From assembly GCA_016235185.1 (NCBI GenBank), contig JACRLT010000005.1, positions 1-64,000 on the forward strand: 64,000 nt of DNA, written 5' to 3'. Position numbers and translations under genes: made by a program. The DNA is from Candidatus Omnitrophota bacterium (GTDB taxonomy: Bacteria > Omnitrophota > Gorgyraeia > Velamenicoccales > Velamenicoccaceae). The number at the start of each line of letters is the position of its first letter. Positions within the stretch are counted from its first letter, which is position 1. The notes under the pieces were generated by a model, which was given only the letters and a program-made list of their open reading frames with translations, searched no databases and was not told where the DNA came from. Of this stretch, positions 1-64,000 are shown piece by piece.

Positions 1-54
1 AGAAAGGGGCTTCAATAAACTATTGGGTAAACTGATCGTTACAATATTTCTCAT
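1..54 (-). CDS. Partial CopG/RHH-like antitoxin N-terminus (runs off left edge)
   Basis: An ATG at 54 follows a strong Shine-Dalgarno (GGAGG, 66-62) and opens 18 codons to the window edge, reading MRNIVTISLPNSLLKPLS. This is the typical N-terminal beta-strand of a ribbon-helix-helix DNA-binding protein. A consensus promoter lies just upstream (76-104). The neighbouring RHH/RelE operon suggests a second toxin-antitoxin unit, but only 18 residues are visible, so the family is tentative. Confidence 0.45.
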   Translation of the reverse strand, partial: MRNIVTISLPNSLLKPLS

Positions 55-75
55 GGGTTATGCCTCCTGTATTAA

Positions 76-104
76 ATTGTAATACAAATCGCTTCGTTTG
101 TCAA
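76..104 (-). promoter_or_regulatory. Sigma70-type promoter of the left-edge gene
   Basis: On the minus strand TTGACA (104-99), a 17-nt spacer and TACAAT (81-76) form a near-consensus promoter about 20 nt before the Shine-Dalgarno of the edge gene. A palindrome GTGTAA-ATTC-TTACAC (106-121) just upstream of the -35 is a possible operator. Confidence 0.6.
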
Positions 105-120
105 GTGTAAGAATTTACAC

Positions 121-142
121 TTCCGATGCGGGTTCGGAAAAG
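121..142. repeat. 22-bp direct repeat, copy 1 (left of RHH/RelE cassette)
   Basis: TTCCGATGCGGGTTCGGAAA plus AG is repeated exactly at 753-774. The copies bracket the toxin-antitoxin operon, and each lies just upstream of a TTGACA -35 box on the minus strand. TTCCGA/TCGGAA arms make each copy a small hairpin. A decayed third copy (about 16/21 matches) sits at 976-996. Confidence 0.7.
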
Positions 143-152
143 CTCCATTTTT

Positions 153-431
153 TTAATAGGCACTACCGCGATGATCAATAGTCAGCATAAAGACTATTTT
201 TTTGTGGCCGTCCGTTGTATAAAAGAATCGATAATCGCCTATCCGGTAGCGCCAGGTTTCAAGCCGATAATTTGAGAGTTTCTTTATATTCTTGCCAAAA
301 TACGGATTTTGTTTTAGTTGAGGATATACATAAGAAGCAAGTTTTCTCTTTATCCGCTCCTGCTGGCCGCTGAAGTTTTGTTCAAGGTCTTCTAAGAATT
401 GGCCTGTCTCAAAGATCCTAAAGTCATCCAA
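153..431 (-). CDS. RelE/ParE-family toxin (mRNA interferase-like)
   Basis: A 92-residue basic protein of RelE-superfamily size. Its C-terminal half (LETWRYRIGDYRFFYTTDG, then KKIVFMLTIDHRGSAY) matches the RelE core: the R-x-G-x-Y/F-R strand pair and the closing hydrophobic strand with I-D-H-R. RelE toxins cleave mRNA in the ribosomal A site, although ParE-type gyrase poisons share the fold and cannot be excluded. The start overlaps the end of the antitoxin gene by 8 bp, implying translational coupling. It should form a tight complex with that antitoxin and co-repress the operon. Confidence 0.85.
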   Translation of the reverse strand: MDDFRIFETGQFLEDLEQNFSGQQERIKRKLASYVYPQLKQNPYFGKNIKKLSNYRLETWRYRIGDYRFFYTTDGHKKIVFMLTIDHRGSAY

Positions 432-666
432 TGAATCTTCCCCGCATTTTCTTTGCGTCGCGATGGCCGGATTCCAATTTCTTTAAGAGTTTCTTATCCG
501 ACTTGATCTGGGCCATCTCAACGGGGTCTACGTAGTAGGATTCTTCTATATCTTCCAGGACTTCGGTGGTGATAAAGTTGGAAATGGGACGATGCTCGAT
601 CCTTGCCGCGGCTGCTATTTTCTCGTATTCTTCTTCCGATAGACGCAATGTGATCACTTTAGACAT
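424..666 (-). CDS. RHH antitoxin partner of RelE-like toxin
   Basis: An 80-residue protein. Residues 1-45 (SKVITLRLSEEEYEKIAAAA, then RIEHRPISNFI) form a ribbon-helix-helix DNA-binding domain. The acidic then basic C-terminus should wrap the toxin. It is the first gene of the pair, overlapping the toxin start by 8 bp. A Shine-Dalgarno (GAGGAGG) precedes ATG 666 and a consensus promoter lies at 717-745. Autorepression through AT-rich half-sites around the -10 is inferred from the family. Confidence 0.85.
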   Translation of the reverse strand: MSKVITLRLSEEEYEKIAAAARIEHRPISNFITTEVLEDIEESYYVDPVEMAQIKSDKKLLKKLESGHRDAKKMRGRFIG

Positions 667-716
667 CCGGCAAATACCTCCTCGTAAGTGTATTTTATTC
701 TTTTTTATTCAAATAT

Positions 717-745
717 ATTCTAATATATTTTTCACTATTTGTCAA
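717..745 (-). promoter_or_regulatory. Promoter of RHH/RelE operon
   Basis: TTGACA (745-740), a 17-nt spacer and TAGAAT (722-717) on the minus strand. The -10 sits in the near-palindrome ATATATTAGAATATATT, a plausible RHH antitoxin operator. Confidence 0.65.
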
Positions 746-752
746 GGGTGCT

Positions 753-774
753 TTCCGATGCGGGTTCGGAAAAG
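753..774. repeat. 22-bp direct repeat, copy 2 (right of RHH/RelE cassette)
   Basis: Exact copy of 121-142. The similarity extends across the adjacent TTTGTCAAG motif (97-105 and 738-746), i.e. into the -35 box of each flanking promoter. Confidence 0.7.
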
Positions 775-914
775 TTCAAAACTCCTCTGCGGATATTTCT
801 AACCACTCCAGGATCGCCTTTTGCATTTATCGATCACCCATTTGTAAAATTATTATTACTGTTTTCCTTTAAGCGAACAAATTAATTGTGATGCAAATTG
901 TTTCGGATTGCGGC

Positions 915-969
915 ATTCGCGCTTCGGATCGTCTTATTTCCTTCCTGCATAAATGGATATGTCCCTATT
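915..969. repeat. Imperfect direct repeat, left copy (DUF4258 cassette)
   Basis: Begins ATTCGCGCTTCGGATC and contains GCATAAATGGAT and TGTCCCTATT. The same order of words recurs at 1631-1690 with a few substitutions and a short insertion. The two copies bracket the DUF4258/zinc-finger pair. Confidence 0.65.
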
Positions 970-1053
970 AATCTTAATGTGGGTTTGGGAAAGCTCATTC
1001 CCGTCTCGTGTTTCTTGACATTCACTGACCATTCTGTTATGATTCCTTTTTAG

Positions 1054-1362
1054 ATGCTCAAGCAAATACGAGAAAAATTTGATACTGGCCAGTTTCAAAT
1101 TACCAGGCATGCCTTGAGACGCTGCGATACCAGAGGTATATCGCTGGCCGAAATTAAGAAAGTTATTTCTGACGGCGAGATTATCGAAAACTACCCCAAA
1201 GATTCTCCATATCCAAGCTGTCTTATTTTGGGCTATACGCACAAAAACGAACCTCTTTATGTCTTGTGTGCCCTTGGGAATCTCGTTCATATTGTCACCG
1301 TCCATTGGATAGATCCGGCAAAATGGCTGGATCCAAAAACTCGGAGGGAGAAAGTGTCATGA
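1054..1362 (+). CDS. DUF4258 protein, putative toxin
   Basis: A 102-residue protein with the DUF4258 pattern: an N-terminal helix, F-x-I-T-R-H-A-x-x-R (residues 14-23), the I-S-x-x-E-I helix, then strands ending in VHIVTVHW and DPAKW. The family is RelE-like in fold and commonly paired with YgiT/MqsA zinc-finger antitoxins, as here: its stop overlaps the next start (ATGA). Toxin activity is inferred from family and context. Nothing indicates truncation. Confidence 0.8.
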   Translation: MLKQIREKFDTGQFQITRHALRRCDTRGISLAEIKKVISDGEIIENYPKDSPYPSCLILGYTHKNEPLYVLCALGNLVHIVTVHWIDPAKWLDPKTRREKVS

Positions 1363-1583
1363 AAAACATCTTGTGCGCGCAATGCGGAGGAAAATTGCAT
1401 AAACAGAAAACATCCCTTGACCGCATGACTGAAGGGCATCTTTATCTCTTTGCGGATGTATCTGTCCAAGTTTGTGATCAATGTGGAGAAATTTGGATCC
1501 CAGGCACTTTGGCAGAGCGAATGGATCAGGCCATTCAAGGAAAGATTAAGCCCAAAAAACTCATTCCAGTACCGGTCTATTAG
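1359..1583 (+). CDS. YgiT-type zinc-finger antitoxin (MqsA N-domain-like)
   Basis: A 74-residue protein starting at ATG 1359, preceded by GGAGGGAG and overlapping the toxin stop by 4 bp. Two C-x-x-C pairs (CAQC at residues 6-9 and CDQC near residue 41) form the zinc-binding site of YgiT-type antitoxins. There is no C-terminal HTH domain, so unlike full-length MqsA it may act mainly by binding the toxin. The I-P-G-T-x-A-E motif after the second zinc pair is typical of the family. Confidence 0.8.
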   Translation: MKNILCAQCGGKLHKQKTSLDRMTEGHLYLFADVSVQVCDQCGEIWIPGTLAERMDQAIQGKIKPKKLIPVPVY

Positions 1584-1630
1584 TTTTTTTATTCTGTCCG
1601 CCATTCAGCCGTCTCTAATCAAATCTCGAT

Positions 1631-1690
1631 ATTCGCGCTTCGGATCTTCTTATCTTCTTCCCGCATAAATGGATGTGTGTTGTCCCTATT
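1631..1690. repeat. Imperfect direct repeat, right copy (DUF4258 cassette)
   Basis: Counterpart of 915-969. Both lie outside the two-gene unit. A related fragment of the TGTCCCTATT end occurs in reverse near 5080-5095. Confidence 0.65.
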
Positions 1691-1752
1691 TTTAAGCTTT
1701 TAAAAAACATGCCCTTCCGATTTCAATTTTCAATGCCTGGCCCAAAAGATGA

Positions 1753-2940
1753 CTAAAGAGCAACAAATTTTCCATAATTTTCTTTTATTCCGACCAAATC
1801 CAACCATCTCGCAGAAAGCCGGTTTCTAATCATCTGCTTTCTTATTGTATAGGTTTTGTAGCATTTCATTATGCCGAGGTATGAGTTCATGCTGCTTATA
1901 AACCGGTCCTTTTCTTCATCATCCGGTTCGTGATTGCGAATGACTTTGTTGTGTTTCTCCAACGACTGATAAAAGCTGCCTTTGATGCGATTAGCAATAT
2001 AAATACGATATGGTTTTATATAAGCCCCCAAAAACAAGAATCCTGACTCATAATGATTAATTTTTGTTTTATTGGGATGTAAAGTAAGCTGCCCACTCTC
2101 TTTCAGGTAGGCTGTAATCTCAGGCAAAGCGGCTAATAGACGGGTTTTATCGTGATGCATGACAAAAAAATCATCCACATAGCGTCCATAATATTTAAAC
2201 CCCAACTTTTTCTTCATCCAATGGTCAAAATCATTCAAAAAGATATTGCCAAAAAGCTGGCTGGTGAGATTTCCTATAGGCAGACCGCAGCCCTGAGAAG
2301 AATAAAATAGGCTTTTATTTGCGGGCAGTCCGCCCCAATCTGACGCTGATCCTTTAATTATACAATTATCTACCGGATTGCGAAATATTGTTCTCTGCAA
2401 CAGAAAATCAACCAGGCCTATATCAAACTGTATAACCTTACCTGATAAAGCGCATTTTTGATATTCCGTTTCTAACATGCCTGTTACTTTATGATACAAG
2501 AGTTCTCTGTTGATGCTCATAAAATAACCTGAAATATCCATTTGCATGATGTAGCAATCTTTTTTATAGTTTTCAGGGCAGGAGCGCAAAAACTTTGCCG
2601 CCCTTTGAATACCAATGCTTGTGCCTTTGCCTTTACGGCACGAATAGCAATCGTAAATAAGGTATTTTTCAATTATAGGCTCAAGGTATCCAAATAAAAG
2701 ATGGTGCACCACTCTATCTCTAAAATCTGCGGCAAATATTTCGCGTTTTATTGGTCTGTTTACAATAAAGGCTATTTCACGCGAGGGTTTATAACTACGG
2801 GTTTCTATTTCATTATGCAGTTTAAAGATTTCGCGTTCAAAATTTAATTCGAACTTTAATTGATTGATGGTGTTTCTCTTATTTTGCCGCGCATTGTAAT
2901 AAGCCCGAAACAAATCGGCGATTAATTGTGTATTATCCAT
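1753..2940 (-). CDS. Diversity-generating retroelement reverse transcriptase
   Basis: About 395 residues. Catalytic motifs are visible: the first aspartate in QMDISGYF, and YVDD (about residues 254-257 from this start). Just before YVDD, LPIGNLTSQ carries the I-G-x-x-x-S-Q signature that separates DGR reverse transcriptases from retron and group II intron enzymes (Q-G-x-x-x-S-P). The enzyme makes adenine-mutagenised cDNA from the template repeat for transfer into the variable repeat. It lies directly downstream of avd. I prefer the ATG at 2940 (AAAGGCGGCA before it, 8-bp overlap with avd) over the ATG at 2955, which lacks a Shine-Dalgarno. The gene appears intact. Confidence 0.95.
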   Translation of the reverse strand: MDNTQLIADLFRAYYNARQNKRNTINQLKFELNFEREIFKLHNEIETRSYKPSREIAFIVNRPIKREIFAADFRDRVVHHLLFGYLEPIIEKYLIYDCYSCRKGKGTSIGIQRAAKFLRSCPENYKKDCYIMQMDISGYFMSINRELLYHKVTGMLETEYQKCALSGKVIQFDIGLVDFLLQRTIFRNPVDNCIIKGSASDWGGLPANKSLFYSSQGCGLPIGNLTSQLFGNIFLNDFDHWMKKKLGFKYYGRYVDDFFVMHHDKTRLLAALPEITAYLKESGQLTLHPNKTKINHYESGFLFLGAYIKPYRIYIANRIKGSFYQSLEKHNKVIRNHEPDDEEKDRFISSMNSYLGIMKCYKTYTIRKQMIRNRLSARWLDLVGIKENYGKFVAL

Positions 2941-3307
2941 TGCCGCCTTTGTCATTCAAGACGCTTTTGTTTACGGATTTTTTCCAACCGCTAAGCTGTT
3001 TACTTATGCTTTCTATTAATACGTTGAGCGCGATCATTTTTTTAATATTTATTTGCCGCAAGTCATGCAGCAACCGTATAAGCAAACGGACTGTTTCAGT
3101 ACTCTCTCTGCAACTATCTATTTCCATTTCCTTTGCCCGGCTAAGATTGGTTCTATATATTTTCAGCAATAGCTCAAGGGTTTCGTTTTTCAGTTTTTCT
3201 CCAACAGTATATTTATACTCGCGCGACAAACCGGAAGTCATTTTATAGATCTCTATCAATAAATCATATCCTTTTTTAAAAACCGGTAAGGTATCATACA
3301 TCGCCAT
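2933..3307 (-). CDS. avd: DGR accessory variability determinant (Avd)
   Basis: A 124-residue, largely helical, basic protein related to the S23 four-helix-bundle family, as known for Avd. Avd forms a pentameric barrel that binds the reverse transcriptase and template RNA and is required for mutagenic homing. Position supports the call: it lies between the template repeat and the reverse transcriptase gene, overlapping the latter by 8 bp. The start ATG 3307 has AAGG at a 6-nt spacing; an in-frame ATG at 3301 is the alternative. Confidence 0.9.
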   Translation of the reverse strand: MAMYDTLPVFKKGYDLLIEIYKMTSGLSREYKYTVGEKLKNETLELLLKIYRTNLSRAKEMEIDSCRESTETVRLLIRLLHDLRQINIKKMIALNVLIESISKQLSGWKKSVNKSVLNDKGGNG

Positions 3308-3349
3308 AATTTACCTTAATAGAATAGGAGGATTGGCAGTTTTGTTTTA

Positions 3350-3532
3350 CAGTCTCTGAGACAACGAATACTAAAGCCATAAGCCTTATTGTTGTTGTTC
3401 ATGTTGCTGTTGCCGCTGTTGAAGTTCAGGTTCCAGCCGTTGGTAGCACTGTACTGAGTACTGCTCCAGTAGAAGCCGCCCGAGCCTCTATTGTTCAGCA
3501 CGCCATCGCTGTCGTTGAGGTAGCCTGCGGCA
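3350..3532 (-). repeat. DGR template repeat (TR)
   Basis: 183 bp aligned without gaps to 3721-3903 (166/183 identical). Read on the coding strand, TR is rich in AAC/AAT triplets, giving an Asn-rich virtual peptide. Every one of the 17 mismatches is an adenine in TR replaced by C, G or T in VR, the hallmark of DGR mutagenesis. The last 40 or so bases at the 3' side contain adenines but no changes, as expected for the homing initiation region. The open reading frame through TR is probably not a protein gene. Confidence 0.97.
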
Positions 3533-3562
3533 AAACAGCCCAATAAGTTGCCGCTTTACATG

Positions 3563-3669
3563 TGAATACACACAATTTGCGTGTATTCATCTTTTTTTGC
3601 TTTCGGAAAACCGAAAGCGGGCAACCAGACTATAATCTGCGCGCTAATCGAAACCAGTAGTTTCGATTA
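3563..3669 (-). other. Three perfect hairpins between VR and TR
   Basis: Stem 1: TGAATACAC/GTGTATTCA, 9 bp, loop 3572-3580, with a T7 tract on the plus-strand side (3592-3598). Stem 2: GCTTTCGG/CCGAAAGC, 8 bp, 4-nt loop, 3599-3618. Stem 3: TAATCGAAAC/GTTTCGATTA, 10 bp, 5-nt loop, 3645-3669. They lie 3' of the target stop codon and 5' of TR. Short hairpins after VR promote homing in known DGRs; that role here is inferred. Confidence 0.7.
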
Positions 3670-3719
3670 CTCCGGCATTTCACTTCCTGCCAATCCTAAA
3701 TTGTCAAAGAATCAAATTG

Positions 3720-4877
3720 TCAGTCTCTGAGACAACGAATACTAAAGCCATAAGCCTTATTGGTGCTGACCATGTAGCTGCCGCCGCTGGAGAAGTACAG
3801 GTACCAGCCGGCGGTAGCACTGTACTGAGTACTGCTCCAGTAGAAGCCGCCCGAGCCTCTATTGTACAGCACGCCACCGCTGACGTAGAGGTAGCCTGCG
3901 GCATGGAGTTTTAAAACATCAGTAAAAGTTTCGTTATAATCATCCCAACCTCCAACTTGACCAGTTGCATCTGCATTAGTCCATTCTGCAGAAGTGGGCA
4001 AGCGCCAGCCTGCGCCAAGCAATATGGTACAGGGATCGTTGACTGAAGTCCAATCGCTGGATTCATTAATTGAAGTAATAGTCCAGGACGGTGTAGGCCC
4101 AACTGCATAGCCCTGCTTACGGTTAAACTGCCAATACCAACCAGCAGAGGCATCTGTAGCATCTGTAGCTGAACTTGCCTGATTAGCAGCGCCAAGGTTT
4201 TGTTTTATCCAGCATTTACTCGCTCCCGAAAGAGAGCTAGTAACAGTCCCGTAAGTAATGGTTGTTGTAACAGGTGCTACAGCGCCGGCAGTGTGGTTAA
4301 CGTTAGCCAAGTTATTCCCGCAGGCCCACGCCCAAGTCGACGCTGTCAGAGTGATAGTCATGGTTTGCTGGCCTTGCGAAGAATCAGAGGCTGGCGATGT
4401 AAACGCAAGGCCGAGCTTAAAGTTAGCGCCAGCCGGTAAACTCGTATAAAGGGTCTTAGACGTTGTCTCGTCTAAAATAAGTGCGTCATCGTTTTTGGCT
4501 TTAAGGACAAAGGCATTAACCCCGCTGGATGCCTCGGCAGTCCAATTGCCCGATGACACCACAGTAGCGCTGATATTTTCACTACCGTCCGATGACCCTG
4601 TTATCGTCCAATACACGTCGCCTGTATCAGCGCAATTGACATCCGGCGCTGTGCCGCAGCTATAAACCGTCTGTGCGGCTTTGATCAAACCGATATCCCA
4701 GGAGGTAATTGACCCCGCGCCTACCTTGGTACCGGTAACAGAGACCTCAACGCCGGCAGCGAGGGCGGAACCAGAGAACAGAGGACAGAGGACAGAGGAC
4801 AGAGAACAGAGAACAGAGAACAGAAAAAATATAGGACCTAAACTTTTTCTAAAAAAGATTTTCATCGGATTCTCCAT
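3720..4877 (-). CDS. DGR target: secreted lectin-fold (Fib_succ_major/FGE-like) variable protein
   Basis: 385 residues. Residues 1-40 are a signal peptide (basic start, hydrophobic core, cleavage near SALA-AG), so the protein is exported. The middle is Ser/Thr/Ala-rich with beta-sandwich character. From about residue 215 comes a C-type-lectin-like domain of the Fib_succ_major/DUF1566 group, with GAGWRLPTSAEW as its landmark. The last 60 residues are the variable repeat; 13 of them differ from the TR-encoded residue, mainly Asn to Tyr, Ser, Gly, Val, Thr or Ala. Start ATG 4877 follows AGGAGG. The likely role is a diversified surface or secreted ligand binder; the ligand is unknown. Confidence 0.93.
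   Translation of the reverse strand: MENPMKIFFRKSLGPIFFLFSVLCSLSSVLCPLFSGSALAAGVEVSVTGTKVGAGSITSWDIGLIKAAQTVYSCGTAPDVNCADTGDVYWTITGSSDGSENISATVVSSGNWTAEASSGVNAFVLKAKNDDALILDETTSKTLYTSLPAGANFKLGLAFTSPASDSSQGQQTMTITLTASTWAWACGNNLANVNHTAGAVAPVTTTITYGTVTSSLSGASKCWIKQNLGAANQASSATDATDASAGWYWQFNRKQGYAVGPTPSWTITSINESSDWTSVNDPCTILLGAGWRLPTSAEWTNADATGQVGGWDDYNETFTDVLKLHAAGYLYVSGGVLYNRGSGGFYWSSTQYSATAGWYLYFSSGGSYMVSTNKAYGFSIRCLRD
3721..3903 (-). repeat. DGR variable repeat (VR)
   Basis: Codes for residues 326-385 of the target. Homology with TR ends at GTCTCAGAGACTG on the coding strand; the next base makes the stop codon TGA here but TGT in TR, a one-base distinction between the VR and TR ends. GTCTC-A-GAGAC is itself a small palindrome at the homing end. 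Confidence 0.97.
4773..4827. repeat. Heptamer array encoding the target's signal-peptide core
   Basis: Seven consecutive 7-bp words: AGAGAAC, three AGAGGAC, three AGAGAAC, then A-rich sequence (plus strand). Because 3 x 7 = 21 = 7 codons, the minus-strand reading yields a 7-residue hydrophobic period (LFSVLCS, LSSVLCP). Confidence 0.85.
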
Positions 4878-4970
4878 TTTTGCCTCCTGGCGACCTTCTG
4901 ATATAAGCTTATATTAATTCCCGAAATTTATCTATCCGCAAACATACCTTATTTTCCTGCGCAAAGTACT

Positions 4971-5066
4971 CTATTCCGTTATAAACAAATCATCAGCTTT
5001 AGAAAGCTCAATAATTCTTTCTGCAATAATTCTTCTCCTATGCCTTCTTACCAAAATCTTTTTCAT
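4971..5066 (-). CDS. Small basic ORF, 31 residues, doubtful
   Basis: ATG 5066 to TAG 4971 reads MKKILVRRHRRRIIAERIIE then LSKADDLFITE. A weak AAAGGGA precedes the start. It may be a genuine small gene, or the remnant of a longer one left between the DGR and the nucleotidyltransferase pair. I recognise no family. Confidence 0.25.
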   Translation of the reverse strand: MKKILVRRHRRRIIAERIIELSKADDLFITE

Positions 5067-5098
5067 GATAGATCCCTTTGAATTAGGGACACATCCCA

Positions 5099-5272
5099 TT
5101 ATTTGATAGAAAATTGGGTATTAACACAAAGCACCTTTTTCTGACACCTGCCAGCGGTTATATCAACCGTATATCTTAAATTAAAGAGAACAAATCGTAG
5201 GTAGTCATCCATCTTGATCGCCTTGGACCGCGAAAAATCCTTCCTAATAATCGGAAAATTCAATCGTTCCAT
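5099..5272 (-). CDS. Small partner of nucleotidyltransferase, unknown function
   Basis: A 57-residue protein with N-terminus MERLNFPIIRKDFSRSKAIK followed by MDDYLRFVLFNLRY. The ATG at 5272 lies one base after the upstream stop codon, indicating tight coupling. Similar small ORFs often accompany stand-alone nucleotidyltransferase genes. An antitoxin-like or HEPN-like partner role is possible but not shown by any motif. Confidence 0.6.
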   Translation of the reverse strand: MERLNFPIIRKDFSRSKAIKMDDYLRFVLFNLRYTVDITAGRCQKKVLCVNTQFSIK

Positions 5273-5273
5273 C

Positions 5274-5825
5274 TCACTCACCTTCGCATGCCTCAAGAAT
5301 TTTGTGATAAATTTCAGGTGTGCCGTATTTCAAGCACACTGCCTTAAACCTCTCCTCTTTAGCGTCAATCTGGTTTATTTTTATCAAATTGATGATATCG
5401 CTGATATCCTTGGCAAGACGCTGGGCTTGATTGTGTTTAATGGCGTGCAGCTTCATGGCAATCAAATTTTCCAATGAAGGGACGCGCAATCGGCACCCGG
5501 CTATCTCGGTCGTTGGGCTGTCTTCAAGAATTTTGCCAAGCGTCTCCTCGTCAACAAACATAAAATCAATATCCATCATCAAAAAATCGCCTTTACCGAA
5601 AACAAGCCTCACAAAAACATCTTGACGGCTTTCTACCGTATAACCCGCTGATCCTAAAAAAGGCAATATTTTTTCAAAGTCTCTCTTAGTAATAAGAAAA
5701 TCGACATCCAGGGTCTGCCGGGCATATTTATAATAATTAAGAGCAAACCCGCCGATTAAAACAAAACGAATATTTATCTTCTTAGAAATGTCCGACAACA
5801 AATCAAATACACTCTGATAACTCAT
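5274..5825 (-). CDS. MNT/AbiEii-like nucleotidyltransferase
   Basis: 183 residues from ATG 5825 (GCAGGG upstream). The nucleotidyltransferase core is visible: VLIGGFALNYY (G-G) followed by R-Q-T-L-D-V-D, giving the D-x-D metal pair, with a later acidic MDIDFMF strand. This fold transfers nucleotides to RNA, protein or small molecules; members of toxin-antitoxin systems AMPylate or CMPylate their targets. The reading frame is open to 5906, but that would overlap the preceding gene, so the internal ATG is preferred. Confidence 0.75.
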   Translation of the reverse strand: MSYQSVFDLLSDISKKINIRFVLIGGFALNYYKYARQTLDVDFLITKRDFEKILPFLGSAGYTVESRQDVFVRLVFGKGDFLMMDIDFMFVDEETLGKILEDSPTTEIAGCRLRVPSLENLIAMKLHAIKHNQAQRLAKDISDIINLIKINQIDAKEERFKAVCLKYGTPEIYHKILEACEGE

Positions 5826-5836
5826 AACCCTGCGTC

Positions 5837-6409
5837 CTATTTCTTGTCCTTTGCCTTTTTCTTTGTATTCTTTACACGATCTTCTTTTTTCTCGGTTGTT
5901 ATCCATATCTGCGCTTGAGCCGCAACGACAAACATCTCGCCTTCATTATTCTTCTTTGACTTTACCTCTAATATAGCCATGTATTTTTTATCGGCGTATT
6001 GTTTTTTTTGAGGCACTAAAACATACAACTCCACCTCACGAGTGGCGAAAGCATCTATGCGGATCTCCTTTTCTTCAGGGACAACCCAGGAAACATCCGG
6101 AATATCCTGATATCCGAAGGCCAAGGGACTCGTCGTCTTTGAAACAGGCAGGATAGCTATTGTAAAAGTATAAGCGCTGTCACTCTTATTCGTTATCTGG
6201 ATTTTTTTATGCTCGGTGGAATATTGCGACATGGCAGTTTTTTCCCCCAGCGGCACGTCTCTGACGGAGACGCTCCCGGGATTTACTGCAAGCCCCAGCG
6301 CAAAACACAAACAAGGGATCCCGAAAATAAAAAAAGCGGCCGCAGTCATTAACGCGTGCCGCAAACAAAAAAAAGACCCGCTTCTTGTTTTTGTATTTGA
6401 TCTTAACAT
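5837..6409 (-). CDS. Secreted Ig-fold protein (pilus chaperone/DUF916-like)
   Basis: 190 residues. A signal peptide at residues 1-38 (hydrophobic AAAFFIFGIPCLCFALG) is followed by a beta-rich domain: GLAVNPGSVSVRDVPLGEK, KKIQITNKSDSAYTFTIAI and later paired strands, resembling bacterial Ig-like periplasmic chaperone or DUF916 domains. The C-terminus is strongly basic and charged (about 30 residues of K/E/D/T). It ends 11 bp before the nucleotidyltransferase start and may be co-transcribed. A role in binding surface or pilus proteins is only a guess from fold. Confidence 0.6.
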   Translation of the reverse strand: MLRSNTKTRSGSFFCLRHALMTAAAFFIFGIPCLCFALGLAVNPGSVSVRDVPLGEKTAMSQYSTEHKKIQITNKSDSAYTFTIAILPVSKTTSPLAFGYQDIPDVSWVVPEEKEIRIDAFATREVELYVLVPQKKQYADKKYMAILEVKSKKNNEGEMFVVAAQAQIWITTEKKEDRVKNTKKKAKDKK

Positions 6410-6498
6410 CCTGCCCTCCGCATCATTGGTTTCATAATTTTATCGTAACTACTTGCAGATAAAAGACTTTTATCCCTAATAGTAGAATTTAGACCGAC

Positions 6499-6524
6499 AA
6501 AAAAACCACCCTTTAACAAGGTGG
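6499..6524 (-). terminator. Rho-independent terminator after the AbiE pair
   Basis: On the minus strand CCACCTT-GTTA-AAGGGTGG (one bulged base) is followed by T7. It sits about 125 bp past the antitoxin stop at 6650. Confidence 0.8.
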
Positions 6525-6649
6525 CTGATAGCTGTATTTTCTTTCTTAGGAGGACTCAAGATAAATGATCCTTCTTAATATTTATTTCTATGTTTCCATT
6601 ATAATATAAAATCCTGAAACTTCAACAAAAATATTTTTAAAAACGCGTA

Positions 6650-7270
6650 TTACGCCTTTAGCAATTCTTTCAATCTTTGGCGGACGCGCGCTTTTATCTT
6701 CCTGTCCGAAATTTTTCCTGCCCATGCCCGAGCCCTTGCAAAACTAAAAGAAGACGGAAAATACAATTCCGGAAAATGCCCGAATTGCCTTTTCTTGCGC
6801 GCAGACAAATATAGGCAATCAACCAAAGCCTTCTCCGGCTCTGCAATAAGGAAATCTCCTGACTCTCTATACCAATGGAACCCGCAAAAAAAAGAAGGCT
6901 GTATCTGATGGATGGCAAACGTACCGAGGGATGTCCGAATAACCTTTGAATGCGTTGTGGAAGCAAGTGTAATAGTCTGGGGTATCTGTTCAATGATGCC
7001 GTAAAGATGCAAGGCGCTGATAAAAGAAACATACGCGCGCTGCCTAGGCAAAAGAAAAGGTACGAGTTTAAAAGGGCTAAGTTGCTGGTGTCCGCTTTGG
7101 GCCCATAGGCCGCGAGAGAGTTTAAAAATAAAACCCTCCCTCTTTAGAAAATTAAGCGATTGAACCGTTGCTGACAGAGATCTACCGCAAAAATTAGCTA
7201 AGTCCCGAGTTGTAAATACGGGGCTCGTGATCTTTCTAATGAATTCCAAAACAGGCCTTTTCCTAAGCAT
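6650..7270 (-). CDS. AbiEi-like antitoxin/transcriptional regulator
   Basis: 206 residues. Residues 1-55 form a winged-helix domain (TTRDLANFCGRSLSATVQSL, then NFLKREGFIFKLSRGLW) as in AbiEi/type IV TA antitoxins. Residues 65-200 contain the AbiEi C-terminal region, including YVSFISALHLYGIIEQIP and a late AEPEKALVDCLYLS block. AbiEi represses its operon and counteracts the nucleotidyltransferase AbiEii. It overlaps the toxin stop by 8 bp and is the second gene here, reversed from the usual abiEi-abiEii order. Confidence 0.85.
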   Translation of the reverse strand: MLRKRPVLEFIRKITSPVFTTRDLANFCGRSLSATVQSLNFLKREGFIFKLSRGLWAQSGHQQLSPFKLVPFLLPRQRAYVSFISALHLYGIIEQIPQTITLASTTHSKVIRTSLGTFAIHQIQPSFFCGFHWYRESGDFLIAEPEKALVDCLYLSARKKRQFGHFPELYFPSSFSFARARAWAGKISDRKIKARVRQRLKELLKA

Positions 7271-8042
7271 CGGGCTTACCTAACTCGTCGATAAAATCAG
7301 CTGCCCTTAATTTGATCTCATCCCAATAGGCTTGCCGATCATACAAAGCCTGGTCGTCAGAAGCCAGATATGAAACAACGGTGTCTCGAAATTGCTCAAA
7401 ACTAACATCAAATATCCTCTCATGGGCTTTAACAAGATTGCCGCCTATTACGCGGCTGTGTGGGCCGATCTTCATATCTTTGCATTGCGAACTTAAAATG
7501 TATAGATCAAAGATGTCCCTGGCCTGAAGAGACGGCCTCAAAGCGATCGCCTCGATCTTCTGGAGTATTGCTGATCGAACATCATAATGCGGAACCAGCA
7601 ATGGGGCCAGCTTATAATCGCGCAAGAGTGTATTAGACACCGATCCAAACTCAATGCCCTTCTTTAAACCACGGCGGGAAAATTCGACTTTTGTAAATAG
7701 ATCTTCCCCTGCCGAAGTAATAAGATGGATCTTAAACCGCTGTGTAGTAAAAGTCTGTTTTGCTTTGGTTATATCCGGCGGGATGACGGCATCGATACCG
7801 AAGGTTTTAAGATGTCCCTGGAAAGAAGCATTCACGATCGTTTCCATAACAATATCCTTCACTATATCGAGCCTCACGCCGCCTATATCAAGATCCATGT
7901 CTTCGGAATACCGAAGGCTTTTATAAAAGAAGCGCAGATTAACCCCGCCCTTCAAGGCAAAAATATCGGCTTTAACCCTTCGGCTAAACCACCGAAGGAA
8001 TTCTAAATGAAAAACCTCTCGCTGCTGAAGGAAGTTATACAT
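7263..8042 (-). CDS. AbiEii/AbiGii-family nucleotidyltransferase toxin
   Basis: 259 residues. The catalytic signature is clear: FALKGGVNLRFFY then RYSEDMDLDI (G-G and D-x-D, residues about 29-53). A conserved LVPHYDVRSAILQKIEAIAL and ARDIFDLYIL block follows. AbiEii homologues block tRNA or translation by nucleotide transfer and cause abortive phage infection. The ATG at 8042 lies at or within 2 nt of the predicted transcription start, so the message may be leaderless. Confidence 0.87.
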   Translation of the reverse strand: MYNFLQQREVFHLEFLRWFSRRVKADIFALKGGVNLRFFYKSLRYSEDMDLDIGGVRLDIVKDIVMETIVNASFQGHLKTFGIDAVIPPDITKAKQTFTTQRFKIHLITSAGEDLFTKVEFSRRGLKKGIEFGSVSNTLLRDYKLAPLLVPHYDVRSAILQKIEAIALRPSLQARDIFDLYILSSQCKDMKIGPHSRVIGGNLVKAHERIFDVSFEQFRDTVVSYLASDDQALYDRQAYWDEIKLRAADFIDELGKPDA

Positions 8043-8050
8043 AATTATGT

Positions 8051-8079
8051 ATTATAATTTAGGTATATCTAAATTTCAA
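8051..8079 (-). promoter_or_regulatory. Promoter with operator palindrome inside the spacer (AbiE operon)
   Basis: Minus-strand TTGAAA (8079-8074), a 17-nt spacer and TATAAT (8056-8051). The palindrome AATTTAG-N6-CTAAATT (8056-8075) fills the spacer. A winged-helix AbiEi bound there would block RNA polymerase. Confidence 0.65.
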
Positions 8080-8113
8080 TACATATTTAATCTATATCGC
8101 TCTTAAGGAAGAT

Positions 8114-8764
8114 TTAGAAGCCTTCGATGTCAACGATCTTGTTCTTTATGGCGTACTTGATCAGGTCGCTCGTCTTGTGGAGGCCGAGTTTTTTTAGGAT
8201 ATTATTTTTATAATTTTCTGCGGTCCTTGCGCTGATGAAGAGCGCATCCGCTATTTCCTTTGCCGTCTTGCCTTCTGCCACAAGGCGCAAGACCTGCTCT
8301 TCGCGTTCGCTCAATATCTTCTCCTTTGCCAATTCTTGCGGGCTCTTGCTGGCCTTTTCCAAAAGATATGTCGATACGTCCGCGCTTAAATAGATCTGTC
8401 CGGCGGTGATCTTGCGAAGCGCAGGCAAAAGGTCGTCAGCGGCATTCTCTTTGTTCAAATACCCCCGCACGCCCGCTTTGAGCGCCTGCATAACATAGGC
8501 ATCAGCCTTATGCACGCTGATTATCAGGATGCTTGTCTTTTTCGAAAGGCGCTGGATCTGCGAAATGATCTCAAGGCCGCTTTTTTTAGGCATCGTGATA
8601 TCCAATAAAAGGATATCGGGCTTAAGCGATGCCACTTTTTCAAGGACCTCTTCGCCGTCCTGCGCTTCGCCGGCTATCTCATAGGCGGCCTGGTTACGCA
8701 GGATATTCTTGATACCTTCACGGATTATGTCGTGGTCATCAGCAATAAGAATTTTATATGGCAT
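8114..8764 (-). CDS. NarL/FixJ-family response regulator
   Basis: 216 residues. Receiver domain 1-120 has the acidic pair in IADDHD, phospho-acceptor Asp in DILLLDITMP, and switch and lysine positions present (LNKENAADD is slightly atypical around the Lys). A LuxR-type HTH at about 145-210 reads LSEREEQVLRLVAEGKTAKE, then IADALFISARTAENYKNNIL. Its cognate kinase is very likely the HisKA_3 kinase at 9191-10558, from which it is now separated by a four-helix-bundle gene. It is the last gene of the long minus-strand run. Confidence 0.92.
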   Translation of the reverse strand: MPYKILIADDHDIIREGIKNILRNQAAYEIAGEAQDGEEVLEKVASLKPDILLLDITMPKKSGLEIISQIQRLSKKTSILIISVHKADAYVMQALKAGVRGYLNKENAADDLLPALRKITAGQIYLSADVSTYLLEKASKSPQELAKEKILSEREEQVLRLVAEGKTAKEIADALFISARTAENYKNNILKKLGLHKTSDLIKYAIKNKIVDIEGF

Positions 8765-8770
8765 AGTTTT

Positions 8771-8800
8771 GCGTAGAGCTTAGGGCATATGGCTTAGAGT
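8771..8800. repeat. Heptamer array, arm 1 flanking the four-helix-bundle gene
   Basis: GCGTAGA GCTTAGG GCATATG GCTTAGA: consecutive 7-bp words starting GC. It is the inverse-sense counterpart of the array at 9154-9199 across the inserted gene. Confidence 0.7.
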
Positions 8801-8804
8801 AAAA

Positions 8805-9152
8805 TCAAAGACAAGAACGGAAAGCTCTTATTTTTTTAACCAAAAGCTCACTCTCTTGGTACACTTGATCGAACTTATCCTGCGCTAAATAATTCTTCTC
8901 TTTAGCTAAAATCAACCCGGAGACAGTTTCGTAAAGAGACCGTATTGAATAATTCAGGAAACTCTTGAATTCCAGTTTTGAAGAACTCCCTGATCCCTCT
9001 GCAATGTTATTTGATATTGATAACGACGAATTTCTCAACTGGGAGGCTAAGCTATACTGGACCTTTTGAGGGAATTCATCTGTAAAATCGTAAACTTTGG
9101 AGGCATAAGTTATAGCCATCTTCCAAATATCCAATGATTCAAACCTAAACAT
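8805..9152 (-). CDS. Four-helix-bundle protein (23S rRNA IVP / S23 family)
   Basis: 115 residues with the family hallmarks: FESLDIWKMAITYA near the start, QLRNSSLSISNNIAEGSG in the middle and a long helical C-terminus. Proteins of this family were first described in 23S rRNA intervening sequences and are related in fold to Avd. Function is unknown. It interrupts a kinase/regulator pair and is bracketed on both sides by heptamer arrays of opposite sense, suggesting arrival as a mobile unit. Confidence 0.88.
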   Translation of the reverse strand: MFRFESLDIWKMAITYASKVYDFTDEFPQKVQYSLASQLRNSSLSISNNIAEGSGSSSKLEFKSFLNYSIRSLYETVSGLILAKEKNYLAQDKFDQVYQESELLVKKIRAFRSCL

Positions 9153-9153
9153 A

Positions 9154-9199
9154 CTCTACGCCCTATGCCCTTAGCCCTATGCCATACGCCCTACGCTAT
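9154..9199. repeat. Heptamer array, arm 2 flanking the four-helix-bundle gene
   Basis: GCCCTAT GCCCTTA GCCCTAT GCCATAC GCCCTAC GCTATC: strict 7-bp spacing of GC. It runs into the last codons of the histidine kinase. Confidence 0.8.
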
Positions 9200-10558
9200 C
9201 GGCAGCTCAACTTCAAGCCTGGTACCTTTGCCGGGCCGCGACCCGACAGTGAGCTTGCCGCCTAATAATTCAATACGTTCCCTTACCCCCTGTAACCCGA
9301 GTTTTATCTTATCTTCTTTCCTGCGCAGCGGGCGCTTAAGGTATTGCTCATAATCAAACCCTGCACCGTCGTCGGAAACACACAGATAGACATCCTCATC
9401 TTTTTGCTCGAGAGTGACTTCAACATTTTTTGCTCCGGAATACTTGGCGCTATTCGTCAGCGCCTCCTGTGCCACGCGGTAAAGCACCAGGCTGTACTCC
9501 GGCGATAGCCGAAGCTTGGCATCAGGCCTTAAATAATTACAACTGCATCCTGTCAATTCCCGGTGCTGCAGGACTAAAGCAGCTATGCTTTCAATCAAGC
9601 CCAGGTCCTCTAATTCCGGCGGCCGCAGCATCTCGGAAATATTATGCGTTTTCTCCATAAGCGTGTCTAATATCTTTTTGGCCTTGTCTATCTTTTCTCT
9701 ACCATCTGTCAATTCAGCCGGCAGGTCCTTACTGACCAACCCCAGGTATATCTTTAAGGCGCTTAAGTCCTGCCCCATCTGGTCGTGGACCTGCAGGGAA
9801 AGGTTATTGCGCTCCTCTTCCTCTATGCTGATCATTTTGCGGTAAATGAATTCCCTGTGTTCCTTTTCGCGCTTGTTGCGCCGGTATATAAGCAATGCTG
9901 TCTGGCCGCCTAAAAGGAGGCCGATAAGAAGAGACCAGGATAAAAAGGAAATTGACCTCTCCTTGCCGAGCCTTGCGTCTTTAAGCTGCGCCTGTATCTC
10001 CCTAAGATTGAATGTCACCAACGGGTCGTCAAGATATGCATCCACACGAAAAACCTTGTTTTCAAAATCCATGAGCTGCCTGTTTATCGCGGCCTCAATC
10101 TTTTTCCTGTTTTCAGGAGTGCTGGCATCGATCTGTTTAACGGAGGAGGCCACCTTATCACCTATCTGACGCAGCTCCGCCTCATTCGTGCGGATAGTAT
10201 TGACCCAGGTTTTTTGTTCCTGCGCAGCGGCCAAGGCGCTATAGCGCTCAAGCTCTTTGTCAAATTTTTCCGACGTGGAGCGCACAAAATTCAATTTCTC
10301 TCCGAGCGCCGCGGCATCAAGGAATTTTGCCCCCTGCCAGAACATATAACTGCGTATGCCCATGGCGTATTTGGCATTGCTGGATTTCATCTCAAAGATA
10401 GCGCTCTGCGCCGGCACATAACTATTGCCTAAAATATCCACAGCGCGGCTTAGGTTCTGTATCTGTACGATACCAATAAGGCCTACGGCCACGATAAGCA
10501 AAAGCAGGCCGCCGAATCCAATTGCCATTTTCCAATCGATAGTAAAACGCTTGAACAT
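9191..10558 (-). CDS. Membrane sensor histidine kinase, HisKA_3 (NarX/DegS type)
   Basis: 455 residues. TM1 at about 12-32, a periplasmic helical (4HB_MCP-like) sensor at 35-190, TM2 at about 198-218. The phosphorylatable histidine is in EERNNLSLQVHDQMGQDLSA (about residue 255). A HATPase_c domain follows (ALTNSAKYSGAKNVEV as N box, SDDGAGFDYE as G1, LGLQGVRERIELLGG). It should phosphorylate the NarL-type regulator at 8114-8764. It lies downstream of the secretion operon, so it may monitor envelope or secretion state; the signal is unknown. Confidence 0.92.
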   Translation of the reverse strand: MFKRFTIDWKMAIGFGGLLLLIVAVGLIGIVQIQNLSRAVDILGNSYVPAQSAIFEMKSSNAKYAMGIRSYMFWQGAKFLDAAALGEKLNFVRSTSEKFDKELERYSALAAAQEQKTWVNTIRTNEAELRQIGDKVASSVKQIDASTPENRKKIEAAINRQLMDFENKVFRVDAYLDDPLVTFNLREIQAQLKDARLGKERSISFLSWSLLIGLLLGGQTALLIYRRNKREKEHREFIYRKMISIEEEERNNLSLQVHDQMGQDLSALKIYLGLVSKDLPAELTDGREKIDKAKKILDTLMEKTHNISEMLRPPELEDLGLIESIAALVLQHRELTGCSCNYLRPDAKLRLSPEYSLVLYRVAQEALTNSAKYSGAKNVEVTLEQKDEDVYLCVSDDGAGFDYEQYLKRPLRRKEDKIKLGLQGVRERIELLGGKLTVGSRPGKGTRLEVELPIA

Positions 10559-10582
10559 TTTTAATTGGGGGCAGATATTCCT

Positions 10583-11326
10583 CTACTTATCCAGATTCGC
10601 CAGCCACTCTTGAACGGATTCTGCGTCGTCGGAAGTCGGCGAAAGTTCCAGGAACGCGCGGTAGTGAAACCGTGCATTCTCTTTATCCTTAAAATAGTCG
10701 TCAAAAATAATGCCGAGGTTATAGTGGCATGACGCGTTCTTTGGGTTATAGCTCAACGCGGCCTTAAACTCCCTTACTGCGGATTCATAATCTTTGTTCT
10801 GGGAATACAGGACGCCCAGATTATAGTGGTAGCGTTCCGACTCAATATTGACCTTGCCCTTGGACTTGGCAAGCTGGGCTTCCAGCGATAAGATCCTGGT
10901 CTCGTAAAGCTGTTTCTTTTTGTTAAAACTCTTCTCCAGAAGCCCCACATTATCTCGGCCGTCTTTTCTCAAGGCCGCCACATCCTTGCGCAGGCTGTCT
11001 AAGTCGTCATTGGCTGCCAAAGACATCTCCCTTTCTTTCAGGAATGCCTTCTTTACAGCCTCAACCGCCTTGTCAGCCCTGTCTTTTTTCCCGGAGATCT
11101 CCTCTATTTGGCCCAAGAGCCTCTTTTTTTCTTCCAACGCCTTTTCCTTTTCGGTTTTAAGTTCTTCTTTCAGCCGCTTGTTTTCCACCAGGGCGTCCTC
11201 GGCAGTCTTTAAATGCTCCGTGCGCAAAAGCTGATTCTTATCAGACTCGGCCTTATATAAAAAACCGACACCCGCGATTAAAATGATCAGGATGCCGGTC
11301 GTAGCCAAAAAGATAAATTTATTCAT
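10583..11326 (-). CDS. Membrane-anchored coiled-coil TPR protein
   Basis: 247 residues: an N-terminal TM or signal anchor (FIFLATTGILIILIAGVGFL), a long charged coiled coil (about 30-150), then at least two TPR units (YHYNLGVLYSQNKDYESAVR and ASCHYNLGIIFDDYFKDKEN). It overlaps the secretin gene by 8 bp. Position suggests an accessory of the secretion machine, possibly secretin assembly or periplasmic scaffolding, in the manner of TPR pilotins, but no specific family is recognised. Confidence 0.75.
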   Translation of the reverse strand: MNKFIFLATTGILIILIAGVGFLYKAESDKNQLLRTEHLKTAEDALVENKRLKEELKTEKEKALEEKKRLLGQIEEISGKKDRADKAVEAVKKAFLKEREMSLAANDDLDSLRKDVAALRKDGRDNVGLLEKSFNKKKQLYETRILSLEAQLAKSKGKVNIESERYHYNLGVLYSQNKDYESAVREFKAALSYNPKNASCHYNLGIIFDDYFKDKENARFHYRAFLELSPTSDDAESVQEWLANLDK

Positions 11327-12929
11327 CGACTGTTATTTTCTCTCCCTCCAGGCCGCTTTTTATCTTTTTAGTCAGGACCCCGCGGGACTTTACTTCTTCT
11401 CTTTCAGCGTCGACGCGCTCTATGTCTCCGGTTATGATGCGCGGCGTCAAGAAAATAGCAAGCTCCGTTTTTTGCTTCTGGGTATCCTTGTTGCCGAACA
11501 GCCAGCCGACCAAAGGCAGCTTGCCTAAGACCGGAAGCTGGTCGCGCGAATTGCGCGTCTCTTCTTTCATGAGGCCGGCTATCATGATCATTGCCTTATC
11601 TTTGACCTTGACGACAGTTTCAGCCTGTGATGTTTCCACAACAGGCACGGTAGAGCCAAGGGGCGATGTTGCGGTCTCTCTCACCGAGCTGACCTCGGGA
11701 CGGATCTTCATGACTACAAAACCATCGTCGGAGATCGTAGGGGTTACATTAAGCTTAACACCCACATCGACATAATTGACGGATTCTGCAGTAGTCGTCG
11801 TGACGCTGGACTGGCTCTGCGTCTGGGAAAAATAAACCTCCTTGGAACCGATGAGGATACTGGCTTCCTGATTATTGACAACGGCTATCCTGGGACGGGA
11901 AAGGATGTTGGTCTTGGTCAAAGTATTTAAGGCCTGCATAACGACATTAAAATCGTTGGCCGCCAGCGTCCCCACGCTCATCTGACCCAAAGTGCTGCTT
12001 AGGTTGGTTACGGGGAACTTGCCCTTAAAGCTTGTATCCTTAAGTTGCCCGACGTCAAAAAGCCTCTCCCAGTCAATGCCTAACCGCGTGCGGTCATTCA
12101 AGGAGATCTGCACTATCTGCACCTCGATCAAGACCTGCTTGGTCTCGTCGTCAAATGCCTCGACCATTTTTTTTATTCTTTTCATCCTGTCAGGCAGGTC
12201 GCTTATAGCAATTTTGTTGGTCCTTGCGTCAAATTGCATCTGGCTTGCACCGGGAGTCACGACACCGTCCAACTTAGCCTTTATGTCTTCAGCTTTAGCA
12301 TACTTTAAGTCAAATATCTCTGTCTCCTTGGATTGATCCATCGCAATTGCAGCCCGTTCCATAAGTATAAGCGTCTCCGGGACATCGACAAGGATCACCG
12401 TACCCGAAGGCTCATCAACGATGATCTTACCCACATCGCTCTTCAATTGGCCCAAAGCCGTAGACACATCCTTGGGCGAGGCGTTTTTAAGCGAGAACAT
12501 CCTCACCTTGCGCGTCTCCTGATAAGGCTGGCCGTAGAGCTGTTTATATTTATCGACGGGCATGATTGTTATGATATTTTTTTCTTTGACCATTGCCAAG
12601 GCGTTGCTTATCAAGATGATATCTAGCGCGTCTTCAAAAGTCACATTGTTCAAAAATACGTTCACGCGTCCTGTCACATCCTTGGTAGGGACTATATTAA
12701 CATTCATCTTCATTGAAAGGATCTTCAAAAGCTCGATGATATCTACCCCTTTCAGGTCAAGGGAGATCTTGCCCGGCCCGGCATCATTGATAGTTGTAGA
12801 CGGGAGCGGATCAGGAGTGGCGGTAAAATTGCCGGAGACCTCTTCTATCTGGGCCGAGGCGCATGAAAAAAACGCCGCCAAAATAAAAAAGGCAAGGATG
12901 CCGGCCTGTAAACGGATCTGTCTATGCAT
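11319..12929 (-). CDS. gspD: T2SS/T4P secretin (GspD/PilQ-like)
   Basis: 536 residues. Signal peptide (to about residue 27, CASA-Q). An N0/STN-like domain contains ISLDLKGVDIIELLKIL; two N-type ring domains follow (FSLKNASPKDVSTALGQL; FDLKYAKAEDIKAKL). The secretin domain starts near residue 265 (QVLIEVQIVQISLNDRTRLG) and includes SRPRIAVVNNQEASILIGSK and the gate region ending in LPLVGWLFG. It forms the outer-membrane channel. It is shorter than Klebsiella PulD (about 650) because it has fewer N domains. It is preceded by the GspC-like gene with an 11-bp gap. Confidence 0.93.
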   Translation of the reverse strand: MHRQIRLQAGILAFFILAAFFSCASAQIEEVSGNFTATPDPLPSTTINDAGPGKISLDLKGVDIIELLKILSMKMNVNIVPTKDVTGRVNVFLNNVTFEDALDIILISNALAMVKEKNIITIMPVDKYKQLYGQPYQETRKVRMFSLKNASPKDVSTALGQLKSDVGKIIVDEPSGTVILVDVPETLILMERAAIAMDQSKETEIFDLKYAKAEDIKAKLDGVVTPGASQMQFDARTNKIAISDLPDRMKRIKKMVEAFDDETKQVLIEVQIVQISLNDRTRLGIDWERLFDVGQLKDTSFKGKFPVTNLSSTLGQMSVGTLAANDFNVVMQALNTLTKTNILSRPRIAVVNNQEASILIGSKEVYFSQTQSQSSVTTTTAESVNYVDVGVKLNVTPTISDDGFVVMKIRPEVSSVRETATSPLGSTVPVVETSQAETVVKVKDKAMIMIAGLMKEETRNSRDQLPVLGKLPLVGWLFGNKDTQKQKTELAIFLTPRIITGDIERVDAEREEVKSRGVLTKKIKSGLEGEKITVDE

Positions 12930-12940
12930 GGTTTATTGCC

Positions 12941-13573
12941 TTACCTTAGTTCTACTTCCTGATCATCATAACTCAAAATTACGCGGTCCTTCAAGATATC
13001 TTTTACGCGGCCGCTTTTGATCTTGCCGCCGCGGTTTAAAAGATAGGTCCTGCCGTCTTTGGAATCTTCGATCATCGCCTGCGGCGCATCAGACCAGATA
13101 ATGCCGACTAATTTCAGGTCCGCTGCCAGGCTCGCCGCTGCCGCCTCCAGCTGGGCAGATGTTTTTCCAGACGGCGCCTGTGCCGCCGGTGTAGGCAATG
13201 AAAAAATATTTCTCGGCGTTATCTCCTGCAGATAAACAGCCAACGGGTCCAGGCGCTCAATGGCCAGGTCCCCCACGCCTTGAGTTTTTGCCAAAAGCTC
13301 CAATTGCTCTATCACACTTTTCCTGGGCAGGCCCAACCAAGAATCTACGGCTAAAAAAAAAGTTGCAAGCGCACCTAAAAAAACAAGGGCGACATTTACT
13401 GCCTTCAGGTTCAATAACTCTTTTACCCTGTCTCCGTATTTGGCGCGCAATAACTTCAAGTTAAGCTGGAAATCCTGCCGGCGGCGAGGAGCGCGCATTT
13501 GGCCCATTGCCCCAGGCGGGGATTCGATGATGCGCAACAGTTTCTCTTCAGGTGTTAGGTTTGATTCGGGCAT
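12941..13573 (-). CDS. GspC/PilP-like inner-membrane linker protein
   Basis: 210 residues from ATG 13573. A cytoplasmic N-terminus, one TM (AVNVALVFLGALATFFLAV), a periplasmic linker and a C-terminal homology-region domain (LKLVGIIWSDAPQAMIEDSK, then GRTYLLNRGGKIKSGRVKDI) matching GspC HR/PilP. It connects inner-membrane platform to secretin. An upstream TTG would extend the frame through a heptamer array; the ATG is preferred because that extension is repeat sequence. Confidence 0.82.
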   Translation of the reverse strand: MPESNLTPEEKLLRIIESPPGAMGQMRAPRRRQDFQLNLKLLRAKYGDRVKELLNLKAVNVALVFLGALATFFLAVDSWLGLPRKSVIEQLELLAKTQGVGDLAIERLDPLAVYLQEITPRNIFSLPTPAAQAPSGKTSAQLEAAAASLAADLKLVGIIWSDAPQAMIEDSKDGRTYLLNRGGKIKSGRVKDILKDRVILSYDDQEVELR

Positions 13574-13581
13574 AATTTTTA

Positions 13582-13706
13582 ATGACAAAATCCAAATGAC
13601 AAAATCCAAATTAAATCCCAATACCCAATGCCAAAAACATTCAGCATTGATATTTTGTCATTAATTTGACATTTGAGATTTGTCATTTGACATTTGCCGT
13701 TTCATA
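13582..13706. repeat. Heptamer array, CAAAT/TTTGACA words
   Basis: Left half GACAAAA TCCAAAT GACAAAA TCCAAAT TAAATCC CAATACC CAATGCC; right half TTTGAGA TTTGTCA TTTGACA TTTGCCG: 7-bp period in both halves, with roughly complementary halves that could fold as a long imperfect hairpin. It fills the junction between exeA and the GspC gene. Confidence 0.8.
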
Positions 13707-14523
13707 CTACTTCCTCCGCGACGATCTTTCGCACGACGTCGCGGTCAACTACGATCTTATTTTCCATGACCAGGCTTTTCAACGCTTTATGCGCAAGCAT
13801 CGCTATGCGTCGCGGATACCCCTGTGTCTGCTGGTATATCTCCATCAACGCATCATCCTTAAAAAGCGGCATTCCGGACTGATAGCCTGCCTGGCGGATG
13901 CGGAACTCTATCATCTCTTTTGTCTCGGCGTCGTCCAAAGGATTAATTATATATTTCATGCTGATCCTGTCCATGAGATTCTTCATCTCGCGGATCTTCG
14001 GCAACAGTTCCAACTGCGCCAGAAGCACCAACTGCAGAAGTTTGTATTCGTTGGTCTCATAATTCAGGAGCACACGCAAGACCTCTAAGGAAGCCTGATT
14101 GAGCTTCTGCGCCTCATCTACGAGAAGGATGACGGTCTTGTTCTCCTGCACGCCTTTTTGAAAAAGATATTTTTTGATGGCCTCCTTCATGTCGAGCAAG
14201 GACGGCCTTGAGTCCTCCATCTGTACGCCGAAGGTGCGCAATAGCGACTCCAGGAAAACCTCTTCAGTCTCATACGTCGGGTCAAGGATCATGGAGAAGA
14301 TCGTGTCATCGCGCGTTTTTAGCATCTGGAATAATTTACGCGACAGCGTTGTCTTGCCCGTGCCTATATCGCCGAGGATGACGGACAAGCCCCGGCGCAG
14401 GCGGATCTCTATAAGGAGCCTGGTCAAAGCAGCCTGGTGCTCCCGTGATTGATAGAAAAACTCCGGATCAGGACTCGTTGAAAATGGTTCTTTGTTCAAA
14501 CCTAATATCTGGAAGTAACTCAT
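13702..14523 (-). CDS. ExeA/GspA-like AAA ATPase
   Basis: 273 residues. Starts MSYFQILGLNKEPFSTSPDP, the ExeA hallmark. Walker A is GDIGTGKTT (about 46-54), Walker B VILLVDEAQKL (about 128-138), with a sensor region (NPLDDAETKEMIEFRIRQAG) and an arginine-rich helical lid. ExeA with ExeB remodels peptidoglycan to seat the secretin. The C-terminal peptidoglycan-binding domain of Aeromonas ExeA is absent, so this is the short form. It lies between gspK and the GspC gene. Confidence 0.9.
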   Translation of the reverse strand: MSYFQILGLNKEPFSTSPDPEFFYQSREHQAALTRLLIEIRLRRGLSVILGDIGTGKTTLSRKLFQMLKTRDDTIFSMILDPTYETEEVFLESLLRTFGVQMEDSRPSLLDMKEAIKKYLFQKGVQENKTVILLVDEAQKLNQASLEVLRVLLNYETNEYKLLQLVLLAQLELLPKIREMKNLMDRISMKYIINPLDDAETKEMIEFRIRQAGYQSGMPLFKDDALMEIYQQTQGYPRRIAMLAHKALKSLVMENKIVVDRDVVRKIVAEEVV

Positions 14524-14539
14524 GAATTTGCCCTCTACC

Positions 14540-14608
14540 GTAACGCTGCGAATTCACCCCGCCTCTTGCATTCTGCAAGAATGCGGCGGGGTAAGTTCGC
14601 GCAGTTAC
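14540..14608. other. Long imperfect hairpin between gspK and exeA
   Basis: Outer arms GTAAC...GTTAC with inner CACCCCGCC/GGCGGGGTA and a small CTTGCA-TTC-TGCAAG hairpin at the tip: about 69 nt in total. There is no U-tract, so it is more likely an RNA processing or stability element than a terminator. Confidence 0.6.
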
Positions 14609-14637
14609 TTTACGTAAACTTTAGTTTACGTAAAGTA
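14606..14637. other. Perfect 15-bp palindrome with 2-nt loop
   Basis: TACTTTACGTAAACT, TT, AGTTTACGTAAAGTA. It abuts the previous hairpin. It could be a dimeric-regulator operator, a cruciform or a strong RNA hairpin inside the operon. Confidence 0.7.
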
Positions 14638-14662
14638 TGCGCTCACTTATTATCTCATAAAT

Positions 14663-15670
14663 TTAGCCTTCATACCATTGGACAATCTTGCCGGCAGCAT
14701 AATCCAAAATGATATGAAAAGAACTATTTATTTTTTGCGTCTTTCCTTCAAGGCCGCTCTTTTTGATACTCACGTCAAAAGCGATATAATTAGAGCTTGT
14801 ACCCAATCTCCCGAAAGAGATCAATCCCACCAAGAGCGCTCTTTGAGCAGGATTCAGGCTGTAAGGCTCAAGCAATGGCAAAATCTCGGCTGAAGAAGAA
14901 AATACCTTATCATCCTCTGTCATCTCCTCTGTGTCATCTCCAGCCCTGCATTGCCGGATCTTATCGATCAGGTCGTCATCCATCCCTAAAACAGCCAATA
15001 TATCCCCGGATGCCGTATTGATATTTACGCTGCCCGAGCCGTAAGCCGTAACAAGGTCCTTAAGCTGGTCATATATCTCTTCGGTCACGCCTTCTACCAA
15101 AAGAAGTTCCTCTTTTAACGAGAAGGATGCGGCCGCGATGCTATCGATAAGCGCCTGCTGCCCTGATAATCCGGGCAGCCTGGCTAAGATATCCGGCGGG
15201 GCGGTATTGATATTTATCTTGCTCTCCTCGTCAATAAAAACGGCCTCTGCCGTATCGCCGCCAAAAACAAAGGTTCGCGGCCGCAGGCCATAAAGGGTGC
15301 TGGCGTATGGCGCCTGGCCTCCAGGCCACAGGACCCTCATGGCGGAAACAACGGATCCGGCCTCGTAAACAGAAACATTTGCGTCTCTGACAAACTTAGC
15401 CAATTTTAATTGTTGTAAAACGCCGGATGTTGTGCCAATAGCGAGAATAGACAATACGGCGATCGCGCCGACAGCCATAAATAAAATAGCCCCTTTATTA
15501 GAAAAATCCGAAGCACGAAGCACGAATTTCGAAACAAATCCTAAATTCCGAATTCTGAAATGACTAAAACAATTTAGAACATTCGAATTTTGATCATTCG
15601 ATATTGTTTCGGATTTCGATATTCGGATTTCGGCTTTATTGAGCAATTGGTATTTGTATGATCTTTTCAA
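14663..15670 (-). CDS. gspK: T2SS minor pseudopilin/tip protein GspK
   Basis: The mature part begins at KG-AILFMAVGAIAVLSIL, a class III signal with small-residue cleavage, followed by two helix-hairpin-helix-like INxNTA motifs (KININTAPPDILARLPGLSG; SVNINTASGDILAVLG) typical of GspK, which caps the pseudopilus tip. The frame is open from a TTG at 15670 (GGAG upstream), giving a 60-residue leader translated through a heptamer array. A GTG at 15523 would give a normal 11-residue leader. The true start is unresolved. Confidence 0.85.
   Translation of the reverse strand: MKRSYKYQLLNKAEIRISKSETISNDQNSNVLNCFSHFRIRNLGFVSKFVLRASDFSNKGAILFMAVGAIAVLSILAIGTTSGVLQQLKLAKFVRDANVSVYEAGSVVSAMRVLWPGGQAPYASTLYGLRPRTFVFGGDTAEAVFIDEESKININTAPPDILARLPGLSGQQALIDSIAAASFSLKEELLLVEGVTEEIYDQLKDLVTAYGSGSVNINTASGDILAVLGMDDDLIDKIRQCRAGDDTEEMTEDDKVFSSSAEILPLLEPYSLNPAQRALLVGLISFGRLGTSSNYIAFDVSIKKSGLEGKTQKINSSFHIILDYAAGKIVQWYEG
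15508..15635. repeat. Heptamer array, TCGAAT/GCACGAA words
   Basis: GCACGAA GCACGAA TTTCGAA ACAAATC CTAAATT CCGAATT, later GGATTTC GATATTC GGATTTC: 7-bp period. It lies between gspJ and the mature GspK coding part. The same vocabulary occurs at 27051-27197. Confidence 0.8.
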
Positions 15671-16199
15671 AAGTCTCTCCGTCGTCCAAAACCAAAGTTG
15701 CCTTGACAGCCAATGGGATACCGCTCTTAGTATAATTCCAGCTCTCCGAAAATGTGTACTGGCTCAAGTTGGCATCAAAATAGTAGTACGAGAAGTCCGC
15801 GCTGCCTATGCCTGAAATTATCCGCCGCGCAGGGGTTTGGTTCTCAAGAGCAAGCATCTCCTGCCTGGTCACGGCAGAACGAAACACCGCTTTTTCCTGC
15901 GGCACATAAGAATAAGATACATTAGCGATCTCGCCTTTCAGGAGAGCGGCAAATTCAATACTTTCCTTATCCCCGAAAAAACCTATATCCGGATAATTAA
16001 TACCCTGCCTTAATTCCCGGCTTAAGCGCTCAAGATTGATGACTGTCTTGCGGTACACGAGATTGGTAGTTGCCGCTCTTTTCCATACCCTCATACCCAT
16101 GGAAAACGATGAGGCCAAAGACACACCTATCACAGCAAAAAGGGCCACGACCACCATTGTCTCGACGAGAGTGAATGCGTTTTTAGAAAAAAATCTCAT
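15636..16199 (-). CDS. gspJ: T2SS minor pseudopilin GspJ-like
   Basis: 187 residues. Prepilin leader MRFFSKNA then FTLVETMVVVALFAVIG: cleavage before Phe with Glu at +5. The C-terminal half has the SFxYYY-like strand (SADFSYYYFD) and VKATLVLDDGETFEKIIQIP seen in GspJ proteins. It should form the pseudopilus tip with GspI and GspK. Its first 13 residues and upstream DNA are identical to those of the neighbouring pseudopilin (98-bp repeat), pointing to duplication or gene conversion. Confidence 0.85.
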   Translation of the reverse strand: MRFFSKNAFTLVETMVVVALFAVIGVSLASSFSMGMRVWKRAATTNLVYRKTVINLERLSRELRQGINYPDIGFFGDKESIEFAALLKGEIANVSYSYVPQEKAVFRSAVTRQEMLALENQTPARRIISGIGSADFSYYYFDANLSQYTFSESWNYTKSGIPLAVKATLVLDDGETFEKIIQIPIAQ

Positions 16200-16259
16200 G
16201 TTATTTGCTTAGGGCTTATGGCTAAGGGCTTAGGGCAACTGCTCTTTGCTCTTTGCTCT
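16162..16259. repeat. 98-bp direct repeat, copy 1 (gspJ start and upstream array)
   Basis: Identical to 16685-16782 (offset 523 bp). It covers the first codons of the pseudopilin gene and the adjacent GC-heptamer array. Confidence 0.9.
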
Positions 16260-16302
16260 TTGCTCTTTGCTCTTTGCTCTTTGCTCTTTGCCCTATGCCT
16301 GC
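16207..16302. repeat. Heptamer array, GCTTAGG/GCTCTTT words
   Basis: GCTTAGG GCTTATG GCTAAGG GCTTAGG GCAACT followed by a run of GCTCTTT repeated seven times, then GCCTAT-like words. Every unit is 7 bp and starts GC. Confidence 0.88.
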
Positions 16303-16722
16303 CTACTCTTTCTTCCTCTTCACATACCTCGTCACAGAAACATCCTTGACAGCCTTGCCCTGCTGCCAGGCGATCGCGACGGTCTCTTCATACAGGTTCT
16401 CCTGCACAAAAATGGTTTCATTGCCAAAATCCTGGGAAACAGGACGCACTGATTGAGTCCAGTTAAATCCTTCACGGCCCTCATCCTCGAACGTGCCGGA
16501 CCAAATGCCCTCTTCGCTGCCATTGTTCTGGCGATTATCTGAATCTATTTGCCACATTCTAACATTCAAAAGGCCGCAGGCAGTAACGGTCTTATCTGCC
16601 GTAGTCATCGAACTCAAACACTGGTTAAAAGCACCTAAAATAAAGACCATCCCTACGGCGATAACAGCTACCGCCGCCATTAGTTCGACGAGAGTGAATG
16701 CGTTTTTAGAAAAAAATCTCAT
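16303..16722 (-). CDS. T2SS minor pseudopilin GspI/V-like
   Basis: 139 residues. Leader MRFFSKNA and FTLVELMAAVAVIAVGMVF, with Glu at +5 of the mature protein and Ala instead of Gly at -1. Its small size and position between gspG and gspJ fit GspI; the body (ATTADK-type short domain, QSVRPVSQDFGNETIFVQEN) is not diagnostic. Its leader is identical in protein and DNA to that of gspJ. Confidence 0.72.
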   Translation of the reverse strand: MRFFSKNAFTLVELMAAVAVIAVGMVFILGAFNQCLSSMTTADKTVTACGLLNVRMWQIDSDNRQNNGSEEGIWSGTFEDEGREGFNWTQSVRPVSQDFGNETIFVQENLYEETVAIAWQQGKAVKDVSVTRYVKRKKE

Positions 16723-16782
16723 GTTATTTGCTTAGGGCTTATGGCTAAGGGCTTAGGGCAACTGCTCTTTGCTCTTTGCTCT
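16685..16782. repeat. 98-bp direct repeat, copy 2
   Basis: Identical to 16162-16259; breaks where GCTCTTT becomes GCTCTAT in the array. Confidence 0.9.
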
Positions 16783-16848
16783 ATGCTCTATGCCCTATGC
16801 TCTTTGCTCTATGCTCTATGCCCTATGCTCTTTGCTCTATGCCTGCCT
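16730..16848. repeat. Heptamer array, GCTCTAT/GCCCTAT words
   Basis: After the shared segment the words change to GCTCTAT, GCTCTAT, GCCCTAT, GCTCTTT, repeated as a higher-order 28-bp unit almost three times. The 7-bp register is unbroken up to the gspG stop region. Confidence 0.88.
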
Positions 16849-17245
16849 ACTCCCAATTCGTGATATCATCATTGCCGCCTTCGGCGCCGTCCTTGCCCAT
16901 CGACGATAGATCATAACTGTCTTCATTATGCTCCCCGGGGTATTTATAGACGTAAGAACGGCCCCATGGGTCCAAAGGTTTCTTCTTCAAATACGGCCCT
17001 TTCCAATTAGTAGCGTCCGACGGAGCGCTTGACAGGCCGTCGAGCGAGTCCGGATATGTGCCTGTATCAACTTCATAAAGGTCCACGGCCAGAGCCAGAT
17101 TAGACTCGATGTCGGTTTTGGCAACAGAACGCCTGGCTTCATCCGAGCGGCCGGTCAGCCTGGGCACGACCATGGCAGCCAGTATGCCGATGATGATAAC
17201 GACCAGCATGATCTCGATCAATGTGAATCCCTGTTTACATCTCAT
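16847..17245 (-). CDS. gspG: T2SS major pseudopilin GspG
   Basis: 132 residues. MRCKQG-FTLIEIMLVVIIIG gives a canonical prepilin peptidase site (G-F, Glu +5). The mature part carries the GspG signature: VDTGTYPDSLDGL, the KKPLDPWGRSYVYKYPG block, and a C-terminal YDLSSMGKDGAEGG calcium-loop region. It polymerises into the pseudopilus that pushes substrates through the secretin. No prepilin peptidase gene lies in the window. Confidence 0.95.
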   Translation of the reverse strand: MRCKQGFTLIEIMLVVIIIGILAAMVVPRLTGRSDEARRSVAKTDIESNLALAVDLYEVDTGTYPDSLDGLSSAPSDATNWKGPYLKKKPLDPWGRSYVYKYPGEHNEDSYDLSSMGKDGAEGGNDDITNWE

Positions 17246-17264
17246 GTTACCTCCATTTGATTTT

Positions 17265-17330
17265 GCTTAGGGCTAATGGCATATGGCTTATGGCGACTAC
17301 TCTATATGCCCTGTGCCCTACGCCCTACGC
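17265..17330. repeat. Heptamer array, quasi-palindromic
   Basis: Left arm GCTTAGG GCTAATG GCATATG GCTTATG, spacer, right arm GCCCTGT GCCCTAC GCCCTAC GC. The two arms are near complements, so a hairpin of heptamer units is possible. Confidence 0.8.
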
Positions 17331-17333
17331 GAG

Positions 17334-17864
17334 CTACAAGAACGACACACCGACAATGGTCAACGAAATGCTCAATTGCGGCGAATCCTCTTGTTTGGGC
17401 ACAAGTGTCATCTTCTCTACGCTGAATAAGACAGGCGACCCCTGAAGCTCATGGAGAAAACTGACCAACTGCTGCATGGCGCCTTCTGCCTTAATGCTGA
17501 TCTGGTACTGTTTCGAAAACTTGTCAGCCTTGGTCTCTTTCTGGGGTTTCATGTCCAAAATAGCCAGGCCGGTCGAGCGGCTGATCCTTTCTATCTCCTT
17601 TAAGAAATTACCCACCGCCTCTTCGTCGGATAAACCCTGCAGTGAAAAATAAGTGGCGTATTTTTCATATTCTTTATCTATGCTTTCTTTGCTGGCGGCC
17701 AGACTTACGCTTTTTTTCAGTCGTGCCTCGCCAAGCGCCACATCGCGCGTTAAACCTGAAAGCTTGGAGGCAAACGGCCCGAAAATAGCGCGAGGCATGA
17801 TCAAAACCGCCAATAAGCCGCCTATGGCATACAATAGAAGTAACTCGTTTTTCTTAAGATTCAT
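17334..17864 (-). CDS. GspM/PilO-like inner-membrane protein
   Basis: 176 residues. A single N-terminal TM (LLLLYAIGGLLAVLIMP) is followed by a coiled coil and a ferredoxin-like periplasmic domain (FLKEIERISRSTGLAILDMK; ISIKAEGAMQQLVSFLHELQ) as in PilO/GspM. With the GspL-like protein it forms the inner-membrane platform for the ATPase GspE. Confidence 0.82.
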   Translation of the reverse strand: MNLKKNELLLLYAIGGLLAVLIMPRAIFGPFASKLSGLTRDVALGEARLKKSVSLAASKESIDKEYEKYATYFSLQGLSDEEAVGNFLKEIERISRSTGLAILDMKPQKETKADKFSKQYQISIKAEGAMQQLVSFLHELQGSPVLFSVEKMTLVPKQEDSPQLSISLTIVGVSFL

Positions 17865-17970
17865 TGATTTTGCCTATATCAGATATTTTTCCCTACAAAA
17901 TCAACTCCGAAGCTTGCGCAGTAAATTATCGCAAGAGAATTTACAAGCGTATAAGCAAGGAGTGGATTTT

Positions 17971-19428
17971 TCATTCCTTCCCCGGCTTCTTTTTAACTGT
18001 GCCCTCTACAGGACAAGCGAGTTCAAACTCGATCATATCCTTTTCCTTGACCTTTTTGCGGGTTGTGTATCGCGTCGATACTTCCTTGAACAACGGCGAA
18101 CCTTCAAGGACAGTTATAAACTTAAAGACATCCGACATCTCGAGGGTACGGCCTTTGAGGCTAAGTTTATCGTCTTTCTGGAAGGCGATGTTCAAAATAA
18201 CGATTTCGGGCGGCATCAACTTTGAGATCTCGTAGAGGTAATTCAAGGCCGAAGACCTGGTGTCCAATTTGGCCTTGATCCTTTTTAAGCGCTCCACCTT
18301 CTCATTCAAACCATCAGCTTCCTTGGCTATCTTCTCGTACCTGGCTGTCAATAAGCCCAGATGCGCCTCTCTATTATGCATCTTCTCTAAATAAATACCG
18401 CAGACGATCAGTATAAAATACATGATAGCCGAGGCCAAAAATATCATGTCACGGCTGCGTTCGCGCAGGGTCTTGCGTATCTGCGCCTCCGGCAGGACAA
18501 AATTGATCTTCTTCTTCAATGTATCAAGGCCAAGCCCCAAAAGAGCCGAAAGCGAGGCTTTCTGAAATATGTCTTCGGGAGCCTTTTCTACTTCCTTAGC
18601 CAGGGGCAGATTTGTCAAAGGGTCTACTACCTGGGCAGGCAGGTTAAACTCAAGTTCTATTTTGGAAGCCAAGGCCTTTAGCTTATCCACGGCCCCTGAA
18701 ATAAAAACCTTGGAGGGCTTCTGCATGACCTCTTCTCCCTGGGAGATCACTATCGTCTGTTTCATTTCACCGATGAACTTCTGCCACTTTGACTCGTCAT
18801 TTAGCTGGTCGCTCCCCAAGGCAATGACACGGCTAAAAAGTATATTTTCGGTTGTAGAGACGACAAAATCCGTAAAGCCGGAATCAATGTCTAAAATAAT
18901 AAAGGCCTCCGGGACTTTAAGGTCTGTGGCCTTGGTTGCGCGGCACAACCAGGATAGTATTCCGTCGGAGCCAAGCTCCACGCGATCAGTATAGAGGCCG
19001 GCTTTTTCCAATATACGAAAGACCTTACGGATGCTCTCGCGGTGCACTATCGCCAGCATCACCTTGGAGTAACCCATGGTATCGCGGCCGATAATACGGT
19101 AGCCGCTGACGATCTCTTCTTTGGCATATGGGACCTGGCGGCCCACGTGGAGTTTTATCATGTCGTCTACTTCATTAGGATTAGCCGACGGTATGCGCAG
19201 ATTTCGCAGGGTGACAGTATTGCGGGGAAAAGACACTATTGTATTCTGCGGTTTTTTTACTTTGAGATCGCGGATAAAATCCAGGATGGCCTTAGCTGTA
19301 TCGTCTTCGGAAAAGGCTGCAGCGTTAACGCAGGATAAAGACTTCAAATAGTAAGTGCCGATGACGGACCGAAAGACCGCCATCTTCAACCAGGGATTCC
19401 CTATCTCAAGGACGACCGTTGCATTCAT
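17971..19428 (-). CDS. GspL-like protein (PilM-PilN fusion)
   Basis: 485 residues. The N-terminal 330 residues form a PilM/GspL actin-like domain (VVLEIGNPWLKMAVF, the PilM-like VSFPRNTVTLRNLRIPSANP, FIILDIDSGFTDFVV and VFISGAVDKLKALA). A single TM follows (MIFLASAIMYFILIVCGIYL, about 340-360), then a PilN-like coiled coil and periplasmic domain (LMPPEIVILNIAFQ). PilM and PilN are usually separate in T4P, so the fused form matches T2SS GspL. It couples cytoplasmic GspE to the periplasm. Confidence 0.87.
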   Translation of the reverse strand: MNATVVLEIGNPWLKMAVFRSVIGTYYLKSLSCVNAAAFSEDDTAKAILDFIRDLKVKKPQNTIVSFPRNTVTLRNLRIPSANPNEVDDMIKLHVGRQVPYAKEEIVSGYRIIGRDTMGYSKVMLAIVHRESIRKVFRILEKAGLYTDRVELGSDGILSWLCRATKATDLKVPEAFIILDIDSGFTDFVVSTTENILFSRVIALGSDQLNDESKWQKFIGEMKQTIVISQGEEVMQKPSKVFISGAVDKLKALASKIELEFNLPAQVVDPLTNLPLAKEVEKAPEDIFQKASLSALLGLGLDTLKKKINFVLPEAQIRKTLRERSRDMIFLASAIMYFILIVCGIYLEKMHNREAHLGLLTARYEKIAKEADGLNEKVERLKRIKAKLDTRSSALNYLYEISKLMPPEIVILNIAFQKDDKLSLKGRTLEMSDVFKFITVLEGSPLFKEVSTRYTTRKKVKEKDMIEFELACPVEGTVKKKPGKE

Positions 19429-19431
19429 CTA

Positions 19432-20658
19432 TTATTTAATGAGCAGATTTATCTGGAAAATTGGCAAGAGCATCGCCAAAACGATGCTGCCCAAAATAAG
19501 CCCCAACACCAAAATGATCATAGGCTCCAGAAGCGAAGTGACGACCTTCAATTTTGCGTCCGTCTCCTGCGTGTAAATATTGGCTACCTCGGTAAGCACG
19601 CCTTCGAGCTTTCCGCCCTCTTCTCCGACGGACATCATCTGTACAAGGAATGGCGGAAAGAACGCCACCTTTTTCATGCTGCCGGCCAAGGTCGACCCTT
19701 CCATGACCTCCTTGCGCACGACTTCTAGATCTTTTATAAAAACTGCGTTCTCCAAAGTGGGAATAGCAACTTTTAGCGCCTGAAAAACAGGCAGGCCGCT
19801 GCGGATCAAAAGCGAGAGTGTCATGCAAAACCGCGCAAGGGACTGCTTCAAGCTCAAATCCCCGACGATCGGGATATGGAGCTTGACCCAATCAAGCTTC
19901 GCCTTGCCGCCGGGGCTTCCGGACATGCGCACGATGATACCGATAAAAGCAAACACAGCCAAAAGGATACCCCACCAATAAGACTTAAAGAAATCACTTG
20001 CCGCAAGCATCACCCTTGTAGGCAAAGGAAGCTCATATTCAAAATCCGCGAATATCGAGCTTAATTTCGGGATAACATAGCTGAACAGGACAAAGATAAC
20101 GCAGACACCGACGGAGACCATAAGGATAGGATACGCCATGGCCGTGCGCACGTGCATCTTGAACTCTTCTTCTTTTGACAGGAAATTATCCAATTCTGCC
20201 AGGACATCATCAAGCCGGCCGGAAGCCTCTCCGCTCTTGATAAGGTTAATATAGAGGTTCGGAAAAAAATACGCGTGTTGTGAAAGCGCGTCGGAAAATG
20301 TAGCGCCGTTCTTGACCCGCGAATGCAGGTCCAGGACGATTATTTTAAGTTTTTCCTTGTCCGATTGAGCGTAAAGGATGCTTAAGGATTTTAAAAGGTC
20401 CACCCGGGCGCGGAGCAAGCTCTTGAGCTGGCTTGTAAAGACATTGAGGTCGCGGCGGTTTAGCCGCGCGAAAGATAAAATACGGCCGGGACCTGTACCT
20501 TCAGTCCGCCTGGCTTCGGAAGCAAGCACCTCGACCTTGACCGGCGAAAGCCCCATCTCAATAAGCTTATCCACCGCGTTATCCTGGCTGTCTGCGACGA
20601 TTATCCCCTCGACGGTCTCATTGAGGTTCTTTTTTGCAAAATATGTATATGTCGGCAT
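19432..20658 (-). CDS. gspF: T2SS inner-membrane platform protein GspF
   Basis: 408 residues, the usual size. Starts MPTYTYFAKKNLNETVEGII, typical of GspF/PilC. Two T2SSF domains are visible (FTSQLKSLLRARVDLLKSLS and FCMTLSLLIRSGLPVFQALK), each with conserved GE (IKSGEASGRLDDVL; MSVGEEGGKLEGVL), and three TMs. It is the multi-spanning platform driven by GspE. Confidence 0.95.
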   Translation of the reverse strand: MPTYTYFAKKNLNETVEGIIVADSQDNAVDKLIEMGLSPVKVEVLASEARRTEGTGPGRILSFARLNRRDLNVFTSQLKSLLRARVDLLKSLSILYAQSDKEKLKIIVLDLHSRVKNGATFSDALSQHAYFFPNLYINLIKSGEASGRLDDVLAELDNFLSKEEEFKMHVRTAMAYPILMVSVGVCVIFVLFSYVIPKLSSIFADFEYELPLPTRVMLAASDFFKSYWWGILLAVFAFIGIIVRMSGSPGGKAKLDWVKLHIPIVGDLSLKQSLARFCMTLSLLIRSGLPVFQALKVAIPTLENAVFIKDLEVVRKEVMEGSTLAGSMKKVAFFPPFLVQMMSVGEEGGKLEGVLTEVANIYTQETDAKLKVVTSLLEPMIILVLGLILGSIVLAMLLPIFQINLLIK

Positions 20659-20669
20659 ATGTTCGTTCT

Positions 20670-20745
20670 CCGGTTGCCTGTTTGCCGGTTAGCCGGTTGT
20701 TATCCGATCAACTGGTTAACCGGCAACTGGTTCACTGGCTAACCT
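20670..20745. repeat. Short-period array, CCGGTTA/ACTGGTT words (period 7-8)
   Basis: CCGGTTG CCTGTTT GCCGGTTA GCCGGTTG, then ACTGGTTA ACCGGCA ACTGGTTC ACTGGCTA. Inverted halves can pair (GCCGGTTA/TAACCGGC). It lies between gspE and gspF; related words occur at 24793 and 31224. Confidence 0.75.
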
Positions 20746-22442
20746 AATTCTGTGACTCGCATGACTTCCTCCGGCGTGGTGACACCTTCCCTGATCTTCT
20801 GCCAGCCCTCGCGCAAAAGGGTGCGCAGCCCGGATTCTATGGCTTTCTTTTTTATCTGCGACGCCGAGGCCTTGTCCAAAACGAGCTGGCGTATGGCTTC
20901 ATTGATCAATAAGATCTCATAGATAGCGATGCGGCCCTTGTAACCGGTGAACTTGCAGGCTTCGCAGCCCTTACCGCGAAAAACATGCGTTGGTTTCTCG
21001 ATCATTTCCATAGCATCCTTGGTCGCTTCCTTTTCTTTATAGATATCTTTTAGCGGCACGCTCTCTTTACATTCAGTGCATATGGTCCTGACAAGGCGCT
21101 GGGCTATGAATGCCTGGACGCTGGAAGCCACAAGGTACGGCTCTATGCCCATATCGACCAGGCGGGTCACGGCAGAAGCCGCGTCATTAGTGTGCAGGGT
21201 TGAAAAAACCAAGTGGCCTGTCAAAGCTGTCCGTATGGCCAGCTCCCCGGTCTCCAGGTCACGGACCTCGCCGACCATCATGATGTCGGGGTCATGGCGC
21301 AGCAGATTGCGAAGCGCGCTTGCGAATGTCAAGCCGATCTTAGGGTTCACCTGCACCTGCGTAATACCGGTAAGATCGTATTCTATCGGGTCCTCTATTG
21401 TAATGATCTTTACATCCGGCTTGTTCAATTTCGATAAAAAGGAATAGAGCGTCGTCGTCTTGCCGGAACCGGTCGGGCCCGTCAAAAAGATTATTCCATG
21501 GGGCTTCTCCAAAAGATCGTCGACCATCAAAAGGTCGCCGGGCGAAAGGCCCAGGTCGCCGATATTAAATATCATCTGGGTCGGCAAAATACGTATGACC
21601 ATGTTTTCACCGTAAAGCGTAGGGATGACAGAGATACGCAGGTCCACGTCTATCTCTCCCAGCTTGACTTTAGCGCGGCCATCCTGGGGCAGGCGGCGTT
21701 CTACGATATCCATGTTGGAAATTATCTTGATGCGCGAGACGATCGCAGGATGCAGCTGCTTTATCGTCTCCGGGACCGGCACGTCGTAAAGGATGCCGTC
21801 GATGCGGTAACGGACCTTTACGCGGTCGCGGTACGGCTCGATATGTATGTCTGTTGCGCGGGACTGAATTGCCTCTGCCAAGAGCTGGTTGACAAGCTTG
21901 ATGACAGAGGCATCCTGCGCCATTTTTTCCGGCGACTCTAAAACCGTAACTCCCTCCTCCGCCCTCCTGGAGACACCTTCTTCTTTTTTGTCAAGGATGC
22001 CCTCGACAATAGCTGCGCCCAGGCCGTAATAAGTCTTGACCGCAGCCATTATTTCCGATTCAACAGCCAGAACCACCTCTACTTCAAAACCAAGATGGAA
22101 CTTGATATCTTCGGTAGGCCATATATCCAAAGGATTTGATATGGCTATGGTGAGCAGATTCCCTTTTAAGGCGATCGGCATGAATTTATAGTGCCAGACG
22201 AACCGCGCCGGCACGGCGCGAATGACATCGTCGGAGATCACCTTGTCCTTAAGCTTAGGGATGAACTGTATGGACAATTGCTCCGCCAGCGTCATCAATA
22301 GCTGGTCTTCGGAAATAAATCCCATCCGCACCAAGGCCTTTCCCAAAAGCTCGCCTGTGCGGTCATGTTCGCGCAAAGCCATATCCAGCTGGCCCTGGCT
22401 TAAAGTTCCCTTTTTTATCAAAAGTTCGCCGAGTTTTAGCAT
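20739..22442 (-). CDS. gspE: T2SS/T4P assembly ATPase GspE
   Basis: 567 residues. N-terminal T2SSE_N domain (LGELLIKKGTLSQGQLDMAL). Walker A GPTGSGKTTTLYSFL (about 325-340), Asp box (ITIEDPIEYDL), Walker B (DIMMVGEVRDLETGELAIRT) and His box (GHLVFSTLHTNDAASAVTRL). A four-cysteine zinc-binding element is present (CTEC and CEACK), as in GspE/PilB. This hexameric motor drives pseudopilus assembly. It is the first gene of the secretion set, directly after the ATPase genes. Confidence 0.96.
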   Translation of the reverse strand: MLKLGELLIKKGTLSQGQLDMALREHDRTGELLGKALVRMGFISEDQLLMTLAEQLSIQFIPKLKDKVISDDVIRAVPARFVWHYKFMPIALKGNLLTIAISNPLDIWPTEDIKFHLGFEVEVVLAVESEIMAAVKTYYGLGAAIVEGILDKKEEGVSRRAEEGVTVLESPEKMAQDASVIKLVNQLLAEAIQSRATDIHIEPYRDRVKVRYRIDGILYDVPVPETIKQLHPAIVSRIKIISNMDIVERRLPQDGRAKVKLGEIDVDLRISVIPTLYGENMVIRILPTQMIFNIGDLGLSPGDLLMVDDLLEKPHGIIFLTGPTGSGKTTTLYSFLSKLNKPDVKIITIEDPIEYDLTGITQVQVNPKIGLTFASALRNLLRHDPDIMMVGEVRDLETGELAIRTALTGHLVFSTLHTNDAASAVTRLVDMGIEPYLVASSVQAFIAQRLVRTICTECKESVPLKDIYKEKEATKDAMEMIEKPTHVFRGKGCEACKFTGYKGRIAIYEILLINEAIRQLVLDKASASQIKKKAIESGLRTLLREGWQKIREGVTTPEEVMRVTELG

Positions 22443-22450
22443 AATATTTT

Positions 22451-24786
<2,336 letters not shown>

Positions 24787-24792
24787 ATCTTA

Positions 24793-24820
24793 GTTTACCT
24801 GTTGCCGGTTTTCCGGTTAA
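24793..24820. repeat. Short array, CCGGTT words
   Basis: TTTACCTG TTGCCGG TTTTCCGG TTAACC between atpA and atpG: a minimal version of the 20670-20745 array. Confidence 0.5.
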
Positions 24821-24823
24821 CCT

Positions 24824-26308
24824 CTAAAGTACTTTCTTCTTTCTGAAGAACTCGACAAAAGCATGGTCGAGCTCCTGTTTAATTTCCGCAGACAGCGTCT
24901 TCTGGTTTGCCAGATTTTGCAGCACCTGGGGACGCGTCTCCTCCAGATACTCCATTATGTCGCGGCAAAAAACATTAAGGCCTTCGGGGGAAAGGATCTC
25001 CAATATCTTCCTCTTGAAGGCGTATAGCTGGATGATCATGGCGATCTCCGGGACAGGATGGTGCGCATCTTGTATAAGTATCCGGGATAAGGCCTCACCC
25101 CGACGCAGTTTCTCCGCGATCTCCGTCGATAGCTTTGTCTTTACGCGCATAAGGCGCATCAGCTCTTTGTACTGGGCGTAATCTAGACGCAGCGTATCGG
25201 ATACTTCGCGCAAAGCCTCGCTCTGGACCTTGCTGCCTATCCTGGAGACTGATAATCCCAGATCGATGGCCGGTTTAAAGCCTTCATGGAAAAGAGACCC
25301 TGAAATATAGATCTGGCCGTCGGTCATGGAAACAAGGTTGCTTTGGATATAGCCGGTAATATCGCCCTGCAATGTCTCGGTGATCGGCAAGAAAGTCATA
25401 GAGCCTGAACCCATCTCGGCATTAAGGCGGCCGGCGCGCTCCATAAGCTGGGAGTGAAGATAAAAAATATCTCCGGGGTAGGCCTCGCGGCCGGGCGACC
25501 TCTCTAAAAGCAAAGAAAGCTCGCGGTATATCCAGGCATGTTTGGTCAGATCATCGAATACGACGAGCGCGTCTCGGCCGCTATACATGAAATACTCGGC
25601 CATGGCTGCCGCCACATATGGCGCCAGGTACTGCTCGCCCGCAGACGACGAGGCAGGGGCCGCGACAACAACCGTATAATCAAGCGCCCCCGCCTCTTCA
25701 AGCGTGTGGATGATCTTTAATAAAGAAGAGTGCGCTCCTCCGATCCAGCAATAGACGCATAAAACATTTTTATCTTTCTGGTTGATGATGGCGTCTATTG
25801 CCAGCGTGGTCTTACCTGTCTGGCGGTCTCCGATGACGAGCTCGCGTTGGCCTCGGCCTATGGGGATAACCGCATCCAGGATCTTTGTCCCTGTATGGAG
25901 CTGCTCGGAGATAGGTATGCGGTCCAGGATCCCCGGCGCCTTGCGAAAAACCAGGCCTTGGCCGTTATTTTTAATATTCGGGTTTTTGTCGTCGATCGGC
26001 TCGCCCACCGCATTGATAACGCGGCCGAGAAAATTTTCTCCTACGGGCACAGAAAAGACTTCGTTTCGTCCGGTAACAGTGGAGCCCAGCTTGATATCAC
26101 GCTCATCGCCCAAGATAAAAGCCATGACCTCTTTTTCGTTAAAATCAACGACAAGGCCTTTTCTGCCGAGGTCCTCAAACTCGATGAGCTGGCCATAAAT
26201 ACAAGATGGCAAGCCTTCGATCCTTGCGATGCCTCTTTTGAACTCTTTGACGACACCGACCTCTTTGATCTCAAACGGCTCGATCTTTAAAATGGTATCT
26301 TTCGTCAT
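24824..26308 (-). CDS. atpA: F-type ATP synthase alpha subunit
   Basis: 494 residues. P-loop GDRQTGKT (160-167); VVFDDLTKHAWIYRELSLLL Walker B region; the regulatory arginine is kept in LSVSRIGSKVQ. It has the normal domain order and length (about 500). It forms the alpha3beta3 head with AtpD. Between the b-delta fusion and gamma, as in standard operons. Confidence 0.96.
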   Translation of the reverse strand: MTKDTILKIEPFEIKEVGVVKEFKRGIARIEGLPSCIYGQLIEFEDLGRKGLVVDFNEKEVMAFILGDERDIKLGSTVTGRNEVFSVPVGENFLGRVINAVGEPIDDKNPNIKNNGQGLVFRKAPGILDRIPISEQLHTGTKILDAVIPIGRGQRELVIGDRQTGKTTLAIDAIINQKDKNVLCVYCWIGGAHSSLLKIIHTLEEAGALDYTVVVAAPASSSAGEQYLAPYVAAAMAEYFMYSGRDALVVFDDLTKHAWIYRELSLLLERSPGREAYPGDIFYLHSQLMERAGRLNAEMGSGSMTFLPITETLQGDITGYIQSNLVSMTDGQIYISGSLFHEGFKPAIDLGLSVSRIGSKVQSEALREVSDTLRLDYAQYKELMRLMRVKTKLSTEIAEKLRRGEALSRILIQDAHHPVPEIAMIIQLYAFKRKILEILSPEGLNVFCRDIMEYLEETRPQVLQNLANQKTLSAEIKQELDHAFVEFFRKKKVL

Positions 26309-26319
26309 TAATGTGCTTG

Positions 26320-27045
26320 TTATGCTTTTTTCAGGCGCAGCGCATTCAGCGCCCTGTTGAATTTGTTCTTCAGGCTTCCGTCAATAATGAGGCCGCCGAG
26401 TTTAACGACCATACCTCCGACGATAGAAACATCGACCTTCTCCTCAAGGCTGACAGGGATGCCTAACTTAGAAGATAAAACTGCTTTTAATACCTGTTGT
26501 TCCTGGGAAGTCATAGCCTGCGGGGTCAGGACTAGGGCGTGATCTGTTGCGACAGTCAGCTTTTCTTTGTCGACTTTCTTTAGTTCTTCTATGAACTCAT
26601 CGATGAGCTGTGTGTGCAAAGCCTTCTGGTCCGTTTGCGCAAGGGTAAACCGTATAAGCTCCTGGGCGAGCGTTAAGGCCTTTTCTTCGGAGCTGGCTAA
26701 AATTTCTGCCTCCAGCCTCTTGGCTTTATCCGTAGACTCATCCAGCATCTTTTTGGCCTCTGCCTGGGCCCGCGCGCTAGCCTCGAGGCCCAGCTTTTCC
26801 GCATTGCGCTTGGCGGTATCGACGATAAGCTTGGCTTCTTCTTTGGCCCGTGCGATCTCCGCGTCTACCTGCGTTTTGGCGCGCTCAAGCTCCTTATTCA
26901 AAATTTCTTCTTTTTCTAAACTATCCTGATGAAGGACCTGCAGCCTGTTCAGTGCGCTCTTGAGCTGGCTCCCGAACAAAAAACGCATGACAAGCAGGAT
27001 CACGACGAAGGTAACAACCTGCAGTAATATTAGAGATAGAATCAT
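26320..27045 (-). CDS. Fused ATP synthase b and delta subunits
   Basis: 241 residues. N-terminal TM (LSLILLQVVTFVVILLVMRF), a long Ala/Glu/Lys coiled coil typical of subunit b (about 30-150), then a C-terminal delta domain ending VDVSIVGGMVVKLGGLIIDG, SLKNKFNRAL, the diagnostic delta motif. The N-terminal helical domain of a normal delta subunit is reduced or missing. Fused peripheral stalk proteins are known in a few lineages (for example mycobacterial b-delta). Here it replaces separate atpF and atpH. Confidence 0.9.
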   Translation of the reverse strand: MILSLILLQVVTFVVILLVMRFLFGSQLKSALNRLQVLHQDSLEKEEILNKELERAKTQVDAEIARAKEEAKLIVDTAKRNAEKLGLEASARAQAEAKKMLDESTDKAKRLEAEILASSEEKALTLAQELIRFTLAQTDQKALHTQLIDEFIEELKKVDKEKLTVATDHALVLTPQAMTSQEQQVLKAVLSSKLGIPVSLEEKVDVSIVGGMVVKLGGLIIDGSLKNKFNRALNALRLKKA

Positions 27046-27050
27046 AATTT

Positions 27051-27197
27051 TTGATAAACTCGAATTTCGAAACTCGAATTTCGAAACAAATCTGAATTTT
27101 CAAATGCTCTAATCTTTGAAACGGATTTTATTTTGATCATTGTTTTTCCGACATTTTAAACATTGTTTCGTATTTCGATATTCGTATTTCGGATTTT
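27051..27197. repeat. Heptamer array, TCGAATT/TCGAAAC words
   Basis: TCGAATT TCGAAAC TCGAATT TCGAAAC, later TTTCGTA TTTCGAT ATTCGTA TTTCGGA. The two halves are near inverted repeats. Between atpE and the b-delta gene; same vocabulary as 15508-15635. Confidence 0.8.
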
Positions 27198-27200
27198 AAT

Positions 27201-27413
27201 CTATTTGAACAAGTTATAGACCATGACCAAGGCTATCACAGCGATACCCTCGGCAAATAAAAAAGCGAACATCAGCGCCACAAGTATCTTCGGCGCCGCA
27301 GCCGGATTGCGGCCGAGCGCCTTTATCGCCGCATATCCTACGGTAGCGATGATCAACGACGGCCCCATGGTGCTTATGAACATGATTATTGCTATCGTTA
27401 AATTTCTAACCAT
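27201..27413 (-). CDS. atpE: F-type ATP synthase c subunit (divergent)
   Basis: 70 residues, two TM helices joined by the polar loop ALGRNPAAAP (normally R-Q/N-P). The ion-binding carboxylate is Glu in helix 2 (FLFAEGIAVIALV). The glycine-repeat packing motif of helix 1 is weak: MGPSLIIATVGYAAIKAL replaces the usual G-x-G-x-G-x-G. There is no clear Gln or Ser ligand set for sodium, so protons are more likely, but this is uncertain. Confidence 0.88.
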   Translation of the reverse strand: MVRNLTIAIIMFISTMGPSLIIATVGYAAIKALGRNPAAAPKILVALMFAFLFAEGIAVIALVMVYNLFK

Positions 27414-27419
27414 TTCGTT

Positions 27420-27500
27420 TGGTCCGTTAGCCCGTTAGTCCGTTGAGTCCGTTGAGTCCGCTTAACGGGCAAAACGGGCCAAACTGGCATAACGGACACA
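27420..27500. repeat. Short-period array, GTCCGTTA words (period 8-9)
   Basis: GTCCGTTA GCCCGTTA GTCCGTTGA GTCCGTTGA, then ACGGGCAAA ACGGGCCAAA CTGGCATA ACGGAC. The second half is the approximate complement of the first, allowing a long stem. Between atpC and atpE. Confidence 0.75.
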
Positions 27501-27505
27501 ACTTT

Positions 27506-27775
27506 TTACTCCACCAATATGATTAACTCGTTATTCCTCATACGCGCTAGGCCTCGGGAGATAAAGATCGGTTTTATCTCATCTTCCTTTTTACCTGACT
27601 GCGGGCCTACGCGCCCGGCAATAGCTGTGAGCCGGATATAGCCTCTTGCCAATAGGACGAATATCGGCTCGTGGTCATCCATTATGGTTAATTCTCCGCC
27701 GCTAGCGGGCAGGTTAGCCTCGGACACCGCGCCCTGGAAAATAGTCTGCTGGGCATCAAGTATAGAGATCTTCAT
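27506..27775 (-). CDS. atpC: F-type ATP synthase epsilon subunit
   Basis: 89 residues covering the beta-sandwich domain only (MKISILDAQQTIFQGAVSEA, PASGGELTIMDDHEPIFVLL, ending NNELIILVE). The C-terminal helical hairpin that inhibits hydrolysis in many bacteria is absent, so epsilon inhibition is unlikely. It lies first among the ATPase genes, 9 bp after the REC-GGDEF stop, with no clear Shine-Dalgarno, suggesting coupling. Confidence 0.85.
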   Translation of the reverse strand: MKISILDAQQTIFQGAVSEANLPASGGELTIMDDHEPIFVLLARGYIRLTAIAGRVGPQSGKKEDEIKPIFISRGLARMRNNELIILVE

Positions 27776-27784
27776 GGAGGGGGT

Positions 27785-28663
27785 TTAAGCCAATACTACT
27801 TTATTCTTGCCGGTTGTTTTAGCCTGGTACAGGGCCTTATCTGCCCTATCCACCAAAACATCCCTTTCTGTGGCATCCGCCGGATAATCCGAGATGCCCA
27901 TGCTGATAGTAGCAGGCAGGCTCAAGCGTACGAGATTTAGGATCCTCTCTGCAGCCAAAGTCGCGCCTTTTTTGTCGGTCTCGATCAACAGGATAACGAA
28001 CTCTTCTCCGCCGTAGCGAAAGACCATATCAAGGCTGCGTATCGCGCGCACGAAAAGATTCGTCATGCCGCGCAATAATTCGTCGCCGGCCATGTGGCCG
28101 TTGGCATCATTGTACTTCTTAAAATTATCGACGTCTGCCATGATGAGTGACAAGTGCTGCGGATAGCGCCGCGCACGGGCGATTTCGCGGTCCAGGACTT
28201 CATAGAGGTGGCGATGGTTATAGACTCCGGTCAATCCGTCGAGAATAGAGAGGTCGTAATAGTATGATTTTTTGTTCGCCTCATCCATCAGAAAATACCG
28301 GTCTACGGCATGTTCTACAACGATGCGTATCTCACTTGGGTTAAAAGGTTTTGTGATATAACCAAAGGCGCCGTCTTCCATGACTTCGATCGCAGAATTA
28401 ATGAACAGATACGGGGTAATGACTATTACGCTGATCTTTGGGTCCAGGTTTTTTATGGCGCGCACCAGTTCGGAGCCGCTCATATCCGGCATGCGCAATT
28501 CGGTGATAACAACAGCGCAATTTATGTCGGAAAGCATCCGGATGCCCTCTTTAGCCGTTGCAACAACATTAACATTGTGGCCTGCGGCATAAAGGACTGA
28601 CCCAATTGTTTCCGCTGCTTCCTTCTCATCCTCAATGACCAAAATATCGGCGTTTCTTTTCAT
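27785..28663 (-). CDS. Response regulator with GGDEF domain (diguanylate cyclase)
   Basis: 292 residues from ATG 28663 (AGAGG upstream; a GTG at 28669 is the alternative). Receiver 1-120: acidic pocket VIEDEKE and Lys in YITKPF are present, but the phospho-acceptor Asp is Glu55 (VVITELRMPDMSG). The GGDEF domain has active-site GGEEF with an upstream RxxD inhibitory site (RSLDMVFRYGGEEF), so c-di-GMP synthesis and feedback are expected. It heads the ATPase/secretion run; the Glu may mimic phosphorylation. Confidence 0.93.
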   Translation of the reverse strand: MKRNADILVIEDEKEAAETIGSVLYAAGHNVNVVATAKEGIRMLSDINCAVVITELRMPDMSGSELVRAIKNLDPKISVIVITPYLFINSAIEVMEDGAFGYITKPFNPSEIRIVVEHAVDRYFLMDEANKKSYYYDLSILDGLTGVYNHRHLYEVLDREIARARRYPQHLSLIMADVDNFKKYNDANGHMAGDELLRGMTNLFVRAIRSLDMVFRYGGEEFVILLIETDKKGATLAAERILNLVRLSLPATISMGISDYPADATERDVLVDRADKALYQAKTTGKNKVVLA

Positions 28664-28725
28664 GTACACCTCTTGCGTAATTATCTTAGTAAAGTACAGA
28701 CTAATTTAACGTAACTTATTAATAT

Positions 28726-28754
28726 ATATTATATATAGAACCGAGGAGAGTCAA
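28726..28754 (-). promoter_or_regulatory. Promoter of the REC-GGDEF/ATPase/secretion run
   Basis: TTGACT (28754-28749), a 17-nt spacer and TAATAT (28731-28726), about 60 nt before ATG 28663. Co-directional, closely spaced genes follow for about 20 kb; other internal promoters are possible. Confidence 0.65.
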
Positions 28755-28766
28755 CTGTTTTCATTG

Positions 28767-28829
28767 TCCCGCCAAGCTATTTTTAACCAATGGCGGGATC
28801 CCGCCAACAATCCAAGTAGCAAGGCGGGA
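28767..28829. mobile_element. Twin-hairpin element, copy at 28.8 kb
   Basis: TCCCGCC-N-GGCGGGATCCCGCC-N-GGCGGGA: two stems sharing a palindromic GGATCC-type junction, 63 bp, no ORF. Its right flank AAAAGCTT is the same as in the tRNA-Glu insertion at 31052. Confidence 0.7.
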
Positions 28830-28847
28830 AAAAGCTTGTATCCTAAC

Positions 28848-28878
28848 AAAAAAGAGCCTTTTAACAAACAAGGCTCTT
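28848..28878 (-). terminator. Rho-independent terminator upstream of the long run
   Basis: AAGAGCCTT, 9-nt loop, AAGGCTCTT, followed by T6 on the minus strand. It would stop transcription arriving from the tRNA-Glu side. Confidence 0.75.
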
Positions 28879-29128
28879 ATAAAATTTAACGTCCCCAACC
28901 GGATTTACTTTGAAACAAATACTGGAAGAAATCGAGAATATCTTCAAACTACGGGAATTTGTGCCTCAATATACGCCAATTCCCGCCCTAAAACCCGCTT
29001 AAATATCCCGTTACATAACAATCGATGAGCCGACTCCAAGTCAACTGAGCCAACTCAACAATCTATTGTTTTTTGCCATTCAAACCGTCTTTAAAAGTTA
29101 TTTTGAACATTAAGGTCGTGACAAAATG

Positions 29129-29455
29129 TCACGATGTCTTCTCTTCGGAAATTATTTCCCAGTATCCGCCCTTATCCGGCCCAACACGGCGGATACAGCC
29201 GGAGGCCTGCAACTTGACCATTTGTTTCTCAATAGCGCGAGGCGTTAAACCCAATTTCTCAGCTATAACAGGGATGGTGATGTTCTTGTCTTGCCGTATC
29301 AGTCTTGCCGTATCAGCTCGACAATCTTCACCGAACTTTTCACCGAACCCAGGCCCAAAGATTCCTGGGTCTTCTTTGGCCGCTTGAATTCGATAAAAAA
29401 GAACTCGTCGCTTGTGATCGTCGGGAAGGGTAGGCCTGCGGCCTCCAAATATTAT
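29129..29455 (-). pseudogene. Remnant of AlbA_2/RecG-like ATP-binding protein (C-terminus)
   Basis: The minus strand encodes the final strand of the ATPase-like domain (FFFIEFKRPKK) and a winged helix ending in RRVGPDKGGYWEIIS, closely like the proteins at 46946 and 50593. A 14-bp tandem duplication (GATACGGCAAGACT) shifts the frame between the two parts, and the rest of the gene upstream is gone. Confidence 0.75.
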
Positions 29456-29468
29456 TTCAAAAACTTTT

Positions 29469-30281
29469 TCACCTTCCCGGGTAAATAGTTTTGCTTTGAA
29501 ACAACCTTTGTCCCGGTTTGGTGTTCGATATCTTTTCTGGTCCTTCGGCTACTGCTCCTCCGTCTTTGGCATCCTTTTGAAGGGCCGGCATACCTAAAGA
29601 ATCGCGGTCTTCTGTAATGCGTGTCGTGGCGGCCTCCCCGAGCATGGTGATGATGAGCTCAAGATCCGTCATGTGGTCGCGAAGGTTTTCTCTTTTCAGG
29701 CCTTTGTGTTTTTTGTAATCATCAACTTTTAAATCAAAGGCGCCCTGCATGATCTCATTGGTCAGGATGGCGTAATCTTTGTCAGTCTCAGCCCCGCGGC
29801 CATCCCATTCATCCGTCAACTTCTGCCGGACCGCAACCCCTCGCAGGCGTTTCTCAATCCAGGCTTTGGGATAACCCTTTTTCTCGTAAAGTGCTTTGGT
29901 TCTTTGCATTCCCAGTTCAGGATTTTCAATTTCATCCAGACGTTCCTTGCCTATGCGTGCCAGCCAGCGCTTGAACGGTTCAGCCTTGGGGGAGGGAATA
30001 GACTGGATAATTCGAAGAATGCCTTCGATATTGGCACAGTCTGTTTCGCGCAACTTGCCATCTGGAGCTGTTAATTTCAACTGTCGACAATTTGTCGACA
30101 GTTCAATACCAGCCTCATCTTTCTCCCGGATTTTCATTTTATACCAATAGTCGCGTGGATTTTCGCTTTCAGAGAGAATGGCAACCACGTCAATAACCGA
30201 AAACCACCATTCGTGATCAACTAAGGCCCGACGAACCTGTTTGCCTTTGAAAACAGCTGTCTTTATAATTTCTTGCGACAT
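29469..30281 (-). CDS. Bro-N domain (BRO/antirepressor family) protein
   Basis: 270 residues from ATG 30281, preceded by AGGAGG. Residues 1-110 form the Bro-N domain (IIKTAVFKGKQVRRALVDHE, WWFSVIDVVAIL, GKLRETDCANIEGILRIIQS). Typical downstream blocks follow: AEPFKRWLARIGKERLDEIE, then LKRENLRDHMTDLELI. The family occurs in phages and mobile elements as antirepressor-like DNA-binding proteins. The last 12 residues diverge from the usual ending, perhaps through sequence change at the 3' end. An upstream open frame into the twin-hairpin repeats is rejected. Confidence 0.88.
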   Translation of the reverse strand: MSQEIIKTAVFKGKQVRRALVDHEWWFSVIDVVAILSESENPRDYWYKMKIREKDEAGIELSTNCRQLKLTAPDGKLRETDCANIEGILRIIQSIPSPKAEPFKRWLARIGKERLDEIENPELGMQRTKALYEKKGYPKAWIEKRLRGVAVRQKLTDEWDGRGAETDKDYAILTNEIMQGAFDLKVDDYKKHKGLKRENLRDHMTDLELIITMLGEAATTRITEDRDSLGMPALQKDAKDGGAVAEGPEKISNTKPGQRLFQSKTIYPGR

Positions 30282-30497
30282 ATCAATCCTCCTCAATAAT
30301 TTCGTCTCATTTTTATAAACGCCTCGACATCTCTTGACGACGCGAAGAAATCGTATTAGTTCGTATTTTATACCCTTAACGGTTTTTGTGCCATCCTTAT
30401 CTGTAACGAACAGAGAAGCAAATAGAGGTGTAAGCTTGGGGTGTTTATTGAAGAATTGAATAGCGTGGCGGGAAAAAGCTCGTTTTTTGTTAAAGAA
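30282..30497. other. Upstream region of the Bro-N gene with a truncated twin-hairpin end
   Basis: AT-rich sequence carrying a right-end fragment GTGGCGGGAAAAAGCT at about 30465-30480, matching the right end and flank of the twin-hairpin copies. No gene seen. Confidence 0.45.
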
Positions 30498-30517
30498 TGG
30501 CGTCCCCAACCGGATTT

Positions 30518-30578
30518 TCCCGCCAGGCAACTTTGAGCCAGGCGGGATCCCACCCGGCATTTTAAACTTGAGGTGGGA
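30518..30578. mobile_element. Twin-hairpin element in T-loop copy 1
   Basis: TCCCGCC...GGCGGGATCCCACC...GGTGGGA, 61 bp. The insertion falls within the T-loop of the tRNA-Glu 3' copy. Confidence 0.75.
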
Positions 30579-30630
30579 GAACCGGTGCTGCAAATCCGGT
30601 CGCATAAATTTGGCGTCCCCAACCGGATTT

Positions 30631-30691
30631 TCCCGCCAGGCAACTTTGAGCCAGGCGGGATCCCACCCGGCATTTTAAACTTGAGGTGGGA
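30631..30691. mobile_element. Twin-hairpin element in T-loop copy 2
   Basis: Identical to 30518-30578, 113 bp further on; copied as part of the tandem unit. Confidence 0.75.
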
Positions 30692-30723
30692 GAACCGGTG
30701 CTGCAAATCCGGTCGCATAAATT

Positions 30724-30801
30724 TGGCGTCCCCAACCGGATTTGAACCGGTGTCACAAGCTTGAAAAGCTTATGTCCTAGACCAGACTAGACGATGGGGA
30801 C
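30724..30801 (-). tRNA. tRNA-Glu (UUC), CCA encoded
   Basis: GTCCCCA acceptor arm pairs with TGGGGAC; anticodon stem TAAGC/GCTTG with loop TTTTCAA gives anticodon TTC; T-arm ACCGG-TTCAAAT-CCGGT; G discriminator and CCA at 30726-30724. The D-arm is somewhat unusual. Its 5' end overlaps the 3' end of the GIY-YIG gene, and two interrupted 3' copies lie just downstream. Confidence 0.88.
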
Positions 30802-31034
30802 TCTATCAACCGCTTAAACTTACTATTACCCCTGTAACTTTTTATCTGAAATTCACGCTTGCGGGCTTCAGTCTTCGTAAAATATTCTTCTTTATGAATA
30901 ACTTTAAAAGGCCCCTTGTTCTTAGTAGACCTGACGCTATTTTGATTATGCCTTCTGACTCTTTTCTCTAACTCTTTACAGCTGCCCATATAATGTTTCC
31001 CAAGGTTATTCTCTAACACATACACATAGTACAT
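30777..31034 (-). CDS. Small GIY-YIG nuclease-domain protein nested in tRNA-Glu sequences
   Basis: 85 residues. MYYVYVLENNLGKHYMGSCK gives the YVY...YxG core (GIY-YIG motif as YVY and HYMGS), followed by the R of LEKRVRRHN, and E in TEARKREFQIKSY. This resembles the small UPF0213/YhbQ-type single-domain family. The last codons overlap tRNA-Glu, and the start codon lies 6 bp from a broken tRNA-Glu copy. An endonuclease role in moving this unit is possible but inferred. The Shine-Dalgarno is weak. Confidence 0.8.
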   Translation of the reverse strand: MYYVYVLENNLGKHYMGSCKELEKRVRRHNQNSVRSTKNKGPFKVIHKEEYFTKTEARKREFQIKSYRGNSKFKRLIESPSSSLV

Positions 31035-31051
31035 CTTATGTCACAAGCTTG

Positions 31052-31116
31052 TCCCGCTCCGCTACATCTTTTTGCACAGCGGGATCCCGCCCGCAATCTA
31101 AAATAGCCTGGCGGGA
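31052..31116. mobile_element. Twin-hairpin element in tRNA-Glu anticodon loop
   Basis: TCCCGC...GCGGGATCCCGCC...GGCGGGA, 65 bp, flanked by CTTG and AAAAGCTT. Confidence 0.75.
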
Positions 31117-31142
31117 AAAAGCTTATGTCCTAGACCAGACTA

Positions 31143-31203
31143 TCCCGCTCACAGTCTCTCGGTTTCTGCGGGACCCCGCCAGAACATTTTCTGCAAGGCG
31201 GGG
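31143..31203. mobile_element. Twin-hairpin element near tRNA-Glu D-arm
   Basis: TCCCGC...GCGGGACCCCGCC...GGCGGGG, about 61 bp; loops differ in sequence from the other copies, so it is not a recent duplicate. Confidence 0.7.
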
Positions 31204-31223
31204 GTCGATGGGGACACTTAAAA

Positions 31224-31272
31224 AGTTATCCGGTTTGCCAGTTCACCGGTCAGCCAGTTGAATAACCGATGA
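31224..31272. repeat. Short-period array, CCGGTTT/GCCAGTT words (period 8)
   Basis: GTTATCCG GTTTGCCA GTTCACCG GTCAGCCA GTTGAATA ACCG: an 8-bp register of the same vocabulary as 20670-20745. Confidence 0.65.
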
Positions 31273-31584
31273 ACAAAGTTATGAATGGCACAAAATTTTA
31301 CCTACGAATATAGCACTTGTCAAGTAATTTAGGACAAGCAGCGCAACGTCTCTGTTCACAAACTCTGGGGTCGTCAACGAGATCACCCTAGCCCCTGCTC
31401 CAGAGCGTCATACACTGGTCGCAACGCAACGTCCCTGTTCGCAAACTGGAATTTTTTTCTTTGTTACTTTGTTGCTTTCGGTATTTTTCTCCGCTCAGGT
31501 TGGTTTCTTTACGCCAAAGGTCTTTCGCAGTTCGGTGGCTGAAGAACCCCGCAGCTTTAAAGTAGATAGTGGACAACTTCAGCC

Positions 31585-31630
31585 ATTCCGAGATTGCCCT
31601 GTACCGGTTACCGGTACAGGGCCTCGGAAT
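31585..31630. repeat. Long hairpin with 11-bp perfect core
   Basis: CCCTGTACCGG-TTA-CCGGTACAGGG core (31597-31621) extended by ATTCCGAG/CTCGGAAT outer arms around a 3-nt bulge. Confidence 0.75.
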
Positions 31631-31796
31631 TCCCTCACTACTCAAGCAAAATTGTGGCCTTCAGCCGAAGGCTGATCCGCCTACGGCGGAAAAACCAACA
31701 TTCGCTCTGAAAAACACCGTAAAGCAACTTATTAGCATATGAGCAATGCAATGTCCCTGTGGAGCAAACAATAATTTTTTGGCAAAAGTCTGCGAG

Positions 31797-31816
31797 CCTG
31801 CCTGCCGGCAGGCAGG
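31797..31816. repeat. Perfect 20-bp palindrome
   Basis: CCTGCCTGCC followed directly by its complement GGCAGGCAGG, with no loop. Confidence 0.8.
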
Positions 31817-31856
31817 GGATTGCATTTTGGCTGTAGCGACACGCCCTTGTGCTCAA

Positions 31857-31922
31857 GGTCCGACCTCGACAATCGGGGCCGAGGTCGGACCTCGGTTTAA
31901 TTAAGGACCTCGGTTTAATTAA
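31857..31922. repeat. 12-bp stem hairpin followed by an 18-bp tandem duplication
   Basis: GGTCCGACCTCG/CGAGGTCGGACC stem (31857-31868, 31880-31891); GGACCTCGGTTTAATTAA occurs twice in tandem (31887-31904, 31905-31922). Confidence 0.8.
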
Positions 31923-31992
31923 ATGCAAACCGAAGCAGACGGCAAAAAACTTCGTCGGCAAACAGGTATATTGCAGTGCAAAGTTTAATTTC

Positions 31993-32021
31993 TTGACGCG
32001 GTTAATTTTTTACGTTATGTT
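31993..32021 (+). promoter_or_regulatory. Promoter of the FIST-domain gene, leaderless transcript likely
   Basis: TTGACG (31993-31998), 17-nt spacer, TATGTT (32016-32021). The expected start at about 32028 coincides with ATG 32029. Confidence 0.55.
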
Positions 32022-32028
32022 TAAAGGA

Positions 32029-33237
32029 ATGGCGACTTTCGTAGGCGTAGGCTTCAGCGAAAAAAAAGACCCGTATCTGGCCGCTCAAGAAGCGGCAAAG
32101 CTCGCTTTATACCAGCTCCACCACCGTGAGATCTCTTTCGGTATCTTATTTTCCACCATCCATTTTGCGGACCCACGCCTCCTTGAAGGCGTAAGCTACG
32201 CCCTCGGGAATATCAAAATACTCGGATGCACTGGTGCGGCCATCATCACACCCGGCGGCCTTTCAAACTATGGCGTTGGCCTTATGCTCATCAATTCCGA
32301 TAAGATCAAATTCGGGACAGCAGCCGCCCACGACATAAGTTCCAAAGGGGCCCGCGCATCAGGCGAAGACTTTGCCCACCAGGCTCTCAAAAGTTTAAGC
32401 GCGACGCAAAGAGACCTTGCGCTGATATTTTCCGACGGGCTTATAGAGAACGGCTCCGACCTTTTGCGCGGCATAAAAGACGTCCTGGGTTTGAGCTTCC
32501 CGATCTTCGGCGGTTCAAGCGCGGACAATTTCAGGTTTTCAAAGACATTCCAATATTCCAACGCGGGCGTCTTCACTGACAGCCTTGTAGGCGCCCTGTT
32601 CTCCGGAGAAAACTTTTTCGGCATCGGCCTGCGGCACGGCTGGAAGCCCCTTGGCAAACCCCGGCCGATAACAAAAGTCAAAGGCAACGTCATTAAATCG
32701 ATAGAAGGCAAGCCAGCCGTCACCATCTATGAAGACTACTTTGGTAAAACGCGCAAAGAGATAGAAAGATCGATCACCCGCATCAGCATCTATTACCCCC
32801 TGGGCCTCTATGTCCCGGGTGAAACCGAATACCTGCTGCGCAACTCATTGCGCATCGACGAAGACGGCGGCCTGGTCTGCCAGGGCGACGCAACAGAAGG
32901 CGCTGAAGCCCGCATAATGATGGGTACCAAAGACTGGGCCCTGGAGGCTGCCACGCAGGCAGCTGTTGAAGCCAAAAATGCGCTTGGGAACAGGGAGATC
33001 AAAGGCGCAATAATCCTGGAATCCATCTCAAGAAATAAACTCCTGGGCCGGTTGACAGATAAAGAGTTATCGCGTATAAAAGAAGTACTGGGGGACATCC
33101 CGATGTTAGGATTATGCACCTATGGCGAACAGGCCCCATTAAAATCCCTTGAACACTACGGAGAAACATACTTCCACAACGAAACAGTAGCAATATTGAC
33201 CATAGGCGAACCCCATGCCCGCAACATTATCGCTTAA
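32029..33237 (+). CDS. FIST N/C-domain sensor protein
   Basis: 402 residues from ATG 32029. FIST N-terminal domain: MATFVGVGFSEKKDPYLAAQ, EAAKLAL, then LGCTGAAIITPGG; FIST_C: GRLTDKELSRIKEVLGDIPM, then LGLCTYGEQ. FIST domains bind small ligands, probably amino acids, and are found as sensory inputs. No transmembrane segment, so cytoplasmic. It starts a plus-strand signalling set and overlaps the next gene by 23 bp. Earlier in-frame starts run back into palindromic repeats; ATG 32017 is the nearer alternative. Confidence 0.88.
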   Translation: MATFVGVGFSEKKDPYLAAQEAAKLALYQLHHREISFGILFSTIHFADPRLLEGVSYALGNIKILGCTGAAIITPGGLSNYGVGLMLINSDKIKFGTAAAHDISSKGARASGEDFAHQALKSLSATQRDLALIFSDGLIENGSDLLRGIKDVLGLSFPIFGGSSADNFRFSKTFQYSNAGVFTDSLVGALFSGENFFGIGLRHGWKPLGKPRPITKVKGNVIKSIEGKPAVTIYEDYFGKTRKEIERSITRISIYYPLGLYVPGETEYLLRNSLRIDEDGGLVCQGDATEGAEARIMMGTKDWALEAATQAAVEAKNALGNREIKGAIILESISRNKLLGRLTDKELSRIKEVLGDIPMLGLCTYGEQAPLKSLEHYGETYFHNETVAILTIGEPHARNIIA

Positions 33238-33538
33238 AGAACCGACTATTATAGAATCCGTCATCAACTTTGCCGGCATGTTCGGCTTAGTCGCACTCAT
33301 TATCCTTATCATCATTTTAGTCTTTAAGATGGAAAAGATAAAAGAGCTGTCGGGCGAACTCGCAAAACTAAAGAGGGCCTTTGACGAACTCGACTTGCAG
33401 GCCAAGCTCATCGTCCAGACAGACCTTGAACTACATCGCGCCCAGGAAGAGCTGGACAAGAAAATGGCAGGCCTTGTGACATTGCAAAAACTAACGCGCC
33501 TAAACACATCACTGAACTGGGTTTCGACCGCGCTATAG
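33215..33538 (+). CDS. N-terminal fragment of a membrane-linked GAF histidine kinase
   Basis: 107 residues: one TM (FAGMFGLVALIILIIILVFK, residues 19-38), coiled coil (ELSGELAKLKRAFDELDLQA), then the first helix of a GAF-type domain (LVTLQKLTRLNTSLN) before a stop. The domain continues in the -1 frame in the next ORF, so one gene has been broken by a frameshift, probably with a small deletion, unless it is a sequencing error. Starts within the FIST gene end. Confidence 0.7.
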   Translation: MPATLSLKEPTIIESVINFAGMFGLVALIILIIILVFKMEKIKELSGELAKLKRAFDELDLQAKLIVQTDLELHRAQEELDKKMAGLVTLQKLTRLNTSLNWVSTAL

Positions 33539-33579
33539 CGTTTTCCCGCGGCGAGGAAAACTCGCTTGATGTAAAAGCC

Positions 33580-34686
33580 GTGATCGGCTACACCGTAGAA
33601 GAAGCCAGGGAGATCTTAAAAGAATTTTCAAACAGCCCGTCCGTCATAGACAAAGTCATCAATAAAAGCCACACATTCTCCTCGCTGGATACAGATAAAA
33701 GCTCAAAAGAGATACCAAAGTTTTTAAAAATATTGAACCTTTCCTCTTTTATTTGCGCGCCCATCATGCAGAAAAACGGCGCAGTAGGCGGGTTGGTAAT
33801 GGGATGCGAATCCCCCTATACGCATTTGACCGAGGGCGACAAAGACATCGTCTATATCCTGGCCGCCCAAATAGGCCAGGCTGTAGAGAACGCCGGACTC
33901 TTTGAAGAAACTTACAGGTCCCATCAGGAGCTGGAGCAAAAGGTCCAACAGCGCACGCGCGAACTCTCGTCCGCCCTGGAAGAAATAAAGACCATATCAA
34001 AAAGAAAATCCGATTTCATATCGGCCGTATCGCACGAATTGCGCACGCCGCTTACATCCATAAAGGGCTATGCGTCTATTTTGGCCGCAGGTAAACTCGG
34101 CGAGCTGCCAGAGGCAGCCAAAGAACGGGTGGAAAAGATAAATAAGCACTCCGACAGCTTATCGCAACTTATCAATAACCTCCTGGATATCTCACGCATC
34201 GAATCCGGCCGAGTCGAGTTAAAATTCGAACCGATAAGCTTAAAGAATATCATCGATTCGCTCGGCGACATGCTCGCACCCGCAATGAAAGAGAAGAACA
34301 TCGAGTTTGTCGCGGACATTCCTCTGGGCCTTTCTACTGTGCGGGCGGACAAAGGCCAACTGGAACGTGTTTTTATAAACCTGGCAGGCAATGCCATTAA
34401 ATTCGTTCCGCCGGGCGGCCGCATCACTGTGCGCGCAAAAGCAACGGAAAACGACATGCTGCAGGTATCCGTGAGCGACAACGGCATAGGAATTTCAAAC
34501 AATGACATTGCCAAGTTGGGCGAAGAATTTTTCCGAGTTGATAACGAAGTGAACGCCAAGGTAAAAGGCACGGGGCTTGGCCTTTCACTGGTCAAACATA
34601 TCATTGAAGCCCACAAAGGAAAATTAACGATTACAAGTACCCTGGGTAAAGGCAGCACGTTTACATTTACATTGCCAAAAGCATAA
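33580..34686 (+). CDS. GAF-HisKA-HATPase histidine kinase (frameshifted from upstream fragment)
   Basis: 368 residues from GTG 33580; the frame remains open further upstream (KHITELGFDRAIAFS), showing that the true protein began earlier. GAF domain to about 130, coiled coil, HisKA with SHELRTPLTSIKGY, HATPase_c with N box NLAGNAIKFVPPGG, G1 SDNGIGIS and G2 KGTGLGLSLVKHI. It probably signals to the tandem receivers at 34696, 9 bp downstream, with ligand status supplied by the FIST protein. Confidence 0.85.
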   Translation: MIGYTVEEAREILKEFSNSPSVIDKVINKSHTFSSLDTDKSSKEIPKFLKILNLSSFICAPIMQKNGAVGGLVMGCESPYTHLTEGDKDIVYILAAQIGQAVENAGLFEETYRSHQELEQKVQQRTRELSSALEEIKTISKRKSDFISAVSHELRTPLTSIKGYASILAAGKLGELPEAAKERVEKINKHSDSLSQLINNLLDISRIESGRVELKFEPISLKNIIDSLGDMLAPAMKEKNIEFVADIPLGLSTVRADKGQLERVFINLAGNAIKFVPPGGRITVRAKATENDMLQVSVSDNGIGISNNDIAKLGEEFFRVDNEVNAKVKGTGLGLSLVKHIIEAHKGKLTITSTLGKGSTFTFTLPKA

Positions 34687-34695
34687 GGAGCATTT

Positions 34696-35436
34696 ATGAA
34701 AAAGAAAGTGTTAGTGATCGACGACGAAGCGGATATACGGGAGATAGTGCGGCTATATCTGGCAGACGAAGGATGTGAAGTCATCGAGGCAGAGAACGGC
34801 CATGAAGGTATCCTTAAAGCCCAGCAGATCCAGCCGGACTTGATAGTCCTTGATATCATGATGCCGGGCATTAATGGATTTGAGGTCGCCAAACACTTAA
34901 AAGACGACCCGAATACGCAAGGCATACCCATTATCATACTTTCCGTTTTGGCGCACGACTCTCAATACAGGCAGGGGATAATGGACTATATCTCCAAACC
35001 TTTCAGACAGGAGGAACTCGTGAATATCGTCCGCAATATCTTCGAGAAAGTTGAAGGGAAGGCCGGCAAAAAGACGGTCCTCGTGGTAGACGACGACCCG
35101 GATATCGTAGACATCATAGCTATCTGCCTCAAGGACAATCACATAATACCTGAAAAGGCATATAACGGCCAGGAGGCGCTGGAAAGAGTCAAAAGTAAAA
35201 CTGTTGACCTCATCCTTCTGGATATCAACATGCCCGGCATGAACGGTTTCGAGGTCATAAAACACCTAAAAGACGATAAGGCAACATGCGACATCCCGAT
35301 CGTAGTTTTGACCGGGACTTATATTTCCGAGGAAGACAAAAAACACGGCCTGACCTTAGGCGTCGCAAAATACCTGACTAAGCCGTTTTCAGGCGAAGAC
35401 CTTGTCAAAGAGATAAAAGGCGCATTCCATGGCTAA
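34696..35436 (+). CDS. Tandem receiver-domain protein (REC-REC)
   Basis: 246 residues, two complete receivers. First: LVIDDEAD, phospho-Asp in LIVLDIMMPGINGFEV, Lys in YISKPF. Second: LVVDDDPD, LILLDINMPGMNGFEV, YLTKPF. There is no output domain, so it is a phosphorelay or protein-interaction module. It overlaps the REC-GGDEF gene by 8 bp. Confidence 0.93.
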   Translation: MKKKVLVIDDEADIREIVRLYLADEGCEVIEAENGHEGILKAQQIQPDLIVLDIMMPGINGFEVAKHLKDDPNTQGIPIIILSVLAHDSQYRQGIMDYISKPFRQEELVNIVRNIFEKVEGKAGKKTVLVVDDDPDIVDIIAICLKDNHIIPEKAYNGQEALERVKSKTVDLILLDINMPGMNGFEVIKHLKDDKATCDIPIVVLTGTYISEEDKKHGLTLGVAKYLTKPFSGEDLVKEIKGAFHG

Positions 35437-36373
35437 AGCTAAGATCATAGTGATCGACGACGATCCGGATATCCGCGACGTATTGAACCTGACTCTCACA
35501 GAAGAAGGCTATGAGGTCCTGGAGGCCGGGGACGGCAAGGAAGGGCTTGCGCTCATTAAAAATAAGGCCCCGAACCTTGTCATCGTAGATTACAATATGC
35601 CCAGGATGAACGGCCCATCCTTAGTCGGCGTAGTAAAAAAAGATATCCTTATGAGCCACCTGCCCATAATCATGCTCACCGGCAAAGGCGAGGTCTCCGA
35701 CAAAGTATCAGGCATCAACGCCGGAGCCGATGACTATATGGTCAAGCCATTTGAGCCGCGCGAGCTTTTGGCAAGGATAAAGATGATCCTGCGGCGCACG
35801 GAGCGCGACCTCGACGCCAACCCATTGACCCGCCTGCCGGGAAACGTCTCTATATTAAGCGAGTTCCAGGCGCGCATCGATAAAAAAATACCATTTGCGG
35901 TAGCATATTGCGACCTGGATAAATTCAAGGTCTATAACGACAAATACGGATTCCAACACGGGGATGAGGTCATCCGCGAAACCGCGCGCCTCCTGATCCG
36001 CGCCACACTGGAATTTGGGAACACTGACGATTTTATAGGCCATATAGGCGGCGACGACTTCGTCATCGTCACAACTCCTGAAAAGATCGACGGGTTAACC
36101 GGAAAGATAATCGAAGAATTTGAAAAGATGGCGCCGGGTTTCTACAACGAAGAGGACAGGGCCGCAGGTTTTATCATGGGGAAAGACCGTAAAGGTTCCG
36201 AGCAAAAATTCGGGATCCTCTCTATCTCTATCGGCGTTGTGTCAAATGAAAAACGGGGAATAACTCACGTCGCGCAGATCGCCGAGATAGGCGCGGAACT
36301 TAAAGAGGCTGCCAAACGCATCGAACGCTCAAGCGTAGCAAGAGACAAACGCGGCGACACACGCTCGCAGTGA
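35429..36373 (+). CDS. Response regulator with GGDEF-type domain
   Basis: 314 residues. Receiver 1-120 with IVIDDDPD, phospho-Asp in LVIVDYNMPRMNG, Lys in YMVKPF. The C-terminal nucleotide-cyclase-like domain has DKFKVYNDKYGFQHGDEVIR and HIGGDDFVIV, i.e. GGDDF in place of GGDEF. No RxxD I-site is evident. Activity is plausible but the substituted motif and atypical C-terminus (residues 240-314) make it uncertain. Last gene of the plus-strand set; converges on 36393. Confidence 0.9.
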   Translation: MAKAKIIVIDDDPDIRDVLNLTLTEEGYEVLEAGDGKEGLALIKNKAPNLVIVDYNMPRMNGPSLVGVVKKDILMSHLPIIMLTGKGEVSDKVSGINAGADDYMVKPFEPRELLARIKMILRRTERDLDANPLTRLPGNVSILSEFQARIDKKIPFAVAYCDLDKFKVYNDKYGFQHGDEVIRETARLLIRATLEFGNTDDFIGHIGGDDFVIVTTPEKIDGLTGKIIEEFEKMAPGFYNEEDRAAGFIMGKDRKGSEQKFGILSISIGVVSNEKRGITHVAQIAEIGAELKEAAKRIERSSVARDKRGDTRSQ

Positions 36374-36392
36374 TCTCTCGCCGAGAAGAATT

Positions 36393-36785
36393 TCAAACTT
36401 CAGGCAAACCTTGGGCATTAAGCATCCGCTTCTGGACGATCTTCAGCAATTCGAACAGATCTATGGGTTTAGAGCCGATCTCGAAATTGTCGAAACCCAG
36501 CCCTTTGATGACCTCGACATATTCCTCAAGCTCCAAAGAACCGCTTAAGATGATAAAAGGAAGTATCTTGCCTCTCTTGCTGAACTCCCTTAAGACATCA
36601 ATGCCTTTCATCTCCGGCATCTTCATATCTATAACCATAAAATCTATCTTTTCGCCTGAATCGATGATCTTTAACGCCTCTGCTCCGCAGGAAGCCTTAA
36701 GCACCTCATAGCCGCTTTTTGTCAAAAAGCGGTATAATATCTCTCTTATCCCCGGCTCATCATCAACAACCAAAATTTTTTGCAT
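36393..36785 (-). CDS. Single-domain response regulator (CheY-like)
   Basis: 130 residues: LVVDDEPG, phospho-Asp in FMVIDMKMPEMKG, and a Lys/Pro pair in EIGSKPIDL. Receiver only. It lies 15 bp after the large kinase at 36801-39143, its likely partner. Confidence 0.9.
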   Translation of the reverse strand: MQKILVVDDEPGIREILYRFLTKSGYEVLKASCGAEALKIIDSGEKIDFMVIDMKMPEMKGIDVLREFSKRGKILPFIILSGSLELEEYVEVIKGLGFDNFEIGSKPIDLFELLKIVQKRMLNAQGLPEV

Positions 36786-36800
36786 TTCAGCCCTTATCTT

Positions 36801-39143
36801 TTATTCTATTTTGATCGGCAACTGAATAGTTGCCGTCGTACCCTTGCCGGGCGCGCTCGCGTATGTCAACTCTCCCCCGTGGGCCTGGACAATGCTGTAG
36901 CAGACAGAAAGGCCTAACCCGGTCCCCATAGGCTTGGTGCTGAAGAACGGGTCGAATATCCTGCCCGCCACTTCTTCGCTCATGCCTATGCCGCTATCCT
37001 TGATATCTATCCTTAAAAAATCGCCCTCTCGATATGTCGAGATCTCAATCGCTCCTTTTTCTTTTACGGCGTCATGCGCATTATTCAAAAGATTGATTAT
37101 CACTTCCTGGATCTCCTTGGAGTTGATCAGGAGTTTCGGAAAGTCATGGCCGTAATGCCTGGTGATCGTGATATCCTCAAGACTAAACTGGTGTTCGACG
37201 ATCAAGACGATCTCGTCTATTATGGCATTTATATCCTCGTATTTGGCCTCTGACTTGGACGGTTTGGAAAATATAAGCAGCCTGTTGATGATCTCTTTGG
37301 CGCGCTGGCATTCATGAACGATGATGCCAAGATTGTTTTTGACCTCATCATTTAGGATCTCTTCCATCAGCGCCAACTGGGCGCGCCCGGAAACAACCAT
37401 GAGCGGATTATTAACTTCATGCGCGACGTGCGCGACAAGAATACCCAATTGCACAAGGCGCTGGGTCTTCTCAAGTTCTTTTTGACGGCTGATGTCCTGG
37501 ATCGTACCGACGAGCTTACTGATATTGCCTTCCCGATCCAAGATCGCCCTTCCCTCGACACGCAAGAAACGCTCTGTTCCTTCACCGCAAACAATACGGT
37601 ATTCGCAGGCAAAAACCCCTTTGTCCTTAAGGCCTTTGATATTTTCTTCGTGCAGCTTTGCCAGGCCCTCCCTGTCTTCCGGATGGACTATGCCTAAAAG
37701 ATCCGCAAACCGCTTAGGCATCTTGTCGGGCTCCAGGCCAAAAAGACGCCGGGCTTCAGGCGACCAGAAAAAGGCGTCGTCACGCGCATTCCATTCCCAG
37801 CTTCCCAGTTGCGCGATCCTCTGCGCCAAAATAAGGTTAGCCTCGCTTTCTTTCAAAGCGTCCTCGGCCTTACGGCGCTCTATAGCGCCTGCCAGGATAG
37901 AGCCGACAGCCAACAGGAATTCCTGGGCTTTGGGGTTAAACGGTTCATTCGCCCTGATATACATATTGATCACGCCCAATAACTTCTCTCCGGACAGGAT
38001 AGGCACACAATAATGGCCGTGCTGTTTGATCCCATCATATGAAATTTCATGGCGTTCATCCAGATGATTGACAAACTGAAGCTTTTTCGTCAACGCTGCC
38101 TTGCCGCACAGGCATCTGCCGAAAGGCACAATAGCGCAGTGCTTCATCAAAGGCGGCGCGAGAGCCCTGGAAGTTTTCATTACAAGCGCATCGCCATCCG
38201 CTAAAAAAATAGCCCCTTTGGATTCAAATGTGAAAAGTGTAACAGACAACAAAAGGTTCAGCGTTTTGTCAAACAGTTCATTCAATGGAATGTCTTCCAA
38301 AGAAAAATTTAAAAAGGCATTCAGCGTGGACTGGATATTATAGTTGCGTCTGGCCTCCTCTTCCAGGAGCTTGCGTATCTTGACTTCTTCTTCCAGTTCG
38401 CTCTTAGAGACAGTGGTTGTATACAATTGCTCTATCATTTGATTAAAAGCGAGGGACACCTGCCCGATCTCATCATTGGTATGGCGAGCGATCTTGTAGC
38501 CTAAATTGCCGCGCCCCACCTCCTGCGCGGCTTTGATGATAAAGGAAAGCGGCTTGATGAAAAAACTCATCAGAATAATAATGATCGCGGAAATGACAAA
38601 GATAACAAATCCTATGACCAATGCGATCCTTAAGGCCAGCGCCCCCAGGGTTCGGCGCATGTTATCATATGACAACCCTAAGTGCAGCTCTCCTAACCTT
38701 GCGCCAAAAATCGGCAAGGCGATATCCGTAAAAACCTCTCCCTGCGTTTGCATCAACTGGAGGCTATATGGTTGTGCCGGATCAGCAGGATTGGCCGAAA
38801 GCAGACCATTAGGTATCCCGGCTTCAAAGGTATGCGCTATCGGCCTATGGTTGACATCCGCCACAAAGATATACTTAAAATCAGGGTTCTCCGCGTGCGC
38901 CTTGTTAATCATATTGCTCAAGGCAAATAAATCGTCTGTCATTATCAGATCAACACTGCGGCTGTTTAAGTCCTGGGCGACCGCGACGCTGCGCCTGGTA
39001 ACCTCTTTTTCTAACAAAGACGACATCTCGCTATAGACAAAGATAAACAAAGGCACGCCGGCCGCAATAAGCGTGCCGGCAACAACCATAAAGATCTTTA
39101 GCCTTAGGCTGATAAAAAATTTTCTATTTAAGCGTCTAATCAT
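36801..39143 (-). CDS. Large membrane sensor histidine kinase (periplasmic-HAMP-GAF-PAS-HisKA)
   Basis: 780 residues. TM1 at about 14-36, periplasmic sensor to about 165, TM2 (RIALVIGFVIFVISAIIIIL), HAMP with IKPLSFIIKAAQEVGRGNLG, coiled coil, GAF (about 270-415), PAS/PAC (about 430-560; EWNARDDAFFWSPEARRLFG), HisKA VAHVAHEVNNPLMVVSGRAQ, HATPase_c ending with GTGLGLSVCYSIVQAHGGEL. Its start overlaps the stop of the PhnD-like lipoprotein gene (ATGA), suggesting that the binding protein feeds the periplasmic sensor. Confidence 0.93.
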   Translation of the reverse strand: MIRRLNRKFFISLRLKIFMVVAGTLIAAGVPLFIFVYSEMSSLLEKEVTRRSVAVAQDLNSRSVDLIMTDDLFALSNMINKAHAENPDFKYIFVADVNHRPIAHTFEAGIPNGLLSANPADPAQPYSLQLMQTQGEVFTDIALPIFGARLGELHLGLSYDNMRRTLGALALRIALVIGFVIFVISAIIIILMSFFIKPLSFIIKAAQEVGRGNLGYKIARHTNDEIGQVSLAFNQMIEQLYTTTVSKSELEEEVKIRKLLEEEARRNYNIQSTLNAFLNFSLEDIPLNELFDKTLNLLLSVTLFTFESKGAIFLADGDALVMKTSRALAPPLMKHCAIVPFGRCLCGKAALTKKLQFVNHLDERHEISYDGIKQHGHYCVPILSGEKLLGVINMYIRANEPFNPKAQEFLLAVGSILAGAIERRKAEDALKESEANLILAQRIAQLGSWEWNARDDAFFWSPEARRLFGLEPDKMPKRFADLLGIVHPEDREGLAKLHEENIKGLKDKGVFACEYRIVCGEGTERFLRVEGRAILDREGNISKLVGTIQDISRQKELEKTQRLVQLGILVAHVAHEVNNPLMVVSGRAQLALMEEILNDEVKNNLGIIVHECQRAKEIINRLLIFSKPSKSEAKYEDINAIIDEIVLIVEHQFSLEDITITRHYGHDFPKLLINSKEIQEVIINLLNNAHDAVKEKGAIEISTYREGDFLRIDIKDSGIGMSEEVAGRIFDPFFSTKPMGTGLGLSVCYSIVQAHGGELTYASAPGKGTTATIQLPIKIE

Positions 39144-40093
39144 TTTTTCTGCGCCTTATCCTGGAGCCAGTCCTGCATCTGCCTTACCGTTTCATAATTA
39201 GCATCGTCGGCTGCGACAAAGCGCTCGATCAATATCCCGCGCAGTATTTCTTTTCCTTTTTCATCCTCGTGCATATGCAAAAGGATAGCCCTGATCTTTT
39301 CTTTGAATTCAGGGCTGACCGCCGGGTTAACAGCAACAGGGGGGATACCGTAAGCAGACGACTTAACTATAACCTTGGTGTCTGCAACACCCCCTAAATG
39401 TTTTTCCCGCATATAGTCATAGATCAGGCTGTCTATTGCTGCGCCGTCAACGATCTTGTCGGCAACGGCATTAACGGAATTATCGTGGCTGTAGGTATAG
39501 ATCGATTTCTTAAAAAAAGTTTCCGGGCTCTTGCCGATTTTTTCCAGCATATACACCGGGACCATTCTCCCTGTGTTAGAATTCGGATCAGTAAAGGCAA
39601 AGGCCTTCCCCTCTAAATCCTCAAGGCGCTCCATCGGGCTGTCCTTATGGACTATGATATAGCTATAATACACTACTTCCCCGTGGACCTGCGGGACAAC
39701 CAGAAGCTCCAACCCGAATTTCTTCTGTCCGTCCACATAAGGGCCGGAACAAACAAAAGCAACATCCACCTTCCCTATTTCGATCAAGTCATTCATCTCT
39801 CTGTAGGTTTTGCGCTGGACAAGCCTTGTCGGCATGCCTAATTTCTCGCCGATATAATTCGTCAGGTCAACATAGTAATGGAAGGATTCCTTGGGAGAGA
39901 TCATCGCGCTGATACCGATAGGAATTGTTTTCTCTTCCTGCGGAGCAGCCGTTGTTTTCTCGACCGCGTTTAAATCAACCTTTTTGATATCTTGTTTTTC
40001 CCGTTTTTCGCAGCCGCTCATCGAAAAACTAAAACATACAAAAAAGGCCGCCAAAATCGCCGCGCTTACACTTAAACCTCTGCCTGCTGACAT
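39140..40093 (-). CDS. PhnD-like substrate-binding lipoprotein
   Basis: 317 residues from ATG 40093 (CAGGAGG upstream). Lipobox SMSGC at about residue 26, then a Pro/Glu-rich linker and the PhnD/TctC-like periplasmic binding fold: IPIGISAMISPKESFHYYVD, VAFVCSGPYVDG, FAFTDPNSNTGRMVPVYMLE. The family binds phosphonate, phosphite or other oxyanions. No ABC permease lies nearby. The gene is coupled to a histidine kinase instead, so it is probably a sensory binding protein. Confidence 0.88.
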   Translation of the reverse strand: MSAGRGLSVSAAILAAFFVCFSFSMSGCEKREKQDIKKVDLNAVEKTTAAPQEEKTIPIGISAMISPKESFHYYVDLTNYIGEKLGMPTRLVQRKTYREMNDLIEIGKVDVAFVCSGPYVDGQKKFGLELLVVPQVHGEVVYYSYIIVHKDSPMERLEDLEGKAFAFTDPNSNTGRMVPVYMLEKIGKSPETFFKKSIYTYSHDNSVNAVADKIVDGAAIDSLIYDYMREKHLGGVADTKVIVKSSAYGIPPVAVNPAVSPEFKEKIRAILLHMHEDEKGKEILRGILIERFVAADDANYETVRQMQDWLQDKAQKK

Positions 40094-40229
40094 ATCACCT
40101 CCTGAAGCCCTGTGTTTATGCTGCATTATTTTGCTATACAAAGCTAATGGAACTTTTGGTTTTGCGCACTGGTTCGACTTTGGCTCTTCAAAAATGCTGC
40201 CCCGGATTATCGTCGAGGCTTATCAAAAC

Positions 40230-40314
40230 TGGTGCCGGGAAAGGGGGTCGAACCCTTACGCCTTACGGCATACGCCCCTCAAACGTATGTGTCTGCCAAT
40301 TCCACCATCCCGGC
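40230..40314 (-). tRNA. tRNA-Leu (GAG), CCA encoded
   Basis: GCCGGGA acceptor arm; D-arm GGTGGAATTGGCAGAC; anticodon stem TACGT/GCGTA with loop TTGAGGG giving GAG; long variable arm (class II); T-arm GGG-TTCGA-CCC; discriminator A and CCA at 40232-40230. Confidence 0.95.
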
Positions 40315-40545
40315 GAAGAATTAATTTTTCATTATGCTTTCTCAAAAGCTTTCTTATCATGGGTCTACTGAAGAGCTGTTTCCTTACAGGATATTACCAG
40401 CAGTCGCTAAAGTTTTCAACGATTTTTCACAGGCGAACTTATTATACTAAGATAAACGCATTGGTGCTATAATTTATAATTAAAATAAGGTGTGCTGTTG
40501 CAGGAAGCCGAAAATCGTTTTCTCAAATGCAAACCAGGGAGACCT

Positions 40546-40875
40546 ATGCGCAAACCAAAAACCTTTTTGAAAATTTTATTGTTCCTGATATTTATCTCTT
40601 CTTTTATACAGCCTGCCTTGGCCCAGGTGCCTGCGCCTTCGCTGCAACTCAAAGACGCGGTCACTATAGCCGAAAGCGCCCTGGCAAAAGCCAATATAGA
40701 CATGTCCAAGTATTATATTTACAGCGTTGTCTATACCAATTCTTCCGGAGGGCAATTCTGGTTCTTCACGTATAAGACGATAAAACCCTCCGTCTCACAG
40801 GAGATCCACGTCAACGTATACATGAACGGCAAGACGGAATTCTCCGGAAGCTTCTTCTTGCGCAGCGGATATTAA
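40546..40875 (+). CDS. Small exported protein, unknown function
   Basis: 109 residues from ATG 40546 (AGGGAG upstream). Signal peptide: RKPKTFLKILLFLIFISSFI, QPALA-Q. The mature part has a helix (LKDAVTIAESALAKANIDMS) followed by beta strands, vaguely like PepSY-type small periplasmic domains. Stands alone between tRNA-Leu and a receiver gene transcribed toward it. No family identified with confidence. Confidence 0.72.
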   Translation: MRKPKTFLKILLFLIFISSFIQPALAQVPAPSLQLKDAVTIAESALAKANIDMSKYYIYSVVYTNSSGGQFWFFTYKTIKPSVSQEIHVNVYMNGKTEFSGSFFLRSGY

Positions 40876-40881
40876 ACAGGA

Positions 40882-41247
40882 CTACGCCTGCCCTATCGCC
40901 GATATGACGGTATCGATAACAGCATCTACCCCTGCGGCTTTATCAATAAAACCGTTTGCCCCGGAGCGCCTTGCCTCCTCTTCCTGCTCTTCGCTATAAA
41001 GCCCTGAATACAGAAAAACCTTTGCCTCTTTATCAAAAGAACGTATGCGGCGCAAAACATCCATGCCATCCGTATCCGGCAAGTGCATATCAATCAGCAC
41101 AGCGGATGGTTTTTCCTCCTGGGCCAATTTGACGCCTTCCCCGCCGGTCTCGGCCAAAATTACATGGCAATCTTTTTTTCCAAAGAATATCACAAACAAT
41201 TCACCGAGGCTCGGCTGGTCTTCTATGATCAGGACTTTGTGCGGCAT
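40882..41247 (-). CDS. Single-domain response regulator
   Basis: 121 residues: LIIEDQPS, phospho-Asp in AVLIDMHLPDTDG, Lys in FIDKAAG. Receiver only. It follows the kinase at 41263-42558 by 15 bp and is presumably its target. Confidence 0.9.
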   Translation of the reverse strand: MPHKVLIIEDQPSLGELFVIFFGKKDCHVILAETGGEGVKLAQEEKPSAVLIDMHLPDTDGMDVLRRIRSFDKEAKVFLYSGLYSEEQEEEARRSGANGFIDKAAGVDAVIDTVISAIGQA

Positions 41248-41262
41248 TTCTTTAGACGAAAT

Positions 41263-42558
41263 TTATGTTTTCCTGGGTTCTGCCGCAGGGATCTGAATAA
41301 TAAATGTTGTTCCTCCGACGGATGTATCCTGAATGCTGATTTTGCCTTTGTGCCGGGCAATGACCTCGTATGCTATGGCCAGGCCCATGCCCACGCCTTT
41401 ATCGGGGGTCTTTGTAGTAAAAAAAGGTTCGCCTATTTTTTCTAAATTCTCACGCGATATGCCGGAACCGGTATCCGAAAACAAGACCTCTACTCCGGCG
41501 CCGCCGCTTAAAGCATTGGTCTTAATAGTAATGACGCCTTTCTTAGTTATTGCATCTACGCTGTTCAAGACCAAGGCAACAAAGACTTCCTGCATCTCGT
41601 CTTTATCCGCCGATATAAGCGGCAGGCTAATGTCATACAATCTTGTTACTCCGACATCGGCCATCTTCATCATTGGGGATGTCAACTCCAAGGCGTCGTC
41701 TATGATCTTATGGATATCCATGGGTAAGATCTTCTCTTTGGGCTTCTGCGAAAACTGCATCAGCTTGGCCAAAAGCTCCGAACTCTTCTTTTCAGCCTCT
41801 TCAATACGCTTTAGGCCTTCGATCAGCTTTCCCTGCTCCTGGCCTGTACCGGCATTTTGCAACTTTTCGATCAGGACATTGGCAAATGCCCTGACAGTAA
41901 TAAGGTGGTTGACGATATCATGTGCTATTGCGCCTATGAGCGTGCCTGCTGCCAGGAACTTATGCGTGTGCCTAAGGTGCTCCTCCTGCTTCTTGCGTTC
42001 CAGGAGGCGGGCAATTTTCGATGAGCGCGCGCTGAAATAACCAAAGGCAAAAAGAAAAGAGACGTTCCCCAACAGAAGACTGAACATCTGCGCCCTTGGC
42101 ATCTTGTAATCGAAATAAGAGACGCTGGGCAAAATACCGAAGTGGGCCAGGACTACGACCGCAGAAAACAATACCGCGGATGCCACAACCGCGAAAAATA
42201 CCGCGAGATCGTCGGAGACAACGCCGGCCCAAAGGATAACTACATAATAAGAGAGGTTGACGACAGGCGCTTCGATGCCGCCTAAGTAATAGATGAGCCA
42301 GGATATGGCTATAATATCGGTAAACATCTGATAAAACTGGAAGCGGTATATGTCGACTTTCTTCAAAATAAAGGAATACGGCCTGTTGAGGAGCGCTTCG
42401 ACAAAGATAAGGCTCAAGACTGCGGAATTCAGGTAGGTGTAACCGCCTACGGCTTTCATGGCCAGAAGGAAGAGGAAAAGTATCGTAAAACAGATAAGGC
42501 GCACTTTTCCGGCCCACTGGTATTTCTTTATAAGCTCCTGTTGAGAACTTATATTCAT
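41263..42558 (-). CDS. Multi-TM sensor histidine kinase
   Basis: 431 residues. About six hydrophobic helices in residues 18-180, then HisKA-like helix with IGAIAHDIVNHLITVRAFAN (His in AHD), and HATPase_c with VLNSVDAITKKGVITI, SDTGSGISRENLEKI and GMGLAIAYEVIARHKGKISI. Lacks a large periplasmic domain, so it may sense in the membrane. The H-D-I-V-N phosphosite differs from the usual H-E-x-N. Confidence 0.9.
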   Translation of the reverse strand: MNISSQQELIKKYQWAGKVRLICFTILFLFLLAMKAVGGYTYLNSAVLSLIFVEALLNRPYSFILKKVDIYRFQFYQMFTDIIAISWLIYYLGGIEAPVVNLSYYVVILWAGVVSDDLAVFFAVVASAVLFSAVVVLAHFGILPSVSYFDYKMPRAQMFSLLLGNVSFLFAFGYFSARSSKIARLLERKKQEEHLRHTHKFLAAGTLIGAIAHDIVNHLITVRAFANVLIEKLQNAGTGQEQGKLIEGLKRIEEAEKKSSELLAKLMQFSQKPKEKILPMDIHKIIDDALELTSPMMKMADVGVTRLYDISLPLISADKDEMQEVFVALVLNSVDAITKKGVITIKTNALSGGAGVEVLFSDTGSGISRENLEKIGEPFFTTKTPDKGVGMGLAIAYEVIARHKGKISIQDTSVGGTTFIIQIPAAEPRKT

Positions 42559-42575
42559 ACGCCTATTGTAATCTA

Positions 42576-42607
42576 AATAAAAATCTCCTGCAACTACTTT
42601 GCAGGAG
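42576..42607 (-). terminator. Rho-independent terminator after the DUF2892 gene
   Basis: CTCCTGCAA, 5-nt loop, TTGCAGGAG (42585-42607) followed on the minus strand by ATTTTTATTT. Confidence 0.75.
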
Positions 42608-42639
42608 GCGGATATTTCTGCTTTTGGCGCGCTGCGCCT

Positions 42640-42825
42640 TTATCTTTTTACGCCGCACTTGCCCAAGATCCATACCATAGGGCACCAGTTTGTAAAAGCG
42701 GATTGCAGCAGATTGGCTCCGACAAAAGCCGTAAACCACAGCCAGAGCGGGCTGACAAAATAAGCCAAAAGCAGGCTCAGGAGGACAAAAGACCCAGCTA
42801 TTCCTCTAAGCATTCTTTCCATCAT
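42640..42825 (-). CDS. DUF2892/YgaP-TM-like small membrane protein
   Basis: 61 residues from ATG 42825 (GGGGGGTG upstream). MMERMLRGIAGSFVLLSLLL then two TM segments and a C-terminal FTNWCPMVWILGKCGVKR, the N-W-C-P/C-x-x-C-G ending of DUF2892 proteins often next to rhodanese or redox genes. Inner membrane. Function unknown. Confidence 0.85.
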   Translation of the reverse strand: MMERMLRGIAGSFVLLSLLLAYFVSPLWLWFTAFVGANLLQSAFTNWCPMVWILGKCGVKR

Positions 42826-42855
42826 AAATTCACCCCCCAAAACAACAAAACAAGC

Positions 42856-42959
42856 GAAACAGTTTCCGATTTGTTCGGGAAACTGTTTCCAGTTTATTCG
42901 GGACACAGGGTTATCTTTTCAGACTCTCCCACTGTCCCGATTGGGATGGAAACAGTTTC
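42856..42959. promoter_or_regulatory. Three GAAACWGTTTC palindromes upstream of the DUF2892 gene
   Basis: GAAACAGTTTC at 42856-42866, GAAACTGTTTC at 42879-42889, GAAACAGTTTC at 42949-42959, each perfectly dyadic about the central A/T. Likely operator sites for a dimeric regulator; I see no good -10/-35 pair nearby. Confidence 0.55.
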
Positions 42960-42999
42960 GTCTATACGCTATTGTGCTAAGCTTATTATTCTCGCAGTC

Positions 43000-44037
43000 C
43001 TACTTTCTGCGACCGCCCCCTCTTGGTCCGCCGCCCTGGGGAGCCCCTGCAGGCCCGCCTGCCCTATGAGCTCCGCCTTGGCCTTTGCCTGCGCCCACTC
43101 CTGCGCCATGGTCCCTGACACCTTGCTCCTGGCCCTTGTGAAGGCCCTGATTACCGGGATTATTGCGCTTATCGCGCATATCTTCACGCCTGTCAGCTCT
43201 ATTTTCTCGTCGGTCCTTTACATCCTCCCTGCGGTCTAACTTATCTTCACGGCGGTCGCGGACATCCTCTTTTCTATCCAATTTATCCTCGCGGCGATCG
43301 CGAACATCTTCCGCCTTATCCTTGCGCCATGCTTCAGTACCACGGGGCGCATTATGCGTCGCATCCCATACGTCTTCGCGCCTGTCGCGGATATCCTCGC
43401 GACGGTCAGCTATATCTTCACGCTTGTCGCGGACATCTTCGCGCCTGTCGCGCACATCTTCCCTTCTATCCTTAACATCTTCCCTGCGGTCAAGCCTGTC
43501 TTCAACTCTGTCTCTTACACCTGGGGGAAGCGGCTTATAACCTGTCCCCGGAGGATTATAGCCCGGCGGGTTGCCCTCGCCTGCACCAGGGGGATTATAA
43601 CCGGGAGGATTCATCTTTCCTGGCGGTAAGGCGCCGCTTTCACGCGCTTCTTTAACATCAGATCTTAACTCCTGCTTTGATTCCCGCAAATTCTGCAGGT
43701 CTTCTCTCTTTTGCTGTATATTCTCCTGGTGTGTTGCGTGAAGCTGGTCCCTCAATGATTTCGCTGTCTGGTAATCGCCGGCCTGGATCGCCTCTTGCAT
43801 CTGATTAAACAAATTTTTTTCTTCCTCCCTTGCTGCCTGGGAATTGCTTTTTATCGTTTCTCTTTCTTGTTTGAGCGCTTCCAAGTCCGAAGAAAACTCC
43901 TGTTTCCAATCCGACGAGCTCTCCGTGCCGGGATCCGTGGAGGCCTCTTCTTGCGCAAATACATTTGCCGAAGAAGCTGCCAATAACCCGATACTCAAAA
44001 CACCTATTGCCCACAAAACCTTCCTGCGTGTTTCCAT
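43000..44037 (-). CDS. Secreted charged-repeat protein (DRRED heptapeptides)
   Basis: 345 residues. Signal peptide to about residue 28 (ANVFA-Q); an alpha-helical Glu/Gln/Arg-rich domain (40-130); Pro/Gly-rich segment with GYNPPG units; then residues about 175-305 built from roughly fifteen 7-residue units of the type D-R-R-E-D-V-x; C-terminal Gly/Arg/His-rich tail. The alternating charge suggests a rigid single alpha-helix. The DNA period is 21 bp. Function unknown; exported, possibly periplasmic metal or polyanion binding. Confidence 0.8.
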   Translation of the reverse strand: METRRKVLWAIGVLSIGLLAASSANVFAQEEASTDPGTESSSDWKQEFSSDLEALKQERETIKSNSQAAREEEKNLFNQMQEAIQAGDYQTAKSLRDQLHATHQENIQQKREDLQNLRESKQELRSDVKEARESGALPPGKMNPPGYNPPGAGEGNPPGYNPPGTGYKPLPPGVRDRVEDRLDRREDVKDRREDVRDRREDVRDKREDIADRREDIRDRREDVWDATHNAPRGTEAWRKDKAEDVRDRREDKLDRKEDVRDRREDKLDRREDVKDRRENRADRREDMRDKRNNPGNQGLHKGQEQGVRDHGAGVGAGKGQGGAHRAGGPAGAPQGGGPRGGGRRK

Positions 44038-44053
44038 TTTTTTCCTCCTTTAT

Positions 44054-44638
44054 TTAATAATTCTCTGCCAAGACTTCAAAATATGCTTGCGGGTGTTTAC
44101 AGGCAGGGCATTGGTGAGGCGCCTCGGGCCCTTCAGAAACATAACCGCAGTTAATGCAATGCCATTTGACGGAAGCTTTCTTTTTAAATACTTCGCCATC
44201 GGCGATATTGTTGATAAGTTTTCTATACCTGGACTCGTGGAATTTCTCGACCTTGGCTATCTGCTCAAACGATCGCGCGACATCCGGGAACCCTTCGTCC
44301 TTGGCTGCTTTTGCAAAATCGGAATACAGGGTCGTCCACTCCAGATTTTCTCCGGCTGCAGCTGCCTCAAGGTTGCTTTTTGTGTCTTTTATCGTGCCTG
44401 CGGGGTATATCGCCGTGATCTCTGCATCCCCGCCTTCGAGATGTTTAAAGAAGACCTTGGCGTGTTCTTTCTCATTCTCGGCGGTCTCGGCGAAAATATT
44501 GGCTATCTGCTCAAATCCTTCTTTTCTGGCCGCGGAAGCAAAATAAGTATACCTATTCCTTGCTTGCGACTCCCCGGCAAAAGCAGCCAAGAGATTTTTT
44601 TCTGTTTTTGTTCCTTTCAGTGTCTTTCCCATGGGCAT
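44054..44638 (-). CDS. Rubrerythrin
   Basis: 194 residues. N-terminal diiron ferritin-like domain: first ligand in [16 protein letters not shown] in [15 protein letters not shown] in [14 protein letters not shown], ExxH in [13 protein letters not shown]-terminal rubredoxin-like domain with CINC-GYV and [11 protein letters not shown]. Reduces hydrogen peroxide in anaerobes and microaerophiles. With the desulforedoxin-like protein upstream it suggests an oxidative-stress set. Confidence 0.96.
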
Positions 44639-44648
44639 TCCCCCTTAC

Positions 44649-44677
44649 AAAAAAAGCCGGACAGTCAAGCCCTGCCC
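44649..44677 (-). terminator. Probable terminator after the desulforedoxin-like gene
   Basis: GGGCAG-GGCTTGA-CTGTCC (one G-T pair) followed after GGC by T7 on the minus strand. Confidence 0.5.
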
Positions 44678-44723
44678 GATAATGCTTAAAACAGAAACCT
44701 TGGTTTATTTTTCTCTACCCTTT

Positions 44724-44909
44724 TCATCTTCTCTTCTTCTTGATTACCCGCGCTTTTCTTTTCTTCGGAGATAGAGAAGCCTTTTTCTTCATAGGTTTGC
44801 CGCAGCACCAGAGGTCTGTTTGGGATATGCCGCAATCATCTACTACGATCTCTCTGCCGCATGGAACGCAAGCCAATTTTTCACCCTTCTTCACTTTTTT
44901 CTTTGCCAT
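44724..44909 (-). CDS. Desulforedoxin-like small metal-binding protein
   Basis: 61 residues. C-V-P-C-G (residues 14-18) and W-C-C-G-K-P-M (about 34-40) reproduce the C-x-x-C...C-C-G-x-P-M rubredoxin-like iron site of desulforedoxin and the desulfoferrodoxin N-domain. The ends are very basic (K/R-rich tail of 20 residues), unlike plain desulforedoxin, suggesting nucleic-acid or membrane contact. Located just upstream of rubrerythrin. Confidence 0.75.
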   Translation of the reverse strand: MAKKKVKKGEKLACVPCGREIVVDDCGISQTDLWCCGKPMKKKASLSPKKRKARVIKKKRR

Positions 44910-44965
44910 GTCTGCCCCCTTTCCTCAACTATTTTATTCTACTCCAAACAAAAACCCTTTGCAAC

Positions 44966-45211
44966 TCATTTATCGCCCTCAATCAAAGCAAGTTTCTCTA
45001 TCCTTGTCCAACCTTTTATCTGCGCTTCACGCTGCAGAGCTTCTCCTTTATTATTCGCTTTCTCCGAAAAGAGGAGCTTTTGTGCTTTAAAAGCATGCGT
45101 GAATTTTCCGCCTTTGCCGGTTAAATGCTCTTTGACACGCCTTCCAAGGTCATTCGTGGCGCCTGTATATAAATACGTATTCTCGCATTCTAAGATATAG
45201 ACGTACCACAT
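44966..45211 (-). CDS. GIY-YIG domain protein
   Basis: 81 residues from ATG 45211. MWYVYILECENTYLYTGATN holds the YVY...YTG core, then DLGRRVKEHLTGKGGKFTH, with E in ALQREAQIKGW. A complete UPF0213/YhbQ-like single domain. Function of such stand-alone domains is unsettled; possible DNA-structure nucleases. Stands alone between the redox pair and a toxin-antitoxin pair. Confidence 0.87.
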   Translation of the reverse strand: MWYVYILECENTYLYTGATNDLGRRVKEHLTGKGGKFTHAFKAQKLLFSEKANNKGEALQREAQIKGWTRIEKLALIEGDK

Positions 45212-45289
45212 ATAAATTTTTGCCCTTCGGCTCCTCGGCCTAAAAAATCCAGAAAATGTCACTTTAGAGATAGATTTTATATTCCATTG

Positions 45290-45586
45290 TTAAGGATGAG
45301 GAGTAATTGCAAAAACAACTATCTCCCCACGTATGCGGCCGTAATAAAAAAAGATCCTATACGCGGCAGGCGTATCTTGTTCTGCATAAGCTTCAAAGAC
45401 TTTTTCACCGCCTGGACCAGACAATGAAGAATATTGATGAGTCTGTAAACCTGGATGTCGTGGATTTTCTGCAAGGAATTTTAGCGCCTTAGCTACTGCC
45501 TTAAAACGCTTCTCCAGATGAGCTGAATCTTTGAGCGCTTTTAAAACTTGCTTTGCGCCAGGTGTAAAACTTAAAGAAAAACTCAT
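45290..45586 (-). CDS. RelE/ParE-like toxin
   Basis: 98 residues. FTPGAKQVLKALKDSAHLEK (helical N-terminus), PGLQTHQYSSLSG, then AYRIFFYYGRIRGEIVVFAI, the R-I-x-F/Y strand and closing strand of the RelE/ParE fold. The start overlaps the upstream antitoxin stop by 4 bp. The target (mRNA or gyrase) cannot be told from sequence. Confidence 0.75.
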   Translation of the reverse strand: MSFSLSFTPGAKQVLKALKDSAHLEKRFKAVAKALKFLAENPRHPGLQTHQYSSLSGPGGEKVFEAYAEQDTPAAYRIFFYYGRIRGEIVVFAITPHP

Positions 45587-45924
45587 AAGTTATCTAAAAA
45601 ATCTTCCAGATTATCTACCTTCTCTGTCTTACCTTCTCCGGCTTCCTGTAACCCCTTGCGCACCTTGCCAATAACTTCGGGGTTGCGATAAACCCAGGCT
45701 TCGTTGCTAGGAATTGACACTGCAGGACGAAGCAGTATGTCTCCCTTTTTGCCCACAAAAACCTGATAAGAATCAATTTTTATCTTGCTCATCAAAAGTT
45801 TCTGGAGCCTGCCGCCCAAAGTAATCCTGTGCTTTGAGTCAAGCGGCCGCGTATCAACAGGCATAAATTTCTCTTTTATTTCCAACACTTCCTTCTTACT
45901 CTTTAAGGCTTTCATTGTTTTCAT
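45583..45924 (-). CDS. Antitoxin partner, putative
   Basis: 113 residues. VDTRPLDSKHRITLGGRLQK resembles a swapped-hairpin AbrB-type strand pair used for DNA binding; the acidic C-terminus (EKVDNLEDFLDNL) would contact the toxin. First gene of the pair, with a consensus promoter at 45952-45980 overlapped by repeated TTCCCACT words. Confidence 0.65.
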   Translation of the reverse strand: MKTMKALKSKKEVLEIKEKFMPVDTRPLDSKHRITLGGRLQKLLMSKIKIDSYQVFVGKKGDILLRPAVSIPSNEAWVYRNPEVIGKVRKGLQEAGEGKTEKVDNLEDFLDNL

Positions 45925-45951
45925 TTTTATTATCCCCCCTTTCCCGCTAAA

Positions 45952-45980
45952 AGCATACCATGCAGTGGGAATATTGTCAA
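45952..45980 (-). promoter_or_regulatory. Promoter and operator repeats of the 45.3-45.9 kb TA operon
   Basis: TTGACA (45980-45975), 17-nt spacer, TATGCT (45957-45952). TCCCACT occurs three times across and upstream of the -35 (about 45965-45995), a likely autoregulatory site. Confidence 0.7.
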
Positions 45981-46027
45981 GTGGGAAAGTGGGATATTTT
46001 CTTCATTGATCTTATCACCCATTGACT

Positions 46028-46261
46028 TTATATTAGTTTTATTTTCCGCAATAAAAACCCAAAAACTCTCTTTGCAGGTGGTTCAATAAAAGGGTGGGGG
46101 TCAAGATGGGCTTCGTAATAGATAAGCTTGAGCGGTCTTCTGGGTTTAGTGCTTGTATTCCTGCCTGCGTTATGATCAGCCAGGCGCTTTTTAACATCCT
46201 CACTAAAACCAATATAAAATTTCTTATCTTTTAAGCTTAGCAGCACATAAACATAATACAT
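46028..46261 (-). CDS. GIY-YIG domain protein with altered C-terminus
   Basis: 77 residues. MYYVYVLLSLKDKKFYIGFS (YVY...YIG) and DVKKRLADHNAGRNTSTKPR, PLKLIYYEAH are standard. After this the usual E-A-x-x-R-E-x-x-L-K helix, containing the metal-binding glutamate, is replaced by DPHPFIEPPAKRVFG, probably from a frameshift. Likely inactive. Confidence 0.7.
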   Translation of the reverse strand: MYYVYVLLSLKDKKFYIGFSEDVKKRLADHNAGRNTSTKPRRPLKLIYYEAHLDPHPFIEPPAKRVFGFLLRKIKLI

Positions 46262-46280
46262 TTATCAAAAAGTAGGATTC

Positions 46281-46330
46281 GCCCTAAACCACGTTGGGTT
46301 TAGGGCGCTGAACCCTACGTGGTTCAGCGC
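46281..46330. repeat. Back-to-back perfect hairpins (REP-like)
   Basis: GCCCTAAACC-N6-GGTTTAGGGC and GCGCTGAACC-N6-GGTTCAGCGC, 10-bp stems sharing GC at the junction. Located between converging or diverging short genes. Confidence 0.75.
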
Positions 46331-46389
46331 TGCCCAGAGTTGTCGCCAGCCAAAGTCGCCAACCTCAAGTGATACAATTAGTTGTGAAG

Positions 46390-46761
46390 ATGGAGATCCG
46401 GCGTAGCAAGCGAATTTTAATCAGCCCAATCGATCCTTTGCCTCCGCTACCCATCCGAAAGCCCCGGATCTACCCAAATGCCATAGTAGAAGCCCTAAAG
46501 ATTAAAACCTTCATCAACAGCGGCTCAACCAGAATAACCTGGGCAAAAACCTGTAGAGAACTTAAAATGTCGGAATCCAAATTAGCACACTTATTAAAAA
46601 TAGTCAACAAATTGCCCCAGGAGTTCATCGGAGACATGAAGCAATGCGACAATCAAGAGACGCTAAGAATCTTCACCGGCAGACGACTTTTGAATATTTC
46701 CCGCCTTAAAACCATCCAAGAGCGACGGGATATGATTGAACGCCTGTTGCCAAAAGCCTAA
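46390..46761 (+). CDS. Small HTH protein, resolvase/ParB-HTH-like
   Basis: 123 residues from ATG 46390 (GTG 46369 is possible). Core RITWAKTCRELKMSESKLAH, LLKIVNKLPQEFI looks like a helix-turn-helix as in ParB or the C-terminal part of serine recombinases; preceded by PRIYPNAIVEALKIKTFINS. About half its residues match the protein at 49201-49545. No catalytic domain. Possibly a detached DNA-binding part of a recombinase. Confidence 0.6.
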   Translation: MEIRRSKRILISPIDPLPPLPIRKPRIYPNAIVEALKIKTFINSGSTRITWAKTCRELKMSESKLAHLLKIVNKLPQEFIGDMKQCDNQETLRIFTGRRLLNISRLKTIQERRDMIERLLPKA

Positions 46762-46769
46762 GCTTCCCT

Positions 46770-46945
46770 GCCCCTTTCGCCCCTTTGATGCCCCTTTACC
46801 CCAATCGCCAACTAATCGCCACAATCGCCAAGTAGAACGCCTCTGTCCCATTTCATGTCCGATATGTCCGATAAATGTCCGATATTAAAGCTCTATAGCG
46901 GATGTATTGATGAACCAATTGCGCACTAATCGCGCAAATCGCGCA
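46770..46945. repeat. Mosaic of four short-period arrays
   Basis: In order: GCCCCTTT words, AATCGCCA words (period 8), ATGTCCGAT words (period 9; three copies), AATCGCGCA words. It ends at the stop of the gene at 46946. Different vocabulary in each sub-block. Confidence 0.7.
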
Positions 46946-47986
46946 TTAACCAGCAACCTCCCAATGCCCGCCCTTATCGGGGCCGATACGACGCAAAAGT
47001 GCTTGTTGTTTCAATGTTCGAATAATTTTCTCAACGCCCTTAAGACTCAAATTGAGAACTTGCGCAATTTCCTGCGTAGTAATTGCCGAATTCTCCTTTA
47101 TAAGCCGCAGGACTTTCTCCCTACTTTTCTCCCTACTTTTCTCCCTACTTTTTCCCAGCCCTTCACCTTCTTCCCATTTCGGCCGGTGGAAAGAAACGAC
47201 GAATCCTGTCTTAACGCGCTTGAATTCGACCTTAACTCCAGCGGCAGTGCACTCATCGTAAATTCGCTTAAGCCCGCTCGCCCACTTTTCGATATCGGCC
47301 GACATATACATCGTTTCGGCGATCAAAGGGTTACGGAGGATGGAATATCCCTCTCCTTTGATGAAATCCTCTGGGGCCAGTTCATCCGGAAAAGTGCCGG
47401 GATTATAAACATCGACTCTGTCTTTGAAGATTGCGACTTCATTGCCCTTTGGGTTCGCGTAATCCCTGTGGCAAAGCGAATTGCCGATGGCTTCGCGTAT
47501 CGCATCAACCGGAATCTCGGGAATTTCCTTACGGGGCCCGGATGTAATTTCCGCGCGCCATTTGATATGCTCTTTAACATATGCCTCGGCCTGCCTGCGC
47601 AAACTGAAGATATTGCCTTTGAACTTTTTGATATCAAGAAACGTTATCTTATCGGTACCGGCAAATACGGCGGCTTGGACTTCCATGGAATTGTCGTTGC
47701 AGAAAAGCACCTCCGCGGCTTTGAGCAATTTCTCGCCGCTTAAAAGGTGCAGTTTTCTCAAGGTCGTTTTCGCGTTGGAATACTTGAAATTGATGCGGCC
47801 CTCTTCGTTCGCCCTCCTTATGTAATCCTTAAGCGTCTTGACATCGACATCCTTCAATTGACGCTCGGATATCTCGCTTTCCCAGAGAAGTTTTTTCTTG
47901 CTTAAAATAAGCGTCTCGATCTTATGAGGACTCAACGCCTTGTTCGATTCTCCGACACGAATATAAGCCCTGCCGTAAGCGATTTC
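46946..47986 (-). CDS. 5'-truncated AlbA_2/RecG-like ATP-binding protein
   Basis: Retains the HATPase_c_4-like part (KWRAEITSGPRKEIPEIPVD, AIREAIGNSLCHRDY, GNEVAIFKDRVDVYNPG) and a winged helix ending RRIGPDKGGHWEVAG. Compared with the copy at 50834 it lacks the N-terminal AlbA_2 domain: homology begins abruptly at AYGRAYIRVGES right after an in-frame stop (47987-47989). An internal TTG at 47935 is the only nearby start. A KSRE repeat (GKSREKSREKSREK) sits in the linker. Probably a pseudogene. Confidence 0.75.
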   Translation of the reverse strand, partial: EIAYGRAYIRVGESNKALSPHKIETLILSKKKLLWESEISERQLKDVDVKTLKDYIRRANEEGRINFKYSNAKTTLRKLHLLSGEKLLKAAEVLFCNDNSMEVQAAVFAGTDKITFLDIKKFKGNIFSLRRQAEAYVKEHIKWRAEITSGPRKEIPEIPVDAIREAIGNSLCHRDYANPKGNEVAIFKDRVDVYNPGTFPDELAPEDFIKGEGYSILRNPLIAETMYMSADIEKWASGLKRIYDECTAAGVKVEFKRVKTGFVVSFHRPKWEEGEGLGKSREKSREKSREKVLRLIKENSAITTQEIAQVLNLSLKGVEKIIRTLKQQALLRRIGPDKGGHWEVAG

Positions 47987-48043
47987 CTACTAAGAAACAA
48001 ACTATTCTTCAATAAACACCCACTAAAGATATCAACTTTAACA

Positions 48044-48985
48044 TTAGTTCGCCGGTCTTTTTTCTTTCTTCAAAATTATGTACGATGTCCACGCCACAAG
48101 GAATAACGCCGCATGCGTCTTACTTTGACTGCCTAGAGCTGTGAAAATAACGATATTAACCATCCAAAGGAATGCCACGAGCCCGATCGCCCAGCCCTTG
48201 GATAATGGTTTACGAACGATAGCGTAACGAATAAGGAGTGGCGGGATAATTCCAATTCCCCATGTTAAAACAAACGAGACGATAATTGTTAGCCACCACA
48301 TAGGGCCATATAAATACTTCATTGGAGAATACGTCGCCACCTCATCATTTTTTGTCCATTTATCCGGGATAATGACGCTGTTGGCGATCTGTTGAAAGAG
48401 CGGGATATAACTATTGAACTCCTGATAGAGATTGCCACTCATTTGTTCCAATCCACCAACCATGCATTGGATACTTATCATTTTGCCACCATAGATAAAC
48501 ATGTGTAGTAACCCGTAAGACTTTCCCTTCATCCCCGCACGCTCTGAATCTATCGAAACAATAATCCACGCTCCTGGCTGACCATCATATTTTGTCTGCC
48601 CTCCTTTAATAAAACTCCCGCCAGGAGGCACCATTTCCTTTAAAGCGTCTCCCGAAAAAGCCTCTTTGGCGATATCTTCTGCTGACATCGCAGACGCCTC
48701 GCTTGGAATATCTTTAATAAGAATCAGGAACATTCGCGTTATTCCGTCTGACGCATCTCCGGAAAACTTCTGAACAATATTCGGACGCTCGCCTTCGCTA
48801 AGTTTCCAATGGCTTGGATATTCAACGGTAATATTTATACCCTTAGCTTTGGGATGATCTTTTGTTGAGTATTTTGATTTATTCCCACTAGAAAACGATT
48901 GGAGGTCGGCATTCTGCGCGAGAGCCAAAGTGCTTACGGCAAACATAAACAATACGCCGATCAGAACAAAAAGATTTCTTTTCAT
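48044..48985 (-). CDS. Exported membrane protein, unknown family
   Basis: 313 residues. Signal peptide (LFVLIGVLFMFAVSTLALA-Q), a periplasmic domain of about 190 residues (PKAKGINITVEYPSHWKLSE; GQPGAWIIVSIDSERAG) similar to PsbP/LpqN-like one-domain folds, then three TM helices near the C-terminus. Single gene. Function not recognised. Confidence 0.7.
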   Translation of the reverse strand: MKRNLFVLIGVLFMFAVSTLALAQNADLQSFSSGNKSKYSTKDHPKAKGINITVEYPSHWKLSEGERPNIVQKFSGDASDGITRMFLILIKDIPSEASAMSAEDIAKEAFSGDALKEMVPPGGSFIKGGQTKYDGQPGAWIIVSIDSERAGMKGKSYGLLHMFIYGGKMISIQCMVGGLEQMSGNLYQEFNSYIPLFQQIANSVIIPDKWTKNDEVATYSPMKYLYGPMWWLTIIVSFVLTWGIGIIPPLLIRYAIVRKPLSKGWAIGLVAFLWMVNIVIFTALGSQSKTHAALFLVAWTSYIILKKEKRPAN

Positions 48986-49200
48986 GCATCTCCTCTATTT
49001 TTAATTAATCTGAAGTGAATATTTATAGCTGTAAAATATCTCGCAATTGTTTTTCTCTGGCTTCGGGTACTACTGCACCGCTATCCGGTGTTTCAGACAG
49101 TTGTCAACATTGGCTGCCCGTCTTAGACGCCATTCGCTCCCCAGAGCGTGAGCATGTCACACTCCTCGTGAAGCTCTATAGGCACCGCAAACGGGGATTT

Positions 49201-49545
49201 ATGCTGTCTTTAAACCGGCCTTTTCCTCCCAAAAAGGTACGCCCTAAACGAATTTACCAAAATATCATCCATGAAGGCTTAAAACTTCAATCTTTCATCA
49301 AAAACAGCCCTACCCGGATGACTTGGGCGAAAGCCAGTAAAGAACTCCAAATGTCAGATTCCAAAATAGCACACTTATTGAAGATAATCAATAAGCTTCC
49401 GCCCGACTTCGTCGATAATATGCGATCCTGCGCCGATGAAACAACCTTGAAAGTCTTCACAGGCAGGCGTCTTTTGAGCATATCCCGCCTTAAAACCGAG
49501 AAAGAACGCCAAAACGAAATCAACCGCCTATTGCCGAAGGCGTAA
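49201..49545 (+). CDS. Small HTH protein, paralogue of 46390-46761
   Basis: 114 residues from ATG 49201 (GGGGA upstream). KRIYQNIIHEGLKLQSFIKN, TRMTWAKASKELQMSDSKIA, HLLKIINKLPPDFV and FTGRRLLSISRLKTEKERQN align along the whole length with 46390-46761. Again adjacent to an AlbA_2-type gene and CDF exporter. Upstream frame (49015-49200) is probably noncoding. Confidence 0.6.
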   Translation: MLSLNRPFPPKKVRPKRIYQNIIHEGLKLQSFIKNSPTRMTWAKASKELQMSDSKIAHLLKIINKLPPDFVDNMRSCADETTLKVFTGRRLLSISRLKTEKERQNEINRLLPKA

Positions 49546-49580
49546 ATCTCCTGTGTTTCTCTGTATTCCTACAATAGCTT

Positions 49581-50600
49581 TTAATGAGAATGCCCGGGCA
49601 AATTATCGTGCGCATGATTAGGAATACGGTGATGCTCTTCCCCAGATGCATGCGTAGGGTCAATATGAATTGTGGCATTCGATAAATATTTCAAATGATG
49701 CAAAAGCTGGTGACGCACTTCATGGGCTATTTCGTGACCTTTTTCGACCGAGAGATGATCATCCACCGCCACGTTAACCTCCGCATGGAGCCGATGTCCA
49801 AGCCATCGCACGCGGATTTCTGCCACATCTTGCACGCCTTTAACATGGCTAACAGCATGCCGGATCTCGTCAACCACTTGCGGATCAACACCGTCAAGTA
49901 ACCGCGAGAAAACTGATTTCGCCGAATCCCACACGATCCAAAGTATGGCTATAGTAATAAGCATGCCAACAATCGGATCTGCCAAAGGAAATCCAAACCA
50001 TACCCCTATAGCACCGACAAGAACAGCCAAGCTCGTCAATCCGTCTACACGCGCATGATAACCATCCGCAATGAGGGCGGCACTGCCTATTTCCTTGCCA
50101 ACCTTTATACGAAATAAAGCTACTGCTTCATTGCCTAAAAAGCCGATTATCGAAGCAAGCGCGACCATCCAAAGGTATCCTATTTTCTGAGGATGGATAA
50201 ACCGTTCATAGGATTGATACCCGGCCACGATGGCGCTGAAAAGAATCGTAAGAACCACGGCGACACCTGCCAAATCTTCTACCCGGCCGTATCCATAAGT
50301 AAAACGTTTGGTAGCCTTGTGCTTTGCAAGCATAAAAGCAAACCACAAAGGAATGGCTGTCGCGGCATCACCGAAATTATGAATGGTATCCGCTAAAAGA
50401 GCCACGCTCCCGCTTAAAAAGACAACAATGATTTGAAATACAGCGGTAAGAAATAACCAAAAGAAAGACCATTTGACCGCCCAAATCCCACGCTCGCTGG
50501 TAAAAAGGGTGGCATCTACCGCACCATGAGTATGCCCGTGCTTTCCTTGGCCAAGTCCAGCTTTATGCGAATCCTCTTTATGATGAATATGGTTACTCAT
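49581..50600 (-). CDS. Cation diffusion facilitator (zinc/cobalt exporter)
   Basis: 339 residues. His-rich N-terminus (HIHHKEDSHKAGLGQGKHGH), six TM helices, metal site motifs HNFGDA in TM2 and HARVD in TM5, and a C-terminal cytoplasmic domain (VSHVKGVQDVAEIRVRWLGH, RLHAEVNVAVDDHLS). CDF proteins exchange Zn, Co or Cd for protons. The His-rich tails favour zinc. The start overlaps the end of the winged-helix fragment by 8 bp. Confidence 0.95.
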   Translation of the reverse strand: MSNHIHHKEDSHKAGLGQGKHGHTHGAVDATLFTSERGIWAVKWSFFWLFLTAVFQIIVVFLSGSVALLADTIHNFGDAATAIPLWFAFMLAKHKATKRFTYGYGRVEDLAGVAVVLTILFSAIVAGYQSYERFIHPQKIGYLWMVALASIIGFLGNEAVALFRIKVGKEIGSAALIADGYHARVDGLTSLAVLVGAIGVWFGFPLADPIVGMLITIAILWIVWDSAKSVFSRLLDGVDPQVVDEIRHAVSHVKGVQDVAEIRVRWLGHRLHAEVNVAVDDHLSVEKGHEIAHEVRHQLLHHLKYLSNATIHIDPTHASGEEHHRIPNHAHDNLPGHSH

Positions 50601-50862
50601 TACCCCTCTGAATCTCCCAATACCCGCCTCTATCAGGGCCCACGCGCTTGAGCAATCCTTTTTTCTTCAGCTGACTGATATTCTTATCTATGGCCGTTGT
50701 GCTTATGCCGACTTTATCCGATAATTCCTTCTTTGAAATATATGGGTTCTCCTTAACAAGGTCGAAAATCTTGCGCTGGCTTTCTGCCAACCTTTCTACC
50801 AACCCTTCTGCCAACCCCTTGCCTTCCTCCCATTTAGGTTGATTTATACATCGTCTCGGCAA
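50593..50862 (-). CDS. Detached winged-helix C-terminus of the AlbA_2 protein
   Basis: 89 residues from a TTG. QPKWEEGKGLAEGLVERLAE then a winged helix (IFDLVKENPYISKKELSDKV, GISTTAIDKNISQLKKKGLL) ending KRVGPDRGGYWEI. In the homologue at 46946 this follows the ATPase-like domain directly. Here about 46 codons and the frame have been lost at the junction with 50834-51814. Confidence 0.7.
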   Translation of the reverse strand: MPRRCINQPKWEEGKGLAEGLVERLAESQRKIFDLVKENPYISKKELSDKVGISTTAIDKNISQLKKKGLLKRVGPDRGGYWEIQRGNE

Positions 50863-51814
50863 TCAGAGGATTGCGCAAAATCGACTTCTCATGTCCGGTA
50901 AAAAAGTCCTCCGGATTAATTTCTTTAGGAAAAAGACCGGGGTTATAGATTTCGATACGATCCTTGAAAATCGCCACCTCATTGCCCTTGGGGTTAAAAT
51001 AATCCCGATGGCATAAAGAATTACCCACGGCCTCACGAATCGCCTCAACCGGGACCTCAGGGATTTCCTTGCGGGGCCCTGATTTTATTTCAGCCCGCCA
51101 TTTGATATTGCCGTTAACATAAACCTCGGCCTGCTGACGTAAGCTAAAAAGGTTACCCTTGAACGATTTGATATCCAAAAACGTCAGTTTGTCTGTCCCG
51201 GCAAAAATCGCGGCCTGAACTTCCAAAGAATTGTCATCGCAAAACAGAACCTCTGCCGCGCGCAATAAATGATTCCCTTCCAGCAGGTGTAGTTTATGCA
51301 ATGTCGTTTTTACGTTAACGAACTCGAAATCCACGCGCTTGACTGTCTTCGCCTTGCGCATGAATTCTTTAACCTCTTCTTCGTTAACGTCGGCAAGCGT
51401 CTTTTCGGATACCCCTTTATCCCAAAGAAAATTCTTCTTCTCCAAGAACCGTTCTTCAAGCTCCTGCGGACTCATACCTTTATCCGATTCCCCGACACGC
51501 ATATACGCCCGGCCATATGCAAAGTAAGGCCCCTTATTTCCCTTGGCCTCTACGACAATACAGTCTTTTCCGTCAATGTTACGCGCCTCTACCTTGGGAT
51601 AAACCTTCGGCTCCGTATTATCCACTACCGCCTGCGTCACATCCTTGATCGTCATCCGCCCAATGGTCATCCCTAAAATCTTACCGTGATCATCGATACC
51701 AAAGTACACCTCTCCCCGGCCGTGCTTATTGAGCATGGCGACAATGGAGATCACCGCTTCCTTAAGCTCCGCGGTGGATTTCTTGAATTCTATTGTTTCG
51801 GATTCTTTATGCAC
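50834..51814 (-). CDS. AlbA_2 domain plus ATP-binding region (C-terminus lost)
   Basis: 326 residues from GTG 51814 (GAGGAAT upstream). N-terminal AlbA_2/Schlafen-like domain: ESETIEFKKSTAELKEAVIS, GRGEVYFGIDDHGKILGM; then HATPase_c_4-like part (KWRAEIKSGPRKEIPEVPVE, GNEVAIFKDRIEIYNPG). Ends with AETMYKST where the homologue continues. The family is called RecG-like or transcriptional-regulator-like; function unresolved. Together with 50593-50862 it is one broken gene. Confidence 0.78.
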   Translation of the reverse strand: MHKESETIEFKKSTAELKEAVISIVAMLNKHGRGEVYFGIDDHGKILGMTIGRMTIKDVTQAVVDNTEPKVYPKVEARNIDGKDCIVVEAKGNKGPYFAYGRAYMRVGESDKGMSPQELEERFLEKKNFLWDKGVSEKTLADVNEEEVKEFMRKAKTVKRVDFEFVNVKTTLHKLHLLEGNHLLRAAEVLFCDDNSLEVQAAIFAGTDKLTFLDIKSFKGNLFSLRQQAEVYVNGNIKWRAEIKSGPRKEIPEVPVEAIREAVGNSLCHRDYFNPKGNEVAIFKDRIEIYNPGLFPKEINPEDFFTGHEKSILRNPLIAETMYKST

Positions 51815-52052
51815 CGTTATTCCTCGCTTTTCTCTTCGGTGACGCTTTAGCAATATCTACCCTGCCGAGAATCTCGTCCTGCGTCGGCTCCCGGCCGAGA
51901 ACGCCTCGTAAAATACCGGTGGCCGCCTCCGCCATCTTTTTACTTCTGTCCGCCTCTTCGACAAAAGATGCTTTCTTCGCTTCAAACTTTATTTCAATTC
52001 GCGGCGGATCCCCGAATCGTTTCTTAAAATTGTCATGAACTGTTCTACGCAT
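51807..52052 (-). CDS. Small protein of unknown function
   Basis: 81 residues: VHDNFKKRFGDPPRIEIKFE then a helical middle and basic tail. The start overlaps the DUF262 stop (TAATG), so it is translated with it. No family recognised; may be an accessory of the DUF262 protein. Confidence 0.65.
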   Translation of the reverse strand: MRRTVHDNFKKRFGDPPRIEIKFEAKKASFVEEADRSKKMAEAATGILRGVLGREPTQDEILGRVDIAKASPKRKARNNGA

Positions 52053-53155
52053 TATTTACTACCTATAATTTTCCCTTTTGTTTTCTTGTCCTGATAATAA
52101 TCAAAGACTTTTTTAAGAAATTCATGCCGTCTTTTTATTGAATATCCTTCAACAGAAGCTTGGAGAACATATTTTTGAAATTCCTCCATCACAGTTGAAT
52201 TGGCAGGTTTTTCATATTTGCTTAGAAGCTCCATGTTGTGATTAATTTCTTCAAGCAAACCAAAAAAACATTTTGCGAAAAGGGGAATCAGATTATTCCT
52301 TTTATTCACAAATAATTCTTCGACAAATAAATAAGCAGTCACAGCAATCGCACGACTCGAAATCATGGAACCTTTTTTCTTGAATGCTTTGTCTATTTCT
52401 TTCAGTACTTTTCTTATACGGTCAAGATTCTCATCATCCTTATTGAGGTCGTGATTTTCCTCGAAGAAATCCTCAATATCTTGCAGTCTTGCTCTTACAA
52501 ATTCGCCATTGGGCTTTGCCTTCGCAAACGAGTTGACGCATATTTGAGAAAGAGTAAAAGGCCGTGAAAATCTTTTCTCAGATAAATTCGTAATTCTAAA
52601 GAAAGGCCCACTGTTTCCTATTTCTTTATAGACAAAGTCACGAATTGTCCCAGTGCGCGTCTTTAACAACTCACCCGAATTAAGTCTAATGCCTAATTGA
52701 AGTCTTCTAAATATCTCTCTTACATACTCATCATCAAGCGGCTCATAAATAGTAAAACTTAGTGCATAATCCTCAATCTTTTTTGCATCCGTTGGATGCG
52801 TCTTTTTGAATTCTTCATATGTATATTCTTTTTCATAATGCCGAACCTTCAGCGAATGTTCTTCGCCGGGATCCGGTTTAAAGAATCGTAACAACGCTGT
52901 CATTCTCTGCTTACCATCGATACACTCATATTCAAATTGTTTGTTCCCTTCAACTTTAACGATATAGATCTTTGGGATATCTATATCCCTCAGAATTGAA
53001 TCCAGCAATAGCTGTTGCTGTTTTGGCGTCCAGATTTTTTCCCTCTGATAATCTGCATCTAAATCAATTCGATATACATAATCACCGATAAACTCTTTAA
53101 CAGATATATTGAGAAGCTTCCTATTCCCCATAAGTTCATGTTTTTTTGTAGTCAT
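52052..53155 (-). CDS. DUF262 (GmrSD N-domain/ParB-like) protein
   Basis: 367 residues. DADYQREKIWTPKQQQLLLD and ECIDGKQRMTALLRFF match the DUF262 core, where D-G-x-Q-R is the nucleotide/catalytic motif. Helical C-terminal part with no HNH nuclease domain. Stand-alone DUF262 proteins occur in defence islands and as type IV restriction parts. Follows the SIR2-like gene by 18 bp. Confidence 0.85.
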   Translation of the reverse strand: MTTKKHELMGNRKLLNISVKEFIGDYVYRIDLDADYQREKIWTPKQQQLLLDSILRDIDIPKIYIVKVEGNKQFEYECIDGKQRMTALLRFFKPDPGEEHSLKVRHYEKEYTYEEFKKTHPTDAKKIEDYALSFTIYEPLDDEYVREIFRRLQLGIRLNSGELLKTRTGTIRDFVYKEIGNSGPFFRITNLSEKRFSRPFTLSQICVNSFAKAKPNGEFVRARLQDIEDFFEENHDLNKDDENLDRIRKVLKEIDKAFKKKGSMISSRAIAVTAYLFVEELFVNKRNNLIPLFAKCFFGLLEEINHNMELLSKYEKPANSTVMEEFQKYVLQASVEGYSIKRRHEFLKKVFDYYQDKKTKGKIIGSK

Positions 53156-53173
53156 ATCTTTCCCTCCTAGGAA

Positions 53174-54166
53174 TCAAAGGCACTTTTTTAAATATTTTGT
53201 GTTATTAATTTCCGATGCTTGCAACATCTTCTCCGCTTTAGCTTTTAACCATATTTTGAAAGGATTTCCTACGTCACAATTGGATATCGTCTCATCCGCT
53301 ATTAACGTCTCCTCGATTTTATTCGGCTCAACAATGCTCGGGAAGAAACCATAATTTCTCTTTATTTGATGATGACCATTGGGCGGCTGGAAATCAATTA
53401 TTTGAATTTCAATACTTTTGCCTCTTTCACGATGCGCCTTAAACAATAGGTCGATCAAGCCAATATCATTTTGATTCAATGAGCACCCAACAATTCTGAG
53501 AACATCGCATTTAACAAGAAGCTCATATGCACGACCCCATATAAAATTGTACGGAGGCGCTAAATAATTTTTATTTATGCCGATAGGAATAATCGATATT
53601 TTCTTCCGCTTTTCATATATCGTTATCCTATTCCAATTAAAAGATCCATGTAGCTTCAACAAAGACGGTTTATCGTCTGCCGCTTCCGAAGTAAGACAAT
53701 AATTCGGCTTACTCCCTAATATTTTTTCATAAGCTTCATCTATGATGTTGTCATAATTCAGTGAAATTATCCCTAACAACTTTTCCCTATCTTCAATCTT
53801 GTTGTGGAGCTCAAAAAACGCCTTGTGCAAATAAAACTTTTGCCTTCGATTATTCGACAGCACTCTTTTGATATCCTCTTGAACTAATTTTTTCAATGAA
53901 CTAATGGTATAATCGGGCATCTCGTTAATTTCAAAGAGGCTGATAAACAATTCAATATTAAATTCACCTTTGGCTGAAGCGAATATTTCTTCGTGCTTCT
54001 TAAACCATGCTTGCCTTTGTGCTCTCTTGATTACTCTTTTAGAAACACTAGCAATAAGCAAACCATAGTTTTCCCTGAAAGTTTCATCTGGGCTACTTTC
54101 AGAATTTATAATTTCGGCATGAGTTGCGCCTGCGCCAAATAAATATACAATTTTTTTTAGTGACAT
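53174..54166 (-). CDS. SIR2-like NADase-type defence protein
   Basis: 330 residues. Rossmann start VYLFGAGATHAEI, ISLNYDNIIDEAYE (N-x-D motif), LLKLHGSFNW (catalytic His), and IVGCSLNQNDIGLIDLLF, all standard for SIR2_2-type domains that hydrolyse NAD in phage defence. It is placed directly after a DNA methyltransferase and before a DUF262 protein, within a type I restriction locus. Confidence 0.82.
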   Translation of the reverse strand: MSLKKIVYLFGAGATHAEIINSESSPDETFRENYGLLIASVSKRVIKRAQRQAWFKKHEEIFASAKGEFNIELFISLFEINEMPDYTISSLKKLVQEDIKRVLSNNRRQKFYLHKAFFELHNKIEDREKLLGIISLNYDNIIDEAYEKILGSKPNYCLTSEAADDKPSLLKLHGSFNWNRITIYEKRKKISIIPIGINKNYLAPPYNFIWGRAYELLVKCDVLRIVGCSLNQNDIGLIDLLFKAHRERGKSIEIQIIDFQPPNGHHQIKRNYGFFPSIVEPNKIEETLIADETISNCDVGNPFKIWLKAKAEKMLQASEINNTKYLKKCL

Positions 54167-54179
54167 AGCTCAATCCGGG

Positions 54180-55406
54180 TTATTTCTCCCACAAAATGAT
54201 ACTTTCGCGAGAGGGTTTCCTCTTATACTCTTTCATTTGCTGAGAACTATTGCCTCTATATCGAGCGACCCAAATCGCCCTTGGCTTCAGTCCAACCTGC
54301 TCCCCCGTCTCGGAAAGAATTTCATCAACGGGTATGTTGACTCCTGCAAAACGCACATTACTGATAACTAGAGCTATTTTGCCTTTCTTTTTTACTCTCT
54401 TTGACATTTCTCGCATAACAAGATACATGTCCTCAAAATAACCCTCCAGCATTTCTCCAATCCTCGGATTATTCGTACCATTCTTATTAATTCTTCCAAT
54501 TAACCTACACAATCTGGCTGATTTAACATAATCACCAGAATTATATTTTTTTCTAGCTTCAACATGTGATCGCAAAGTTTCATAACGAATTTTCTTTAAA
54601 TCATCATTACTCTTCACAAAATCAAAAAGCATTTCAAGGGAATAAATCCTCGTATAGTCGTGCCTATTTGGATACGGTGGTGAAGTTATAACAGCATCGT
54701 ATTTTCGTTCAGTATCGATTTCCCTTGCGTCGTTATACGATGCTGATACATCAATATTTTTCCATTTCATTGCTTCATTAAATTTCTGAACATCGGAAAT
54801 CATCGATTCAATTTTATTCATAAAAACTTCTTTTACTTTCCCTATCCGTACCCTTTGCTCCACAATCCGTAAGAAGCCACCCGATTTTGATGTATTACTG
54901 ACGGACTCTAGAATACTCAACATTCCAAGATTATAAAAATCTCGTGTTGTCGAATCACTGATCTCTTCGATCCCCTGTTTTATTTGAATAAGCTCATTTC
55001 TAACACTTGTACTAAATGCCTTTTTAGCAATTGGAATATTTGTTAAAGAAGGAATGTGCAGTGATATTTTTTTGCTCCGATCAAATTTCTTTTTTTCTGA
55101 TGAAAGCTTCTCTAAATTGTATTCCCGAGTTTTTACATTACTGAGAAAAATAGAAAAGGGAAGTATGTCAAATCCGCTTGAATTTATTCCTAACTCCTTA
55201 CAAGCAAGAAGCGTTGTCCCCCCGCCACAGAATGGATCCATGACCCATGATCCTTTTCTGAGTCCGAATTCATGGACTAAATTATCTACTAATGCCTTTG
55301 AATAACTGTGCTTAAAAGAATGCCAATTATAAATAGGTTTTTGTAAATCTCTATGTGGAGAGATTAAGTCGGATAAGCTATCTATTTTATCAACTATTTT
55401 AGTCAT
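54180..55406 (-). CDS. DNA amino-methyltransferase (N4-C/N6-A)
   Basis: 408 residues. AdoMet motif I DPFCGGGTTLLACKELG (about residues 57-73) and catalytic motif IV SPPYPNRHDYTR (about 238-249; SPPY favours N4-cytosine, but N6-adenine enzymes may have it). The long separation of motifs places the target-recognition part between them. Not part of HsdM; a separate modification enzyme. Confidence 0.87.
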   Translation of the reverse strand: MTKIVDKIDSLSDLISPHRDLQKPIYNWHSFKHSYSKALVDNLVHEFGLRKGSWVMDPFCGGGTTLLACKELGINSSGFDILPFSIFLSNVKTREYNLEKLSSEKKKFDRSKKISLHIPSLTNIPIAKKAFSTSVRNELIQIKQGIEEISDSTTRDFYNLGMLSILESVSNTSKSGGFLRIVEQRVRIGKVKEVFMNKIESMISDVQKFNEAMKWKNIDVSASYNDAREIDTERKYDAVITSPPYPNRHDYTRIYSLEMLFDFVKSNDDLKKIRYETLRSHVEARKKYNSGDYVKSARLCRLIGRINKNGTNNPRIGEMLEGYFEDMYLVMREMSKRVKKKGKIALVISNVRFAGVNIPVDEILSETGEQVGLKPRAIWVARYRGNSSQQMKEYKRKPSRESIILWEK

Positions 55407-55421
55407 ATGAACCCTATTGGA

Positions 55422-58400
55422 TTATCCTTCCTTCCCCGCCTCATAAGTGACCGCGAAGATTGAATCTGCAAGCCACTTGCGGAAGCTCTGGTTGTCGCTG
55501 TATTGCTTAAACAGCTCCGCATGATCCGTAAAGAGCCCTAAAAGCACCTTCTGTAACACCTTGTCGTGTTCGATGCGGGCATTTTGCTTGTCGGAATTCT
55601 TAATCGCGTTTCGGTAAGCCTTATCTGCTGAAACCTTCGCGGGAATTTCTTCCGCAATAACCTTGCGAATTTTATCAACATCTTTCCAATCAATATTGCC
55701 AAATTGATCGTTAAACATCTTGATAATATTGCTGAGCAAATCGAGATCGGGCTCTGCCTTTCTGCCTCCGCCGCTTGTCGGAACAGCGTCCACTTCCCCA
55801 TCCTTATCCATCAAAGCAATGTCTATGGCCGCCTTTGCTTCAACCCGATAACTATCCATATCAATTGCCTCTAAAACCCCTTTTGACAAATCTTCTTCTT
55901 TCGGAGCCGGAAGCTTGGGATTCAAAAAGTTTAAGAATATGGACAGCTTCTCCCATGCCGCATTCGTATACGGAAGGATCGTTGCCAAAAAGCTATAAGT
56001 TCTTACAAACGTCTTTGATTTTCCTTTAAAGTCGACCTGACCATCCTCATCAAGATTCTCTTTGTAAGCCGCCACGCAAGCATCAAGTATCGGATCGAGA
56101 CGATCCCGATCGGCTCCAGACAAATACAGCTGAACAAATTCCTCAACCTGCGGCCATGCGTATACCTGATAGCCATCCAAACTCGCCTGCAGATCATGAA
56201 GCTTGTTCGGATCCGTTTCTTCGCTCAAAATCGTAGTGCGATAATAAGGCTCGAAGGCTTCCCTGATAGTATCCGCGGTATTATAAAAATCGAGTACAAA
56301 GGAGTCATATTTCTGCGGATGCGCCTGGTTAAGCCGCGACAACGTCTGAACGGCCTTTATGTCCGTCAATTGCTTATCCACATACATGGTATGAAGCAAC
56401 GGCTCGTCGTAACCAGTCTGAAACTTCTCGGCGCAGATAAGAAACCGGTATGGCTCCTCCTCAAATCGGTCTGTAATCACATTGCTCGAAAAATCATTCA
56501 TCGATGATTCGGTTAATTTCTTCCCGTCATACTCATGTTCTCCGGAAAACGCAACGATAGCCTTATAACGACTCTTGATCTCTCTTAAGTAATCTTTAAT
56601 CGCATGATAATATTGAATCGCGCGCTCAACGCTCCCAGTCACCACCATTGCCCGCGCCTGACCATTAATCTTGCGATGCGCAATCACCTGTTCATGGAAA
56701 TGATCTACGATTATCTCCGCTTTTTGCCGAACCGCGTAATCATGGGATTCGACATAGTGGCGCAGTTTTTTGCGAGCCTTCTTCACATCAAATTGTGGAT
56801 CATCTGGAACAGTTTTCATAAGACGGTAATAGCTCTCGACCGTCGTGTAGTTCTTTAAAACATCCAAGATAAAACCTTCTTGGATCGCCTGCTTCATCGT
56901 GTAAGAGTGAAACGGACGGTGCTTAATCTTCTCGCCCTCTTTGAAGGGTTCACCAAAAATCTCAAGTGTTTTATTCTTGGGGGTCGCGGTAAAAGCGAAA
57001 TAACTGGAATTCTTCAACATCTTGCGGGATTCCATAATTCGGTTAACGGTATCCTCAAATGTCTCCTGCTCCTCTTCTTTCCCGTCTTCCGCAAGAACCC
57101 TGTGCATCTTCGCTGTTGTCCGGCCGCCTTGGCTTGAATGCGCCTCATCAATAATAATCGCGAACTTCCGATTGCGGTGCTCGTCGCCAATCTCATCAAG
57201 GATAAAAGGAAACTTCTGAACGGTTGAAATAATAATCTTCTTCCCTGATGTCAAAAATTTCTTAAGGTCTCCGGAATTCTCCGCATGCCCTACGGTAGAA
57301 GCGACTTGAGCGAATTGCTTAATAGTGTCTTTAATTTGCTTATCAAGAACCTTCCTGTCAGTAACAACGATCATTGAATCAAAGACTGGCTTATCATTCT
57401 TCTCAACGGCAATAAGCTGATGCGCCAACCACGCAATTGAATTGGACTTCCCGCTCCCGGCCGAATGTTGGATAAGATACCGCCTGCCAACGTCAGACTC
57501 GCGTGCTTTAGCAAGCAATACCCTGACAACGTCAAGCTGATGATATCGCGGAAATATCTGCCTTTGCTTCTTCCGGCCAGTGCGCTCGTCTTTCTCTTCG
57601 ACGATCTGAGCATAATTTTCTAATATATCGGTTAAACCCTTCTTGGTAAGAATCTCTTTCCAGAGATAATCGGTCTTTAGCCCATTCGGATTGGGGGGAT
57701 TACCGGCTCCGTCATTCCATCCTTTATTAAAAGGCAAAAACCATGAACCTTTACCTTTTAAATGCGTACACATCCTCACCTCATGATCATCCACGGCGAA
57801 ATGAATCATACAGCGGCCGAACTGAAACAAAAGCTCTCGAGGGTCGCGATCTCTCCTATACTGCTGAACAGCGTCCTCAACGGTCTGTTTAGTAAGGCTA
57901 TTTTTTAACTCAAAAGTGGCTATTGGTAATCCGTTTATAAAAAGGCACAAATCCAATGACAGTTGGGTTTCGTCTTTGCTATAACGCAATTGCCGGGTAA
58001 CGCTGAAGATATTTTGAGAAAAACGTTTTACCGCCTCTTTATTGCCCGCTGTAGGTGTACCATAAAACAAATCAATTGTATGGGGCCCATGCTTTGCGCC
58101 ATTACGAAGCACATCGATCACGCCCCGCTTAGCGATCTCCCCTTGGAGTCGCGCAAGGGATTGCTGGCGTTTTGGTGAATCGGATTCTAAATCGAGAGCT
58201 TCAACTAATTTGGGCTGGGTTGTTTTTATAAAAGATGCGAGCTTCTTTAAATCGATAGCGTGATCCCTATCATAGTCTGCCGGATCCCCGGGTATATATC
58301 CCTCACCACCGTAAGGAACAACTGGCTCCGCCACACCGCTTCCCGATTTTGCCGGATCACATGGGCGCCCTGTCAGCGCCATACAAATTAATTTTTCAAG

Positions 58401-58430
58401 GCCCTTTTCGCTTGTATCACTCGTCGGCAT
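55422..58430 (-). CDS. hsdR: Type I restriction enzyme R subunit
   Basis: 1002 residues. Nuclease D160...E174-x-K176 (LSLDL, FELKN). Helicase: P-loop SAGSGKSN (323-330), DEAHSSQGGRT (motif II), FTATPKNK (motif III), and QTGYDEPLLHTMYVDKQL (motifs V-VI). C-terminal helical HsdM-interacting region. Start overlaps the hsdS stop by 14 bp. Translocates DNA and cuts unmethylated targets with HsdM and HsdS. Confidence 0.96.
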   Translation of the reverse strand: MPTSDTSEKGLEKLICMALTGRPCDPAKSGSGVAEPVVPYGGEGYIPGDPADYDRDHAIDLKKLASFIKTTQPKLVEALDLESDSPKRQQSLARLQGEIAKRGVIDVLRNGAKHGPHTIDLFYGTPTAGNKEAVKRFSQNIFSVTRQLRYSKDETQLSLDLCLFINGLPIATFELKNSLTKQTVEDAVQQYRRDRDPRELLFQFGRCMIHFAVDDHEVRMCTHLKGKGSWFLPFNKGWNDGAGNPPNPNGLKTDYLWKEILTKKGLTDILENYAQIVEEKDERTGRKKQRQIFPRYHQLDVVRVLLAKARESDVGRRYLIQHSAGSGKSNSIAWLAHQLIAVEKNDKPVFDSMIVVTDRKVLDKQIKDTIKQFAQVASTVGHAENSGDLKKFLTSGKKIIISTVQKFPFILDEIGDEHRNRKFAIIIDEAHSSQGGRTTAKMHRVLAEDGKEEEQETFEDTVNRIMESRKMLKNSSYFAFTATPKNKTLEIFGEPFKEGEKIKHRPFHSYTMKQAIQEGFILDVLKNYTTVESYYRLMKTVPDDPQFDVKKARKKLRHYVESHDYAVRQKAEIIVDHFHEQVIAHRKINGQARAMVVTGSVERAIQYYHAIKDYLREIKSRYKAIVAFSGEHEYDGKKLTESSMNDFSSNVITDRFEEEPYRFLICAEKFQTGYDEPLLHTMYVDKQLTDIKAVQTLSRLNQAHPQKYDSFVLDFYNTADTIREAFEPYYRTTILSEETDPNKLHDLQASLDGYQVYAWPQVEEFVQLYLSGADRDRLDPILDACVAAYKENLDEDGQVDFKGKSKTFVRTYSFLATILPYTNAAWEKLSIFLNFLNPKLPAPKEEDLSKGVLEAIDMDSYRVEAKAAIDIALMDKDGEVDAVPTSGGGRKAEPDLDLLSNIIKMFNDQFGNIDWKDVDKIRKVIAEEIPAKVSADKAYRNAIKNSDKQNARIEHDKVLQKVLLGLFTDHAELFKQYSDNQSFRKWLADSIFAVTYEAGKEG

Positions 58431-59868
58431 TCACTACCTCCTCAGTATCTTCAATTTCCTCAGGAATTTCTTGCTCATCAACTGACGCCTGCTCATCAAT
58501 CTCCAGAACTTCGGGTAATTTAACATCACGTACATCAATTTTACCAGTCACGACATCTGAAATAAGACGCGAACGATATTCTTGAACGAAATTAATTGAG
58601 GCTTTTAATTGTTTTATCATTAACTCAAATTTTAACGTCTGTTCGTCAATATATTTATTGATCGCGAGTTGCTCATCCTTAGGAGGTAATGCAACTAAAT
58701 AATTTTTGACGAAACTCGAAGAAACTCTTTGTTGCCCAGCGGCACCTGTCATAGCCTCTGCCCCAAGCAACCGAAAAATGCGGGTTGTAGTTATGCGGTA
58801 TAAATAATCTGGGGAAATTTCCTCTTTTTTTGCGCGCAATACAATAAATTCAGATGTTCCAAAACCGAAGTCGGATTGAAGCTCATCTAGACAAGCCCCC
58901 TTCCCGTTTTCAAAACACGGCGTAATCTTTGCAATCACAACGTCATCTTTACGAAAATAAGTGTACCCTTGCCATACTTCGGAAATTGAACGCCGCTCAC
59001 TACAATCAATCTGTCCATCGCAACTAACTTTCTCCATGGGCAAAAATACGACTTTTTCGTTGGAATTTTTTGTAAAAGAACATTCCGCTCTAGAAGGCGC
59101 AAAATTGACAATCCGTTTTATTTTCTTTAGTTCCCAATGTTCCGGGATATCTCCAATCCACTCAACTCCAGAAGGTTTAAGACGCACGCTTGCATCAATA
59201 CCACGAGTAAGAGCTTCATAAATAACTGCTTGTTTCTGTTCATTAAGAAGCTTAACAACCTTTTGTTTGGCGCTAATATAGCGACGAATACGCTTGTCCG
59301 CATAATCAAGAAAATTCGTAATAGCTATTTGTTCTTCTCGACTGGGATATGGAAGCGAAACTCGTTTCAATCTGGACATAGGAATCCTGAGTCGGATAGT
59401 ATTCAATTTTCCAGTTGATTTTGACTCAATATACATAATGCCATTCCCGAGCCCGAATAGACTACGCTGAAAAACAACGTTATGAAAAATTGCATCAAAA
59501 TACTCCACTAAGTCATTTGAGTTTCTAGGGCGAAGCATATAATATACTGGACTTACCGCGCCAAAATATTTGGATAAACCAACAGATCCGACAACCACAT
59601 TCATGCTGTTTAAGACTATATCGCCGGGATAAGCAAGCATATATGCTGATAAATCTTCTTTTGATTTGTTGCCACCCGGGTCTTTATCAGCATACAGTAT
59701 TACTCCACGCGTCATGCTAAGTGAAAGAATATTATCGGTTTTAATGGGGCAATTCTTTTCTTTGCGCTCTTTTAGAAGTCTGGCTAAAGCCAAAACATCC
59801 CAATGCTCCGGTACTTCTCCGATCCATGGAACATACGAATTTTTATATTTTAGATAAGCTTTTACCAT
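58417..59868 (-). CDS. hsdS: Type I restriction specificity subunit
   Basis: 483 residues from ATG 59868. Two target-recognition domains, each introduced by W-I-G-D/E-I/V-P-E-H-W (near residues 15 and 235), with intervening conserved helices (LPYPSREEQIAITNFLDYAD; LPPKDEQLAINKYIDEQTLK). The repeated architecture matches bipartite recognition. The target sequence cannot be inferred. Confidence 0.94.
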   Translation of the reverse strand: MVKAYLKYKNSYVPWIGEVPEHWDVLALARLLKERKEKNCPIKTDNILSLSMTRGVILYADKDPGGNKSKEDLSAYMLAYPGDIVLNSMNVVVGSVGLSKYFGAVSPVYYMLRPRNSNDLVEYFDAIFHNVVFQRSLFGLGNGIMYIESKSTGKLNTIRLRIPMSRLKRVSLPYPSREEQIAITNFLDYADKRIRRYISAKQKVVKLLNEQKQAVIYEALTRGIDASVRLKPSGVEWIGDIPEHWELKKIKRIVNFAPSRAECSFTKNSNEKVVFLPMEKVSCDGQIDCSERRSISEVWQGYTYFRKDDVVIAKITPCFENGKGACLDELQSDFGFGTSEFIVLRAKKEEISPDYLYRITTTRIFRLLGAEAMTGAAGQQRVSSSFVKNYLVALPPKDEQLAINKYIDEQTLKFELMIKQLKASINFVQEYRSRLISDVVTGKIDVRDVKLPEVLEIDEQASVDEQEIPEEIEDTEEVVNADE

Positions 59869-59875
59869 CACCCTC

Positions 59876-61669
59876 TCACAATCCCATAAAATATGTTTTC
59901 ATTTTCTGCGCCATGAGCTTGCGCCGCTCCGCTAAAAACTGCGGATAATCATCAATTGTCATTTCTTTAATCCCATCGGGAATACAATTCATTTTTAAAT
60001 TCTCCTTCAGTTTATCAGGATCGCAAATGTTGCCGTATTTCTTGCGCCCTCCCCGGCACTGATCGAGGATCTGCCCGAAGTATACTTTCGGCTCTTTATT
60101 GCCAATGGATATATTTATCTCGCTCTGCGCGACAACATAGTTCGCAATTTGATTATATTGGCCGCGGCTAAGCCCGTTCTTCTTTAAAAAATCCCGCGGG
60201 AAGATATGATGCACATCAGATTTTACTTCCACAAGCTCTCGTATGCTGATATCGCTGGATAGAAAGCCGCGATCCCCAAGCTTATTCTGAGCGGCCAGAA
60301 ATACACAGAAATACGGACTCGACGCGACTGACGTGTCCATTTCCTGCGGCAATAAAGCATCCCAAAATGCGTCGGAGAGCTCACCTTTTATAACGGATTC
60401 ACTAAATACCTTTATCCCTTGCGCGTTGATTTGACGAATGTCATAGTCAAAGGCTGATTCCGGAGAACTAGAATATCGCCCCGTGAGAACTGATAACACA
60501 AACCATCGGCGCACATAGAGTTCAATATCTGCATCCGGAATGCTCTGCGCTCTTAAAGTAAGATACAAAATGTAAGCGAAATTAAGCGCGTTTTGAGAGC
60601 CAATCATAGAAGAATCAATAAATCCTGCTGAACGAATAATCATAATAAACCGCTTAAAATGCGTTTCATTCATGAACCTGATAATACTCTGCCTTAAACG
60701 ATTAAAACTGTCCTCTACAATTACCTCCTCATATTGCTTTGTTTCAAAATTACGCCCTGAGAGCAAAGCAACCAAATCCTGTAATTTCCCGCGCTTAAAC
60801 TCTGAAGTAAACGCGACCCTTAACATATCGATATACGATGGGTCATAAAGATCATCATTCTCTTTTTTAAGCCAACTCATCAGCGGCAAAAATTCGCTCC
60901 TTGCAAATGACTCGTCCTCTTTAGCAATATTGTAAAAATCAGGCGCAACCGACATATGGCAAAAATAATCGATGGCTTTACGAAGCATATTCCCGCCATA
61001 TGTTTCATTAACGGCGATCTTGGACATGGCAAAGTCGGCTTGATTAAGCGGCACACCTTCTGAGTTAACGCGGATGAATATTACAGTAACCGTTTCGATA
61101 TCAAGATCCGGCGCAAGTTCAACAAGCCCGATTTGATTACTTGTGATGCCTCTCAATAGCTCAATACTGCGAAACACATCGTCCTTATTTGTTCCCGGGT
61201 TTCGCCCACAATACTCATTTACCAGATCAAAGAGACTTGTGTGCGGATCAAAAACAACTGCGATATCCGAAATCCATGTTACATCCTTGACAATGGCAGG
61301 GTTGGATACTTCAAATTTCCTCTCACCCGGATGAAATGCGATACGGATACGAACCCGCTGATAATCTTTATTGATTACCTCATGCCCAAGCAATGAAGCC
61401 ATAAGAGCGGTGATCCTTTGTTGTCCATCGATAAGAATGCGCCTGCCGGATGATGACTTCCCATCCTTGAGCTTTACATCAGGATTCCGCCATGCGATCA
61501 GATACCCGACAGGAAATCCTTCAAACAAAGAATCAAGCAAGTTGCGAACTTTGGTAGCATCCCAAACAAACGGCCGCTGGATTTCAGGGATAGCGATCTC
61601 GCCGGATTTAATCCAAGTAATCAGTGTTTCAATCGGCGGTTGAGTAACAGTATATCTTTGCGTAGGCAT
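59876..61669 (-). CDS. DUF262-DUF1524 protein, GmrSD-like nuclease
   Basis: 597 residues. N-terminal DUF262: [36 protein letters not shown] (DGQQR). C-terminal DUF1524 HNH-like domain: [20 protein letters not shown] (H-H-I-F-P). The single-chain GmrSD type cuts modified (glucosylated hydroxymethyl-cytosine) phage DNA. Inserted between hsdM and hsdS in the same operon (3-bp and 4-bp gaps), so the defences should be co-expressed. Confidence 0.9.
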
Positions 61670-61671
61670 AA

Positions 61672-63807
61672 TTAATTCCCCCCTGATATATCAAGAATCG
61701 AACGAAGCAACCCATCAGATTCCTTCTCAATCTTTTCTATGTCGACCCGTATTTCTTCCAGCGAGCGCAACTGTTGCGGTTTATAAAAATACCGAGTGAA
61801 CGATACCTCGTATCCTATTTTGGTGGATTTGGTGTCAATCCACGCGTCCGGAACATACGGTAATACCTCCCGTCGGAAGAATGCCTCTACGCCACCATCC
61901 TCAAGAAGCGGCACCTGCTCTGTATCACGAAGATCTGTGTCAGGCTCGTATTCCACCACATGTTTTTTCCCGTCAAGCGTTACCACAAACAATCCTTCAA
62001 TAGGATTCGCCTCGGCTTGACCATGCTTATGTATTTTCTTAATAACGGGCTTTGCATTCTCGTCTTTTTTCGCCAATTCCGATTCCAGAAACTTTTGCCT
62101 CTTTGTGGTCATTTTTACGTTATGCTCGCTGGCATCATTATCAACAGCTTCCATAAAAATATTAAAATCCATATGGGGCCCTGCGCCGAGCGACTTGGAA
62201 ATCCGCTGAACCAGTTTTGCCAAAAGTTCCTCATCCGCTTCTTTGCATAGCTGAGCAAATCGATTAACATTCGCGGACGATAAATCAACACTAAACCGAA
62301 GCGGACGTTCAACCAAAACCTTCCAATAGCCAAGCGCCTCGTTTGAGAATATTTTGGATTCTGCTGTTTCTTTAAAGGAAAGGAAGAGATCGCATATTTT
62401 CTTTATATCCTCTTCAGACAATTCGCAATTCTTCTTGCCGAGATTCTTACGCAGAGGTTTAAACCATGCCGACGCATCGATGAGCTGAACTTTGCCTTTA
62501 CGTTTTGCGGATTTGCGATTTGTAAGTACCCAGATATAGGTCGCGATACCCGTATTGTAAAAAATATTCAATGGGAGCGCGATAATTGCTTCCAGCCAGT
62601 CGTTCTCAATAATCCACCTGCGGATGTTACTCTCACCCTGCCCCGCATCTCCCGTAAAAAGAGCCGAGCCGTTATGAACCTCAGCAATCCGGCTTCCAAG
62701 CTTTGTGTCATGCTTCATTTTGCATAGTTTATTTGCCAAAAACATAAGCTGACCATCACTTGACCGAGTAAGAAGACTGAACTCCGGATCTCCGGCATAT
62801 TCAATAATAAAACGAGGATCTTTAATATCCGCTTTCCCGCCCATACGATCCAAATCTGTTTTCCAGCTCTTGCCGTATGGAGGATTGGATAACATGAAAT
62901 CAAATTCTCTGGTCGGAAATCCGTCTTGCGACAGCGTAGAGCCCCATTTGAAGTTTTCTGCCTCATCACCTTCACCTTTAATCAAAAGGTCTGCCTTGGT
63001 GATAGCATAAGTTTCAGGATTAATCTCCTGCCCGAAAAGATGGATAGACACCTCTTTCTTTTGTTTCTTGGCAAGCTCAACCAAAGATTCTTCTGCAACG
63101 GATAACATGCCACCAGTCCCGCATGCACCGTCATAGACTAAATACGTTCCAGATTCAATTTTATCGGCAATCGGAAGAAATATTAATTTTGCCATAAGCT
63201 TTACAACATCCCGCGGGGTAAAATGTTCTCCGGCTTCCTCGTTATTCTCCTCATTGAAACGACGAATAAGCTCTTCGAAGATTGTCCCCATAGTATGATT
63301 ATCAAGCGCCGGGAGCCTCACGCTACCATCTTGATTGAAAACCGGATTCGGGCTAAGGTTAATGGAATTTTCCAAAAACTTTTCAATCATATACCCTAAG
63401 ATGTCCGCTTCAACCATTGTCGCTACTTGGTTGCGAAATTTAAACTTTTCAAGGATCTCTTGAACATTGGGAGAAAAACCATCTAAATAAGTCTCAAAAT
63501 CTGACTTAAGTTGTTGTTTAGCGCGGGCTTTTAAATCGTGGAGCGTAAATGGCGAGGTGTTGTAAAACGCTTGCCCGGCGGCACTCCGAAGCGCGGCATC
63601 CTGATTTGTTATTTTCCTCTTATCAAGACTCTCTTTCATCTTTATAACAGCCTGCTTGGTTGGCTCCAGAACTGCGTCGAGCCTGCGTATAACCGTCATA
63701 GGCAATATGACATCGCGGTATTTACCGCGGACATAAACATCGCGAAGAATGTCATCTGCAATACCCCAGATGAAATTCGCTATCCAATTAAGATCACCAT
63801 TCGCCAT
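61672..63807 (-). CDS. hsdM: Type I restriction modification subunit (N6-adenine methyltransferase)
   Basis: 711 residues, longer than the usual 500. N-terminal HsdM helical domain; motif [16 protein letters not shown] (about 225); motif [15 protein letters not shown] (about 305). A C-terminal extension after residue 530 includes a basic segment and an I-x-K-coiled region ending [20 protein letters not shown] that would contact HsdS. Start ATG 63807 has TTAGGAG. Opens the defence operon. Confidence 0.96.
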
Positions 63808-63847
63808 AATTTTCTCCTAAGCCTAAATTGCTAAAATAAATTACATG

Positions 63848-64000
63848 CTAATATTTTTTATTTTTCTTAACGCCCCACGCTTCTATTTCACTCTTGCGAA
63901 AACGCCATTGGCCGCCAAATTTAAAAGCCGGGATTTTTCCTTCCCGGCTTAAACGTCTGATCGTATAGGGGTGTAACTTCAGTGCCCGCGCGACTTCATC
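63848..64000 (-). CDS. Excisionase-type HTH protein (partial, right edge)
   Basis: The last 50 residues of a protein entering from the right: DEVARALKLHPYTIRRLSRE then GKIPAFKFGGQWRFRKSEIE, AW. This is the MerR-like HTH_17/excisionase DNA-binding domain. TAG at 63850-63848. It ends 40 bp before hsdM and might regulate it or belong to a mobile element. Confidence 0.85.
   Translation of the reverse strand, partial: DEVARALKLHPYTIRRLSREGKIPAFKFGGQWRFRKSEIEAWGVKKNKKY

Follow-up and report, generated by a model that had tools for sequence, protein, structure and literature searches.

An Avd-carrying diversity-generating retroelement on an Omnitrophota chromosome, with a predicted structured RNA leader 5' of its TR

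Our analysis suggests, with a probability that we put at about 0.88, that a locus on the chromosome of a Candidatus Omnitrophota bacterium is an Avd-carrying diversity-generating retroelement (DGR) that was acquired horizontally, has been reduced in gene content, and carries a structured 5' leader RNA as in the mechanism proposed below. The DGR itself is of a known kind; its RNA layout and its reduced cassette set the locus apart as a variant. It lies in the 64,000 nucleotides that we analysed (assembly GCA_016235185.1, contig JACRLT010000005.1, positions 1 to 64,000), referred to here as the window, and its features are collected in Table 1.

Table 1 Features of the DGR locus, in window coordinates.
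Feature	Coordinates	Strand	Description and basis
Strain-variable island	about 1-8100 (1..8042)	.	DGR and toxin-antitoxin-like genes; synteny
DGR reverse transcriptase (RT)	1753..2955	-	400 aa, intact ORF; phrog_1423, 2e-86
avd	2933..3307	-	124 aa, accessory variability determinant; PF22296, NF033474, phrog_3206
TR 3' flank	3329..3349	-	3347-3349 completes P3; P1 3' strand 3329-3339, CTGCCAATCCT
TR	3350..3532	-	3' end (3350-3355) forms predicted helix P3 with the leader
TR-RNA 5' leader	3533..3697	-	P1 5' strand, P2, P3 5' strand, P4-P6; folds, covariation
Leader helices	P3 5' strand 3627-3635; P4 3620-3625/3547-3552; P5 3599-3618; P6 3563-3589	-	folds
MutS-domain-I-like gene remnant	3645..3697	-	last codons, broken frame; alignment with L013/L014, fold
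Post-VR tail ACAATTTGATTCTTTGACAATTT	3698..3720	-	candidate IMH-side element; kept in L013, partly in L014
VR	3721..3903	-	17 adenine-derived substitutions, 13 changed residues
Target gene	3720..4877	-	385 aa; signal peptide MENPMKIFFRK...SALAAG; C-terminal FISUMP/Lcl_C-like domain

Realignment of TR and VR on the coding (minus) strand gave a 183-nt match without gaps that ends at both borders, in agreement with the position and extent given in the original prediction. Each of the 17 mismatches sits at an adenine of TR (8 A>T, 6 A>G and 3 A>C), and together they lead to 13 amino-acid changes, the same counts as predicted, and the non-A positions of TR are identical in VR throughout (131/131). 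The chance probability of 17/17 mismatches on A is about 5e-10, which bears out the claim that such one-sided substitutions do not come from drift. In the same comparison, adenines in an AAY context were substituted in 15/26 cases versus 2/26 for other adenines (p = 2e-4), and in the related cassette L014 in 15/34 cases versus 0/25 elsewhere; AAC is the mutation hot spot measured in a reconstituted BPP-1 DGR (PMC12875486). TR and VR are identical through their last base and then diverge (ACAATTTGATT versus TAAAACAAAAC), which, from sequence alone, makes these candidates for IMH versus IMH*. The tail that follows VR is unlike the TR flank on sequence comparison, and its 13-mer TGACAATTTGATT recurs in the equivalent position in L013, L014 and L083; a 19-mer pattern from this region had its sole match in an unrelated AT-rich contig (L084). 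A search of the 1.79-Mb assembly for further VRs, or for a second TR, found no other copy.

The VR makes up the final 61 codons of the target gene, and the product starts with a signal peptide, so that the predicted position of the VR at the C-terminus of a secreted protein holds. Profile matches of the target were below cut-offs (TIGR02145, 2e-6; PF09603, 0.0016; PF07603, 0.0027), and it is these sub-threshold FISUMP and Lcl_C matches that hint at a lectin fold; a PDB sequence search with the target returned no relative, and an AlphaFold model built from a three-sequence alignment had a pLDDT of 33 and was not used. Avd matches PF22296 (bAvd, 3e-14), NF033474 (2.8e-13, below the cut-off of that profile) and the PHROG family phrog_3206, ‘Avd protein of DGR’ (9e-19). 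The RT ORF overlaps avd by 23 nt and has its motifs intact, with IGNLTSQ at 227-233 and YVDD at 259-262; the motif of the DGR clade is defined as (I/V/L)GxxxSQ (PMC3521204), next to a YxDD active site. Profile matches and open reading frames thus agree with the predicted Avd and RT, and the RT groups with RTs from TR/VR-bearing cassettes. Together, the adenine signature, RT, Avd and 3'-end VR in a secreted target support the DGR reading, whereas the description of the element as complete applies to its core parts, since a MutS-like gene and a post-VR GC hairpin found in both of its close relatives are missing.

These relatives, L013 (Candidatus Omnitrophota MAG Modern_marine.mb.185) and L014 (Candidatus Omnitrophota MAG BS750m-G21), have RTs 75-77% and Avds 73-82% identical to those of the window, a homologous TR, TR-RNA architecture and target domain, and VR changes that are confined or nearly confined to A (25/26 in L013, 15/15 in L014). 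They differ in having kept a MutS-domain-I-like gene, which separates VR from TR, and, 25-31 bases after VR, a hairpin with a GC stem of 4-5 bp and a GAA loop, which has no counterpart in the window; L013 further has a terminator-like hairpin after TR, and in L014 both the gene and the TR-avd spacer contain interspersed repeats. Scans of the window for promoters and terminators gave results at chance level. An own-genome search found no intact MutS-like gene in the source genome, where a deletion of about 0.5 kb has taken this gene together with the GC-rich hairpin, reaching the 5' edge of the TR-RNA. The gene remnant persists as predicted RNA helices, namely the P1 5' strand (3687-3697) and P2 (3645-3669).

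The 5' leader has a fold z of -5.6, and the 144 nt on the 3' side of TR show no folding beyond that of shuffled sequences (z +1.0). Three independent minimum-energy folds (z -6.0, -3.5 and -3.5) have P1-P4 and P6 in common, and across the three cassettes, which are close sequences, 99.4% of cells are paired and 5 pairs show compensatory change, versus 30-43% and 0 in a slid control. Three more sequences inform P3: this helix also forms in the viral contigs L097, L118 and L101, where two positions show additional pair types, and one core P3 pair is broken in L093. This comparison shows a predicted template RNA fold that is conserved across cassettes, and no description of such a fold was found in the literature; Rfam contained no match for the leader. 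We do not claim this layout for DGRs at large, because neither the leader/TR-3'-end pairing in 73 DGRs (13.7 pairs versus 13.8 in shuffled leaders) nor the corresponding duplex energies in 22 DGRs showed a general excess. The leader motif GCAAAAAAAGATGAATACA matched three viral contigs, all without an RT, and a longer leader pattern had zero matches in viral contigs.

Comparison with known systems places the locus close to the BPP-1 DGR (mtd-avd-TR-brt; NC_005357) in its parts, with a VR at the 3' end of the target, a TR, Avd and RT, and in its adenine-specific changes with AAC-type hot spots. However, the window has the order VR-TR-avd-RT in a chromosomal island, while BPP-1 is a phage, and the two differ in where RNA structure is expected: in BPP-1, TR is followed on its 3' side by a 144-nt spacer described as structured, whereas the window has 42 nt from TR to avd, a 3' side without predicted structure and a structured 5' leader, and no spacer of the BPP-1 type, structured and about 140 nt long, follows TR there. 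The viral-contig DGRs L097, L118 and L101 (L029) also have a MutS-like gene adjoining VR and form P3 from leader AGUC and TR GACU with the end pairs changed, but their order is VR-MutS-like-avd-TR-RT and their RTs are about 41-42% identical. The DGR of IMGVR_UViG_2582580686 (L028/L085), with an RT 48% identical, has a TR leader with a predicted hairpin and a two-hairpin junction, and with a long helix formed by leader and TR 3' end; its order is RT-avd-TR-target, and its leader has no sequence similarity to that of the window. Target homologues in another genome (G240) were considered as part of an unseen DGR, which was unsupported: the copies differ without adenine bias, although the contig ends there.

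From the substitution pattern and by analogy with BPP-1, we infer a mutagenic retrohoming process at this locus, in which RT with Avd would copy the TR-containing RNA into cDNA, misincorporating opposite template adenines, and the mutated cDNA would replace the VR with which the gene of the secreted protein ends, leaving TR unchanged. In the RNA, strands of the leader would base-pair in two places, with the TR 3' end as P3 and with the adjoining flank as P1, and would thereby hold the two ends of the template together. The leader may in this way bring RT-Avd to the TR 3' end and have cDNA synthesis begin there, and the P4 junction, immediately 5' of TR, may help to stop reverse transcription. 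A tentative extension, which we hold to be possible but rather less than probable, is that in this lineage the RNA recruiting RT-Avd and determining where cDNA synthesis begins lies mainly 5' of TR, with P3 as a clamp and P1 closing a loop, and that in the minimal cassette of the window, where loss of the MutS-like gene has left the leader adjacent to VR, P2 and P5 double as the target-site hairpin. Likewise, the DGR is presumably active at present, with a role for each helix and a ligand-binding function of the target.

A plain duplication of the gene end, with later drift or selection and without mutagenesis by reverse transcription, would account for two repeats lying 188 bases apart within one locus. 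It has virtually no chance of being correct, as it leaves the confinement of all 17 changes to the A side to coincidence, while Avd and a DGR-type RT adjoin the repeats and the one-sided pattern recurs in L013 and L014 despite their different TRs. As to its origin, the cassette seems to have come by horizontal transfer from another Omnitrophota family, because its RT is 75-77% identical to the RTs there, compared with 54-56% for AtpA and 47% for ArgS between the source genome and the L013/L014 genomes, and because a same-genus genome is without the cassette; that genome has no RT match, nor does it carry the island at the syntenic position. Four genomes from the same genus or family are without the entire island at this position, and the RT type was found in only three among several hundred Omnitrophota searched. 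Between L013 and L014, RT identity is 78% and ArgS identity 67%. DGR clusters have been described as mostly vertically inherited (PMC8144416), and vertical inheritance with loss in sister genomes would fit that description, but the excess of RT identity over housekeeping proteins, the rarity of the RT type and the missing island make it very unlikely here.

Two further explanations concern the leader and the present state of the element. The helices could be a by-product of conserved coding sequence (the C-termini of the MutS-like protein and the target) instead of functional RNA, given that in L013/L014 P1 and P2 share sequence with the MutS-like gene, that the 3' strand of P3 extends into the target-like end of TR, and that conservation of the MutS-like protein climbs already upstream of P1. 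Yet the stretch is noncoding in the window, where all P2, P3 and P4 pairs are kept with compensatory changes; P4-P6 are outside any gene, the deletion end coincides with the 5' edge of P1, and the L028 leader, which likewise lies outside genes, adopts a fold of the same plan, so we consider a coding by-product unlikely. Somewhat harder to dismiss, though still improbable, is that the DGR diversified VR formerly and has been stalled by the deletion, which cost it the post-VR hairpin and the MutS-like gene that the two relatives retain. Both in BPP-1 itself and in the version reconstituted in E. coli, loss of the hairpin severely cuts homing (PMC3240598, PMC12875486), and the window has no BPP-1-like hairpin or cruciform after VR (GC-rich, 7-10 bp stem, 4-nt GRNA loop, 4-34 bp after VR). 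This does not disqualify the locus as a DGR, because the hairpin is a trait described for phage DGRs and, while important, is not strictly required in BPP-1 (PMC3240598, PMC12875486); moreover, most of 73 related DGRs have no hairpin of at least 6 bp within 60 bases of VR, and it is therefore not a universal need. Two perfect palindromes now lie downstream of VR, P2 (10-bp stem with 3 GC, 5-nt loop, at +51) and P5 (8-bp stem, 4-nt TTTT loop, at +102), and there is no sign of decay, with the non-A positions of TR and VR all identical and RT and Avd open. A horizontally acquired, reduced DGR with a structured 5' leader is the reading that we retain.

In the literature that we consulted, most DGR biochemistry comes from BPP-1, a phage element with a template RNA organised from its 3' side. 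A natural family built on a compact 5' scaffold, covarying and paired to the 3' end of the template, would be a second, testable design for the choice of start and stop, and may serve as a small platform for targeted protein diversification. The case would also document that a whole DGR moved from one bacterial family to another and that the loss of its accessory (MutS-like) gene was tolerated.

On the minus strand, the cassette reads target(VR)-TR-avd-RT, and the element is a diversity-generating retroelement (DGR) by every core test that we ran. Template repeat (TR) and variable repeat (VR) had been predicted from sequence to align gap-free over 183 nt, with 17 mismatches, all at TR adenines, altering 13 residues of the target, and re-alignment returned the same figures. 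Of these substitutions (TR to VR), 8 are A>T, 6 A>G and 3 A>C, while all non-adenine TR positions are unchanged in VR (131/131); the probability of 17/17 mismatches falling at A by chance is ~5e-10. The majority of in-frame AAY codons of TR are changed in VR, and across all frames 15/26 adenines in AAY contexts are changed versus 2/26 others (p = 2e-4), a bias likewise measured in the reconstituted Bordetella phage BPP-1 system (PMC12875486). The original prediction of a reverse transcriptase (RT) after TR also stands, as the 400-codon frame is open and contains both IGNLTSQ and YVDD, the SQ motif being a hallmark of DGR RTs (PMC3521204); the gene called Avd matches both bAvd and PHROG Avd. 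The suggested search for further VRs elsewhere in the genome was run, and no second TR, VR or RT was found in the assembly (1.79 Mb, 55 contigs, 91.6% complete).

Features of the DGR cassette and of the surrounding island (window coordinates)
Feature	Position	Strand
Target gene, VR at 3' end	3720-4877	minus
TR	3350-3532	minus
avd	2933-3307	minus
RT	1753-2955	minus
AbiEi/AbiEii type IV toxin-antitoxin-like pair	6650-8042	
Further AbiEii-like nucleotidyltransferase	5274-5906	
RelE-like and DUF4258-type genes	153-1362	

The two closest cassettes, L013 (RT 77%, Avd 82% identical) and L014 (RT 75%, Avd 73%), are both from Candidatus Omnitrophota, and their TR/VR mismatches are adenine-biased as well (25/26 and 15/15). 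Independent folds of the three TR-RNAs (window 3702-3325, L013 1818-2240, L014 4694-5083) converge on one plan, with z-scores of -6.0, -3.5 and -3.5, respectively. In helix P1, the outermost 5' edge of the leader, the RNA 5' of TR, is paired with the flank immediately 3' of TR. P2 forms a hairpin, P3 joins leader UUAUAGUCU to AGACUGUAA, which comprises the final bases of TR and its flank, and P4 surrounds P5 and P6, stopping ~15 nt short of TR. In the three-sequence alignment, 99.4% of cells hold standard pairs and five pairs are changed on both sides; sliding the partner by 1-3 bases reduced pairing to 30-43%, with zero compensatory pairs. P3 is also present in the viral-contig DGRs L097, L118 and L101, its inner end pair being U-A in the window, G-C in L013 and L014 and C-G in these three, where another pair changes from U-G or U-A to C-G; in L093, another viral-contig DGR, one core P3 pair is broken. 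The DGR of IMGVR_UViG_2582580686 (RT 48%) has the same fold plan in unrelated sequence. Since pairing between leader and TR end showed no general excess in a crude test of 73 more distantly related DGRs, we confine the RNA claim to this lineage. No description of this plan was found in the open-access literature consulted. In L013, a terminator-like hairpin with a T-run (2234-2270) lies immediately past P1, and thus suggests a discrete TR transcript ending just after P1.

BPP-1 has a 144-nt spacer 3' of TR, which according to PMC12875486 folds and recruits RT-Avd. The window differs in its order, VR-TR-avd-RT, DGR gene order being known to vary widely (PMC3521204), and in that its template RNA is structured on the other side, with a strongly structured 5' leader (z -5.6) and an unstructured 3' side (z +1.0). 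The RNA pairing is retained, RT and Avd are intact, and changes from TR to VR are adenine-only. We infer that RT-Avd would bind the structured RNA, that P3 would present the TR 3' end for cDNA start, that P4 would help to end copying once the 5' end of TR is reached, and that the cDNA would replace VR.

Unlike its relatives L013 and L014, the window cassette has no MutS-like gene. VR and TR are separated by 188 bases, compared with 753 in L013 and 810 in L014, where the extra stretch holds a gene of 176-213 aa matching MutS domain I (E-values 0.007 and 9e-6, the latter match passing the Pfam cut-off). The viral-contig DGRs L029, L093, L097, L101 and L118 carry similar genes. A large DGR survey reportedly describes MutS-like accessory genes; the literature that we searched yielded no text on them. 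No intact copy exists in the window cassette or elsewhere in its genome, and the window keeps a frame-broken remnant of the gene's last codons. At the deletion junction, the conserved post-VR tail (ACAATTTGATTCTTTGACAATTT) meets the first base of P1. A CCGCGAAGCGG-type hairpin with a T-run, found 25-31 bases past VR in L013 and L014, was thereby deleted. Loss of the post-VR hairpin is severe in BPP-1, though not absolute (PMC3240598, PMC12875486). Because a stem of at least 6 bp within 60 bases of VR occurs in only 14/73 cassettes of this RT branch (shuffled, 1/73), the requirement may be weaker here. Downstream of VR, the window has the perfect 10-bp stem of P2 at +51 and the 8-bp stem of P5 at +102, both candidate substitutes for the lost GC-rich hairpin; P2 of L013 and L014 includes G-U pairs, which would be mismatches in DNA. 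Interspersed gctcctcagaatgacg-like repeats lie inside the MutS-like gene and the TR-avd spacer of L014 (4440-4600, 5100-5600). On an unrelated 73-kb contig, the Omnitrophota-DGR post-VR tail TGACAATTTGATT directly follows the end of a target homologue (L083 3002-3014), and this contig may carry a DGR beyond the stretch seen.

The target begins with a signal peptide, judged by eye, and its C-terminal domain gave weak FISUMP and Lcl_C matches, all under curated cut-offs; both families have links to the C-type lectin superfamily. A PDB sequence search with the target found no relative. Genome G240 encodes homologous domains, 57-62% identical to the target domain, that lack a DGR signature, so the DGR has taken over a surface-protein domain that serves elsewhere as ordinary repeats. 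At this locus (C7:63138-68447), the differences among the three homologues show no adenine bias, and two of the three lie in one ~1100-codon ORF reaching the contig end. The target's signal-peptide coding region contains a heptanucleotide tandem repeat (4772-4824; 7.6 copies, 95% match), not seen in the L013 and L014 targets; as gain or loss of a unit shifts the frame, slippage may switch the target on or off in addition to the DGR. Near the target gene or its homologues, three genomes encode homologous proteins of periplasmic type that contain LGEK and EVKS-like stretches (window 5837-6409, L014 1477-2400, L081 3915-4457, the last from G240); this conserved neighbour may form part of the same surface structure as the target.

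Gene order from the secretin to the LuxR-type regulator (8114-12929) is conserved in four genomes of the window's genus or family (G003-G006), and the only counterpart there to the window genes below 8042 is one weak AbiEii match in G003, which places the DGR in a variable island. The island also carries AbiEi/AbiEii-like and other toxin-antitoxin-like genes. Short interspersed repeats (121-145, 753-777, 972-996; 915-962, 1631-1678) flank the toxin-antitoxin-like genes adjoining RT. At 8805-9152, a 23S rRNA intervening-sequence-type four-helix-bundle gene, a distant Avd relative, splits a gene pair that is adjacent in four relatives.

Omnitrophica were assigned to the PVC group in a global DGR catalogue (PMC8144416). 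The L013 and L014 genomes share their class with the window genome and fall in a different family, with AtpA 56% and 54% identical to its own. Within their family, ArgS is 67% and RT 78% identical, and ArgS of genome G275 is 47% identical to that of the window genome; RT identity thus stays at 75-78% while ArgS drops from 67% to 47%, a pattern that vertical descent would not be expected to give. G004, a genome of the window's genus, yielded no RT match. G006, of the same family, encodes a distant DGR RT (40% identical) that groups with viral contigs, and DGRs therefore probably entered the window's family more than once.
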